A stretch of 46,280 bases of DNA, taken from a virus. Shown one piece after another: positions 1 through 46,280 of this stretch. The stretch lies in IMG/VR virus record IMGVR_UViG_3300038463_000298, positions 1 to 46,280 of that record; one strand, 5' to 3'. A model generated the notes under the pieces. It had not been told where the DNA came from and searched no databases. It saw only the letters and a list, made by a program, of their open reading frames with translations. The stretch's first letter is position 1; every line of letters starts with the position of its first letter. Position numbers and translations under genes: made by a program.

Positions 1-13
1 CTAAAGATCCGAA

Positions 14-119
14 AAGGAGAACTGCATGTCAGACAATACTAAAATAGTTTACGCCATGGCCTTCGTATCTCTGCTGGCGATGATTGCGATATGTATGACT
101 ACGGAGGTGCGGTGGTGAG
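14..119. repeat. Left copy of 106-bp terminal repeat
   Basis: This block is identical base for base to 45575-45680. It covers the ribosome-binding site and the whole of a 30-residue membrane protein gene. The 13 bases before it differ from those before the right copy. Two further shared blocks (115-141 with 46017-46043, and 620-718 with 46182-46280) follow in the same order, so this is the overlap of a circular or permuted molecule, interrupted by different inserts. Confidence 0.9.
26..118 (+). CDS. Small single-span membrane protein (left copy)
   Basis: Thirty residues from ATG, preceded by AAGGAG with a six-base spacer. Residues 8-24 are a hydrophobic stretch (VYAMAFVSLLAMIAICM), so an inner-membrane micro-protein is likely. 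The stop overlaps the GTG start of the next gene. An identical gene lies at 45587-45679. The family is not recognised; a role in lysis timing or membrane modification is only a guess. Confidence 0.6.
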   Translation: MSDNTKIVYAMAFVSLLAMIAICMTTEVRW

Positions 120-612
120 CGACTCATCACAGACGAAGCCGCATCGTGAGTGGATAATTAAAGGTCACACCGTTCTAATAGATGAAGAAGATTATCCAAT
201 GCTATCGAGACTTTCTTGGAACATTAGTAAAAGCAAGCGGACGTTTTATGCCGGTACTAAAATATTCATGAACGGACGTCAGCGCTCACTTCTTATGCAC
301 AGAATGATAACTGGATTTGTTGCGTCTCAGATAGATCACAAAAATCACAATGGACTCGATAACAGAAAGGAAAACCTACGACACGCTACGAAAAGACAAA
401 ACTCTATCAATCATCATCGAAAAAACAAATGGGGCTATCGGGGCGTTTATCAAAAACAGGATTCGAAAAATTTTGCATTTCAGATTTCTGTAGCTGGTCG
501 AAAAATCCATAGTAAATCAGGCTTCCCTACCCCTGAAGCCGCAGCAAGAGCTTACGACTTAGCCTGTAAGGAGTATCATGGAGAATTTGGAATTAGAAAT
601 TTTGAAGACTAA
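115..612 (+). CDS. HNH homing endonuclease with AP2 domain
   Basis: A free-standing homing endonuclease of the HNH-AP2 type common in phages; such enzymes cut alleles that lack them and spread by recombination. The HNH core is visible in IDHKNHNGLDNRKENLRHAT, followed by NSINHH. A C-terminal AP2 DNA-binding domain follows (WGYRGVY...FPTPEAAARAYDLA). The start is taken as GTG at 115, which has GGAGG upstream and overlaps the previous stop; an ATG at 91 in frame lacks such a site. The first nine residues (MSDSSQTKP) match the start of the unrelated gene at 46017, so the cassette is inserted in frame into that gene's 5' end. Right-end DNA lacks it. Confidence 0.88.
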   Translation: MSDSSQTKPHREWIIKGHTVLIDEEDYPMLSRLSWNISKSKRTFYAGTKIFMNGRQRSLLMHRMITGFVASQIDHKNHNGLDNRKENLRHATKRQNSINHHRKNKWGYRGVYQKQDSKNFAFQISVAGRKIHSKSGFPTPEAAARAYDLACKEYHGEFGIRNFED

Positions 613-850
613 ATTAAGGGATGCTGAGGCTGAGATTGCGCGCCTTAAGGATACTCCTGGAGGCAAAAGAATCTATGCAGCCATTAATGAAATCGCTAGG
701 CAATCCGAGATCATCGCGGAACTTGCGGCGGCTCTTGTCGCTTTAAACAAGTGGGCGAAAGAGAATCATGAAATGCCAGACTACAGCCAGGTTATTTTAA
801 ATGCGGATCATGCACTAGCCAAACTCGCAAAGCATCGAGGTGAGCCTTGA
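578..850 (+). CDS. Coiled-coil hypothetical protein, HNH-cassette version
   Basis: Ninety residues, with AAGGAG just before the ATG, overlapping the endonuclease end by 35 bases. From residue 15 onward (RDAEAEIARLKDTPGGKR) it is identical to the gene at the right end that starts at 46017, but its first residues (MENLELEILKTKL) are different and come with the inserted cassette. The N-terminal half is a charged helix likely to form a coiled coil. Function is unknown. It is best read as the truncated and re-started remainder of the gene the endonuclease cassette displaced. Confidence 0.7.
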   Translation: MENLELEILKTKLRDAEAEIARLKDTPGGKRIYAAINEIARQSEIIAELAAALVALNKWAKENHEMPDYSQVILNADHALAKLAKHRGEP

Positions 851-1035
851 AGCCGCGAGTTAGGTTCTGCTGGTATTGTGGCAGAGGCCTTCGTGGAAAT
901 AACTTCATCGAAGCAAAGCGCGACGGTCATTTAAGAATACTGCATAAGACCTGCGCGAAAAGTCCTAAACTCGTTGCGCGTGATGATGAATTACTTGAGT
1001 GGGAAGCAAACAAACACCGGGAGGATGCGGAGTGA
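847..1035 (+). CDS. Small zinc-finger-like protein
   Basis: Sixty-two residues from a TTG that overlaps the previous stop (TTGA). CWYCGRGL near the N-terminus and HKTC near residue 34 give a CxxC...HxxC arrangement that could bind one zinc ion. The C-terminal part is acidic and helical. Family not recognised. Confidence 0.6.
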   Translation: MKPRVRFCWYCGRGLRGNNFIEAKRDGHLRILHKTCAKSPKLVARDDELLEWEANKHREDAE

Positions 1036-1139
1036 GTGAGCGAGACTGGCAAGGCGCATTGGTCTGTTTAGGACTAGTCGCCGTAATAATCATAATTGGA
1101 GTTGGCGGAACGATGTTGTTTGAATGGGTGATAGGATGA
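1032..1139 (+). CDS. Small single-span membrane protein
   Basis: Thirty-five residues from GTG with GGAGG upstream, overlapping the previous stop by GTGA. Residues 9-28 (ALVCLGLVAVIIIIGVGGTM) are one strong transmembrane segment; the N-terminus MSERDWQG is polar. It belongs to a run of tiny membrane proteins in this arm. Function unknown. Confidence 0.6.
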   Translation: MSERDWQGALVCLGLVAVIIIIGVGGTMLFEWVIG

Positions 1140-1318
1140 CCGACTCAGACGAAACAATCATGGCACTTCTGGATGAATGCTTGGCCTACTGGCGGGAAAG
1201 AATAAGAAGTTTTCTTATTCGAAACGAAATGTATCTTTTAAACGGACCGCTAGGTGTTGAAGAGGACTTTAGAGAACTTTTAAAATTAGTTCATGTGAGA
1301 GAGCTTGAAACCAATTAA
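1136..1318 (+). CDS. Hypothetical 60-residue protein
   Basis: Starts at the ATG that overlaps the previous stop (ATGA). It is predicted to be soluble and mostly helical, with an aromatic, charged middle (ECLAYWRERIRSFLIRNEM). It lies directly upstream of the DNA polymerase gene and overlaps it by 14 bases, which suggests translational coupling. No family is recognised. Confidence 0.55.
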   Translation: MTDSDETIMALLDECLAYWRERIRSFLIRNEMYLLNGPLGVEEDFRELLKLVHVRELETN

Positions 1319-3395
1319 GCGCATTACCTTCGATTTTGAGACTAGGTCGTGCTCAAATTTAAAGGCGGAGGGGGCGTTTAAATACTCACTCGACCCAACT
1401 ACGCAGCCGACATGCTTGGCGTTTAAATTCTATGGAAATCCAAAGGTCTACTTTTTAAACTTTGAAGTCGTTAACCGCCATTGGCGAGACCAGTCGATAA
1501 AACTTCAAGAAATGTGGGTGAAAGCGATCGTCGAGGGCTATCAGTTTTCGGCTCACAACGCGTTTTTTGAAAGATGTATTTACGAGAACATCTTGGTGAA
1601 GAGGTACGGTTGGCCGTCGATTCCGTTTCACTACTACCGCTGTACAGCGGCGAAAGCTGCGGCGTGTGCGCTACCTAGAAACCTCGAAGGCGCCGGTGCC
1701 GCGATGAAACTCACTACTCAAAAAGACAAACGCGGCTACGTTGCGATGATGCTGACCTGTAAACCCACCAAGAAATGGAACGCTTGGAGAAAACTTCAAG
1801 ACGACTATCATTCAGGGAAAAAGCTTTTAAGAAAGCGAATGGAAAAACTAATTCACGAAGGTGAGCCAAAGAAGTTCTTAGATGCCTCGGATAACCCCGA
1901 AGTTTGGAACGTCCTTTATGAGTACTGCAAAATCGATGTTCGCACTGAAGAACTACTTGACCAGTCGCTCCCAGACCTAAACAAAGAAGAACAAGAGATT
2001 TGGTTTCATAACCAACGCCTTAATTGGCGGGGTCTCCCAATTGACATCCCAACGGTCAAAAAGATCGTGACAATAATGGAAGCCGAATCAAAGAAGAAAT
2101 TAAAGGACCTCGACTCCCTCACGATGGGCCTCGTGACGAAACCAGGTGCTCGTAAAAGCATTTTAGATTTTCTCGCCCTCGAAGGTATCGTGCTCCCAGA
2201 CATCAAGTCTAAGACCGTTGACGACGCTATAAACGGAGGCAAGCTTTCAGGCGACATGAAAGCACTCCTAGAAATTCGCCGCGCTTTGTCGAAAACCTCC
2301 ACCAAGAAGTACCAGGCTTTTCTTAACCGGGCGATGCCCGATGGGCGTTGCCGTGACATCCTGCTTTACCACGGGGCCTCCACGGGCCGCGATACCGGCA
2401 CCGGCATTCAGCCCCACAACTTTCCAAGAGGTGCTATCAAGTTAGATAAAGACCGCCCTTATGAGCTGGTCGACAACGTCATAGAGCTAGAGCCTGAAAT
2501 GCTTCAACTCCTTTACGGCGAAAGTCTGGCCGTCCTTTTCTCGTCGGTACTAAGGAACATGATCATACCGAGTGCTGGTAAAGAGTTGTTCGTTGCCGAT
2601 TTTAGTAAAATCGAGGTCGCCGTTCTTTGGTGGTTGGCTGACAACATTCCAGGCTTAAAGGTTTTACGTGACGGAAAAGACCCCTACATCTACCAAGCGA
2701 TGATGAACACAGGCAAAAAGTACGAGGACATCACCGAAGAAGAACGTCAGCTCGGCAAAGCGCAGATTCTTGGTGGGGGATTTGGAATGGGGTGGAAGAA
2801 GTTTCAGACGACAGCTTTTGATATGTACCGCCTAAAACTAACCGACGAGCAATCTCAAGACGCCATTTCAAAATATCGAACCGCAAATGCAGCAGTTCCA
2901 CTTCTTTGGAAAGCTTATGAAAACGCAGCGATTTCAGCGATTGAAAACCCAGCTTCGCTTCCTAACGTCGGTAAGTGCATGTTTAGAGTCACCAAGGGTT
3001 TCTTATGGGTGCAGCTTCCTTCGGGTAGGCGCATTGCGTACCGGGAGCCGCAAATCACCATGAGAGAAACTGAGTGGGGGCCTCGTAAGACCTTAGAGTT
3101 TTGGGCCGTGAATTCGAAAACAAAGAAATGGGCTGTCGAGCGTACCTGGGGCGGAACGTTGACCGAGAACATCGTCCAAGCATCGGCCCGAGATTTAATA
3201 ATGCCCGCGATGGTTCGCTTAGAAGAAAAAGGTTATCTGTCACTACTTATGGTTCACGATGAAGCGCTTTGTGAAAAACCATTTGGTGAGGGGTCAATTG
3301 ACGAGTTCGTTAAAATCCTATGTAAACCGCCTTTGTGGGCAAAAGGTTTGCCGCTTGAAGCGAAGGGTTGGAAAGGTCCGAGGTACCGAAAATGA
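1305..3395 (+). CDS. Family A DNA polymerase with 3'-5' exonuclease domain
   Basis: Replicative phage polymerase of the Pol I type. The N-terminal DnaQ-like proofreading domain shows ExoI D10-E12 in FDFETRS, ExoII N85 in SAHNAFFE, and ExoIII Y207/D211 in EYCKIDVRTEE. The polymerase domain shows motif A around D432 (VADFSKIEVAVLWW), motif B from R481 and K485 (RQLGKAQILGGGFG) and motif C at H651-D652 (LMVHDEALCE). At 696 residues it is full length for phage enzymes of this kind. The start is a TTG overlapping the previous gene; the Shine-Dalgarno is weak, so coupling is likely. After circular joining it is near the end of the plus-strand replication arm. Confidence 0.95.
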   Translation: MKPIKRITFDFETRSCSNLKAEGAFKYSLDPTTQPTCLAFKFYGNPKVYFLNFEVVNRHWRDQSIKLQEMWVKAIVEGYQFSAHNAFFERCIYENILVKRYGWPSIPFHYYRCTAAKAAACALPRNLEGAGAAMKLTTQKDKRGYVAMMLTCKPTKKWNAWRKLQDDYHSGKKLLRKRMEKLIHEGEPKKFLDASDNPEVWNVLYEYCKIDVRTEELLDQSLPDLNKEEQEIWFHNQRLNWRGLPIDIPTVKKIVTIMEAESKKKLKDLDSLTMGLVTKPGARKSILDFLALEGIVLPDIKSKTVDDAINGGKLSGDMKALLEIRRALSKTSTKKYQAFLNRAMPDGRCRDILLYHGASTGRDTGTGIQPHNFPRGAIKLDKDRPYELVDNVIELEPEMLQLLYGESLAVLFSSVLRNMIIPSAGKELFVADFSKIEVAVLWWLADNIPGLKVLRDGKDPYIYQAMMNTGKKYEDITEEERQLGKAQILGGGFGMGWKKFQTTAFDMYRLKLTDEQSQDAISKYRTANAAVPLLWKAYENAAISAIENPASLPNVGKCMFRVTKGFLWVQLPSGRRIAYREPQITMRETEWGPRKTLEFWAVNSKTKKWAVERTWGGTLTENIVQASARDLIMPAMVRLEEKGYLSLLMVHDEALCEKPFGEGSIDEFVKILCKPPLWAKGLPLEAKGWKGPRYRK

Positions 3396-3607
3396 ACCAC
3401 ACTCAGATAGTTTGTAGCTATAAGCTCTTCGAGTACTGTCTTCACCGCTACAAAAAACGTGAAGTGATCGCCGATAAGTTCGTTGAATTCAATGATTTTT
3501 ATTTTATGAATCGAAAAGGCAAAGTACGAATTGTCGTCAATAAAACGCAAGTTTGGGTTCCCCACCCGATGCACGGTTGGCCCACCATTGTAAGGCGAAG
3601 GGGTTAA
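3392..3607 (+). CDS. Hypothetical 71-residue basic protein
   Basis: Starts at the ATG overlapping the polymerase stop (ATGA). It is rich in basic and aromatic residues (HRYKKREVIADKFVEF, FYFMNRKGKVRIVV). It is the last gene of the plus arm, and its TAA overlaps the stop of the convergent lysis gene. No family recognised. Confidence 0.55.
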   Translation: MNHTQIVCSYKLFEYCLHRYKKREVIADKFVEFNDFYFMNRKGKVRIVVNKTQVWVPHPMHGWPTIVRRRG

Positions 3608-3813
3608 GGGGCCTCAGCCGCTGCGGCCTGTTCACATCTTAAAAGTCTAGCCGCTAAATCTTGAACGTCAGCGTCCGGTAAACACGCCATGACCTTACCC
3701 GGGATGATTTCCACAAACTGCCAATGAACTGGATTTGGCGCCGCCAATGGTGGCGCTGAAACGCAGCTACTTATTAAAAAGAGCGTTGAGGCTAGTAGCG
3801 TCTTTATTATCAA
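3604..3813 (-). CDS. Rz1-like outer-membrane spanin lipoprotein (candidate)
   Basis: Sixty-nine residues from a TTG with GAAGG upstream. An N-terminal signal (IIKTLLASTLFLISSC) ends in a lipobox-like Cys17, followed by a Pro/Ala-rich stretch (SAPPLAAPNPVHW), which resembles o-spanins. It overlaps the 59-residue gene at 3767-3946 by 47 bases in another frame, an arrangement typical of spanin pairs. It is the last gene of the minus arm, after endolysin and a holin candidate. The assignment rests on lipobox, size and position. Confidence 0.6.
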   Translation of the reverse strand: MIIKTLLASTLFLISSCVSAPPLAAPNPVHWQFVEIIPGKVMACLPDADVQDLAARLLRCEQAAAAEAP

Positions 3814-3946
3814 AGGCAGCCTTCACTTTCACAAGTTGGTCTTTAACGGCCACTTCGGCCTGTGCATCGGCGATGGCTTTTTCAACGCTTTTAATGAGCG
3901 CTAAGATTTGCGGCAAACATTGAATCAGCGTAACGATCGAACCCAT
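3767..3946 (-). CDS. Small membrane/coiled-coil protein, possible inner spanin partner
   Basis: Fifty-nine residues from ATG with GAAAGG upstream. Residues 3-18 (SIVTLIQCLPQILALI) are hydrophobic and the remainder is a charged helix (KSVEKAIADAQAEVAVKD). The gene overlaps the lipoprotein gene downstream, as inner and outer spanin genes often do. It is short for an i-spanin, so a different lysis-associated role is possible. Confidence 0.5.
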   Translation of the reverse strand: MGSIVTLIQCLPQILALIKSVEKAIADAQAEVAVKDQLVKVKAAFDNKDATSLNALFNK

Positions 3947-3957
3947 TTCAGCCTTTC

Positions 3958-3998
3958 AAAAAGCAAGGTACCGACGTAACGGGAGCTACGTCGGTACC
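3958..3998 (-). terminator. Hairpin terminator or attenuator between holin candidate and spanin genes
   Basis: A perfect 12-bp stem, GGTACCGACGTA (3967-3978) pairing with TACGTCGGTACC (3987-3998), with an 8-base loop. Read on the minus strand it is followed by TTGCTTTTTG. A second smaller hairpin (CCCAG...CTGGG, 4003-4024) precedes it. It lies after the 112-residue gene stop and before the 59-residue gene. Confidence 0.65.
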
Positions 3999-4033
3999 CG
4001 CGCCCAGAGTCCTAAGACGCTGGGGATGTAAAC

Positions 4034-4372
4034 TTAAACGCTTGGGTTTGAACCCAAGAACTTAGCGACTGCGAGCACAACACTCGAAACGCTTTGAAGC
4101 CAGCCCGGCTCACTTTTAGAAAGACTTGAAAACATTTGTTGAACCGCGCTCAATGCAATATTGAGGCAAGCAACAATTGAAATCACGAGTGCGATAAATC
4201 CTGCACTAAGAAACGAAGACGCAGCGGGAGCTGCCGATACAACTGCGGCTGCGACAGGTGCGACAACGGCGGCAGCAGGTGCGACAACGGCTGCGGGTGC
4301 GGCTTGTGAGTGAGCCATAAACGCATAGACCCAGATAGTAACGGCCATTACGGTAAGACATAGATTTTTCAT
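4034..4372 (-). CDS. Holin candidate with signal/transmembrane segments
   Basis: A 112-residue protein with an N-terminal hydrophobic segment (LCLTVMAVTIWVYAFM), an Ala/Val/Pro-rich linker, and a second hydrophobic segment (LSAGFIALVISIVACLNIALSAV) before a short C-terminus. AAAAGGGGAA precedes the ATG. Its place directly after the endolysin and its two-span topology suggest a holin or an exported pore-forming protein. No specific holin family is recognised; the first segment could instead be a cleaved signal peptide. Confidence 0.55.
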   Translation of the reverse strand: MKNLCLTVMAVTIWVYAFMAHSQAAPAAVVAPAAAVVAPVAAAVVSAAPAASSFLSAGFIALVISIVACLNIALSAVQQMFSSLSKSEPGWLQSVSSVVLAVAKFLGSNPSV

Positions 4373-4432
4373 TTTATATTCCCCTTTTGGTTTAAGTATG
4401 TTTTAGAACTTATCGGCAATTCAAGAGGGCCG

Positions 4433-5170
4433 TTAAACCCTCGACTTTTTAACTTTTATAGGTGCCGCGTCAACGGCCACTTCCGGCACTGGCAAAGGCT
4501 CAGCGGCCGCTACTTCACTCGGCCATCTTACGAAATCGATGAACTGCCTAGAAAAAATAGAGACTTGTACTTGGTGAGATTGATTGCCCCCTAAGCAGGC
4601 CACAACATTGTCATCGACGATATGGTCACAAAATGTTACATGGTCTGCGTGTACACCTTTTTTGCCTTCCCAGTTGAAGCCGACGATTGCGCCCGGTTTA
4701 AGATCGCAAGGGACGCCAAAGTTTCGAAACGACTCAGCGGCAGCGTTATGAGGACTTTTAAAGCCCGATTCTTCAAGAGCGGCACAAGCCGTCGCTGCAC
4801 AGCCGGGGGCCATAACGCCGTCAAGGCGCCCATAAGAAGTGTGGCTGAAAACCTCGTTATCAAAATCAGTCGCTTTTGCACCCGATTGTTCAACCTCACC
4901 AATGTGAGATTTCATCCAGGCCATCCAAGGCACCGGCCCGTCTTGAGGCATAACGATTTGGCCGACAAGTGCTTTAGTGATAGCGTTTTGAGTCGCATCA
5001 TCGACGACGCCCGTGATCGGGAGTGAATGGACCGATTGGAAAACTTCAACCGCTGCTGAGGTTGCGTCGCCAAAGAGGCCGTCATCAACTAATTTTGCAG
5101 CACCGATTTGATTCAAATTCTTTTGCAGGTTCGTAACTGCGAACCCTTCCGAACCTTTTTGTAAAGCCAT
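4433..5170 (-). CDS. Endolysin: peptidoglycan-binding domain plus Cys/His hydrolase domain
   Basis: Residues 1-70 form a PG_binding_1 repeat (GSEGFAVTNLQKNLNQIG, DGLFGDATSAAVEVFQ) that anchors to peptidoglycan. Residues about 80-220 resemble the CHAP/NlpC-like TIGR02594 family. The likely catalytic Cys is in MAPGCAATACAAL and the His in GVHADHVTFCDH. The enzyme probably cleaves amide bonds of peptidoglycan at lysis. It has no signal peptide, so release needs a holin. The C-terminal 20 residues (KVKKSRV end) are a basic tail. It sits between a possible holin-like gene and the two-span membrane protein gene. Confidence 0.85.
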   Translation of the reverse strand: MALQKGSEGFAVTNLQKNLNQIGAAKLVDDGLFGDATSAAVEVFQSVHSLPITGVVDDATQNAITKALVGQIVMPQDGPVPWMAWMKSHIGEVEQSGAKATDFDNEVFSHTSYGRLDGVMAPGCAATACAALEESGFKSPHNAAAESFRNFGVPCDLKPGAIVGFNWEGKKGVHADHVTFCDHIVDDNVVACLGGNQSHQVQVSIFSRQFIDFVRWPSEVAAAEPLPVPEVAVDAAPIKVKKSRV

Positions 5171-5176
5171 TTTGTT

Positions 5177-5491
5177 TTAGCCCCCTATTTCATCGTTAGA
5201 AAAGTTTCTCATCTCTTCGGCGATTTGAACCCACGATGCGCCGGAAAGTTTTTTGATCGCGTAAAACGCTCGTCTTAGATCAAGTTTTAGTTTCTTCATT
5301 TCAACTTGGGACGAAACAAGTTCCGCCGTGTTTTTCTCTAAAGCGCATTTTAAATGGCTGATGCTGTCTTCAGTGATTTTCTCTTTACGCCTTAGATACT
5401 TCCAAACCATCTCGCCCGTTTTAAGTAAGAAGAGTGCTCCAAATCCTAGAGCACTTCCTTGTTCGAGTAAGAGTTTTTGAAGCTCTTCCAT
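5177..5491 (-). CDS. Small membrane-associated protein, possible holin/antiholin
   Basis: A 104-residue protein with one moderately hydrophobic segment near residues 13-30 (GSALGFGALFLLKTGEMVWK). A charged helical part follows, likely coiled coil (ISHLKCALEKNTAELVSSQVEMKKLKLDL). It lies between the tail fibre and endolysin genes with gaps of 1 and 6 bases. Position suggests a lysis role, but the segment is weak and it could be a fibre-associated protein. Confidence 0.5.
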   Translation of the reverse strand: MEELQKLLLEQGSALGFGALFLLKTGEMVWKYLRRKEKITEDSISHLKCALEKNTAELVSSQVEMKKLKLDLRRAFYAIKKLSGASWVQIAEEMRNFSNDEIGG

Positions 5492-5492
5492 T

Positions 5493-7043
5493 TTACGGCT
5501 GCCATCCGAGAACTTGAACGACGGCTTTTAAACTAAATCCGACTTGACTACCGAACCCATCGAGTGCGTTACCTACGAAGCCGTTGTTACTGCCACCTTC
5601 AAATTCTATTTTATAAGAACTGGGGGAGTAAGGAACTATGTCGGTAACCCATTGTTGGTTACCGGCCTGAACAGAAAGGAAACCAGACGCCGGGATACGG
5701 TAAGGGCTGTATGCTGTGTTAGACCCTTGCGATCCGAGCGCCGTTACAGTCGGTAAAGCGATGAGTACCGATGCACCGAAACTTCCTATAGAACTAAAAT
5801 CAAACACATAGTCCCCCGTTCCGTTTGACCCAGTACCCGTGAAGACTAGCTGATACCAAAATTCTACAGAGTCGCCGAGTCTTCTCCACATGTATTGATC
5901 GAGAGAAGTAGAACCTTTCACTGGGGCACTGTTTGATACCGCGCTGTATGCGATAGTAGCGGGCCCGGTTCCGGAAACTTTCGTAAGAGTGCCGGATGCT
6001 CCCGGTGTCCCTGTGCCAGACATGAGCATGGTGGTGGTAGAGACGATGGTGGCGGAAGCTATGTAGTTATTGCCCCCTGTACTATAGACGGCACCCGCCG
6101 TCACACTTGAGCTTGCAATCGTAAACGAGTGCGCACCTGTTGACGTAACCGCGATAGTTGAAAGTGTACTCCAACCAGTTATGGTTTCATGCTCGGCCAC
6201 TTGCCAGTTAAAACCGTCGGAGTAGAGAACAAGTTTCTCGCCGTTCGTGTACATGGCGTAGTTACCGCTAGATACTGTGCCGCCCGGTCCGTTGATAGTT
6301 TGTCCACCAGTAGTTAAAAAAGTGTACCCAACAAAGTTCGATCCGTTATGTTGGAAAAAGAACGGCTTACCCGCCCAGCCTGCGGTCGTAGCGTCAGGTA
6401 GGGTGATGTTAAAGGCCGATCCACTTAGCAAATACTTCGTATTTATAACAGCCGGATTTAAAGCACTGCTTTGCGAAACAAAACTGTCTCCAGGGATAAC
6501 CCAAGATGGTGCAGCGGCGGCTGAGCCACTGCCTGTTGAAGTTAGAACTTGTGGGACCGCCGTGGTATTTCCACCTAACCGAGCCGGGACTCCGTTCGCC
6601 AAACTATAAGAAATGTCCCCGAGAGTTGTAAACGGGTTAGAGACCATCAGTTTCCAATTGGCCGTCGATGAGAGAGCGTTGTTTGTATTGCTATTGGTGA
6701 GAGACGCGTAAATGTTTCCCGTGCCGTCTTGAGCGATACTTCCAACATAATATGTCGTGCCCGCGTCCCATTCAGCGATTCCTAACTGCATTACGTAAGC
6801 AAGCTGATAAGCGTACAAGTAGCAAATTGCGTTCATGTCTTCGATGGCCGGACTATTCCCACCAATGACTGCGCCGAACCATCCGCTTAGATAGTTTGAA
6901 AGGCTTTGAACGATCGTTGGCGTGATCGTTGTCCCTGAATATGTGGCCGGGCTTGCGGCCGCGAGACTACCGAATTCGGCAATCTGATTTGAACCGGCAC
7001 CTGACCCAAAAATCTGCTGCGTGTACCTTGAAAGCCTAGACAT
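5493..7043 (-). CDS. Tail fibre / receptor-binding protein
   Basis: A 516-residue protein rich in Ser, Thr, Gly and Asn. A conserved-looking N-terminus (residues 1-115) carries a carbohydrate-module-like motif (WDAGTTYYVGSIAQDGTGNIYASLT). Fibre-like repeats follow, and a C-terminal region without Lys-rich patches. It comes immediately after the last baseplate gene and before lysis genes, the usual location of a receptor-binding fibre. The C-terminal half probably sets host range. No chaperone gene for it is seen. Confidence 0.75.
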   Translation of the reverse strand: MSRLSRYTQQIFGSGAGSNQIAEFGSLAAASPATYSGTTITPTIVQSLSNYLSGWFGAVIGGNSPAIEDMNAICYLYAYQLAYVMQLGIAEWDAGTTYYVGSIAQDGTGNIYASLTNSNTNNALSSTANWKLMVSNPFTTLGDISYSLANGVPARLGGNTTAVPQVLTSTGSGSAAAAPSWVIPGDSFVSQSSALNPAVINTKYLLSGSAFNITLPDATTAGWAGKPFFFQHNGSNFVGYTFLTTGGQTINGPGGTVSSGNYAMYTNGEKLVLYSDGFNWQVAEHETITGWSTLSTIAVTSTGAHSFTIASSSVTAGAVYSTGGNNYIASATIVSTTTMLMSGTGTPGASGTLTKVSGTGPATIAYSAVSNSAPVKGSTSLDQYMWRRLGDSVEFWYQLVFTGTGSNGTGDYVFDFSSIGSFGASVLIALPTVTALGSQGSNTAYSPYRIPASGFLSVQAGNQQWVTDIVPYSPSSYKIEFEGGSNNGFVGNALDGFGSQVGFSLKAVVQVLGWQP

Positions 7044-7055
7044 AGTTTTTCTCCC

Positions 7056-8009
7056 CTAAGACGAAATAGCATCGGCGTATGAAAGCCAAGGCCACGTTTG
7101 AGTGTAAGTTGTGTAGTTATTAAATGGGCTCACGTTATGAGCTACCAACGAATAAGTTCTCATTCCGAAAAAGTCATTGGTGTTCGCCGCATAAATAACG
7201 GATGCGAGTTGAACCCCCATCGGCCTAAACAAGAGTCCTTCCGCCACAAGAGCACGGGCTAAGTTTTGACTCCCAACGTTTGAGCTAATAAAGTAACTCA
7301 TTCGCATATTTGAGTAGTCAAATACAAAAACCTCGTTCGGGAAGAATTCAAAAAGTAACGCTTGAATAGTAGCTAAGGAACTTCCGGCGCTGTTTTTTAA
7401 AATAGCAAATTGGATCAACGTTAAAAAGTCAGCGTCACTTAAAGTGATCGCCCCTGTTGAGAGGCCGACCGTTCTAAAAACCCCTGCATATTTTCCGAGA
7501 ACTTGTAACTGCACACCACTCGCGATGTTTGAGCCCGTGAGGTTAAACGCATTTTGAAGTGCTAAGGGTAGAGTAATATCTGTCTGTGTAACGGTTAAAG
7601 TAATCGCCACGGAACCGGAAGTCGCGAGCGTATTAGAAGTAACAGTCAAAAGGGGCGCAACCGGCGGAACTCCAGTAAAGGTCACCACAAGTCCGGCTGC
7701 GATACTTCCGGAAACTGTCACAGACCCGAGCCCCGATAAAGCTTGAAGGTCAGATTGAATAGTAGACGCTGATGCGTTCCAAGCAATCGACGAAGTCGGT
7801 AATGTCGTTTGGTTTACACCAAAGGGTGTGTAGTTTAAAACGAAAGCGCCACTTGCAGCGGTCCCTGAAAACGCAATCGCCTGAACCGTTGTCTGAGGTA
7901 AAAGCGTAGGAGTGGCGACGGCCTGGGCCGTCGCATAAGCTTTTGGCTTTTGCAAATACTGTAAAATCAGTAAGTTCGCATAATAATTTAAAAGCTGAAG
8001 TGGGGTCAT
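7056..8009 (-). CDS. Baseplate protein, gpI/DUF2612-like, with inserted domain
   Basis: A 317-residue protein. The C-terminal part (residues 145-317; ALQNAFNLTGS, ADFLTLIQFAILKNSAGSS, YSNMRMSYFI) resembles DUF2612, the Mu gp48/P2 gpI-like baseplate wedge partner found after the J-like gene. Residues about 42-141 are an extra module (VQAIAFSGTAASGAFVL, IAWNASASTIQSDLQALSG, SNTLATSGSVAITLTV) also present in the J-like protein and the sheath. It follows the J-like gene with a one-base gap. Confidence 0.75.
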   Translation of the reverse strand: MTPLQLLNYYANLLILQYLQKPKAYATAQAVATPTLLPQTTVQAIAFSGTAASGAFVLNYTPFGVNQTTLPTSSIAWNASASTIQSDLQALSGLGSVTVSGSIAAGLVVTFTGVPPVAPLLTVTSNTLATSGSVAITLTVTQTDITLPLALQNAFNLTGSNIASGVQLQVLGKYAGVFRTVGLSTGAITLSDADFLTLIQFAILKNSAGSSLATIQALLFEFFPNEVFVFDYSNMRMSYFISSNVGSQNLARALVAEGLLFRPMGVQLASVIYAANTNDFFGMRTYSLVAHNVSPFNNYTTYTQTWPWLSYADAISS

Positions 8010-8010
8010 A

Positions 8011-9690
8011 TTACGTCACCGAAATACTGGTGGTGATCGAGTTACCAAGTACGTCTGTCGCTTTAACTACGTCGGTCACGTTTGGAGTCGATCCGGCCGT
8101 GTAGGCGCCTGATGATGCATTAATAGACGCTCCGCTCGCATTCGTAGCTAACGAGTAAACGTAAGACCCGTAACCCCCGACCGCTACGAAAGTTTGAGTT
8201 CCGAGAGGTGCGATACTCAAAGTTGAGGGGGACATTTGCATTGCGATAATGATGGTATTTGGGCTCGAAACTGCAAATTGATATTTCTGCGACGTGGGTA
8301 AAAGTGTATTAGAATACCCCTCGTTATAAGTGAAAGTGATCGCTGCCGACCCGGCCGTGAGGAGCGAGTTCGAAGTCACATAGAGAAGTCCTAAAACAGA
8401 TCCGGCGTTTAGAGTGACCACCAAAGACTGACTCGAAATCGAGCCCGTAACGGTTGCGGCCGTGAGTCCCGAGACCGCTTGAATTTTGGTTTGAATCGTC
8501 GAGAGGGAATCATTCCAATTGATCGCGGCCGTTGTGTTTCCGTTATAGTTAACGACAAAAGTGCCTGATGCGGCGACGGCTGAGAGTGCGAGGGTTTGAA
8601 CAGCCCCGGTGCTAAAGCCCGCTGACGTCACCAATGTGTTCGGGTCGATTGCTTGAACGAGAGTGGCCAAAGTGTTGATGTTCACTTCGGAATAAACGCC
8701 CGGAACGAAACTAGAAACAAGCCCCGATCTAACTGCCGCGATATTTGGCGGAGTTACGCCGTTAACTGAAGTGGCCGTGAAGCTGACGAAAAGATTTTGG
8801 GCCGTAACCGAGTCCCATAAAACGATAAAGGAGCTTCCGTCCACTTGCGTGATGACGTAAGAAGTCGCTCCAAACATTCCGCAGCACGCGTTTCTTTTGG
8901 TGTAGATCGCGTTTGCGATCGACGCTGCCGCCCCAGTCCCTGCGACGATAACCCAAATCGAGTGCCCCGGCACCCCCGCAACGTTTGTTGCCGAGGTCCA
9001 GTTTTCATAAACGAATGCACTAGTGACGCCGTTGATGTTTTCAAGAGCGGCTAAGAGGCCCGCGTAGTACCCTTGACTCGCAAGAGATACCGACTGGAGT
9101 CTTCGAATTCTTAAGGCCGCATCGGTTTCAGCATTTATGCCGAGACTTGTGTAGGTGGTGGGGTTGTTGATCGAAGTTACGCCCAAAACTACAGTCACTG
9201 GAATCGTAATAGTATTTGGAGTTGTTAAAACCGCGCCGGGGTTGGCCGCTTGGAACGCATAAACTTGAGTGCCTGAAACGCCCAACTGAGTCGTTTGAAG
9301 TTGCCACTGGTTACCGGCGTTATCGGCGACCGTGAAAACAGATTGCGCAGTTTGATCAAGACCGTAGAGGTTCACAGACTGAGACATCACCAAAGTTATG
9401 TTGGTGAGGGTGAACGTGCCCGCTTGTCTTACGAGGCCGTTGATTGCGACCCGTTGATCTAAAACGTTTCCAACCGCATTATCTGGATCAAATGAGTTAT
9501 AGATTTGTGAGAGTAGGTTTGCGATGTCCAAAACACTTTGGATAAAAATCATCATCATTTGGCCGTCAGGGGAGTTTGAGGCCAAATTGATCGTTGAGCC
9601 GTAAATAGCCTCGTAAGAGGCCGTGTAGTTTGTGACTAACTCTGTTTGTGTGACGACTGTAAGACCCGTTGACGTAAGTGAATTTGGCAT
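8011..9690 (-). CDS. Baseplate J-like wedge protein with two added surface domains
   Basis: A 559-residue protein. Residues 1-350 match the Baseplate_J family (Mu gp47, P2 gpJ): an N-terminal YxxxYGSTINLASNSPDGQ segment, a middle region, and AETDAALRIRRLQS. It forms the wedge ring of the baseplate. Residues about 364-457 are the module shared with the sheath and the following protein (VQTLALSAVAASGTFVV, INWNDSLSTIQTKIQAVSG). Residues 487-559 are an Ig-like domain (GGYGSYVYSLATNASGASI, SGAYTAG) of the kind also in the protein at 16679-17434. It is longer than the plain family because of these. Confidence 0.85.
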   Translation of the reverse strand: MPNSLTSTGLTVVTQTELVTNYTASYEAIYGSTINLASNSPDGQMMMIFIQSVLDIANLLSQIYNSFDPDNAVGNVLDQRVAINGLVRQAGTFTLTNITLVMSQSVNLYGLDQTAQSVFTVADNAGNQWQLQTTQLGVSGTQVYAFQAANPGAVLTTPNTITIPVTVVLGVTSINNPTTYTSLGINAETDAALRIRRLQSVSLASQGYYAGLLAALENINGVTSAFVYENWTSATNVAGVPGHSIWVIVAGTGAAASIANAIYTKRNACCGMFGATSYVITQVDGSSFIVLWDSVTAQNLFVSFTATSVNGVTPPNIAAVRSGLVSSFVPGVYSEVNINTLATLVQAIDPNTLVTSAGFSTGAVQTLALSAVAASGTFVVNYNGNTTAAINWNDSLSTIQTKIQAVSGLTAATVTGSISSQSLVVTLNAGSVLGLLYVTSNSLLTAGSAAITFTYNEGYSNTLLPTSQKYQFAVSSPNTIIIAMQMSPSTLSIAPLGTQTFVAVGGYGSYVYSLATNASGASINASSGAYTAGSTPNVTDVVKATDVLGNSITTSISVT

Positions 9691-9698
9691 CGCTCCCC

Positions 9699-10061
9699 CT
9701 AAATGGTGCTTAGGTCATACTCGAAGCTATTAGAAAGCTGAGAGTATGTCGTTTGCACTTGATACTTTATCGTGACCGACCTAGTTGCCGGATTGTAGAC
9801 AACAGAAAGTTGAAGTCCGCCTGTCACATTGTTTGTGTTTAAGATAACTGCGGCCACTGCGAGGTTCAAGGCTGTTAGGTCTTTACCGCCCAACAAATTA
9901 AACCAATCGATGCCCGCTCCTGTGTCGAAAAAGCAATCGCCTAAAAATGAACTAAGTCTAGTTTGAATATCCTGGGCGATAGCGGCGTTTCCAGAAAGGT
10001 ATGCGCTGGTACCGATTCCAAAAACCCAATCACCATTTACGTCAAGTGCTCTTACGATCAT
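9699..10061 (-). CDS. Baseplate wedge protein, gp46/gpW (gp25)-like
   Basis: A 120-residue protein starting at an ATG overlapping the previous stop. The pattern DIQTRLSSFLGDCFFDTGAG and the C-terminal NPATRSVTIKYQV resemble the small baseplate wedge proteins placed between the spike and J-like genes in Mu-like tails. It likely joins the sheath base to the wedge. Order spike, gp46-like, gp47-like, gp48-like is conserved here. Confidence 0.75.
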   Translation of the reverse strand: MIVRALDVNGDWVFGIGTSAYLSGNAAIAQDIQTRLSSFLGDCFFDTGAGIDWFNLLGGKDLTALNLAVAAVILNTNNVTGGLQLSVVYNPATRSVTIKYQVQTTYSQLSNSFEYDLSTI

Positions 10062-10804
10062 TCGAGTAACCCCGTAATTAAAGTTTGAACTGAATTTACT
10101 GCCGATGTAAGGGCTGTCGATGCAGTCCCTAACGCCATGCCCCCGGCCTTCGCTGCTGTCTCGACAGTCGGGTTCCCTTCAAAGGCCGTCGCCGCAGTAT
10201 TGAGTGCCGTCGCTAAAGACGACAGCGCGGTCAATAGGTTCCCTAAAGCGGTACCTAAACTTGTTGAGCTGTTTAAAAGTGTGACTTTGTTGTTGCTTAA
10301 ATTAAAGCCGACTTTGGCATTTCCATTGGTGAGTATCGCGCGCGCCGTGTCATAAGAACTAAGGACGTTTGGCGTGGACTTGACTCCCACCAACGCAATG
10401 GCGTCAGAAAACGCGTGAAGCCTTGAAGAGTTGACGGGGCTCGTGGCACTTCCCGTCTTAAACCAATTGTCTATGTCCCGGTCGTTAAAGAGTAGTAGGC
10501 ACTCATCGCCTTTTGCGATGGGGAATGTGAGATTTGATTTGCCCCCGCCCAGTACTACAACAGGGCAGTCGATGGCAATTGGGTAGTTGACCTGAACCGG
10601 AACATATTGGTTCGTTGAAGAGTTTCTCTCAAAGAAAGTCTTCGTGTAGTTAACTGTTGCAACAACTGTCATCGCTGTCGAGTTAAAACTTTGGACCGTA
10701 CCCACATGGTGCGAGTTTAGCTCAAGCATGATTTCTTTTTTGAGCAAACTTAAAAGATCACTTAACGAAGGTTCATTTGTCGTGGCGTTTAAAGTAAAGC
10801 TCAC
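10058..10804 (-). CDS. Baseplate spike protein (Gp138/gpV-like N-terminal domain)
   Basis: A 248-residue protein from a GTG overlapping the previous stop (GTGA). Residues 30-140 form an OB-fold-like domain as in phage spike proteins (HVGTVQSFNSTAMTVVATV, CPVVVLGGGKSNLTFPIAKG, DECLLLFNDRDIDNW). The C-terminal third is Ala/Leu/Thr-rich and helical, unlike a beta-helical needle. It should trimerise under the tail tube and puncture the outer membrane. Confidence 0.8.
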   Translation of the reverse strand: MSFTLNATTNEPSLSDLLSLLKKEIMLELNSHHVGTVQSFNSTAMTVVATVNYTKTFFERNSSTNQYVPVQVNYPIAIDCPVVVLGGGKSNLTFPIAKGDECLLLFNDRDIDNWFKTGSATSPVNSSRLHAFSDAIALVGVKSTPNVLSSYDTARAILTNGNAKVGFNLSNNKVTLLNSSTSLGTALGNLLTALSSLATALNTAATAFEGNPTVETAAKAGGMALGTASTALTSAVNSVQTLITGLLE

Positions 10805-11703
10805 CTAGGCACCACAACTAACTTCTGAGGCCCTTGCGTTCCGTAAAAGAGTTCAACGGAAGTGATCGCGTCCCCACAAACGGCGCCCGAAATCGTGCCT
10901 CGATGTTTGACGCCTGTCACTTTATAAACACCATTGAAGTTTGCTTTTTTAGAGGTGCCTTCAGCACTTTGCAGGTTAACTAGTTGGCCCGCGACTAAGC
11001 CCGGTTCGAAAATCATGTCGAACGTCATTTTCGTAAGCTCCCGGACCGGCGTCGCAAGTAGCCCTGACGAATCATCGATCAAAGGAGTTCCGCCGGGCGT
11101 GCACTCGTTATCGCCTAAGCAGTTCACTTTTCCGCCGTCGATGAAAAACCCATTAGTACCCGTCAGCTGCGTTAGAACTTGAACGGTCGAGCCGCTGACC
11201 GCGTTTCCGCGCGGCAAGGTTCCGAGAGTAGAGACGCCGTTTTGGTCCGGATAATTGCCTATTGACCCAAGAGAAACGAAAGGGAGTGCTGACGCGACAG
11301 TTTGAAGAACGATCTTTTCCGAAGTCCCGGCGGGGAACTGCGTACTGATTTGGCCGTTATTAAACGCATATCCACCATCAAAACACTCGAGTGTAGTTAT
11401 GAAATTCGTGCCCTCACGAACCGACCAGGCTTGTGTGATGTTGCCAGTAAATACGGTCGAAAGATTTTGCCCATACCCGGCTTGTAAAATGACCGATTGA
11501 AAGATGCCGGTGTCCATAACGTTAAAGCGGATCTGGTTTCTATTTGCCGCGTTCAAGTTATAGATCCGAATTGAGCAAACGTTAGCCGAAGTTAAAGTGT
11601 TTCTAGTGATGTCGAATTCAATAGTGAACGGAAGCTCTATGGTGAGAGTCCCTCCGCTTGGAGTGCCAACTTGTAATACATAGTTGCGCCCAAACTTATA
11701 CAT
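10801..11703 (-). CDS. Baseplate hub protein (gp44/gpD-like role)
   Basis: A 300-residue protein. The N-terminus (IELPFTIEFDITRNTLTSANVCSIRIYNL) is typical of hub proteins that begin with a beta-rich domain containing IxNLN. The C-terminal motif (LVNLQSAEGTSKKANFNGVYKVTGVKHRG) matches the end of such proteins. It sits directly upstream of the spike gene, as expected for the hub that holds the spike. Confidence 0.75.
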   Translation of the reverse strand: MYKFGRNYVLQVGTPSGGTLTIELPFTIEFDITRNTLTSANVCSIRIYNLNAANRNQIRFNVMDTGIFQSVILQAGYGQNLSTVFTGNITQAWSVREGTNFITTLECFDGGYAFNNGQISTQFPAGTSEKIVLQTVASALPFVSLGSIGNYPDQNGVSTLGTLPRGNAVSGSTVQVLTQLTGTNGFFIDGGKVNCLGDNECTPGGTPLIDDSSGLLATPVRELTKMTFDMIFEPGLVAGQLVNLQSAEGTSKKANFNGVYKVTGVKHRGTISGAVCGDAITSVELFYGTQGPQKLVVVPR

Positions 11704-12053
11704 CAGGTTCCGGTCCCCGCTAAAATCTGTGCATATTCGGCGACTTCGGCTGCACTTAAAATGTAGAGAACCGCAGCACCGCTTTCAAAGTCTTGTTGTT
11801 GCGTGGCTTCGCGGTTCCCTGAAACAAAACACCCAAGTCCCCAAGTCAAAGAGTTCCGCCATTGGTTAAGCATATTAGGGCTTGTTGTGATTTGGAGTCC
11901 GTTAAGAGTAAAACTATTCCACACCAATGAAGTGATGAACCAAGCGTATTGTTGCGGGTAAAAAGCCATCGTAATGGTGGTTGAAGTGCCATCGGGCAAA
12001 ATCAAAGTTTGCGTTTGAGCCGGGGCTGAGGTGATTTGTTGTACTGCGTACAT
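11703..12053 (-). CDS. Baseplate plug protein (Pam3 gp18-like)
   Basis: A 116-residue protein, starting in a TAATG overlap. It is a beta-rich small protein (TLILPDGTSTTITMAFYPQQYAWFITSLVWNSFTLNGLQI) resembling the plug proteins placed between the Dit-like protein and hub in small myoviruses such as cyanophage Pam3. It probably closes the baseplate hub. Confidence 0.6.
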   Translation of the reverse strand: MYAVQQITSAPAQTQTLILPDGTSTTITMAFYPQQYAWFITSLVWNSFTLNGLQITTSPNMLNQWRNSLTWGLGCFVSGNREATQQQDFESGAAVLYILSAAEVAEYAQILAGTGT

Positions 12054-12931
12054 TACGCGACTCCGAAGCTTGAAGTTAGACTCGTCGCAAGACTCGGTCC
12101 CTGTACGGGCGTCGATGTTCCTAAATTAGTTGCGCCTTGTGATTGAAGAGCCGCTCTACCTTGTTGGTTTGATCCAATGGTGCCCGCAGTCGTTGAAGTC
12201 TGAGCGATTCTAATTTGTTTAAAGCTCATTTCAAAACTCGTGATGTAAGCGGTCTCGGCATCCTGGATCGGACGCATAGACTTGATTGCCATGTCGGTGA
12301 ACACGGCCCAAGGCGTTTGAACAGTGAAAAGAGTTCGACTTTGCCAAAAACCAAAGAGCTGTTGAAAAGCTTGTTGTTGCTTATTTTGGTTTGGTTCAGT
12401 TGCAATCGGAAAGCTTGAATTTCCGCTGATAACGCTTTCCCCGCCAGTGCCGTTGATCGACGACCACGAACTGACGGCTGAGTTGATAGCGTTTTGCGCG
12501 ACCTGGTAAAGCTGAAAAGCCGTGTTATAGGCGATCAACGCCGAAACTGAAAGCGAAGGCGTGTAAGCCGAGATGATCGTAAGTTTATCGGCGAGCGCTT
12601 TTACAGGCGCCAATGCCGGGGGCGCGATGTCGTTAAGTTCACCAATGAAACCGTGCGTGCTTATGATTGGTGGTTTTAAAGCGATTTGATCTTGGAGGGC
12701 CGTATTGTCCTCGATGTAGTGGTCTGTAATATCGCTTTCTAAAGCAATACTTTGTTCGCCTTCGTAGTGGAAAAGGAATGCAGGCGGCGGTTGAGCGATT
12801 GACTGCGTCCCGTCAGGATTTGGCGGATTTTGCGGTTGGTACCCGATCGTTGATTGCGGGCTTACAAGAATAAGATTCGAAAGCGCTGTTGCCGTTGTCG
12901 TAATAGGTGCGAGGGCTGATAAATTTGCCAT
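12053..12931 (-). CDS. Dit-like baseplate/tail tip protein
   Basis: A 292-residue protein immediately after the tape measure gene. The N-terminal motif (FHYEGEQSIALESDITDHYIEDNTALQDQIALKP, then ISTHGFIGEL) is characteristic of Dit-like hub proteins that follow tape measure genes in such phages. The C-terminal 60 residues are Ser/Thr/Gln-rich and disordered. It likely links the end of the tube to the hub. Confidence 0.65.
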   Translation of the reverse strand: MANLSALAPITTTATALSNLILVSPQSTIGYQPQNPPNPDGTQSIAQPPPAFLFHYEGEQSIALESDITDHYIEDNTALQDQIALKPPIISTHGFIGELNDIAPPALAPVKALADKLTIISAYTPSLSVSALIAYNTAFQLYQVAQNAINSAVSSWSSINGTGGESVISGNSSFPIATEPNQNKQQQAFQQLFGFWQSRTLFTVQTPWAVFTDMAIKSMRPIQDAETAYITSFEMSFKQIRIAQTSTTAGTIGSNQQGRAALQSQGATNLGTSTPVQGPSLATSLTSSFGVA

Positions 12932-14071
12932 CTATGTCCCCTGTCTCTGAGCCGTGCGTTGGCGGTAAGCATGGTTGATGCCTTGACGGTGCGCGTCCTT
13001 AACTGCCTTTGTGTCTTTAGCATCACCATGGTGAGTAATATTTTGATTGATGCTTGTGTTGTTGGTGACGTTTTTTCCGCCGCCGACGTTCGGAGTTAGT
13101 CCGTTCATATGATCTTGAGATGCAAAATGGCCGTCTATTTGGCCGCCGACCCAATCACTAAGCATTGCGACGGGGTTCTTTTTTAAGTTTCCTTTTTTAT
13201 CAGTACTTGCGGTTTCGCCTTTACCTAAAAAGCCTGAAAGCTTATCTACGCCGGACCCGATCGTGTCAAAGATCAAACCCCAGCCCTTAAAGATTTCATT
13301 GATAACTTCGAAGAGCTTTAATTTCTCAGAGATTTTTTCGAAAGCTTCGGCAAGTTTTAAAACTTGGTCAACGACTTTTGAAATGTCATTCACCATCGAT
13401 TGGCCATGTTTTGCGTTGAAGTGGCCAAAAGCCATTTGCATTTTATTATTGAGATTTGACCAAGCGATGTTTGATTTATCTAGTGAGCCGATTTCGTTTC
13501 CAGAATATGTGGGCGCCTTCGAAAGCATTTCAGGCGTAAACATATTTCGGCGCATCGCTGCGATGGTGCCTTCAGATAACCCGGCGCCTTTGCCAACAAT
13601 GTTGCCCTGAATGAGCGGCAACTTTTGAATCGCGTCATTGTAGTGCTTTAGCATTAGGAAGGTGTCTTGATAGTCCTCTTTTTTGACCCCACCCAGGGCC
13701 CTCGACATTAACGCGATGCCCTCGGGCGGTCCTTTGCCCATAAGCATGTTGGACATCGAGTTTTGCAGCGCTTTTACGGAGCCGGTCATCTCTTCGGCGC
13801 CGACACCCGCTTGACGAGCCGCGAATTGCCATTTTTGTAGGTCTTGCGCGGATTTCCCAGTGAACGCAGTAAAATTGGTGAGCCCCGTACCTGCGGCGCC
13901 TGAAATTGCCATCATTCGCTCTAAACCATACATAGCACCAAGAATGGCCGCTTTGGTCTCGATCGATGATGAGCCTAAGTCGCTCATTCCCTTTTTAACG
14001 TTACCGAGTGCGCCGACTGTTTTGTCGGCCCCTTTGATTCCAAGCTGCACAAACAATTCGGCTATCTGCAA
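12932..14071 (-). CDS. Tape measure protein (short)
   Basis: A 379-residue protein from a TTG with AGGGGG upstream. It is Ala/Gly-rich, mostly helical, with hydrophobic helices near residues 40-65 (AAILGAMYGLERMMAISGAAG) and 250-285. The C-terminus is Gln/Asn/His-rich. It follows the chaperone genes, the standard place. It is short, which with the usual 0.15 nm per residue rule would mean a tail of about 55-60 nm. Confidence 0.75.
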   Translation of the reverse strand: MQIAELFVQLGIKGADKTVGALGNVKKGMSDLGSSSIETKAAILGAMYGLERMMAISGAAGTGLTNFTAFTGKSAQDLQKWQFAARQAGVGAEEMTGSVKALQNSMSNMLMGKGPPEGIALMSRALGGVKKEDYQDTFLMLKHYNDAIQKLPLIQGNIVGKGAGLSEGTIAAMRRNMFTPEMLSKAPTYSGNEIGSLDKSNIAWSNLNNKMQMAFGHFNAKHGQSMVNDISKVVDQVLKLAEAFEKISEKLKLFEVINEIFKGWGLIFDTIGSGVDKLSGFLGKGETASTDKKGNLKKNPVAMLSDWVGGQIDGHFASQDHMNGLTPNVGGGKNVTNNTSINQNITHHGDAKDTKAVKDAHRQGINHAYRQRTAQRQGT

Positions 14072-14181
14072 TTGACGCCCCCTAGATTTACGAGTAGTTC
14101 AATTGCATATGTGGAAAGCCCGAAAACGGATGAGTAACGCCATGAAACTTCGTCATAAAACTTTAGGTTACTAACTCTCAT
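14062..14181 (-). CDS. 39-residue protein between tail chaperone and tape measure
   Basis: Read from the ATG inside the end of the chaperone extension, with GGGAG upstream, to a stop inside the tape measure start; it overlaps both neighbours by about 10 bases. The peptide has a compact pattern (VSWRYSSVFGLSTYAIELLV), with aromatic and hydrophobic residues rather than random composition. It may be a third tail assembly factor. No family is named. Confidence 0.55.
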   Translation of the reverse strand: MRVSNLKFYDEVSWRYSSVFGLSTYAIELLVNLGGVNCR

Positions 14182-14742
14182 TTTTGTTCAACTCCCAATG
14201 CATCCTTTCGTAGTCGCTGCAAAACTCTTCATAGTTGAGTGCTTGCAACACTACGCGAGCCCCGAGCTCTTTTACTTCCGCATAAGACCCGAAGCCCAAC
14301 TTAACGAGCTTGAGATGAATCAACAATACGTCGTCAACGGCCTCTATTTTTGGTCGCTTCCTATCATCTCGAAGAACTGACTGTACTCTGCATAGAGGCC
14401 TTTCACGAAAGGGTCGATGTTTTCCTTTGCGACCGCGATGCAAACAGCGACATAATCGCTGCGTGCCTCAACGGGTTCAAAAGTATCTTTGTCGATTTTT
14501 AAATCGCCCTTACCGCTATTGTAGATGCACTTCTTAAAGCACTCCCACAAACACGCCTCAATTTTCTTCGATGATAATCCAACACAAAAAATGTCTTTAT
14601 AGACACTCGCCATTTCAGTTGTAGAGACGAAAGCAACCGCCTTCGCCTCTTCTAAAATCGCTTGATAAAGAGCCTTCGAAACTTCGAATGGTGAGACACC
14701 GATTTTCAAAACTGCGCCGCTCGGCAATTTTATTTCTCTCAT
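14171..14742 (-). CDS. Tail assembly chaperone, frameshifted (GT-like) product
   Basis: The downstream open frame is in -1 relation to the short chaperone and has no good start of its own. A slip at the CCAAAAAT sequence just before the short product's stop gives a 190-residue fusion reading QKIEAVDDVLL, ending ERMHWELNKNES. Short and extended chaperones from one gene are the rule in tailed phages. The site is not a textbook slippery heptamer, so the exact slip position is inferred. Confidence 0.7.
14344..14742 (-). CDS. Tail assembly chaperone, short (G-like) product
   Basis: A 132-residue protein between the tube and tape measure genes, where long-tailed phages encode chaperone G. The sequence starts MREIKLPSGAVLKIGVSPF, a beta-hairpin start common in tail chaperones, followed by helices. 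It ends QK-stop at a run of five A, where a -1 shift opens the extension at 14171-14343. Confidence 0.75.
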   Translation of the reverse strand: MREIKLPSGAVLKIGVSPFEVSKALYQAILEEAKAVAFVSTTEMASVYKDIFCVGLSSKKIEACLWECFKKCIYNSGKGDLKIDKDTFEPVEARSDYVAVCIAVAKENIDPFVKGLYAEYSQFFEMIGSDQK

Positions 14743-14743
14743 G

Positions 14744-15199
14744 TTAAGTCAAAACCCTTACCGCTTGCGAAAACTTCATTTCATACATCGCAATCGATTG
14801 ATCGGTTTCGCCTTCAACGTTCGACTTCCCTTCAATCGATTTCTTAAAGATACCGCCCGAAAGAATGTAGGTATCTGAGCCGACGTTACCTGCACCATCA
14901 CCAAGTTTCTTGATGAACGTGCCGGTCAAGAGAACCGTGCCCGAGAAGTTGGCGTTTTGTTGAGCGAGCAAGTTTTGTAAGAACTTGTCGTCATTGCCGC
15001 CGCGAATGATTCGCATCTTTACTTCGCACTGTGCGCCCGAAGCGTTGTAGCCGAAAATCGCGTTCCCGTTCTTTCCGGTTTTCACGTTTGCGATGTCATT
15101 AGGGTAAGTCAGCTCGACAACGTTCCCATCGGCGAAATCCGATAGGGGTTGGTTGTTTAAGACGACTGTGTCATTTCCAGATAATGCTATTTTTGCCAT
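14744..15199 (-). CDS. Tail tube protein (DUF3277-like)
   Basis: A 151-residue, beta-rich protein directly after the sheath gene. The pattern VVLNNQPLSDFADGNVVELTYPND and VRTGKNGNAIFGYN-like segment, then SGGIFKKSIEGKSNVEGETDQSIAMYEMKF, matches the DUF3277 tube family that pairs with DUF3383 sheaths. It polymerises as stacked hexamers inside the sheath. Confidence 0.85.
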   Translation of the reverse strand: MAKIALSGNDTVVLNNQPLSDFADGNVVELTYPNDIANVKTGKNGNAIFGYNASGAQCEVKMRIIRGGNDDKFLQNLLAQQNANFSGTVLLTGTFIKKLGDGAGNVGSDTYILSGGIFKKSIEGKSNVEGETDQSIAMYEMKFSQAVRVLT

Positions 15200-15217
15200 A
15201 GATAAATCCTTTCAAAC

Positions 15218-16666
15218 TTACGCGTTTATGTTAACGATGACCGAAGAACTATGAATTGCACCGGCCTGTTTTGCCGCTATTTGCACAAGCGGAGCTTGCC
15301 GAGCCGCCCTTGCCGTTTGCGCTTGTTGAGCGACCGGCTGCGAATAGATGTAGTAACCGCGTTGCAAGATGTTGTTAACGAAGTCCACTTGGTTCCCGAA
15401 GGTGGTGGAACTTGTCCACGAGCCTGGCGCCAAATATTGGTTGGTAACACCTTGTTCACACACGGCTCGGTAAGCACTTTTAAGTCCGTCCATACCTTGC
15501 TCAGTCTGCGGAATCTTGGTGCTTGATTGAGCGAGATAGTTAAAGCCCGCAACTTGAAGACCGCCGACAAACCAACATAGGTTATAAACTTGGTCCCAAA
15601 AGCTGTTGAGGCCTGAACAAAATACTTTCGGCACCCCTTGAATGCTTACGTAAGTGTCTGCACCGGCTGCAACCGCAAGAGCCAAAATCGTTTGAGTCAT
15701 AGTTGGATCTGGCTGAATAGTTGCGAGCGCTTTTAGATGCATCGTTTGAGTCGTGTTACTGCCGTTAAAGTTAGTAGACATCGCAAGCCCCGCGTAAGCT
15801 GCCATGTACTGAACCGATGTAAGCCACTGATTCGATGCAGGCGAAATCGCTCCGTAGTAGAGACCCCGGCTTTGCGTAAAGCTGCCTGAGCGAAGTAGAT
15901 CTAGCATCCCACCAACGTTGATGTCCGCTTGGTTGTAGGAAACCCAAAACGCAACGGCGTTAAGAGCTTGAACGACCGCAGCCGCCGCCAACATATCCGT
16001 TTGACCGATTTCTGCAACAGAGTGATTGCTCATGATGCCGAAGAACTGAACAAGACCGACCGATGCCGAAATCGCTGCGCCGATTGTTTGTCCGACAGTA
16101 GTAGTTGAAGGTGTGATCGAAATCGAAGCGTTAAGAGTGTTGCTTGTGATTGCAACGAGTGTTCTTGCTCCGTAAAGGCCATACATTGTCAAAGTGAGGG
16201 TTTGACTTGCAATCGACCCGCCTACTACGACTTGACTAAAACCTGAAACCGCTTGCACTTTGGCTTGGATTTGTGCAGCCGTATCATTCCAGTTGACCGC
16301 AGCTGTTGGTGAAAGGACTCCCCCGCCTAGGTCAATAACAAATGTTCCCGAAGCCGGTGCCGCAGAAAACGCTAATGATTGAACTGCAACGCCGAGCGGA
16401 ATCACCACCAAGTAGCCGCCGCCTGCTAGAATGTTTGGCTGCTGAGAGAAGAGCGCAACGGCCATTTGGTACGTCTTACTTGAAGACCCAAAGTCTACAC
16501 CGACTTGTTGTGGGCTTAAATAGATCTGGTACCCGAGAGTTCCAAAGCTATTCGCGTAAACTTCATCCGAGAACAAAGCGATATTGCTTGTATTGTAAGC
16601 CCCAACACCAGTCTGCGCAGTGGCGACCGAGATGTTGACGACGTTTGTTATTGCTAGATTTGCCAT
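15218..16666 (-). CDS. Tail sheath protein (DUF3383-like) with inserted domain
   Basis: A 482-residue contractile sheath subunit. Residues 1-90 (SNIALFSDEVYANSFGTLGYQIYLSPQQV) and the C-terminal part (QTDMLAAAAVVQALNAVAFWV, LAVAAGADTYVSIQGVPKVFCSG, NFNGSNTTQTMHLK) fit DUF3383. Residues about 95-190 (VQSLAFSAAPASGTFVI, VNWNDTAAQIQAKVQAVSG, ITSNTLNASISIT) are a module shared with two baseplate proteins, probably exposed on the sheath surface. Its presence identifies the phage as a myovirus. Confidence 0.88.
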   Translation of the reverse strand: MANLAITNVVNISVATAQTGVGAYNTSNIALFSDEVYANSFGTLGYQIYLSPQQVGVDFGSSSKTYQMAVALFSQQPNILAGGGYLVVIPLGVAVQSLAFSAAPASGTFVIDLGGGVLSPTAAVNWNDTAAQIQAKVQAVSGFSQVVVGGSIASQTLTLTMYGLYGARTLVAITSNTLNASISITPSTTTVGQTIGAAISASVGLVQFFGIMSNHSVAEIGQTDMLAAAAVVQALNAVAFWVSYNQADINVGGMLDLLRSGSFTQSRGLYYGAISPASNQWLTSVQYMAAYAGLAMSTNFNGSNTTQTMHLKALATIQPDPTMTQTILALAVAAGADTYVSIQGVPKVFCSGLNSFWDQVYNLCWFVGGLQVAGFNYLAQSSTKIPQTEQGMDGLKSAYRAVCEQGVTNQYLAPGSWTSSTTFGNQVDFVNNILQRGYYIYSQPVAQQAQTARAARQAPLVQIAAKQAGAIHSSSVIVNINA

Positions 16667-16678
16667 AGTTTCTCCTTT

Positions 16679-17434
16679 TTAACTTTGTGAATAATTTATC
16701 GATACAGGCGCAAACGTGTTCATGTAGTTTACCGCTTGTGTCTTGGTTGCAAAATATTGTAACGCCACTCCAATTGCGAATCGGTAAGGAATCGCAGCTC
16801 CGTCGGGCACTGACAGATTCGTAAACGAAGCCCCTGGTGGAAGCTTCCCAATAAAAAAGCTGTTAGCCTCTTGTTGTGTTTCCGCGTAATCACTCGCTAA
16901 GGCCATGACGACCTCTTCTTTACGAGTTCTTGCGGAGCTATCACGGCTGATGATATCGACTTGTAGTTGCGCGAGCACGTTGACTGACTGGCCTGAATTT
17001 ATGCCGCCCGAAACTGATACGTGTGAGTTGGTATTTCCAAAGACCTTACAAGACAAAACCGAAACGGCCACGTAAAGCCCGCTACTAGTCGGCTGCATAA
17101 TCTTTTGGTCCCAAATATAAACGCGGTCACTTGTAAGGCCCAATTGGTTTTGTATGATGTCGCAAAAAAGCAAAAGCGGATCACCGATCAAGATTTTAGC
17201 GTTAGCTGTTGCGCTCACTGAATCTGTTACTTGAATGGTGTCAAAAAGCTGCGCCGGGTTGGATGGCACAACATTCGGCGCAGTATAAAGACCTGTTGAA
17301 CTATTAATTGTTCCACCAGCACCATTGGGGCGGACCGAATATGTATAGGGCGCAGTGCCGCCCGAAGCTGCAAAGCTTGAAGTGAGGTTAACGCCGATTG
17401 CGGTAAGGCTTTGAGCGAGGGCAAGTGCACTCAC
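16679..17434 (-). CDS. Neck/tail terminator-like protein with N-terminal Ig-like domain
   Basis: A 251-residue protein. Residues 10-75 are an Ig-like domain (SGGTAPYTYSVRPNGAGGTINSSTGLYTAPNVV). The rest (LLLFCDIIQNQLGLTSDRVYIWDQK, VNVLAQLQVDIISRDSSARTRKEEVVMAL) resembles gp12-like neck or tail terminator proteins that lie just before the sheath gene. It probably caps the tail. It overlaps the next upstream gene by 4 bases. Confidence 0.65.
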   Translation of the reverse strand: MSALALAQSLTAIGVNLTSSFAASGGTAPYTYSVRPNGAGGTINSSTGLYTAPNVVPSNPAQLFDTIQVTDSVSATANAKILIGDPLLLFCDIIQNQLGLTSDRVYIWDQKIMQPTSSGLYVAVSVLSCKVFGNTNSHVSVSGGINSGQSVNVLAQLQVDIISRDSSARTRKEEVVMALASDYAETQQEANSFFIGKLPPGASFTNLSVPDGAAIPYRFAIGVALQYFATKTQAVNYMNTFAPVSINYSQS

Positions 17435-17838
17435 GGGCCGACCCCCGTCCAGTCTTGAATTGCGTGGTATTCAACGTAACCATAAAGGGCGTAATCTTTT
17501 CGCGCCATAATCCTGGTCTGAATACCCTTCCAAAGAACAACGTCATCGACATTTAAAGAGAGAACCGGGTCTGCGTGAATCAAGAACCATGACCACGCAC
17601 GTTGGCCTTCCGGTTTCAAAAGTAAAGCACGCTCACTAAACGGTTGAACAGTGCCCCGAAAATTGATGGGGCTTCCGGTCTCAACAACTTGAAAACCGTT
17701 TATGACTTTCCCGACCGGCTCGAACACCATCGGTTGATAGTAAGATTGCAGTGCGCCACTTACGTCAGGCGCGTCGCCTGCTTTATCGAAGAGCGGTTTG
17801 TTTGCGCCGTTTGCGATTGTAAAGTTGTTTCCCATCAT
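17431..17838 (-). CDS. Head-tail connector protein (hypothetical)
   Basis: A 135-residue protein located between the gp10-like and neck protein genes, with 4-base overlaps on both sides. The pattern NFRGTVQPFSERALLLKPEGQRAWSW and VDDVVLWKGIQTRIMARKDYALYGYVEYHAI is a beta-barrel-like sequence typical of head completion or neck proteins. Assignment is by position and general pattern. Confidence 0.6.
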   Translation of the reverse strand: MMGNNFTIANGANKPLFDKAGDAPDVSGALQSYYQPMVFEPVGKVINGFQVVETGSPINFRGTVQPFSERALLLKPEGQRAWSWFLIHADPVLSLNVDDVVLWKGIQTRIMARKDYALYGYVEYHAIQDWTGVGP

Positions 17839-18362
17839 TTCACTTCCGAAGTGATACTGTTTCGGAGTTGTTGGGTATCAACTAAAATCTGGCCGCTGTT
17901 ATTTGTATAACCTTTTTCCCACGCAGGCCATTTGCCGTAGCCGCCGCTATCGAATGCGCCTTGTACGATCTTTTCAGCGATAATCGAAATTCGCGTAAGC
18001 CAAGGAAGCATCGACGCTTCCTTCACAACTTTCTTAAGTTCATCCGGACTAAAAGCTCCCGAGCCTTCGAGTTCTTTTTGCAAATGATCACTGAGCGGAA
18101 CACGTAAGAAAGACCTTTGCGGCATTTTATCAGTGCCGAATTCGTGAAGCGCACCAACAGCCGCATTCGTCGTGACATCAATTTTACCTTTAGGTGTTAC
18201 ACCACTGGTGGCGTTAACAGATTTTCCGCCTTTGACTTCAACCTGACCGCGAACAGTCTTTTGACCTAAAATACCGACACGCGCTTTAGACATATTCGTC
18301 TTAAGCGCTTTTAAGAGGCCGTCGAGATTCTTAGTGTTGAGGGTGAAGGCTTCATCACTCAT
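17835..18362 (-). CDS. HK97 gp10-like neck/tail completion protein
   Basis: A 175-residue protein. The segment ARVGILGQKTVRG, VGALHEFGTDKMPQRSFLRVPLSDHL is the hallmark of gp10-like proteins (G-x-L-x-E-F-G-T, P-x-R-S-F-L-R). The C-terminus INSEVK-like end (NSGQILVDTQQLRNSITSEV) is also typical. It links head connector to tail. Confidence 0.8.
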   Translation of the reverse strand: MSDEAFTLNTKNLDGLLKALKTNMSKARVGILGQKTVRGQVEVKGGKSVNATSGVTPKGKIDVTTNAAVGALHEFGTDKMPQRSFLRVPLSDHLQKELEGSGAFSPDELKKVVKEASMLPWLTRISIIAEKIVQGAFDSGGYGKWPAWEKGYTNNSGQILVDTQQLRNSITSEVK

Positions 18363-18793
18363 GCGCGAGTCGTCCCTCGAACGCTGAATATTTGTGCTGC
18401 CAACTGTGGCAAAACAAGATTCATGTATTGAGCACCATAGTTTGTTTTGTAATAGGCCATGAAATCGGGGTTATCTTTGATTCGTTGTGGAATCTCGAAG
18501 CCTTCCGAAACACCGGCTACTGATTTATTGTTTTGCATCCAATTGTATTGGCCGTTTAGACCTTGCGAACTTGCGCGAAGACTAAGCACCATGAAATGAG
18601 CTGAGAGAAGTAAATAACCAAGAGTGTAACTGCCTTGATCACTCCATAAATTGGGGTTGATCGAGACGTTTGTTTGTTGAAATGCGTTTGCGATATCTTG
18701 ATCTAAGACAGAGACGTTCATGTCAGTTCCGTAAGGGAAGTCCCGAAAGAACTGCGCTTTGAAATCTGAAACCGCTGGATTATTAAATGCCAC
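18359..18793 (-). CDS. Head-tail adaptor (DUF4054-like)
   Basis: A 144-residue protein. FRDFPYGTDMNVSVLDQDIANAFQQTN, then LWSDQGSYTLGYLLLSAHFMVLSLRASSQGL, and VSEGFEIPQRI match DUF4054. These adaptors sit under the portal. It is the first gene after the terminator downstream of the capsid gene. Confidence 0.8.
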   Translation of the reverse strand: MAFNNPAVSDFKAQFFRDFPYGTDMNVSVLDQDIANAFQQTNVSINPNLWSDQGSYTLGYLLLSAHFMVLSLRASSQGLNGQYNWMQNNKSVAGVSEGFEIPQRIKDNPDFMAYYKTNYGAQYMNLVLPQLAAQIFSVRGTTRA

Positions 18794-18807
18794 GTGTCCC
18801 CTCTTGC

Positions 18808-18839
18808 AAAAACGCCCGAGGGGTTTTGGTCCTCGGGCG
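18808..18839 (-). terminator. Rho-independent terminator after the major capsid gene
   Basis: A perfect 9-bp GC-rich stem, CGCCCGAGG (18813-18821) with CCTCGGGCG (18831-18839), loop of nine bases. On the minus strand it is followed by TTTTTG. It lies 26 bases after the capsid stop and before the adaptor gene, so it should lower expression of tail genes relative to capsid. Confidence 0.88.
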
Positions 18840-18864
18840 AATAATTAAGCCCCTAAGTTTTAGC

Positions 18865-19938
18865 TTAGTAGCCCATGTAGAATAATTCAGCAGGGCGGTA
18901 CGCAAGTACTCCTGTGAACTGGCCGTAGCCTGCATTTTGGAACATGAAATTATCGATCGAGTTCGCCAACGTGTTGGTGTAATCGAGCGGAATATCCATA
19001 CGGATCGACTCTTCGTCGTAGTTCAAGAATGCGTACTGAGCAGTGTTCGCACCTGAAGCCAAAACTCCACCTGCGTTTGCAACGTCAGCATAAGCGAGCG
19101 GCAAGATTTTGAAATTCTTGTTGCGGGTAACAACTTGGAAACCCTCTTCAAGAAGTTGCAAAATCGACTTCATTGGATAAGTTGGGCTCGCTTGAGCTAC
19201 TAACCCGTTGTAGTCAGACTCGGGAACAATCATATGAGTTGGGAATGCAGTGTAGTTACAATTCTTACGATAAGCAGCGATCGACAATTGTTGGAAAGTC
19301 GAAAGCTGAGTTGGCGTAAGGCCGTTCAGCGGAGCGGTGATCAACGAGGTGTTGAAAGTAACACCAGCTTGGTTCAAAAGACCAAGACAAGCGCCACCGG
19401 CTGCGTTTTGTCCACGAGCACCAAGGAATGCTACGCGCTGAATACCAAGGTCCCAGTTTCTTTTGCGAGTTTTTTCTTTCGCAGTAACTAGGTCCCAGTT
19501 TCCAGACTGAGCTGCCTGCTTAAGATCGAAAATCGACCAAGCACACATTTTATTCCAGTTGTTGATTTTGATGTTCAGCGCATCGACACCTGCGTCACCA
19601 ACACTCGCGCGAGTATTGTTTCCACCAGTGTTGATAATGCCTGATTCGAAAACGTCAGCGATGTCGTAAGAACGGTAAGTTGTCAGGTTAGACGACCATG
19701 TTCCTTGACCTACGCGTATTGGTACGTAGTCAGCTGGTGCGATTTCGTAAAGTTTCATCATCGAAACTTTCTTAGAAATTGCAGTCAAAGTGGTGATTGG
19801 TACTTCGTAACCGAGTGAGTTTCCGAAGCGCTCGTTTACGATCTTTTGAGTCCACGCAGCGTGGAACTTCTCTTGTTCGTTGAGCAAGATTGGTTTGCCG
19901 TCGCTGTTTAGGATTACTGGCTGTTTTACTTTTTTCAT
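18865..19938 (-). CDS. Major capsid protein (DUF2184-like)
   Basis: A 357-residue protein. Key patterns are WTQKIVNERFGNSLGYEVPI, APADYVPIRVGQGTW, SYDIADVFESGIINTG, NWNKMCAWSIFDLKQAAQ and RKRNWDLGIQRVAFLG, all typical of DUF2184 capsid proteins. The HK97 fold is expected. A strong terminator follows it, and the decoration protein gene precedes it. Confidence 0.9.
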   Translation of the reverse strand: MKKVKQPVILNSDGKPILLNEQEKFHAAWTQKIVNERFGNSLGYEVPITTLTAISKKVSMMKLYEIAPADYVPIRVGQGTWSSNLTTYRSYDIADVFESGIINTGGNNTRASVGDAGVDALNIKINNWNKMCAWSIFDLKQAAQSGNWDLVTAKEKTRKRNWDLGIQRVAFLGARGQNAAGGACLGLLNQAGVTFNTSLITAPLNGLTPTQLSTFQQLSIAAYRKNCNYTAFPTHMIVPESDYNGLVAQASPTYPMKSILQLLEEGFQVVTRNKNFKILPLAYADVANAGGVLASGANTAQYAFLNYDEESIRMDIPLDYTNTLANSIDNFMFQNAGYGQFTGVLAYRPAELFYMGY

Positions 19939-19963
19939 AAATATCCTTCCGTTTCTTTCTAAA

Positions 19964-20728
19964 TTACGCCGTTGCGTAAGATGGGTTAGGGACCAACATT
20001 ACGCGAATCAATGATGCGGCTGCTGCTGCTCCATCAATTGCGACACCAACGTAAGTAGCTGTGTTACCTGATGCTTGAACACCGGCTGCTGAAGTGATGT
20101 CTAAACAGCACTCTGCAAACTGAGTGATCGCGCCTGTAGCGTAGAGCCAAATAACCGAACCCCACATTGCGATTTCACAGTTTTGACCCGCGCCGTAAGA
20201 AATGTCCTTAATGTTGAAGCGAATCGCTCCAATTGCAGCGTCAGACTTAGTAGTACATCCAATAACTTTCGGAACTCCACCATTGTTGTTTGCAACGATC
20301 TTTACAAACTGACCTGGGTAGTAAAGGAGTGATCCGGCACTTGCATCGATCTGCGCAGCGATAACGTTTGTTGATCCAACTGATAGATCAATAACGCCAA
20401 CGAATGGAGACTGAGCAAATTGGTTTTGGCTCAGAGTTGCCGCAGTTGTTACAACCGCAATTTGGCTTGAGCTTGCAGTTGACGCGGTCGAATCTGTAAC
20501 GATCTGCTCGTAGTAGTACTTGGTGTTTGGGATAAGACCGGAATCGTTCAGTGCAAGAGCTGTTGCGCCCGAAATACTGTTGCCCGCGCCTGGAGTAAAT
20601 CCAGAAGTGGTGGACCGGTACCATTGGTATGAATAAGGAGCAACCCCCGCGCTACCTGCCGAAGCCAAAAGGCTAACGGTATTTGCGGCTACTGCAACCT
20701 GACTTAGTGAACCTGCTGTAACTGACAT
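19964..20728 (-). CDS. Head decoration protein with N-terminal FN3/Ig-like domain
   Basis: A 254-residue protein between the scaffold and capsid genes. Residues 5-95 form a fibronectin/Ig-like module (VAPYSYQWYRSTTSGFTPGAG, LIPNTKYYYEQIVTDS). Residues 100-254 (FVGVIDLSVGSTNVIAAQIDAS, PGQFVKIVANNNGGVPKVIGCT) resemble small capsid stabilising proteins. The Ig-like part likely faces outward. Confidence 0.7.
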   Translation of the reverse strand: MSVTAGSLSQVAVAANTVSLLASAGSAGVAPYSYQWYRSTTSGFTPGAGNSISGATALALNDSGLIPNTKYYYEQIVTDSTASTASSSQIAVVTTAATLSQNQFAQSPFVGVIDLSVGSTNVIAAQIDASAGSLLYYPGQFVKIVANNNGGVPKVIGCTTKSDAAIGAIRFNIKDISYGAGQNCEIAMWGSVIWLYATGAITQFAECCLDITSAAGVQASGNTATYVGVAIDGAAAAASLIRVMLVPNPSYATA

Positions 20729-20752
20729 GATTTATTTCCTTTCCTTTAAAGT

Positions 20753-21334
20753 TTAGTTTGAGCCGTAACGAGATTTGCCGCGTGCGACTTGGTCTTCAGC
20801 CAAATCAATAGTTGCGGGTTCTTCGTCTCGGACGTTGAGGTGAGCGTTTTTCAAAGCTGCTGCTTTCGCTTTAGCCTCGTTCTTCATTTTTTTCTTTTTG
20901 TCTTCTTCAGACTCATCGTCTTCGTTTTCCATAGCTTCGTCGTCTTCATTATCTAAAGACTTGTCACCAGGACGATCGATTTTTGTCTCAGACGTTTCGT
21001 CTTCGATTGGTGCGTTCTTCGCAACATCAAGATCGCCGACTTCGTCTTCGCCTTTACCGGGCTCGCCGCCTTCGTCGCCTTTTGCAGACTTCAGTTTTTC
21101 CATCTCGTTACACATGTCCATGTGTTTTTTAACAAGATCGTTAACTGACATTTCGTCTTTCTCGCCGACTTTCACCATGTGATCGCCGTTTGCGTACCCA
21201 TTCATGTTCAAGATTTTGTCGTACTCATTGATGACTCTCTCAAGAGTGACTTCTTTCTTGGACAAAGGAAGCTCAACGAGAGTCGATACATCGACCGCGC
21301 TGTTCTCCACTTTAGTTCGTTTGAAAAATTTCAT
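20753..21334 (-). CDS. Nested scaffold protein from internal start
   Basis: In frame within the protease gene, codon 188 is ATG (MKFFKRTKVENSA), preceded by AAAAAAGGAGAAAGCAAA, a strong Shine-Dalgarno with 8-base spacing. The 193-residue product would be the acidic scaffold without the protease, the same design as lambda C/Nu3. Confidence 0.65.
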   Translation of the reverse strand: MKFFKRTKVENSAVDVSTLVELPLSKKEVTLERVINEYDKILNMNGYANGDHMVKVGEKDEMSVNDLVKKHMDMCNEMEKLKSAKGDEGGEPGKGEDEVGDLDVAKNAPIEDETSETKIDRPGDKSLDNEDDEAMENEDDESEEDKKKKMKNEAKAKAAALKNAHLNVRDEEPATIDLAEDQVARGKSRYGSN

Positions 21335-21895
21335 TTTGCTTTCTCCTTTTTTATCATTTGAATTTGCAAGTCGTTTTAATTCAACATTTAAGTTCTCATT
21401 GTACGCTTTGAATTCGTCAGGGGTCATAATGACTGATTCGTCGTAGCGTGGACTTTTCACGACAGCTAAGTGTTCGAACTCGCCGTCGATGACATTTTTT
21501 TGATAAGTGACGCCGTTCCAAACACCAGTGGTGTTGTCGAGCATCGGAATGTAGGCATTTGAAAGACGGTAACCTAAACGGATGGCTTGAAAACCGCGTT
21601 CGCTCACCATGATAAACTTAGCCCAAGTCTTGCCGTCAGCTTGGTTAAAGAAACTCTCAACCACCCAGCCATCAGCTTCGTTACGGAGTAGGTTTATGTT
21701 CTCGTCTACTTCCTCAACGTGGTCTACGAAGACTGGGCGGCCCGCAAACGAGGGGTTCATTTTTCTAATGGTGGCTTCGTTCACGAAAACTTTGAAGGAC
21801 CCATCGGCATTGTCATATTGAGCTACACCCGGACAGAAATGCATTCCGTAAAAGATTTTGCCTTTAGAATTGCGAATCGCCTCGTCAAGATTCAC
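20753..21895 (-). CDS. Prohead protease (DUF2213-like) fused to scaffold region
   Basis: A 380-residue protein. Residues 1-165 (GKIFYGMHFCPGVAQY, RPVFVDHVEEV, GYRLSNAYIPM, NVIDGEFEHLAVVKSPRY) match DUF2213 maturation proteases; the conserved His in FVDHVE and the H in FEHLAV-SPRYD region are candidate catalytic residues. Residues about 188-380 are highly acidic, Lys/Glu-rich and scaffold-like. An internal start at 21334 with a strong ribosome-binding site probably yields the scaffold alone. Confidence 0.8.
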   Translation of the reverse strand: MNLDEAIRNSKGKIFYGMHFCPGVAQYDNADGSFKVFVNEATIRKMNPSFAGRPVFVDHVEEVDENINLLRNEADGWVVESFFNQADGKTWAKFIMVSERGFQAIRLGYRLSNAYIPMLDNTTGVWNGVTYQKNVIDGEFEHLAVVKSPRYDESVIMTPDEFKAYNENLNVELKRLANSNDKKGESKMKFFKRTKVENSAVDVSTLVELPLSKKEVTLERVINEYDKILNMNGYANGDHMVKVGEKDEMSVNDLVKKHMDMCNEMEKLKSAKGDEGGEPGKGEDEVGDLDVAKNAPIEDETSETKIDRPGDKSLDNEDDEAMENEDDESEEDKKKKMKNEAKAKAAALKNAHLNVRDEEPATIDLAEDQVARGKSRYGSN

Positions 21896-22263
21896 TGAAT
21901 AAGACTCACTGAAATGTACCCACTTGAAGCGGTAGCGCTAATGGCCTCGACAGCGATTCTAGAACCGGGCGGAATATGTTTAGCGAGATTTTCTACTACG
22001 ACCATTGATGAAGCCGCGACCGAAACAAAATCAATCTCTGAGCCTGATGCTCCGTAAGCGATTTTGATAACTGAAGAGGTTCCGTTTACGATAATGAGCT
22101 GCGAGGGAGACGGAACAGAAGAGCTAAGGGTGATGTAGGCACCCGCAGTAACGTTCGTTGTTGATGTATTTAATGAGAGAACGTTTGAGGTATTGACGGC
22201 GGCATCAGCAGGTATGCAACCCGTAATCATAAAAGTCGCAAGAAAACACAAAAGTTGAAACAC
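21892..22263 (-). CDS. Putative lipoprotein or surface protein in head module
   Basis: From GTG at 22263, with AGGGGG seven bases upstream, the product is 123 residues. It starts with a hydrophobic stretch and a perfect lipobox (MITGC, Cys16), then a Ser/Thr-rich beta domain (SVPSPSQLIIVNGTSSVIKIAYGASGSEIDFVSV). A longer in-frame start (GTG at 22320) adds a basic segment (MLRKTDSRIWKK), which would make a better signal peptide but overlaps the MuF-like gene and lacks a close ribosome-binding site. Family not recognised. Confidence 0.5.
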   Translation of the reverse strand: MFQLLCFLATFMITGCIPADAAVNTSNVLSLNTSTTNVTAGAYITLSSSVPSPSQLIIVNGTSSVIKIAYGASGSEIDFVSVAASSMVVVENLAKHIPPGSRIAVEAISATASSGYISVSLIQ

Positions 22264-22280
22264 TAGAAAACCCCCTAAAA

Positions 22281-23282
22281 TTATCTTTTTCCAAATTCTA
22301 CTATCGGTTTTGCGTAACACCGACAGTTATAGTCCTCACCAGGGTTTTTGTTGTCACCTGGTTTGTGTGCTCCGCTCGAATTGACGTGTCCATTTTTGTC
22401 GAGTTCTCTAGGATTGTCCCAACTAAAAACTTTGCCATCAAGAGCCTTGTGGGCTGGTCTTACCGGATGGGCCGGGGTACCTGCGACACACGTCCATTTA
22501 TATTTAGTGACCCCCGCGTCTTGGTATCTGGTCTCTTTAAACTTCGCCATCAACAACCCAGTCTCTTGTCGAGCAAGAAACTTAGCCTTGTTGGTAGAAA
22601 CGTCGTAAGATTTTTCGATGGTCTTTACTGCGGTTTCGTAACGATTTCCCGCGAATACAGACTGTTGCATGCTCTTTCGGAGTTCAACAATTTCTTTTTG
22701 AGTCCATTCCTTGATGTAGAGTTTCAGATTGTTTTGCCACTCTTTGGCAATGCGCGCTCTTTGCTCTTTCGTGAGTTGTGGCGCCACTGTGATGCCCCGA
22801 ATCGTTTTATCAAATTCACGCTGAACTTTCCAAAGTGTTGAGTCGAAAATGTGATCGACTTTGAGCCGGTCGGCAATTTCTTCCGGCAAAAATTGCGTGA
22901 GCTTTTTATCGATAAGGTCGATCTTATGCTGAAAGCGAGATTCACTCGCTTGAATGGCTGCTTTGATTTCTTGAGTTAGTGACGTCTGAGATAACTTCCA
23001 CGTCCCTGTGCGATTATCCCACTGCGCACCCAACGCCTTTAACTCTTTCGAGATATCAGCGTTGAACCGTCCCTTAAAGACTCCACGATAAAATTGAATT
23101 CGTCCATATTTAATTGCCTCGAGTAAATCGTACTTCGCATTCATCAAAGTCTTTTGCCCGAGACCGAGCACACGCATGATAGGAAAATAAATCTCTTTAC
23201 GGAAAAGCTCTTTGATCTTTCTCTCGACCTTGTCGTAGTCCTCAGTCGATTCCTTTATAGGCTTTAAGTATTTGATTTCCAT
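22281..23282 (-). CDS. MuF-like minor head protein (phage Mu F / SPP1 gp7 family)
   Basis: A 333-residue protein. The C-terminal domain (ETGLLMAKFKETRYQDAGVTKYKW, HPVRPAHKALDGKVF, PGEDYNCRCYAKPI) is the signature of the MuF/SPP1 gp7 family of minor head proteins. The N-terminus is helical and basic. Such proteins are injected or help capsid assembly. It lies after the small Ig-like and fibre-like genes rather than directly after portal. Confidence 0.85.
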   Translation of the reverse strand: MEIKYLKPIKESTEDYDKVERKIKELFRKEIYFPIMRVLGLGQKTLMNAKYDLLEAIKYGRIQFYRGVFKGRFNADISKELKALGAQWDNRTGTWKLSQTSLTQEIKAAIQASESRFQHKIDLIDKKLTQFLPEEIADRLKVDHIFDSTLWKVQREFDKTIRGITVAPQLTKEQRARIAKEWQNNLKLYIKEWTQKEIVELRKSMQQSVFAGNRYETAVKTIEKSYDVSTNKAKFLARQETGLLMAKFKETRYQDAGVTKYKWTCVAGTPAHPVRPAHKALDGKVFSWDNPRELDKNGHVNSSGAHKPGDNKNPGEDYNCRCYAKPIVEFGKR

Positions 23283-23624
23283 TTACTGAAGTGGAACCGC
23301 TGCGAGCACAGTTAAAATACCCATGCCTTGATAAGTTACGATCGCACTACCGACTGTAATGGTGGTTAAAATACTTTTATTCGCTCCAAGCCCACACGCA
23401 GCCGTGTTTGCTTGAGTGAGCGACAGAGTATATTCACCATTGGCAGCGCTTACGATTGCGTGTTGGCTGTTCCCGAAAACTTGCGGCACTCCGCCAGGGC
23501 CTAGAATCTGACTTGAGAAAGTCGCAGCCGTAAGATTGATCGGATTGCCTGATCCGTCAGTTGCGAAGAGTGTTAACACGGCTGTGTCGTTTTGTGTGAA
23601 GACGATACTATTCAGTTGGCTCAT
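23283..23624 (-). CDS. Small beta-rich structural protein
   Basis: A 113-residue protein. The pattern VFTQNDTAVLTLFATDGSGNPINLTAATFSSQIL resembles the N-terminal beta-sandwich domain of baseplate/fibre proteins of the BppU type. No signal peptide. It overlaps the upstream gene by 17 bases. Probably a head fibre or fibre-anchor subunit; name uncertain. Confidence 0.5.
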   Translation of the reverse strand: MSQLNSIVFTQNDTAVLTLFATDGSGNPINLTAATFSSQILGPGGVPQVFGNSQHAIVSAANGEYTLSLTQANTAACGLGANKSILTTITVGSAIVTYQGMGILTVLAAVPLQ

Positions 23625-23832
23625 CTAGTTCCCCTTTTAGAATTGCTTGTAAGCTTTGCCCAATAAGTGTTGCTTGTTGAAAAACGTTGGTCACTTCATA
23701 TTGCTCAAGGGTTCCAACGAGCGGAACACTATTGATTTCGTAAGCGACGCCGACGAGAACGTTAGCGATGCCGGGGTCTGTTGAAACCCCGCCACCTCCG
23801 CCACCTGAATTAGGACGCCAAAAAATAATCAT
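23608..23832 (-). CDS. Small protein with DPG-repeat, fibre-associated
   Basis: A 74-residue protein. After a Gly-rich start it contains TDPGIANVLVGVAYEINSVP, one unit of the same DPGxANV repeat found four times in the fibre-like protein encoded upstream (23829-26807). It overlaps that gene by 4 bases. The rest is a short helical tail. Confidence 0.55.
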   Translation of the reverse strand: MIIFWRPNSGGGGGGVSTDPGIANVLVGVAYEINSVPLVGTLEQYEVTNVFQQATLIGQSLQAILKGELDEPTE

Positions 23833-26807
23833 GGTTGTGTAATAATCTCCGCGAATATTGTATCGGCGCCTGTTGCGGAAAATTTTAGGTTGATGGTCGT
23901 GCCGTTCATTTCAGCCTGTACGAAGCTTATCTTATAAAGCCCGCTTCCCACTTCACTGGCCGCGTTCGTACTGTTTGCGAAAGCTCCACCATCAATTGAG
24001 ATTTGAACCGTAGGAGTAAGACCTGTGATTGGTTGGTGAAGAGTTGAGTCGTACATCGGGAAACCGAAGTTAGCGAAAGCCACATTCTTTTTCACAAAGA
24101 ACTGGCCTGATGCTAAATCATACCCGGTCTTATCGCTTACGACTTGTGCGTTCGCATTCACGTTGCCTCCAGTAAAACCCAGTTGGTCGGTCTGTAATTT
24201 AATTGCCGCGATGCTCGCATTGTTTGGAGCAGTATAGTTTGCCGCCAATAATGGTGTTGTTGGAATCGCCGCAACGTCCGTTAAAATCGTTGCGATGCTA
24301 GCGTTCGCAGGCGCTGTGTAGCCTGAAGTCGCAAGCCTCGAGGAGACCGCTGCATCGAGATTGTTTAGACGAGTATCAGTCGTTAATAATGGGTTCGTCG
24401 GAACCGCCGTTTGAATTGGAAACTCAAAGTATTGAGTGTAGCTGACTGAGTTAACCACGATCGTAATCTCAATCAAATAATTCGAAGTCCCAATAAGCGA
24501 AGTCACACTGACCGGCGTAATGAAGAACAGCCCGCTACCAGCGGCTGAGATACTACTTTGGCTAACCCCTGCACTCGTACCATCAGGTTTTAGAATTGCG
24601 TAAGACGCCGTTCCGAGTCCTGACGTAATGATCGCAGAGTTGCTCGTGGCCCAAAAAGCACCATTTAGATTGTACGAAGAATCAAGCCCCAGCCCGCAGT
24701 TAAGAACTTGAGGTAAAGCGACAGGTAAGTAAGACCCGATTTCATTATTGGTGAGAGAGTTCGCCTGATAAACGGTTCCACTTCTCACGTTCATTGCGCC
24801 TGGGTCAGACCAACGATTTGCGCCTGTATAGATACCTGTCAAACCGCTCGACGGCCCATATGTACTTCCGGTTTCAACAATCGATGTCGCAGGCGAAACA
24901 TAAGTGCCTGTTTCATTCGCAGTGGCCGAATTTACTTGATATGAAACTGTGCTAAGGACGTTCGCAACTCCCGGATCTGACCACAAATTAGATCCATTGT
25001 ACGTGCCAGTAAGACCGCTCGAAGCTCCATACGTAGTGCCGACCTCAACAGTTGAGGTTGTGGGGCCGACATAGGTTCCGGTTTTTCCAACAGCGTTTGC
25101 ATTGTAGGTGGTAGGGCTAATGACATTTGCGACTCCCGGGTCAGACCAACGATTCGCACCAGTGTAGGTGCCCGTTTCTAAAACCGTTGCGTAAAGATAA
25201 GTTGTTCCGATTTGAACGTTCGCAACACCTGGGTCAGTGTAATCTGCTGTCGGATTTCTTTGTGATCCGCCAAGGTCCCCATAAGAAGTAGTGAAGCCGC
25301 CTGGTAGAGTTTGAGGGAACGCTAAGCCCTGCATCGCAATCGCAACGTTAAAGTTATGACCAAGCGTAAGCTCGTAAGCTTTATCCGCTGTCGCATTCGC
25401 AGTGATCGCCGGTGTTACCGTCACGGTCGTAGTCGTATGTGACGTGATCAAATAATAACCGGTCACAACCCCGGTGCCTGATTTAATTAAAATGGTGTCC
25501 TGGTTGTTTACGACGTTCGAGAAGTTTTGAGATGAATCACTGATGATATTTCCCGTGAGAGTCGTTGCCGTAGTGCCCGTCAAATTGGTTACGCCGACAA
25601 ATCCAGGTTGTAAGGCCTTGTCATTCGCCCCTGCGGATATGCCTGTGTAATTTGTCGTGTTGTTAAAGTAATTGTTGTAGTTCGCTACCATGGTTGATGC
25701 GGTTGTGTTCTCAGTAAGAGCAGTCGTAAGACCGTAAAAAATGTTATTAAAAAGAAAGTTGTACTCGTTGCCATTGGTTGTCGCGATACCTGCACCATTG
25801 GGGACTTCCGCGCCATAAAAAGTATTGTTCATTATGGTATTGAGAAGTGCGCCGGACCCAAGAGCAATCGCAGCCGTTGTGCACCCTTCAATGATACTGT
25901 TCGCCACCACATTACCTGCGCCTGTCGTGACGATAGAAATCCCGGTCTGACAGTTGTGGATGTAGCATCCGTTGACCTGACATCCGGGAACGGTTCCGCC
26001 CATTGCAAAGCCAATACCGTGAAGAGCGGAAATTTCGCAGTTAAGGGCTACAATGCCTCCCGCAGTGGAAGAGATACCAGTAACTCCCGTGTTCACATTG
26101 GTGTTTACGATCTTACAGGTATTGAAAATGTTATTTGCGGCGTTACATGTGAATATGTTCGAAGGCGTGCCGGTAAAATTGATGTAAGAAAAGTTAGTGT
26201 TTTGACCAAGAGTCCAACCGAATGCGCCCTGATTCCACGCAGGCATCGTCGCAACAGTTGATGGGTTATCCCCACGAGTTGCGTTATAACCGATAAACTT
26301 AATTGGTAACGCCGTTGTAGCGACACGAGTGCTAACGGCAATACCGAGAGTGAGTGGCGTTGTCGTGTTTCTTACCCAAACGATATTGCCGCCGACTACC
26401 CCCGTCGTTGCACAGAAATTGCTATCTTGAGTTGAGCCGAATGAAAGTGCTCCGCCAACATAGTAAGTACCTGATGTTAAAGTCGCAACCGAACCACAAG
26501 CACGATCAAGAGTCGCTGCACCTGTCGCGACCGAAACGATTTGATACCAACCTGCGGTCCAACTTGTGCCCGCCGTAATGTGGATGATGTTTCCAACATC
26601 GGCCGCAACAAATGAATGCGACACCGAAAGAACCGCAGGTGTTGTACTAGTACCTGTAGTCGAAGAAAGATCCGTAAAAGTGTACTGCGCAGTAGTTTGT
26701 TGAGAGTAATCGGTGCCGCCTCCGCCAGATACGAAACCCCCACCATTAAGCATCCCAGCTGTGGCGTCCCCTCTAGCTTCCCAAACACATGTCGATGCTA
26801 TCGCCAT
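23829..26807 (-). CDS. Fibre/tailspike-like protein with beta-helix and DPG repeats
   Basis: A 992-residue protein. Residues 150-420 are a right-handed beta-helix of the pectate lyase type (NNIFNTCKIVNTNV, IVALNCEISALHGIGF, CYIHNCQTGISI, VVANSIIEGCTTAAI). Residues about 530-720 carry four DPG(V/A)xNV repeats separated by SGLTGTYxG segments. The C-terminus has Ig-like sequence. It lies in the head operon, far from the tail fibre, so it may be a head fibre or a polysaccharide-binding surface protein. No obvious enzymatic residues were identified. Confidence 0.7.
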   Translation of the reverse strand: MAIASTCVWEARGDATAGMLNGGGFVSGGGGTDYSQQTTAQYTFTDLSSTTGTSTTPAVLSVSHSFVAADVGNIIHITAGTSWTAGWYQIVSVATGAATLDRACGSVATLTSGTYYVGGALSFGSTQDSNFCATTGVVGGNIVWVRNTTTPLTLGIAVSTRVATTALPIKFIGYNATRGDNPSTVATMPAWNQGAFGWTLGQNTNFSYINFTGTPSNIFTCNAANNIFNTCKIVNTNVNTGVTGISSTAGGIVALNCEISALHGIGFAMGGTVPGCQVNGCYIHNCQTGISIVTTGAGNVVANSIIEGCTTAAIALGSGALLNTIMNNTFYGAEVPNGAGIATTNGNEYNFLFNNIFYGLTTALTENTTASTMVANYNNYFNNTTNYTGISAGANDKALQPGFVGVTNLTGTTATTLTGNIISDSSQNFSNVVNNQDTILIKSGTGVVTGYYLITSHTTTTVTVTPAITANATADKAYELTLGHNFNVAIAMQGLAFPQTLPGGFTTSYGDLGGSQRNPTADYTDPGVANVQIGTTYLYATVLETGTYTGANRWSDPGVANVISPTTYNANAVGKTGTYVGPTTSTVEVGTTYGASSGLTGTYNGSNLWSDPGVANVLSTVSYQVNSATANETGTYVSPATSIVETGSTYGPSSGLTGIYTGANRWSDPGAMNVRSGTVYQANSLTNNEIGSYLPVALPQVLNCGLGLDSSYNLNGAFWATSNSAIITSGLGTASYAILKPDGTSAGVSQSSISAAGSGLFFITPVSVTSLIGTSNYLIEITIVVNSVSYTQYFEFPIQTAVPTNPLLTTDTRLNNLDAAVSSRLATSGYTAPANASIATILTDVAAIPTTPLLAANYTAPNNASIAAIKLQTDQLGFTGGNVNANAQVVSDKTGYDLASGQFFVKKNVAFANFGFPMYDSTLHQPITGLTPTVQISIDGGAFANSTNAASEVGSGLYKISFVQAEMNGTTINLKFSATGADTIFAEIITQP

Positions 26808-26810
26808 ACA

Positions 26811-27212
26811 CTACTTTTCTTTCTCGGCCTTTAGCCTATCTTGTTCTTCGAAGTAGTTACGCATCTCAGCGGCCGCTCGAAGCTCTAACTCGTTCTCTTT
26901 GGTGACGAACGCCAAATTTGGGCGTCTCATTTGGTTTACAAAGTTCTTAGCGTCTTCGATCGTGACGACCGCCGGGAGCTTGCTTAGGCAACACACTTTG
27001 AACTTTTTCTGACTGTGGCATGGGCATAGATTGTTGCGCGGGTACTTCAGGAGCGGATTGTACGTGAACCCCGGCATTGGCGCCGTAAATACGCGCGCCG
27101 CCTTCTTGGGATTTTGACGAAGGGATGATGCCTCTGTGTCGGTCAAGGATTTCCGCTCGCTCGGCTTCGTCTTTGATTTCTGCGTCTCGTTGGGCGATTC
27201 CGTCTGCTTCAT
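26811..27212 (-). CDS. SEC-C motif protein
   Basis: A 133-residue protein with a SEC-C zinc-binding motif (NNLCPCHSQKKFKVCC, residues about 61-76). The start at 27212 has GGAGA upstream. It overlaps the Fis-HTH gene by 266 bases in a different frame. The C-terminus is a charged helix. The function in a phage is unknown; SEC-C motifs often mediate protein contacts. Confidence 0.65.
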   Translation of the reverse strand: MKQTESPNETQKSKTKPSERKSLTDTEASSLRQNPKKAARVFTAPMPGFTYNPLLKYPRNNLCPCHSQKKFKVCCLSKLPAVVTIEDAKNFVNQMRRPNLAFVTKENELELRAAAEMRNYFEEQDRLKAEKEK

Positions 27213-27369
27213 ACTTCTCCAATTTGTTTTCTAAAGTTCTAATTGAAATGCCCAAAGAGATTGAGCATTGAGTTTTGTTTCCGCGATAAAATCGAAAAGC
27301 ATTTAAGATGACCTGCTTTTCGATCATTTCCAGAGTTACTCCTGGTGACCAAAATACCTGTTGATTCAT
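26947..27369 (-). CDS. Fis-type helix-turn-helix protein
   Basis: A 140-residue protein whose start overlaps the portal stop (ATGA). Residues 12-50 are a Fis/NtrC-type HTH (EKQVILNAFRFYRGNKTQC, LGISIRTLENKLEKYE). The C-terminal half lies in the region that also encodes the SEC-C protein in another frame. A late transcription regulator or DNA-binding packaging factor is possible. Confidence 0.65.
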   Translation of the reverse strand: MNQQVFWSPGVTLEMIEKQVILNAFRFYRGNKTQCSISLGISIRTLENKLEKYEADGIAQRDAEIKDEAERAEILDRHRGIIPSSKSQEGGARIYGANAGVHVQSAPEVPAQQSMPMPQSEKVQSVLPKQAPGGRHDRRR

Positions 27370-29111
27370 TTAAACTTTCCCCCTTGTTTCTTATAAAGCC
27401 AAACTGTGAACTTCCAGTCTTTGCCGAGTTCTTTCGCTTCACTCGCGCATTTTTGATAAAGCCCTACGTCTTTAGCATTTGACTCAATGAAGAATTCTTT
27501 TCGGCCTTCGAGCATTTGACTATCGCCGCCATCAGCTTCGTAAGACGCTTGATCAAACGCTGCACTATTGAAAACGCGTAAGACCTTTTCGAGTGGCGTG
27601 TAGTTTTTTACTTTTTCGGAATCAGGAGCGTTCGCCCCTTGCTCGTCGTTTTCTGGAGCGTCATCGCCGTTACCTGAACTCTTATCAGCCGCTTCCCCTG
27701 ATAAAACTTCATCAAGTTGTGGATCGTCGCTCAAGCCGTCTTCCGCAGTGTCGAGTTGAACGTCAAAGAGATTTCCTTTGTTACAAGCGTCTCTGAATTC
27801 AAGCGTTGTGATTTCGCCCGCAGCTTTAGCGTCCTTAAGACGTGTGAACTTTTGCGTCTTCACAGTCTCTTGATCAATCGCTGATAACTCACGAAGCGGT
27901 TTGAACTCTAACTCTAGATCGTCTGGAATCATACCAAAGAGCTGTTGGCACTTTATCTCGCCCATTTTTAAAATGTGGTACTTGAGTTTGTTACGGACTT
28001 CAGACTCCACCATAGAGTTGTAGTTTTCCATCTCTTCAACTGAACTGGTGCCCATGCCTGTTGAAACGCTTTGCCCGAAAAGCTTTAGAATTGGCATTCG
28101 CATGTCTGCCGCAACTTGCGTCCTGATACCCGCCATTGCTTCGGCGAGTCCTGAAAACGAAAGCTGTTTATGATCGAAATCGTCTTCTGAGTCCATAACG
28201 ACAGCGTTTTGATAATTCTTTTGCCAATTGGCCATTTGAACGCGCTCTTTGATTGCGTTCGTGCCGTTTGGTGACATCAACGTATTTACTAAGTTTTTGA
28301 TTTTATAAACGTCGAGCTTAAATTCGTCGAGCACCTGAAAGCCTAGATCTGTAGCTTTTAAGTACTGGTTCATCGAACGGATCAAAACCTCAACACAACT
28401 AACGCCCCAGCCACGAAGCCGTGGACGAATGAAGCTCGGAGCTTCGTCGCCTTTAAGGGCCATGACTCGAGACTTGTGAATTTCTTTTGAATAGTAATTG
28501 TAGAACTCAAAGTCCTCGCGCTGAATTTCAGCATCGTAGCCTTCAACGTTTTGTTTGTCCCAAAACAGCTCCCACATATCGACTGCGCGGAATGTGACCT
28601 TGGTATCTGGGCCAATCGAGGCGAGGTCTAAAGGCATTTCTGGATCTTGATCATCGACCAAAATAAGAATGCCTCCCCCACCATATGCTCTTGTCCACTT
28701 GGCCGCCCAGCCCGCAGTGTTTAGATCATTGTCGCGGTCCATATTGATTTGCAGTTCTTTAATCTGCTGTTCGTCGAGCTGTTTAGATTTAAACATCACG
28801 CCGCCGCGAAGACCGTCATCAACAGGTACGCAGCATATGGTTCTAACTAAACCAATCTCAACGAAGAGCTGCGAGAGGAGTTGGCGAAAGTTCGAAACCA
28901 AGTACCAACGTAAGTTCTCAAAGGCCGTATCGGTTTCCGATACGGTTTGGTTACCTGTGAAACCAAATGGGTTTATGCCGCCTCCGATGCCCGGGCCGTT
29001 AAAGCCGATGGCTTCAGAAAAACCATTGGTGAGAGTTGGAATGACGATCAGCTCGTTTTTGATTTCTGCGTCTGCCGCTGTACTTCCAGGCTTTTTATAC
29101 TTTTTGCTCAT
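27366..29111 (-). CDS. Portal protein (DUF1073 family)
   Basis: A 581-residue protein. Signatures include LVRTICCVPVDDGLRGGVMFKS, WTRAYGGGGILILVDDQDPEMPL, FDHKQLSFSGLAEAMAGIRTQVAADMRMPILKLFG and GMGTSSVEEMENYNSMVESEVRN, matching DUF1073 portals. The C-terminal 100 residues are acidic. Expected to form the dodecameric DNA channel. It follows large terminase with one small gene between. Confidence 0.85.
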   Translation of the reverse strand: MSKKYKKPGSTAADAEIKNELIVIPTLTNGFSEAIGFNGPGIGGGINPFGFTGNQTVSETDTAFENLRWYLVSNFRQLLSQLFVEIGLVRTICCVPVDDGLRGGVMFKSKQLDEQQIKELQINMDRDNDLNTAGWAAKWTRAYGGGGILILVDDQDPEMPLDLASIGPDTKVTFRAVDMWELFWDKQNVEGYDAEIQREDFEFYNYYSKEIHKSRVMALKGDEAPSFIRPRLRGWGVSCVEVLIRSMNQYLKATDLGFQVLDEFKLDVYKIKNLVNTLMSPNGTNAIKERVQMANWQKNYQNAVVMDSEDDFDHKQLSFSGLAEAMAGIRTQVAADMRMPILKLFGQSVSTGMGTSSVEEMENYNSMVESEVRNKLKYHILKMGEIKCQQLFGMIPDDLELEFKPLRELSAIDQETVKTQKFTRLKDAKAAGEITTLEFRDACNKGNLFDVQLDTAEDGLSDDPQLDEVLSGEAADKSSGNGDDAPENDEQGANAPDSEKVKNYTPLEKVLRVFNSAAFDQASYEADGGDSQMLEGRKEFFIESNAKDVGLYQKCASEAKELGKDWKFTVWLYKKQGGKFK

Positions 29112-29286
29112 GAGCCTCTTCCTTTTCTACACAAAGCTGTTCAACAAGTTCGTCGGCCATTTCAACGAGTCTCTGAGTGTGATCGTTATTTCTGTTACTT
29201 TGATCTAGATAGACTTTGATTTCGTCCATTAGAACACTCGCGCTGTTTATCAAATCATCAATGTCATCGATGTATGCTGATTCCAA
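29095..29286 (-). CDS. Small acidic helical protein between terminase and portal
   Basis: A 63-residue, strongly acidic and helical protein (DDIDDLINSASVLMDEIKVYL, EMADELVEQLCVEKEE). Start is TTG with AGGGGG upstream. It overlaps the portal start by 17 bases. No family recognised; it could be a packaging accessory. Confidence 0.5.
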   Translation of the reverse strand: MESAYIDDIDDLINSASVLMDEIKVYLDQSNRNNDHTQRLVEMADELVEQLCVEKEEAHEQKV

Positions 29287-29295
29287 AACTCCCCC

Positions 29296-30711
29296 TTACA
29301 AAACGTCAGCTAGCGACATGCCCCCGCTTAGCTCATTAAACGCACCCGATAAAACGTCAACAATGTCATCGTGAGCATATTCTTTGTCGTTATCACTAAA
29401 ATTTTCGAGTTCATCGAAAAACTCATCGTTCCACGAAGCCCTGTGCACCATGATGTTGCCTGCTTCGCACTGCGCCGAAACAGGTTTAGCCCTCGTTACT
29501 TTATCTCTCGACGTCGTCATTACCTGAACGTAGTAGCCTGCGAGCATCTTGATAAAGTTCTCAGCTTCCGCAACACCAGCACTGCCTGGATCTTGTTGCG
29601 ACATTACCTTTACTGAAACGGAATCATGCGAAGCTGTTGCTTTGATGAGCTTTTCCACTTGGCCCGGCGTATCACGTAAAGACTTGATATCGACGACACA
29701 AAAGCGGCCATCCGGATATTTGTAAAGTTTGAGTCCCCTTGTCCAATCGGGGTCTTTATTCTTCTCGCTTGGACGAGTTGCCGCCCGGTCCCAAAACCGA
29801 ATCGCTTGTACCCAACCCGCAGGCACTGCATCAACGACAGTGAACCACTCACGTTGAAACATCATTCCGGCAATAGCCCGGACATTCCAGTTGCCGTCTT
29901 TAAGCCGGGCACGATCAACACGGTTTAGTGCTAACAAGTTGCCTGCGTATGCTGGGTCTTTCTCCATTAAAATCTTATTGTCTTCGAGTTTAGCGCCAAT
30001 GAACGTAACCGACTTAGGCTGTATCCCGGGGCCGCTTCCGTACGCTTTATAAATCTCTTCCTTAGAATCAGCCCACACGATCGCATCATTGATTCTAATG
30101 AAGTAGCGAAGCACACCCGAACGAGATTTGATCGGAAGCCCGTCTTCCCCAATCCACCAAGAGATAAACTTCCTAACCCAAGAATCTGGATCTGGATTGC
30201 AAGTGGCCCTGATACAAGGCTTCACCCCTGATGTAGAACGGTTACGTGAAAGCATGTAAAAGAATTGGTTCTCAGAAAAGTGCGTCAGCTCATCAAACCC
30301 GATCCAAGGTATCTGTGCTCCTTGGTAGTTGAGCACGTCTTTTTCATACTCGAGGTTTGAAAAGCTCATACTCATGCCGCGTGGAAACTGCCAACTTAAG
30401 ACCGCCTCACGTGGACGCGCTTTAAAAAGGGAGTAGAGTTTCATCGACTCATCCCAAAGACCGCCCTCGTTACGCACCTGTACTGAGGTCTTACGAAATA
30501 CGACTCCACCAAAATCTGCATTATCCCAATGTCTAAGTGGATCAAGTAGAAGTCCGAAGGATTTGCCGCCGCCCGCAGCTCCCCCGTAGATAGCAATATC
30601 AGCTTCGCATCCGATGAATGCAGACTGCGGCCCCTCTTGAGGGCCTAAACGAACTACGTTTTCAAGGTTAGGCGCGCCCAGATAATAACCCGCAAGTCCA
30701 TTTGACGACAT
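29296..30711 (-). CDS. Terminase large subunit
   Basis: A 471-residue packaging motor. Walker A is GGAAGGGKS (residues about 43-51), Walker B is WIGFDELTHF, and coupling follows (RATCNPDPDSW). The nuclease domain shows RFWDRAAT and a later AHDDIVDVLSGA. The ATG at 30711 lies inside the glycosyltransferase gene, which it overlaps by 44 bases, with weak ribosome-binding sequence, so translation may be coupled. Confidence 0.92.
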   Translation of the reverse strand: MSSNGLAGYYLGAPNLENVVRLGPQEGPQSAFIGCEADIAIYGGAAGGGKSFGLLLDPLRHWDNADFGGVVFRKTSVQVRNEGGLWDESMKLYSLFKARPREAVLSWQFPRGMSMSFSNLEYEKDVLNYQGAQIPWIGFDELTHFSENQFFYMLSRNRSTSGVKPCIRATCNPDPDSWVRKFISWWIGEDGLPIKSRSGVLRYFIRINDAIVWADSKEEIYKAYGSGPGIQPKSVTFIGAKLEDNKILMEKDPAYAGNLLALNRVDRARLKDGNWNVRAIAGMMFQREWFTVVDAVPAGWVQAIRFWDRAATRPSEKNKDPDWTRGLKLYKYPDGRFCVVDIKSLRDTPGQVEKLIKATASHDSVSVKVMSQQDPGSAGVAEAENFIKMLAGYYVQVMTTSRDKVTRAKPVSAQCEAGNIMVHRASWNDEFFDELENFSDNDKEYAHDDIVDVLSGAFNELSGGMSLADVL

Positions 30712-31684
30712 CAACAGGTTCAGGCAGCCACGACATTAAAGTCTTCTCGTCGATGACATCATACTTCGCGCCATTACGTGCAGGACTTACATCGGTCGTT
30801 TGCCACATAGTTCCTTTAGCGAAGTTATGCATCCTATGACCAAATTGATTTATGCCCCACTCATCGGCACGCCAATGCTTGGTGAAGTCTTCGTGCCTGA
30901 CGGTTGAGAAATAACCAATCCACGCACCCCCTGACGCCGCCATATGAAGAGGTGCTGAATCGTTTGTGAGAACCACTTGCGCAGTCTGCACTAGAGAAAC
31001 TGATTCCATAACTGAGAGTTTATTTCGAAGGTCTAAACAATTAGTGGCATCGACATCAACCGTTCCACGTTTGCCGTCTTCAACGGTTGCGCCAATAATA
31101 ACAGGCGTAACCCCTTGACCGATAAGCCCTGTAAGAATCGCATCCCACCAACGCTTAGGGTAAGTTTTTGAAACCCAATGTTTTCCCGGATGAACCACAA
31201 CTTGTTGGGCCGATAACGAATTGACTGAGGGCTTTAAAACGATGTTGCGATCTTTTACCGGAATCTGACCTTTGAAAAGACAAGTCGCGATGTAGTCACC
31301 AATTTGCATATTGAAGTTGTGGGTGAATTCGGATTGGAGTTCATCAGCCGCGTAGTAACCTTTTAGAACATAGTAGTCGTCCCAATTAGGATTTCCTTCA
31401 CGTGAGTTATAAACCTTTTCTAACTCCAAATGCTGAAAGAGTTCGGGGAACGCCGTTAGTAGCGAAACCTTACATCCAGCGAAATTGTTTACTGCATACC
31501 GAATCGCAGGCTCGGCACAAATGCAGTCGCCCAAAGCGTAAGGGGCTACGAGCAAAACATTTTTTGTGGTTTTATTTTGTTGCGCCAAGAGATAACGAAA
31601 CGTCGGTGATTCCATTGCCGGAATAGTGACTGTGCCTAAGATAGGGTTAAGCGGCTCGTGCGTTGATTTTTGAATGATCGACAT
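30668..31684 (-). CDS. GT9-family glycosyltransferase (heptosyltransferase-like)
   Basis: A 338-residue protein. The N-terminal VLLVAPYALGDCICAEPAIRYAV and the C-terminal VVVHPGKHWVSKTYP, VSLVQTAQVVLTNDSAPLHMAAS, are hallmarks of the GT9 (ADP-heptose:LPS heptosyltransferase) family; the acidic D in TNDSAPLH binds the donor in relatives. It lies between the two terminase genes, an unusual place. It might modify host surface sugars or phage DNA/proteins; donor and target unknown. Confidence 0.8.
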   Translation of the reverse strand: MSIIQKSTHEPLNPILGTVTIPAMESPTFRYLLAQQNKTTKNVLLVAPYALGDCICAEPAIRYAVNNFAGCKVSLLTAFPELFQHLELEKVYNSREGNPNWDDYYVLKGYYAADELQSEFTHNFNMQIGDYIATCLFKGQIPVKDRNIVLKPSVNSLSAQQVVVHPGKHWVSKTYPKRWWDAILTGLIGQGVTPVIIGATVEDGKRGTVDVDATNCLDLRNKLSVMESVSLVQTAQVVLTNDSAPLHMAASGGAWIGYFSTVRHEDFTKHWRADEWGINQFGHRMHNFAKGTMWQTTDVSPARNGAKYDVIDEKTLMSWLPEPVDVVKWTCGLLSGRA

Positions 31685-32065
31685 CTATTCCCCTTTTGGT
31701 TTTTCTTTGCCGTTTGAAGCCATCGTTAAAATGATTTGCGGTCCCTCAGCGATACCCGAAACCTGCATATGGTCTTTCACTTTACCCACCAATCGATTGA
31801 GGAGTGTGTCGAGTGCATTCATATCGCCGCGTGAAATGATTTTCACAGCCGTGGCCGCAATCATGACCTTTAGTGCTGGGAGCGAATCGTCTTGAGCAAT
31901 CGCGCGTAAATCTTTGATCGAGCCTTTGATGATCATGTTCGCAATCTCGGCAAACTCTTCAGCGGTAAGTTGGCGCATAACCTTTCCCAGTTTATCGGGT
32001 GGTCGGCCTTTCGGATTGCCGCTTTGGCCTTTTTTCCAACGTGGTTTAATATTCTTATTTGCCAT
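31685..32065 (-). CDS. Small terminase subunit (candidate)
   Basis: A 126-residue protein with the basic N-terminal motif RWKKGQSGNPKGRPPDK common to DUF5681-type and small terminase proteins, followed by helices. It lies upstream of the large terminase gene (with the glycosyltransferase between), as a DNA-recognition packaging subunit would. It overlaps the methyltransferase gene by 11 bases. Confidence 0.65.
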   Translation of the reverse strand: MANKNIKPRWKKGQSGNPKGRPPDKLGKVMRQLTAEEFAEIANMIIKGSIKDLRAIAQDDSLPALKVMIAATAVKIISRGDMNALDTLLNRLVGKVKDHMQVSGIAEGPQIILTMASNGKEKPKGE

Positions 32066-33329
32066 TAGTTGCCAATTTGTTGTTTAACAACTTTGCCTTT
32101 TGGCCCGTAAACTGTTCCCACCGCGTGACAATGACATCGCAGTAGTGTGGGTCTAGTTCCATCATAAAGCATTTGCGGTTTGTTTTCTCGCAGGCGATTA
32201 GGGTTGATCCCGAGCCGCCGAATAAGTCCAGGATCACATCACCCTGCTTGCTTGAGTTGGTGAGCGCTCTCTCAGGCAAGGCTGTCGGCTTTTGCGTTGG
32301 ATGAAATTCATTCTTCTGTTCTTTTTTTAGTTCCCAAACGGTCTTTTCATCAGTCGGCCCAAACCATTGCGGCGAGCATCCTGTCTTGAATGCATAGATA
32401 CAGGGTTCATAGTTTGGAATGTATTGCGACATGAATGCACCAAGGCCAGACTTCACTTTATACCAACAGATAACGGCTCTTACCGTTAGCGACAATCCAG
32501 AAAAACTCGCGAATGTTTCGACTGCCTTGCCGTTCGCATACCAAATGTAAAATGCCGCATGATCGTTTGCGACTCCGTAAGCACATTGAAGGGATGATTG
32601 AAATAGGTTAGTCAAAGACTCGCCTTCGAGGGAGTCATTCTCTATGCCTTTTCTCTTCTTTTGATTGTGCCCTCCAGAGTATGAGACGCCATAGGGAGGA
32701 TCGGTAAATACCATGTCCGCTTTCGCGCCCTTCATTAGCCGTTCAACATCGCTTAACGAAGTACTGTCCCCACACATGAGCCGGTGATTGCCAAGTTGCC
32801 ATATTTGCCCAAGCTGTGCGCGCGGCTTAACCTCGTCAGGTATTTCGTCGTCATCGGTCAGCCCCGGTTTTGACTCTTTACCTAAATATTTCTCGCGTTC
32901 ACTCTCATCGAACATTGTCAAATCCAGATTGAAATCGAGCGCGTCGATTTCTTTGAACCATTCGGTCAAGAGTTTATTATCCCAATCGCCTGCACCTTTG
33001 TTGGCCGCGATGTTTGCGGCCTTTTCACGTATGGAATCCCATAAGACTTCGCGGTACTTGAAACGCTCGCCTTTAAGTTCAATAAAGCCTTCAGCGACCG
33101 TTCCGGTTTTGGTTGGCTTATTGTACTTTTTCTCAAGGACTATGGGCGCGTTCGCGTCAAAAAGCTTAAGCCGCTGGTGCCCGCCCACGAGTTGTTTCGT
33201 CTTTCGGTTGTATACAAACCCACCAAGGTCGCCGAACTCAACCAGCGCCGCCTGAAGGGCCTTTAACTTCGGCTCAGTGATGGATCGGGGATTTTTTGGA
33301 TTAGGATTTAGGTCTGAAAGCTTGGCCAT
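32055..33329 (-). CDS. ParB-like/DNA methyltransferase fusion (beta class)
   Basis: A 424-residue protein. Residues 1-100 are a ParB/Srx-like domain (NPKNPRSITEPKLKALQAAL, LVGGHQRLKLF). The methyltransferase has motif IV TDPPYGVSYSGG (residues 209-220) before motif I LDLFGGSGSTLIACE, the beta-class order. It could methylate adenine-N6 or cytosine-N4. No partner restriction gene is present, so it probably protects phage DNA or regulates packaging. Confidence 0.9.
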   Translation of the reverse strand: MAKLSDLNPNPKNPRSITEPKLKALQAALVEFGDLGGFVYNRKTKQLVGGHQRLKLFDANAPIVLEKKYNKPTKTGTVAEGFIELKGERFKYREVLWDSIREKAANIAANKGAGDWDNKLLTEWFKEIDALDFNLDLTMFDESEREKYLGKESKPGLTDDDEIPDEVKPRAQLGQIWQLGNHRLMCGDSTSLSDVERLMKGAKADMVFTDPPYGVSYSGGHNQKKRKGIENDSLEGESLTNLFQSSLQCAYGVANDHAAFYIWYANGKAVETFASFSGLSLTVRAVICWYKVKSGLGAFMSQYIPNYEPCIYAFKTGCSPQWFGPTDEKTVWELKKEQKNEFHPTQKPTALPERALTNSSKQGDVILDLFGGSGSTLIACEKTNRKCFMMELDPHYCDVIVTRWEQFTGQKAKLLNNKLATNGK

Positions 33330-33406
33330 TCCCCGAAGGTAGAGATAACGCGGGCAGTCTCACAAGGAAAATATTACCGGCAAAAAATACCGGGCGGTTT
33401 AGGAGG

Positions 33407-33443
33407 ACCTTCGAACGGGGCATGGGTATTTCCCGTTCGAGGT
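33407..33443 (-). other. Hairpin in the 126-base gap before the methyltransferase gene
   Basis: ACCTTCGAACGGG (33407-33419) can pair with CCCGTTCGAGGT (33432-33443) with a one-base bulge. On the minus strand CCGGTATTTTTTGCCGG follows about 20 bases later. It may be a terminator for the upstream genes or an untranslated leader structure of the packaging operon. Confidence 0.45.
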
Positions 33444-33455
33444 CTGTAGGTGTGA

Positions 33456-33653
33456 CTACGGAACTATTTCGGTCTTACCGGGGCGGTAGTTGAGTCCAGA
33501 ATGACGCAGCCATGCAGAAATGTTTCCCCCAGCATGTTTTTTAGCGAGCGCGTTAAGAACTCCCCTCTCTTGAGAAGTCACTTTGAGGTTCACAATTTCC
33601 GTCTTACGCGCTTTCGATTTTTTGACTGCCTGCGCTTTTGCTTTCTTCGCCAT
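33456..33653 (-). CDS. Small ribbon-helix-helix-like protein
   Basis: A 65-residue protein: a basic N-terminus (KKAKAQAVKKSKARK) then EIVNLKVTSQERGVLNALAKKHAGGNISAWLRHS, resembling an RHH fold with a strand and two helices. A transcription repressor or small DNA-binding protein is likely. AAGGGA lies upstream of the ATG. Confidence 0.6.
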   Translation of the reverse strand: MAKKAKAQAVKKSKARKTEIVNLKVTSQERGVLNALAKKHAGGNISAWLRHSGLNYRPGKTEIVP

Positions 33654-33835
33654 TTTACTTTTCCCTTTGGTTTTGTTTTCACAAGTGCTCGGAGCTTTCG
33701 AAGGCCCTTAAGAGCGCGACCACATTTCAACTTTGTGTTCGCATCCGAACTGACGGTAACAATAACCGCAAGCACCAATGCCGTCACTTCATAATTCTTT
33801 TTAGTAAAGCCTGCGCGTTCAAAGATGTCTCTCAA
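33590..33835 (-). CDS. Small basic protein with hydrophobic segment
   Basis: An 81-residue protein from TTG overlapping the previous stop (TTGA). A hydrophobic stretch (VTALVLAVIVTVSSD) is followed by a highly basic tail (KGKVKWRRKQKRRQSKNRKR). It overlaps the RHH-like gene by 64 bases. Function unknown. Confidence 0.5.
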   Translation of the reverse strand: MRDIFERAGFTKKNYEVTALVLAVIVTVSSDANTKLKCGRALKGLRKLRALVKTKPKGKVKWRRKQKRRQSKNRKRVRRKL

Positions 33836-34080
33836 TCAACGTCCCATCCGGCTTCAAGCAATGCTTCAATCGATCCAAACTCAACAAACTCTTCACCGAA
33901 AACCGGCTTGCCGCCCTCATCTCTCACCATTAAATGAATTCGGCACGGGTTCTCTGGCTTAATAACTCCAAACGTTGTTGGCATCGATCCGTCGCAAGTG
34001 CGAAGCTTCATGCAACAATAAATAAAATTTCCGCCGCTTAAATGCTCGAGCGCCTGGAAGTAGAATTCGTCTTTGATCAT
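33832..34080 (-). CDS. Hypothetical 82-residue protein
   Basis: The start is the ATG overlapping the upstream gene's stop (ATGA at 34077-34080). The product (MIKDEFYFQALEHLSGGNF...) contains two Cys near residue 20-30 and an acidic end (EFGSIEALLEAGWDVD). No family recognised. Confidence 0.55.
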   Translation of the reverse strand: MIKDEFYFQALEHLSGGNFIYCCMKLRTCDGSMPTTFGVIKPENPCRIHLMVRDEGGKPVFGEEFVEFGSIEALLEAGWDVD

Positions 34081-34241
34081 TTTTCGCTCTCCCGTTTCCA
34101 TTTAGCCGCTGAACCGATACAAGCGAGACAAGGCTGAAAACCTTTACCCGTATGAATCGCCTCAGATAGATCACTCATACACTTTCGACAAAGAATTCTA
34201 GTCAACACGTTAAGCGGAATCTTTTTATAGTAGTCGGTCAT
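34077..34241 (-). CDS. Small double-CxxC zinc-ribbon-like protein
   Basis: A 54-residue product read between the lipoprotein stop and the gene at 33832. It contains LCRKC and PCLACIG, two CxxC knuckles about 20 residues apart, consistent with one zinc ion. The start (ATG at 34241) overlaps the upstream stop by ATGA. Confidence 0.55.
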   Translation of the reverse strand: MTDYYKKIPLNVLTRILCRKCMSDLSEAIHTGKGFQPCLACIGSAAKWKRESEK

Positions 34242-34771
34242 TCGTCCACCAAGGTTCGAGCGTTGCTAACGGTATTACCGCAGCTCACGACACTAAACGT
34301 TTCCGATGTACCTACTATCCAAATCGTTGCGTATATGCAAACGCTGTTTTCAAAGCAGCCTGACGGTTCAGCGCAAACCGAATTCGAGTTCGCGTCCACA
34401 TTACTGACCGTTACAATCGCTTGTAAAACCTCTTGTGGATTGTTCCCGGTAAAGATTGCATCAAGATCAAGATTCACAGTGGAGCTTCCGAGATTGCCGC
34501 CCGTGCACGAAACTGGATTATCACCAATGCAAGAAAGCGTTGTTGGAGCAGGTGCAGGGCTTGGGGCCGGACTCGGTGCAGGAGCCGGTGCAGGCGTTGA
34601 ACTTGGAGCAGGAGCCGGTGCAGGCGCAGGGCTTGGGGCCGGACTCGGAGCAGGCGTTGAACTTGGCGTAATGGACGGCTGAGCTGCTCTTGAAGCGGAA
34701 GCGCCGCTGCCGCCTGACGAGCCGCAGGCTACGAAAATTAAAACCGATGAAACCAAGATGAGTAGTTTCAT
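34238..34771 (-). CDS. Pro/Ala-rich lipoprotein
   Basis: A 177-residue protein with a clear lipoprotein signal (KLLILVSSVLIFVACG, Cys16), a Ser/Ala/Pro linker (residues about 30-77, built of PAPSPAP-type repeats), and a C-terminal domain with several cysteines (CIGDNPVSCTG, VCAEPSGCFENSVC). It would be exported and anchored to the envelope. In phages such proteins can block superinfection; here this is inference. Confidence 0.75.
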   Translation of the reverse strand: MKLLILVSSVLIFVACGSSGGSGASASRAAQPSITPSSTPAPSPAPSPAPAPAPAPSSTPAPAPAPSPAPSPAPAPTTLSCIGDNPVSCTGGNLGSSTVNLDLDAIFTGNNPQEVLQAIVTVSNVDANSNSVCAEPSGCFENSVCIYATIWIVGTSETFSVVSCGNTVSNARTLVDE

Positions 34772-34965
34772 TAGACGCCGCCTAAGATTTTGTAGAGATG
34801 TTTCATCGCATCAAGCTTAGCGGCAACAAGAGCTATGTCTTGAGCAATCACTACTTGGACCATCGGGTGGTTAGAATCAGTTTCGTCATATTTGAGGCGA
34901 AGTGCATCTAGCGCTGATTCGTACTCAGCCATCGTTTGAATTACTATTTCTAAAGCCTTTTGCAT
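34771..34965 (-). CDS. Hypothetical 64-residue helical protein
   Basis: A small helical protein (MAEYESALDALRLKYDETD, IALVAAKLDAMKHLYKI), preceded by AAAGGA and by a plausible promoter. It is the first gene of its short cluster, one base overlapping the lipoprotein gene. Function unknown. Confidence 0.5.
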   Translation of the reverse strand: MQKALEIVIQTMAEYESALDALRLKYDETDSNHPMVQVVIAQDIALVAAKLDAMKHLYKILGGV

Positions 34966-34993
34966 TTGTTTCGTCCTTTGTTACTGCTCACAT

Positions 34994-35022
34994 AGAATAA
35001 CAAAGAGCGTTACATAAATCAA
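34994..35022 (-). promoter_or_regulatory. Predicted sigma70-type promoter for the lipoprotein cluster
   Basis: On the minus strand TTGATT and TATTCT are separated by 17 bases, upstream of the gene at 34965. A perfect palindrome (35024-35047) touches the -35 side. Confidence 0.55.
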
Positions 35023-35023
35023 G

Positions 35024-35047
35024 AGGTATATACTTTTGTATATACCT
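35024..35047. promoter_or_regulatory. Perfect 10-bp palindrome, probable operator
   Basis: AGGTATATAC and GTATATACCT flank a TTTT/AAAA centre. It lies next to the -35 element of the minus-strand promoter and just beyond the stop of the HNH gene. It could alternatively be a weak terminator; the AT-rich stem and its position favour a repressor site. Confidence 0.55.
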
Positions 35048-35053
35048 TTTATT

Positions 35054-35497
35054 TTAGAAGAAATCGCCTACGTCAGTCTTGGACCGTTTTATGTTGGCCA
35101 AGTCCGTTTTGGTCTTACTTTTGTGACAATTTACGCAAAGTCCCTGCATTCGCTTAGACGGCACGAACAAGCGGTCGATGTAGTTCTTATCGAACGTCCC
35201 CACTGGCTCAATATGATCGATAAAGATCTTAGGGCACTTCTTTTTACACTTCTCGCAACGTGAGTAACCCTCACCAAGGTCGCAACGTTTAGTAACGAGC
35301 CTGCGCGAATGCGACCACGACCAAACTTGCCGTAACGCCTTTTTGATTTTCTTGATGTCGTCTTCATTTGGTGTCGCCAAATCGAGCCGCTTTGACTCGT
35401 CCCTTTCAGCAATCCGTTTTTCGTTCAATTTGACCTGTCTGTCGCGCGCTTTGTTGAACGCCTTCAATGTCTTAAAATCCGCCTGCTTTAACTCCAT
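35054..35497 (-). CDS. HNH endonuclease
   Basis: A 147-residue protein. The HNH domain occupies the C-terminal half: CEKCKKKCPKIFIDHIEPVGTF, then GLCVNCHKSKTKTDL, with two CxxC knuckles for zinc and the D-H pair of the active site. The start is placed at the ATG at 35497 with GGAG upstream. It could act in packaging or as a mobile nuclease. Confidence 0.8.
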   Translation of the reverse strand: MELKQADFKTLKAFNKARDRQVKLNEKRIAERDESKRLDLATPNEDDIKKIKKALRQVWSWSHSRRLVTKRCDLGEGYSRCEKCKKKCPKIFIDHIEPVGTFDKNYIDRLFVPSKRMQGLCVNCHKSKTKTDLANIKRSKTDVGDFF

Positions 35498-35608
35498 TTT
35501 AAAAACTCCATTTTCGGCCAGGGTGTGGGGTGAGGCCCATATCGCCAATTCTTACGCGGGCGCAGTACGTGCGCATCGCGGGCGCCGCGCGCTTTTCCGT
35601 TTTCGCTT

Positions 35609-35638
35609 ATAATACTTAATGATAAGAGTTTACTACAA
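35609..35638 (-). promoter_or_regulatory. Possible promoter upstream of the HNH gene
   Basis: On the minus strand TTGTAG and TATTAT are separated by 18 bases, about 110 bases before the HNH start. The region to the gene is GC-rich (GCGCGCGGCGCCCGCG), and could form a leader hairpin. Confidence 0.4.
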
Positions 35639-35639
35639 C

Positions 35640-35727
35640 AAGGTATCACCCTACACCCTAAGTACCTAAGTACCTGTAATTTAGTAGAAATCAAGGGTGA
35701 CCTCTTTGGTGGAAAAGGTATCACCCT
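35640..35727. repeat. Direct repeats around the primase gene end
   Basis: AAGGTATCACCCT occurs at 35640-35652 and 35715-35727, with an inverted partial copy (AGGGTGACC) between them, and a tandem AAGTACCT pair at about 35659-35674. The second copy lies inside the end of the primase-polymerase gene. They may be binding sites (iterons) or operators. Confidence 0.55.
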
Positions 35728-37903
35728 GAGCTATCCGCCAATAAACATAGCCTTTAATATGCCTTTTTTCGCCGCCGAATTTTTTGAGCATTTTGCCTGC
35801 AAACATAATATTTCGCTGCGTTTGAGGCCATTTTGCCAGGGGGGCCACACCCTGAAAAAGCTCTAGAATGCGGAACTTTTCACGGTCAAATTGGGCATCT
35901 CCGGAGTCGACTTTTTGAAGGAAATCTTGCATGGCCAAATACATGACATCGGCCTCGTCTTCAACCAACTTTTGTTGGTGGATGATCGCCTCAAAAACCT
36001 TCGCTTGGCCCGTCAGCTCATACGCCAAATCGGTATTGTATTTTGTGCGGTAAAGGTGGATTGCTTCCGCAAACAGCAACTCCCGTTCCGCGCGCAGCAC
36101 TTCGAAATCAAGACTTCCGACCTTGACCGGCTTAAACCGGCGATTGCCGGTGTCATCGATCAAGTAGGTTTGACGGTTCGTCGTTCCGAAAAATACGCAG
36201 CGTCTCGCACTGTCGATGAGTTTCTTGCCGTGAGGTGGTCTAAACTTGTCAACCGTCCTTGTGAGAAAAGCTTTGATTGTCTCAAGCTCAGTTCTACGAA
36301 AATTCGACAGCTCGCCCATTTCGACCGACCAACGTCCTTGAAGGCTGAGCCCTGCGTCCTTATCGGCAAGATTCGGAAGCCAATCGACGAAGTATTGATC
36401 ACCAACCAACAGTCGACCAAACGAGCTTTTGCCGGCCCCTTGCGGGCCTTCGAAAATGGGCATCCAGTCAAATTTGGCGCCTGGCTCATATATCCGCCGC
36501 ACCATAGCTGACATCCATTTCTCAAACACTTGGGCCAAGTAAACGGGGTCGCCGTCAGCTTCGAAGTGATTCACGAGCCACCGGTTGAGCCGTTTAACGC
36601 CGTCCCATTTAGGTAAAGCGTCGAGCCAGTCTCTTACAGGGTCAAAACTGTTCTTGAGCGCCATGACCGTTAAGGCGCCCTCTATGACTCTTGCAGGCGG
36701 TTCGAACCGCCAATGTTGGCTGAGCCAGTAGATGATGCGTGGTACGTCGGTATCGCCGACGAGGGCGCCCTCTTTAGGCCCCCAAGGCACGTTCATTGTG
36801 TAGGTGTCGCGCAAAGCGAATTCATTGTGCTTGACTAAATCAGGGACTACCGTGTTGGTCAAAATAAGAACGACGTTTTGAATCGACGAAATAGGTGGGC
36901 CCATTCCCTCTTTTCCGCCTCTAACTAAATCTCTGCGCCAATCAAGGTCCGAAGCCATTTCATTACTCTGCTTTGTGACTTCCGCCTCGCTAAGCGTTCG
37001 GCCCGGCGTTGGTTTTGGCGCTCCGATGAAAGCTGCCTCCGCCGATCTCTCTTTAAGAACTTTGCCGACGGTGTACTTGAACAGCCATCCCGCCGCCGCC
37101 GCCCGATCTTTCGTTTTTGCATGGTCATAGGCGCATTTCCCTAAAAAGGTGTTTGGGTCTGTAAGGACTGATAGGATTTCATCACGTGTGAGGCCTGCTG
37201 ACTCAAGGGCCGTCGTCGCTTGGAGTAAATATCCTGAGCGGTCTTCAACATTTGTGCCTAGAAGAATTGCATCACGAACAGCGTCAGAGATAGGGAGCCA
37301 ATCAAGGTCAACACTTTTAAAAACAACGTCGATCGCTTTTTCGGGATTCGCCAGAGGTTTTGCGCTCGGCGCAGCCGCAGGTATTTCAAACTGGACCTCG
37401 GGGAGCATGTCCACATGATCTAATTGCCACGCCCACTTGTAGGGCTTTACGGTCTTTGAGGGGGGCAGTACCATTTGCCGGCCTTCACTATATATACAGA
37501 CTTCGCCGCCCTCTTCTTTTAGAGCCGTGATCATTTTAAAGGGCTTAGGGCTTAAGCAGTAAAAGTGACGCGAGCCATTGCCTGAACCCGAATAAACGAC
37601 CGGACAACGGGCCAACCCCACCAACTCTTTTACTTTTGCTAAAGCTTTCGCTTCGAATTCAGGTTTCTTGATGTCAACGTCGATTACGGTTAAATAGTGT
37701 TTGCCTATCTTTGAGGCAGTCCCCGTTCGGACTCCAACATTATTTCCTACGCGGTAAGACTTTTTTAAGTCTTGCCATGGTGTTCTAGGACCAGTCGTCC
37801 AACCGCTTTCAATAGGGCGTTTGCCATTTGGGTGCAGCCATATTATGGCAAATCCGAGGTCATACAGCCTCCGAGCCTCGAGTAGAATGTTAGGTTGACT
37901 CAT
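35681..37903 (-). CDS. Primase-polymerase with VapE/VirE-type helicase domain
   Basis: A 740-residue protein. The N-terminal PrimPol domain has IDVDIKKPEF (catalytic Asp pair) and SGSGNGSRHFY (His). The C-terminal VapE-like P-loop domain has FEGPQGAGKSSFGRL (Walker A), WSVEMGEL (Walker B) and FFGTTNRQTYL, DDTGNRRF. It would prime and unwind phage DNA. The start at 37903 overlaps the HTH stop (ATGA). Confidence 0.9.
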   Translation of the reverse strand: MSQPNILLEARRLYDLGFAIIWLHPNGKRPIESGWTTGPRTPWQDLKKSYRVGNNVGVRTGTASKIGKHYLTVIDVDIKKPEFEAKALAKVKELVGLARCPVVYSGSGNGSRHFYCLSPKPFKMITALKEEGGEVCIYSEGRQMVLPPSKTVKPYKWAWQLDHVDMLPEVQFEIPAAAPSAKPLANPEKAIDVVFKSVDLDWLPISDAVRDAILLGTNVEDRSGYLLQATTALESAGLTRDEILSVLTDPNTFLGKCAYDHAKTKDRAAAAGWLFKYTVGKVLKERSAEAAFIGAPKPTPGRTLSEAEVTKQSNEMASDLDWRRDLVRGGKEGMGPPISSIQNVVLILTNTVVPDLVKHNEFALRDTYTMNVPWGPKEGALVGDTDVPRIIYWLSQHWRFEPPARVIEGALTVMALKNSFDPVRDWLDALPKWDGVKRLNRWLVNHFEADGDPVYLAQVFEKWMSAMVRRIYEPGAKFDWMPIFEGPQGAGKSSFGRLLVGDQYFVDWLPNLADKDAGLSLQGRWSVEMGELSNFRRTELETIKAFLTRTVDKFRPPHGKKLIDSARRCVFFGTTNRQTYLIDDTGNRRFKPVKVGSLDFEVLRAERELLFAEAIHLYRTKYNTDLAYELTGQAKVFEAIIHQQKLVEDEADVMYLAMQDFLQKVDSGDAQFDREKFRILELFQGVAPLAKWPQTQRNIMFAGKMLKKFGGEKRHIKGYVYWRIAQGDTFSTKEVTLDFY

Positions 37904-38133
37904 ATCGACTGAACATCCATGGGAAATTTCTTTGCCCAAGGTTCAATCATCGCATCGTAAGTCACTGCACCACGACTTACTTTAACGATCAAAGCCATAT
38001 GTAGTGCTTTAGGAATCTGTGTCCCCTCGCGCCATTTTCTAACTGTTGACCGCTCCAAGCAAAAAGCTTGAGCTATGCGGTTTACTCCTACTTCATCAAT
38101 CCAAGCCTTGAGTGATTTCTGTCTTCGACTCAT
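37900..38133 (-). CDS. Small helix-turn-helix protein
   Basis: A 77-residue protein from ATG at 38133. An HTH is seen in NRIAQAFCLERSTVRKWREG, as in Cro/C1-type proteins. It is the first gene of the minus arm, next to the divergent region, so it may regulate both arms. Confidence 0.7.
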   Translation of the reverse strand: MSRRQKSLKAWIDEVGVNRIAQAFCLERSTVRKWREGTQIPKALHMALIVKVSRGAVTYDAMIEPWAKKFPMDVQSI

Positions 38134-38186
38134 CGTTGTGTGACCCCCCGTATTTTTATTTGACAATAAATAGTGACTAAAGTTTT
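38134..38186. promoter_or_regulatory. Divergent intergenic region
   Basis: The 53 bases between the two divergent arms are AT-rich. The plus strand has a perfect TTGACA (38160-38165); a TTTTAT at 17-base spacing overlaps the helicase start codon, so either transcripts are nearly leaderless or another -10 is used. On the minus side TTGTCA is present. This is a likely early control region. Confidence 0.5.
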
Positions 38187-39746
38187 ATGGCAATTCAAAC
38201 AGTAAAAATAAATGACGCGGAAAAGACAGTAAGCGGGTGGGGATTGAGCAGACTAACATTTGAGCACGGCAATTTTATTCTTCAGCAGTCTGGCGCTCGA
38301 CGTACAACACTAGATCTTAAGGGGGCTTTGCGATTCAGGCGTAACGCTGACGAGAAAGCTAAAAAAGTATTTAAACGCTCCCTCAACAGGATGTATGACG
38401 CCCCTTCGCAAAAGCTCCCGATTTTTCTAGACACTCACCAAAAAGATGGGGTTCACTGGATACTGACTCGCAGGCGGTCTTACCTCGCTCATGCACCAGG
38501 CGCCGGTAAGACCGCCCAAGCGATAGTGGCATCTTTAATGGCCCATGGCCACGGCCAGACAGTTTTCATCGTCCCTCCCACACTGACAGTTAACTGGGCC
38601 CGCGAAGTTCTTAAATGGACTGAGTGGGCTGATTTTTGGCCGAGCATAACAATCATCCCGACATCAGACAAACAAAACGAAGTCGACTGGCGCTCGGACT
38701 TCATAGTAGTGCCGGACTCGATGCTTACGAAGCCCTGGGTTTACGATCACTTACAACTACTACCCATCAAGCTTTTGGCCGTTGACGAGGCTTCGAGGTT
38801 TAAAGAGCAGGCATCGGAGCGAACGAAGGCTTTATTTGGTGGTCAAAACGGGCCCCGTCTATATTCAGGGCTTATCGGAAAAGCCCGCCACACGGTCTTA
38901 CTCGATGGCTCACCAATGCCTAACCGGCCAATGGAGTTATGGGCGCCAACAATCGCAATGGACCCCGAGGCGATCGATTGTATGACCATGCACGAGTTCG
39001 GAGTTAAATACTGCGCAGGCAGATTCATCGCCGATAAGTTCAAACTTGATTGGGACTACCGGGGTGCGAGTAATCAGTTTAACTTACGTCTCAGGCTTCA
39101 AGAGAGATTTATGCACGTAGTGGGGGAGAACGAGCTTCACCACCCGGAGCGGCTACGCTCAATACTCTTTATGAATGAAAATGCGCTCACTACGAAAGCG
39201 TTTGAGCAGAAATATGTTTCACGAATAAATCTAAACGACTTGAATGAAGAAAAAAGCCAAGGGGACCTAGCAAAGCTTCGCCACCAAATTGGAATATCAA
39301 AAATTGACTGGGTGGTGAATTACGTAAAGGAACGTCATGACGACAAAAATGAAGCTCTACTTATATTCGCTTGGCACCGGGAGGTCTGTTGGGAAATTGC
39401 AAATCGACTTAAGTCTTACCGACCCGGCTTGGTCATGGGCGGCGTCCCTCAAAAAGAACGAGAAAAGATACTTGACGCTTTTCAAAGCGGAGCTACTCGA
39501 ATCATTGTCGGCAACATTCATGCGATGGGGCGTGGGGTTAACCTTCAACGAGCCAACAGAGTTATTTTCGCCGAGTACTCGTGGTCTGATGAACTCAACC
39601 GTCAGTGCGAGAAAAGAGCTTCGCGTAAAGGAAGTGCACAGAATTCTGTGCGCTGCGATTACGTTGTGGTGCCGAACTCTATTGACGAAACTGTTTTAAA
39701 CGCGGTCTTCACCAAGGCCAAGAATGTGAAAGAGGTGATCGGGTAA
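38187..39746 (+). CDS. SNF2-type DEAD-like helicase
   Basis: A 519-residue superfamily 2 ATPase. Walker A is APGAGKT (residues 103-109), motif II LLAVDEASRF, motif III VLLDGSPMPNRP, and C-terminal motifs LIFAWHREVC, RIIVGNIHAMGRGVNLQRA and CEKRASRKGS (motif VI-like). Phage members act in replication or recombination. First gene of the plus arm. Confidence 0.9.
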   Translation: MAIQTVKINDAEKTVSGWGLSRLTFEHGNFILQQSGARRTTLDLKGALRFRRNADEKAKKVFKRSLNRMYDAPSQKLPIFLDTHQKDGVHWILTRRRSYLAHAPGAGKTAQAIVASLMAHGHGQTVFIVPPTLTVNWAREVLKWTEWADFWPSITIIPTSDKQNEVDWRSDFIVVPDSMLTKPWVYDHLQLLPIKLLAVDEASRFKEQASERTKALFGGQNGPRLYSGLIGKARHTVLLDGSPMPNRPMELWAPTIAMDPEAIDCMTMHEFGVKYCAGRFIADKFKLDWDYRGASNQFNLRLRLQERFMHVVGENELHHPERLRSILFMNENALTTKAFEQKYVSRINLNDLNEEKSQGDLAKLRHQIGISKIDWVVNYVKERHDDKNEALLIFAWHREVCWEIANRLKSYRPGLVMGGVPQKEREKILDAFQSGATRIIVGNIHAMGRGVNLQRANRVIFAEYSWSDELNRQCEKRASRKGSAQNSVRCDYVVVPNSIDETVLNAVFTKAKNVKEVIG

Positions 39747-39853
39747 TGGGGACAATGAAGCTGAAACAAACCTTGGCGTGGCCAAGTTATGATGTAGAAG
39801 TCGACGCCGAGAGAAAAACCGAGCTAAACGAAAACGCCGTAAAAAGGCTTTGA
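39746..39853 (+). CDS. Small hypothetical protein
   Basis: Thirty-five residues from the ATG overlapping the helicase stop (TAATG), with GAGG upstream. Sequence MGTMKLKQTLAWPSYDV then acidic residues. No family recognised. Confidence 0.45.
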   Translation: MGTMKLKQTLAWPSYDVEVDAERKTELNENAVKRL

Positions 39854-39857
39854 AGAA

Positions 39858-40067
39858 ATGAACAATCCGAGGCCCGTTATCTATTTCGCCTATCAGGGCG
39901 AAACAAAAAGTCTTGGCCAGTGGGCAAAGCTTTATAAACTAGATCGCTCAACCATCTACACGCGCTTCAAACAAGGTTGGCCGGTTGAAAAGATTTTGCT
40001 TACAAGGCCGCTAACGCGTGAGGAGTCAGGGCTTGTCCCGAGAGAAAGAACGAGACTATATAAATAA
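39858..40067 (+). CDS. Small HTH protein
   Basis: A 69-residue protein. SLGQWAKLYKLDRSTIYTRF then QGWPVEKIL is the HTH found at the end of many phage HNH proteins and in small phage DNA-binding proteins. It lacks any nuclease domain. Confidence 0.6.
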   Translation: MNNPRPVIYFAYQGETKSLGQWAKLYKLDRSTIYTRFKQGWPVEKILLTRPLTREESGLVPRERTRLYK

Positions 40068-40098
40068 CCGCCGAAAGGCAAAACCAAGGAGAACAAAT

Positions 40099-40566
40099 AT
40101 GACAACGGAAAATCAAATCACAGTATCAGTGACGGGTAAGAACCGCGTTGACCTAGTGAAACACTTAAGAGCGTTTGCGGATAACTTAGACGGCTCGCCG
40201 CTCGAAGAGAAGACCACTCGAAAAACAAGAACGACAATTAATACGGACCAGGCGGGCGAAGACTTCGAGACTAAGAAAACGGCTACGGGCACAAAAAGGG
40301 CTGCGGCGACGTTTGATGAAGACGAAGAAACTGAAGTTGAAGAAACCGGGACAACGACTAATGAAGACGATTTCGTGACTACAAAGAAAGCTAAAAAAGT
40401 TACGGTCTCGGAAGTGAACGACGCCTGTAAAGCAAGAGCACGTGCAGGCGGTAAAAAAGGTCGCGAACAGGTTCTTTCAATCTTGAAAAAGAAGTTCAAG
40501 ACAGAAAGCATTACTGAAATCGATCCTGGTGATTACGCTGCCGTGATTGAAGCGATGGCTATCTAA
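40099..40566 (+). CDS. Hypothetical protein with acidic linker and C-terminal helical domain
   Basis: A 155-residue protein from ATG with AAGGAG upstream. The N-terminal ITVSVTGKNRVDLVKHLRAFAD is followed by an acidic, Thr-rich linker (residues 55-100) and a C-terminal domain (VSEVNDACKARARAGGKKG, LKKKFKTESITEIDPGDYAAVIEAM). The same architecture is seen in replication-region phage proteins of unknown function. Confidence 0.6.
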   Translation: MTTENQITVSVTGKNRVDLVKHLRAFADNLDGSPLEEKTTRKTRTTINTDQAGEDFETKKTATGTKRAAATFDEDEETEVEETGTTTNEDDFVTTKKAKKVTVSEVNDACKARARAGGKKGREQVLSILKKKFKTESITEIDPGDYAAVIEAMAI

Positions 40567-40805
40567 TGGCCGGACGGTATGACTACGTAAAGTACGACGA
40601 CATCGCGTTAGCGGCCCAACAAGGCTTTAAGGCGATGTTCACCGAGCTCACCATTCACGTTGAGGCCCTTGACCCAGGGGCGCCTAAAATCTTGGCGCTT
40701 CAAAAGTTAGAAGAGGCCTACATGTGGATCGGGAAAGCACTTCGGGACGGGCAACTTCAAAGGCTACCGGCGGAGCTTGGCTCATTTGAAAGAGAAGACG
40801 GATAA
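40566..40805 (+). CDS. Acb2-like hairpin protein (possible anti-CBASS/anti-Thoeris sponge)
   Basis: A 79-residue, almost all-helical protein. FKAMFTELTIHVEAL then a loop (DPGAPKI), then LALQKLEEAYMWIGKALRD matches the helical hairpin of the Acb2 family, whose members bind cyclic nucleotide signals and block CBASS. The LEEAYMW-GKA(L/I) pattern is the strongest cue. It overlaps neighbours by single-codon junctions in the replication arm. Family assignment is from memory, without a search. Confidence 0.55.
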   Translation: MAGRYDYVKYDDIALAAQQGFKAMFTELTIHVEALDPGAPKILALQKLEEAYMWIGKALRDGQLQRLPAELGSFEREDG

Positions 40806-41701
40806 TGAAGCATGGGGGAAGGGCGCATTCTAAGTTCTCGGCGAGTGGTTCCGAACGTTGGACGCAATGTAGCGCCTCTGTCGAGGCGTCGGAAGGGCAG
40901 CCCGATAAGACAAGCGTGTGGGCCGAAGAGGGGACTAAGGCCCACGAGCTGTTAGAAGAGATGATGCTTAAGCTTTTAAGTCCCAATACGGCTGGTGCGT
41001 TTGTTTCTGCGCCGAGGTCTGAAATGTACACTCACGCGAGAGACGCTGCTCATTTCATGCTTAAAAAAGGGGCCGAGCTAAACGCTGAAGTCCTGGTCGA
41101 AACGCGCGTCTATCTAGATTTCATTCATCCTGAAATGTTTGGAACCTTCGACGGCGCAGTGCTCGACCACTTCGGAACTCTTCACGTCTTCGATTTTAAA
41201 TATGGTGCTGGTCACGCGGTGAGTGCCAAAGAGAACCTTCAAATGATTTTCTACGGGCTTGGCCTCGCAGCCAAGTACCAGTGGAACTTTCAGACGGTAA
41301 GACTTTGGATTATTCAGCCGCGCATCAAGGGTTACGATGGCCCAACTTTTTGGGACATAACCATTGACGAACTGAAAGCTTACGTTAAAGTTTTTCGTGA
41401 TGCCGTATGGCGAGTTGAGAACAAGCCGGAATATAAGGAAGGTTCTTGGTGTTATTTTTGCCGTGCGAAATCAATCTGCCCATTGAAGAGGGAGGCCAAA
41501 TTTGAGAAAGCAATTGAGATTTTTAAAACTAATCCTATAGGGGGAAATGATGGCAAAGAAAAAATTAAAATCGTCAGTCAAGGCGAAATCGAAATCCAAG
41601 AAGAAAGTCTCGTCAAAGAAAAAGGTCTTAAAAGCGAGGCGGAGTGGCGCAAAAAAGCCAGGGAAGGCCGCTCCAAAAAAGGAGTTGGGAACTTCTACTG
41701 A
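40805..41701 (+). CDS. DUF2800 PD-(D/E)XK nuclease-like protein
   Basis: A 298-residue protein. FGTFDGAVLDHFGTLHVFDFKYGAG carries the D-x-DFK core of Cas4/RecB-like nucleases, and WCYFCRAKSICP gives Cys residues of a possible Fe-S or zinc site. SRF-type opening (KFSASGSERWTQCSAS) is typical of DUF2800. The last 50 codons overlap the gene at 41547 in a second frame. Confidence 0.85.
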   Translation: MKHGGRAHSKFSASGSERWTQCSASVEASEGQPDKTSVWAEEGTKAHELLEEMMLKLLSPNTAGAFVSAPRSEMYTHARDAAHFMLKKGAELNAEVLVETRVYLDFIHPEMFGTFDGAVLDHFGTLHVFDFKYGAGHAVSAKENLQMIFYGLGLAAKYQWNFQTVRLWIIQPRIKGYDGPTFWDITIDELKAYVKVFRDAVWRVENKPEYKEGSWCYFCRAKSICPLKREAKFEKAIEIFKTNPIGGNDGKEKIKIVSQGEIEIQEESLVKEKGLKSEAEWRKKAREGRSKKGVGNFY

Positions 41702-41843
41702 TGAGTTGCCTGTTTCGGCAATTGATAACGGTCTTGAAACGCAAGGGGAAGAAGTGCACGCATCCGATGATGCGCATGAACCTGCTTATGAACAAGATGC
41801 CGAAGAGTTTGACACTGATGACGACACTATTGGTAACGCATAA
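41547..41843 (+). CDS. Lys-rich then acidic small protein
   Basis: A 98-residue protein with AGGGGG upstream of ATGATG. Its first 45 residues are extremely Lys/Ser-rich (KSSVKAKSKSKKKVSSKKK, AKKPGKAAPKKE), and the C-terminus is acidic (EEVHASDDAHEPAYEQDAEE, FDTDDD). A histone-H1-like DNA binder is possible. It overlaps the DUF2800 gene by 155 bases. Confidence 0.6.
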   Translation: MMAKKKLKSSVKAKSKSKKKVSSKKKVLKARRSGAKKPGKAAPKKELGTSTDELPVSAIDNGLETQGEEVHASDDAHEPAYEQDAEEFDTDDDTIGNA

Positions 41844-41875
41844 ACAAAAACGGTAAAACCGAAAAAGGGGAGAAC

Positions 41876-42475
41876 ATGGCAGCTAAAGCGCCAAAAGCAG
41901 ATAAAGAGAAATCACGACTACTAACACCTGAATTCAGAGTGAGCTACCCTCACGTCTTTAAGGCGAACGCGTTTAAAGGGGGAAAGCCTAAGTTTTCAGT
42001 CACGATGCTTTTTCCAAAGAACTCTGATTTATCACCAATTAAAAACGCAATCAAAGAGGCCAAGATTGCAAAGTTCGGAGCTGACAAAGATAGTTGGCCG
42101 GATGATCTTGAGTCGCCCGTAGTTGACGGCGATAGCCCAAAGCACGCCGATAAAGACGGCTATAAAGGGTGCTGGGCTATTAAGGCTTCAACGAATGAAG
42201 ACCAGCGTCCAGGCGTAGTGGACGAGAACGTGCAACCTATTTTAGAGCCGAGTGATTTTTACCCGGGTTGCTACGCTCGTGCTTACGTCTATGCGTATGT
42301 ATGGGAGTTTGCGGGCAAAAGGGGCGTTGGATTTATTTTAGATCATGTGCAAAAACTTCGCGACGGCAAATCATTTGGTGGTAAGAAATCGGCCGATCAA
42401 GTATTTTCGCCTGTAAACGCGGGAGCTATGAGTAGCGATGATAATGCCGACGATGTTGATGAAGACTTTGCTTAA
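41876..42475 (+). CDS. ssDNA-binding protein (DUF2815-like)
   Basis: A 199-residue protein. LLTPEFRVSYPHVFKANAF, KFSVTMLFPKNSDL and GCYARAYVYAYVWEFAGKRGVGFIL match DUF2815, phage ssDNA-binding proteins similar to T7 gp2.5. The acidic tail (SSDDNADDVDEDFA) is the usual partner-binding tail. Confidence 0.85.
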   Translation: MAAKAPKADKEKSRLLTPEFRVSYPHVFKANAFKGGKPKFSVTMLFPKNSDLSPIKNAIKEAKIAKFGADKDSWPDDLESPVVDGDSPKHADKDGYKGCWAIKASTNEDQRPGVVDENVQPILEPSDFYPGCYARAYVYAYVWEFAGKRGVGFILDHVQKLRDGKSFGGKKSADQVFSPVNAGAMSSDDNADDVDEDFA

Positions 42476-42514
42476 AAACTAAGATGTTCGTGGTTGAGCG
42501 TTTTTAGTTTACAT

Positions 42515-42569
42515 CAAAGCGTGCGCGCCGGGACGTCACACACTCCGCGTGCGCGCGCTTTGAGTTTTT
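42515..42569 (+). terminator. Terminator after the ssDNA-binding gene
   Basis: CAAAGCGTGCGCGC (42515-42528) pairs with GCGCGCGCTTTG (42551-42562), followed by AGTTTTT. The loop is long (about 22 bases). It isolates the RNA/tRNA region from the upstream operon. Confidence 0.7.
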
Positions 42570-42589
42570 CGAACGCGATTGAACTTTTG

Positions 42590-42700
42590 AGTGATGCGCT
42601 AACAGGGAGTCACTACCCGACCGATACGACGTGCCCGTTCCTAAAAACTCTGGGCCACGCAACGTAGTAGAAATTCGGTCTTTACTTTTAGCGCATCACT
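42590..42700 (+). ncRNA. Predicted structured RNA
   Basis: A perfect 13-bp inverted repeat, AGTGATGCGCTAA (42590-42602) and TTAGCGCATCACT (42688-42700), encloses GACCGA (42619-42624) pairing with TCGGTC (42675-42680), which encloses CGTGCCC (42630-42636) pairing with GGGCCACG (42652-42659). ACTAC (42612-42616) and GTAGT (42664-42668) could form a crossing pair. No start or ribosome-binding site was seen. It ends 2 bases before the tRNA. The family is not recognised. Confidence 0.6.
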
Positions 42701-42702
42701 GA

Positions 42703-42778
42703 TGGGTTGTAGCTCAGTTGGAAGAGCCCACCGCTGTTAACGGTGTGGTCGTAGGTTCGAGCCCTACCAACCCAGCCA
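42703..42778 (+). tRNA. tRNA-Asn (anticodon GTT)
   Basis: A complete cloverleaf: acceptor TGGGTTG/CAACCCA, D-arm GCTC/GAGC, anticodon stem CACCG/CGGTG with loop CTGTTAA (anticodon GTT), TPsiC stem GTAGG/CCTAC with loop TTCGAGC, and encoded CCA end (42776-42778). It is the only tRNA seen in the genome. Confidence 0.96.
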
Positions 42779-42794
42779 TTTGAAAGGATAAGTT

Positions 42795-43214
42795 ATGATC
42801 ATCTATATTTTATCGGTAGTTGTCATCTCAATCGCACTAGCTCTTATTGTTTACGGATTGAGGGACGATGAGAGAGTCGCACTTTTACGTAGGGATATGA
42901 ATACCGTTAGAGACCGAGCCGTGGAATATTTCCAGGCCTCAGAAAATTACTTCGGGAGTATTAAAAGGCAGGACAATGAGATTTTATTCACCAAGAATAA
43001 GCTCGCCGACTACAGCATAAAACTAAATCAGCTTGAGGCCGTTTACGACAAACTCCATAAAGAGATTGAGACGTTGGTGGTTCGTCAGCGCACTTTAGAA
43101 AAGCGAATCATCGAGACAACGAGAACGGTCAACGTAGTGATTCAAAAAGACCCGTTGAAGCCAAAGACTCCTAACTATAACGCAACCCGAAGAACAACAA
43201 AGGTGACCCAATGA
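42795..43214 (+). CDS. Membrane-anchored coiled-coil protein
   Basis: A 139-residue protein with one N-terminal transmembrane segment (IYILSVVVISIALALIVYG) then a long coiled coil (residues 30-115; KLNQLEAVYDKLHKEIETLVV). GAAAGG upstream of the ATG. The last gene bases overlap the DUF3310 gene. Function unknown. Confidence 0.6.
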   Translation: MIIYILSVVVISIALALIVYGLRDDERVALLRRDMNTVRDRAVEYFQASENYFGSIKRQDNEILFTKNKLADYSIKLNQLEAVYDKLHKEIETLVVRQRTLEKRIIETTRTVNVVIQKDPLKPKTPNYNATRRTTKVTQ

Positions 43215-43717
43215 GTTTAGAAGAGGACATTCTTCGAATTTTAAAAAAGCATGATATTGCTAGCTTTCGAGTTACCGAAGACATCATTCATAGAGTGTTA
43301 ACGATAGAAATGAACCCTCCGCCGACTGAAAAATTGGTCATAGATCTTACTAGATTTTTGCCTCCTGAATGGAAACTTACTTTTGAGAAGTTTCCGTATG
43401 ACAAGGATCATAATAACTACGAAGGGGTTGCTAAAAAAGACCTTGAAAAAATGTTTCCAAGTAAAGATTTAGTGAACCACCCGCCCCACTACAACTTCGG
43501 GAAAATCGAAGTCATTGAATTTATTGAAGACCAAAAGCTCGGCTATCATATTGGCAACACTGTAAAGTATCTAAGCCGCGCAGGCCGTAAAGACCCCGCC
43601 AAGTTGATAGAGGACTTAGACAAAGCGGCTTGGTATTTGCTCCGCTACATTGAAAATCTAAAGGCTGAAAAAGAGGGCCGGGCGGCTTGCCGTCCTAACG
43701 AGACGGGAAAGAAATGA
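43211..43717 (+). CDS. DUF3310 protein (SaV-like)
   Basis: A 168-residue protein. The C-terminal VNHPPHYNFGKIEVIEFIED, GYHIGNTVKYLSRAGRKDP, EDLDKAAWYLLRYI is the DUF3310 domain, widespread in phages and linked to nucleotide metabolism. Residues 1-90 form an extra N-terminal domain. The start overlaps the upstream stop by ATGA. Confidence 0.85.
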   Translation: MSLEEDILRILKKHDIASFRVTEDIIHRVLTIEMNPPPTEKLVIDLTRFLPPEWKLTFEKFPYDKDHNNYEGVAKKDLEKMFPSKDLVNHPPHYNFGKIEVIEFIEDQKLGYHIGNTVKYLSRAGRKDPAKLIEDLDKAAWYLLRYIENLKAEKEGRAACRPNETGKK

Positions 43718-43848
43718 TAAACATTTGTCCGATAAAAATCTGGCAGGCATGGGCTTTGGCCTTCGGACCTGAATCAATATTGGTAGGAGTCTTAGCCGGG
43801 TACGTCGGAAACGACACCATCAAATGGTGGAAGAGACGCCGTCGATGA
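43714..43848 (+). CDS. Small membrane-associated protein
   Basis: Forty-four residues from an ATG in an ATGA overlap. WQAWALAFGPESILVGVLAGYVG is hydrophobic and the end is basic (KWWKRRRR), as in an inward-facing membrane anchor. Function unknown. Confidence 0.5.
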   Translation: MINICPIKIWQAWALAFGPESILVGVLAGYVGNDTIKWWKRRRR

Positions 43849-44054
43849 TTTTGGCAATGCTCGCGGGCGGCATAATTCTATTTTGTTTAGGCATGTACGC
43901 CGGGCGCGATTGGGCTGGGTTTATTCACGATGGGGAAATTCGCGACCTTAAAAAGGACGTCGAGTTTTGGCGCGGAATGGCTGAGCGAAACAAAAACCCA
44001 GGGCCTGCATGGCCACCAGGGAGCGGGCCGCCTCCGCTTCCAGATAGGGCCTAA
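43845..44054 (+). CDS. Small single-span membrane protein
   Basis: A 69-residue protein from ATG in an ATGA overlap. MILAMLAGGIILFCLGMYAG is a membrane segment, then a charged helix and a Pro-rich end (PAWPPGSGPPPLP). Function unknown. Confidence 0.5.
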   Translation: MILAMLAGGIILFCLGMYAGRDWAGFIHDGEIRDLKKDVEFWRGMAERNKNPGPAWPPGSGPPPLPDRA

Positions 44055-44333
44055 ATGAAAGCTTCACATAATCGCACGGTCGTCTCTGACCACCCGGAAT
44101 GCCCCACCTATCTTTGGAAGGCCTCCTCACCAATTGAACTCTACCTTCCTGTCGTCTCAGAAATCAGGCCAGTTGAAATTCACGTCATTCCAGACGGGTC
44201 CATAGATAATAAGCCGTCATTTTGTTTGGTGCTCGAAACGCAAGTTGGTGCTTGTGTGGCTGCGCAAATCGATTTCGAAACACTTTGGCCCGCGATTGAA
44301 GCGGCCATTAAATCAAGAGGGGCTTTGTCGTGA
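44055..44333 (+). CDS. Hypothetical 92-residue protein
   Basis: Starts one base after the previous stop (TAAATG). It is predicted to be soluble (CPTYLWKASSPIELYLPVV, LETQVGACVAAQIDFETLWPA). Two Cys near positions 16 and 56. Family not recognised. Confidence 0.5.
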   Translation: MKASHNRTVVSDHPECPTYLWKASSPIELYLPVVSEIRPVEIHVIPDGSIDNKPSFCLVLETQVGACVAAQIDFETLWPAIEAAIKSRGALS

Positions 44334-44518
44334 ATCTAATTGAGCTTTTGTTTACTGTAGGAGTTTGTGGTTTCATCTATCAGCTAGCTTACCGCATCTC
44401 GATGCCGCCGTCGCTTCGAAGTATCATCGTGGCACTTGTGGCGGTCTACATGATTCTTTTTCTCCTTCAAGCTATGGGTGTACAGATTCCCCACTTCCCG
44501 AAAGTGAGGTTAAGATGA
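44330..44518 (+). CDS. Small two-span membrane protein
   Basis: A 62-residue protein from GTG in a GTGA overlap. Two hydrophobic segments (IELLFTVGVCGFIYQLAY, SIIVALVAVYMILFLLQAMG). Function unknown; part of the cluster of tiny membrane proteins. Confidence 0.5.
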   Translation: MNLIELLFTVGVCGFIYQLAYRISMPPSLRSIIVALVAVYMILFLLQAMGVQIPHFPKVRLR

Positions 44519-44716
44519 TTGATCGTCTTTTAACTTTTTTAGCATTCATTTTTGTGGTAGTTAGTTTTCTGTTTATTGTGAGGCAAAAGGTTGTGAGACG
44601 TCCGGTTATAAAAAAAGATTAAAGGCCTGGAAGAAAAGTCCACCTTTTGATTTAGAAATATGGAAAGGTTCCTGGCAAAGACCTTATTTAGCAGAACGAT
44701 TGGAGAAGGTGGCATA

Positions 44717-44717
<1 letters not shown>
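44515..44717 (+). CDS. Small membrane protein with probable -1 frameshift extension
   Basis: The zero frame encodes 35 residues (one membrane span, FLAFIFVVVSFLFIV, then RQKVVRRPVIKKD-stop at 44620-44622). Just before the stop is a run of seven A (44610-44616) read as A-AAA-AAA, a good -1 slip site. The -1 frame continues without a start codon as RLKAWKKSPPFDLEIWKGSW and ends at 44715-44717 in a TAATG overlap with the next gene, giving a 67-residue fusion. An indel or a read error in the A run is the alternative. Confidence 0.55.
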
Positions 44718-45446
<729 letters not shown>

Positions 45447-45454
<8 letters not shown>

Positions 45455-45608
45455 GGCCAAGTGCGGTATCTGTGGAGCCATCTGGAACATTATGCCCTCA
45501 GAGTTAAAGCATAGATTAAAGATCTCGAAATCGAAGAAGATATTTCGTAGTCGTGAATGTCAGAGTGAGCACTTAAGGAGAACTGCATGTCAGACAATAC
45601 TAAAATAG
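45447..45608 (+). CDS. Small zinc-finger-like protein
   Basis: Fifty-three residues. CGIC near the start and CQSEH near residue 38 could bind zinc. The start overlaps the end of the repeat protein. It runs into the right terminal repeat and overlaps the micro-protein gene by 22 bases. Left-end sequence has a different upstream context. Confidence 0.5.
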
Positions 45609-45680
45609 TTTACGCCATGGCCTTCGTATCTCTGCTGGCGATGATTGCGATATGTATGACTACGGAGGTGCGGTGGTGAG
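45575..45680. repeat. Right copy of 106-bp terminal repeat
   Basis: Identical to 14-119. After it the sequence diverges at one base (T instead of C) and enters a gene missing from the left end. Confidence 0.9.
45587..45679 (+). CDS. Small single-span membrane protein (right copy)
   Basis: Identical to the 30-residue protein at 26-118, with AAGGAG upstream. Its stop overlaps the GTG start of the next gene, which here is a different protein. Confidence 0.6.
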   Translation: MSDNTKIVYAMAFVSLLAMIAICMTTEVRW

Positions 45681-46020
45681 TGACTTCTTTACTGAAGATG
45701 ATATTGCGCGCACCTACGGAATGGGTAGGCTAGAGAAATATGACTTCCTAAACGGACTCATCCTCGAGCGGAGTAAGGTTGTTTATGGCGCACAAGCGCA
45801 CGGGCTAAACTCTTGGTGCACCAAAGAGGAAAAACAGATCGACACCCACCAAGCCAGACTAATCATGATCGAGCCGATCAAGAAAGACAGCGCTGAATCG
45901 TTACTCTCTGAGATTGTGAAGTATGATAGTCAGATCAAAATAACGGGTATCGATATCTACGAATGGCGAGCACTTCTTGAACGCGCAAGTAAACTCCTAA
46001 ACAAGCAAGGTGCGAAGTGA
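45676..46020 (+). CDS. Hypothetical 114-residue protein absent from the left arrangement
   Basis: Starts at GTG with GGAGG upstream (overlap GTGA). The first residues (MSDFFTEDDIARTYGMGRLEKYDFLN) look like an HTH-like helical start. Later parts (IDTHQARLIMIEPIKKDSAESLLSEI) are helical. The whole gene lies between two copies of GTGAGYGACT, and it is missing on the left, consistent with deletion between those repeats. Confidence 0.6.
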   Translation: MSDFFTEDDIARTYGMGRLEKYDFLNGLILERSKVVYGAQAHGLNSWCTKEEKQIDTHQARLIMIEPIKKDSAESLLSEIVKYDSQIKITGIDIYEWRALLERASKLLNKQGAK

Positions 46021-46280
46021 GCGACTCATCACAGACGAAGCCGAGGGAGATATGGGTTGTTGAGACAAAGTCGTCATATTTCATTTACGAGGATGAAGCT
46101 ACGGCAATCAAGGAATGTAGGTCACAAGCGGTATACGGAAATGCAATAGTGTTTCAGGTCGTCGAAATCAGCGCACTACGTGATGCTGAGGCTGAGATTG
46201 CGCGCCTTAAGGATACTCCTGGAGGCAAAAGAATCTATGCAGCCATTAATGAAATCGCTAGGCAATCCGAGATCATCGCG
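46017..46280 (+). CDS. Hypothetical protein, uninterrupted allele (partial at window end)
   Basis: Starts at GTG overlapping the previous stop (GTGA). It reads MSDSSQTKPREIWVVETKSS and continues in frame through RDAEAEIARLKDTPGGKR to the window end. Joined to the left end it would continue to the stop at 848-850 as one protein. The left end carries the same N-terminal nine residues and the same C-terminal part, separated by the HNH cassette. Confidence 0.65.
   Translation, partial: MSDSSQTKPREIWVVETKSSYFIYEDEATAIKECRSQAVYGNAIVFQVVEISALRDAEAEIARLKDTPGGKRIYAAINEIARQSEIIA
46182..46280. repeat. Right copy of third terminal repeat block
   Basis: Identical to 620-718 over 99 bases up to the window end. 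It marks the resumption of homology after the HNH cassette and gives a circular unit near 45,562 bases. Confidence 0.9.

Follow-up and report, generated by a model that had tools for sequence, protein, structure and literature searches.

Gene content of the contig and of its two ends

The window analysed here is an entire IMG/VR virus contig of 46,280 bp, classified in that database as linear and without end repeats. It encodes a tailed phage, with genes for terminase, portal protein, baseplate wedge, methyltransferase, helicases and exonuclease, as well as a Gp2.5-like SSB/annealing protein and a family A DNA polymerase. Early genes on the plus strand leave the window at its right end and resume at its left end. 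Comparison of window positions 1-3400 with named phages by blastn gave no match, and scanning genome contigs for the polymerase revealed no host or provirus.

An exact-match scan identified three blocks that recur at both ends of the window in the same order and on the same strand (Table 1). The lengths of two of these matches, 99 and 106 bp, exclude a chance origin, and the only other exact direct repeats of at least 20 bp in the 46,280 bp are a 23-bp pair (34554/34626) and those within a low-complexity alanine-rich gene (45171-45362). The arrangement at the left end is referred to below as allele A and that at the right end as allele B. In allele B, a small membrane-type ORF is followed by gene Y and by an intact gene X of 131 aa. 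In allele A, the membrane ORF is followed by a nuclease gene, fused in frame to the start and first nine codons of X, and then by the remainder of X; gene Y (341 additional bp in B, 45676-46016) is absent, and 478 bp of nuclease sequence stand in place of 138 bp in the 5' half of X. The three blocks, their order, the 478/138-bp difference and the extra gene had all been described in the original prediction and are correct to the base.

Upstream of the 106-bp block the two ends diverge immediately (1-13 versus 45562-45574); unless the 13-base left tip is an assembly error, this is a further difference between the alleles. This tip has no good match in the window or in the sister contigs. The sequence RTGAGYGACT occurs four times in the window against 0.37 expected, a number reached in none of 100 shuffles, and three of the four copies lie at the junctions described here. 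The GTGAGYGACT repeats are real and rare, yet they are at the same time ordinary stop/start overlaps, for proteins beginning with M/V-S-D.

Gene X has no relative among IMG/VR or named phages, and scanning IMG/VR for the exact patterns of blocks 1 and 2 returned none. Gene Y is present in the sister strain as a chimeric, displaced copy. An ORF in the more distantly related contig L022 (395-784, upstream of the exonuclease gene) is weakly similar to gene Y (44% over about 33 residues, with the motif IVMIEPI); judging from sequence similarity, Y-like genes may occur at other places in the early region.

Table 1. Features of the variable island and its borders in the window
Feature	Position	Strand	Remarks
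Shared block 1, allele A copy	14..119	+	106 bp, identical to 45575-45680; contains a Shine-Dalgarno sequence and a 30-aa membrane-type ORF (26-118)
Shared block 2, allele A copy	115..141	+	27 bp, identical to 46017-46043; contains the GTG start and first nine codons of gene X
HNH/HNN-AP2 nuclease ORF	115..612	+	165 aa, initial nine codons from gene X
A-only nuclease cassette	142..619	+	478 bp; 39% GC versus 48% for the window
Gene X remainder, allele A	578..850	+	From ORF listing and sequence; putatively translated
Shared block 3, allele A copy	620..718	+	99 bp, identical to 46182-46280
DNA polymerase, family A	1305..3395	+	PF00476, phrog_17; right border of the variable island
Gp2.5-like SSB/annealing gene	41876..42475	+	phrog_112, E 4e-44; left border of the variable interval; near polymerase in relatives
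Alanine-rich gene	44660..45454	+	Repeat tract varies between strains; adjoins gene Y in the sister strain
Shared block 1, allele B copy	45575..45680	+	Identical to 14-119
Gene Y	45676..46020	+	114 aa from GTG 45676; missing in allele A
Shared block 2, allele B copy	46017..46043	+	Identical to 115-141
Gene X, allele B	46017..46280	+	Continues in frame at 719-850, giving 131 aa
B-only part of gene X	46044..46181	+	138 bp
Shared block 3, allele B copy	46182..46280	+	Stops exactly at the contig end

The nuclease gene and the remainder of gene X

The nuclease ORF matches the Pfam family HNH_3 (PF13392; E 3e-7, 30 bits, above the cutoff of 24.8) and the PHROG HNH endonuclease family phrog_99 (E 1e-31), and it carries the motifs MHRM, DHKN and NRKENLR. 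Its match to AP2 (PF00847) is sub-threshold (E 3e-4, 21 bits versus a 33-bit cutoff), and it aligns with HNH-AP2-type ORFs along its length. Most homologous nucleases align from residue 14 onward only, and the codons of X are therefore an addition to the nuclease. The cassette takes the place of part of X and is not an interruption in a gene that is otherwise complete on either side. The ATG at 578 from which the X remainder can be read, together with the AAGGAG at 568-573, sits within the last codons of the nuclease gene.

Freestanding HNN-AP2 and IPA-HNH endonuclease genes of phages (PMC2248197, PMC10448857) share with this gene the HNN motif, a putative C-terminal AP2-like part, the location near a DNA polymerase gene and the variable presence among close relatives; HNN-AP2 genes are known to come and go among close phages (PMC2248197). 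In contrast to those genes, the cassette uses the start and nine codons of the gene that it replaces, and it replaces sequence where a clean insert would have left it in place. Genes split by homing endonucleases are also known (PMC2988022). As with nrdA/mobE of phage Aeh1 (PMC2988022), the nuclease gene lies within another gene whose remainder is separately translatable, but here no separate piece preserves the first half of X, which is lost, and X itself is an orphan gene absent from the sister strain.

Sister contigs and relatives

In a 15.3-kb contig from metagenome 3300036717 (G001, listed also as L017), window positions 45223-45511 are followed directly by positions 1004-15981, with AAGCA shared at the 45511/1004 junction. 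There are only 8 differences from the window in the 14,978 bp from position 1004 onward (99.95% identity). Because this contig joins 45511 straight to 1004, both ends of the window belong to one locus. A second contig (G002) overlaps the first by exactly 127 bp and carries window positions 15855-44578. After 44578 the sister strain has a third arrangement, in which a different segment of 0.37 kb contains one other gene, and a copy of Y with its central part replaced lies upstream of the alanine-rich gene; X, the membrane ORF and the HNH gene are all missing. The three arrangements and their junctions are observed directly.

In two more distant contigs (L021 and L022; polymerase 60-63% identical at the amino acid level), the genes for exonuclease, SSB and polymerase stand in a row with an SSB-polymerase gap of about 0.2-0.5 kb, and in Pseudomonas phage ZQG1 the SSB gene lies about 2 kb before the polymerase gene. 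The contig break of the window falls in the same interval, which argues that the contig is one lap of the genome, from allele A to allele B.

A strain-variable island in a probable mixed population

We conclude that the ends of the window are very probably two strain alleles of a single variable early-gene island, derived from a mixed population (probability of about 0.87). The original prediction had left the choice between a mixed population and true duplicated ends; its first alternative, two allelic arrangements, gains support from the sister contig, which joins the ends in yet another arrangement, and from the proximity of the SSB and polymerase genes in relatives, while the second is not supported. 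We infer from the assembly that alleles A and B co-occurred in one sample. As in the strain-variable islands described for viral metagenomes (PMC8018248), near-identical genomes (here in the backbone at 1004-15981) differ at one locus in the genes that they carry, and this is where the contig breaks. Unlike those islands, both alleles are retained on the two ends of one contig and are neither collapsed nor placed on separate contigs.

The record would then run once around a tailed-phage genome of about 45.6 kb that closes into a circle (circularly permuted or circularised), beginning in allele A and finishing in allele B of an island located between the SSB/annealing and DNA polymerase genes; a circle of the B form (719-46280) would be 45,562 bp. 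The assembly graph would have split at the island because of co-existing strains; variation among strains is a known cause of fragmented viral assemblies and of masked genomic islands (PMC8018248). Exactly 99 bp of shared sequence precede the contig end, a length that would fit an assembler k of 99, although the contigs of the sister sample overlap by 127 bp. Perfect overlaps near the largest k are usual between contigs of such assemblers (PMC7111523). The largest k would account for the stop at the right end but not for the start position at the left, and the 13 unmatched bases of the left tip count against the reading as a whole. Gene Y would have been lost or gained between the two 10-bp GTGAGYGACT repeats, and the nuclease may have been brought in by recombination, perhaps with the help of the phage's own exonuclease and annealing protein. 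Exchange at start/stop junctions would preserve translational coupling, and the X remainder would restart from its ATG, using the Shine-Dalgarno sequence inside the nuclease 3' end.

Hypervariable islands of phages, and freestanding HNH-AP2 genes close to polymerase, are already known. What the locus offers is an odd contig end that can be recognised as strain variation, that is, as ordinary phage variation and no new type of genome end, with two accessory-island alleles preserved side by side and a third in the sister strain. It also appears to be a small natural case in which cassettes are exchanged at start/stop junctions and a nuclease gene has taken the start codon of another gene.

Alternative explanations

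One alternative concerns the way in which allele A arose and can be compatible with a mixture of strains. The HNH-AP2 nuclease could be actively homing, invading allele B by cleavage near X, so that it is copied in and the flanks are co-converted. HNH-AP2 genes are a described homing class, and IPA-HNH genes have a DNA polymerase gene nearby in 29% of cases (PMC10448857). Cleavage by free-standing endonucleases takes place at a distance, and co-conversion tracts remain behind (PMC2988022). The cassette is AT-rich relative to the window. However, the cassette replaces sequence at its site, and HNN-AP2 genes have been proposed to spread randomly, without conserved flanks (PMC2248197). The 138 bp of X that allele B carries at this site are missing from allele A, which excludes homing by clean insertion, though allele A may have arisen by conversion from a donor in which the replacement was already present. 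We therefore regard active homing as conceivable but doubtful. The earlier suggestion of a homing endonuclease invasion caught in the act goes beyond what the sequences show, as allele A is not allele B plus a clean insert.

A chimeric misassembly, in which one of the ends belongs to another phage and was attached erroneously, would agree with the unmatched left tip (1-13) and with the fact that the alleles have only short blocks in common. Such an error appears very unlikely, since the shared blocks are 100% identical and in order, allele A runs into 719-15981, which matches the sister contig at 99.95% from 1004 on, allele B follows 39933-45511, a segment common to the sister contigs, and several genes differ at this locus between real contigs as well.

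A true diverged duplication, with both arrangements on one molecule as diverged terminal repeats or as a tandem of B then A, would place A and B on one contig with their blocks in the same order, as is seen, but it is highly improbable, given that IMG/VR reports no end repeats, that the right-end block matches 620-718 and not position 1, that the 99-bp match stops at the contig end with X of allele B reading on in frame from 46280 to 719-850, that the island is single-copy in the sister strain, and that terminal redundancy from headful packaging yields identical, not rearranged, copies. Joining head to tail at 46280|1 was considered and discarded, since gene X would be cut off after 88 codons; passing from 46280 to 719 keeps X whole. 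The claim of unusual genome ends should be dropped.

Start codons within AP2-HNH gene tails

The conserved 3' tail of AP2-HNH nuclease genes of phages (K-E-x-H-G-E-F; AAGGAG...CATGG) might sometimes serve as a portable Shine-Dalgarno sequence and start codon in the +1 frame, so that translation of the rest of a gene resumes after a nuclease has landed in it, with the tail left as a fossil once the nuclease is lost. We consider this unlikely. Allele A would be the intact form of the layout, while L021/L073 and L026 keep only the last AP2-tail codons, with the downstream gene starting inside them. Among 50 IMG/VR matches to the motif, this layout is absent from most of the full-length nuclease genes. 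Only 6 of the 28 matches with the CAT codon have a +1 ORF of at least 60 aa; among these six, L047 is no AP2 gene, and three come after full-length nucleases, possibly by chance. As a general rule the portable start was rejected, with so few matches having a +1 ORF; at best it is occasional.

Fossil-like AP2-HNH 3' tails with the start codon of the downstream gene inside are seen at 6996-7043 in L021 and at 6577-6640 in L026. A coiled-coil gene of L021 starts (at 7002) inside a stretch of 14 codons that matches the HNH tail (KELHGEFGIRNFKD), identical to the window at 37 of 45 bases. In L026, the similar AP2 remnant precedes the gene for a small protein containing NCPFCG.

Other differences between the strains

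The GCC-type repeat tract of the alanine-rich gene (window 45160-45385) differs between strains; the N-terminal part of its product has relatives in Xanthomonas phages, e.g. KPhi1 and XapPhi3. About 0.5 kb of the window (32172-32690) is strongly diverged from G002, with flanks that are 99.9% identical. This segment lies within a ParB/N6-N4 methyltransferase gene (32055-33329, minus strand), as if a specificity segment had been swapped. At window positions 24219-24403, G002 of the sister strain has one more tandem copy of about 141 bp, apparently in frame, within a gene for a protein of 992 aa (23829-26807).
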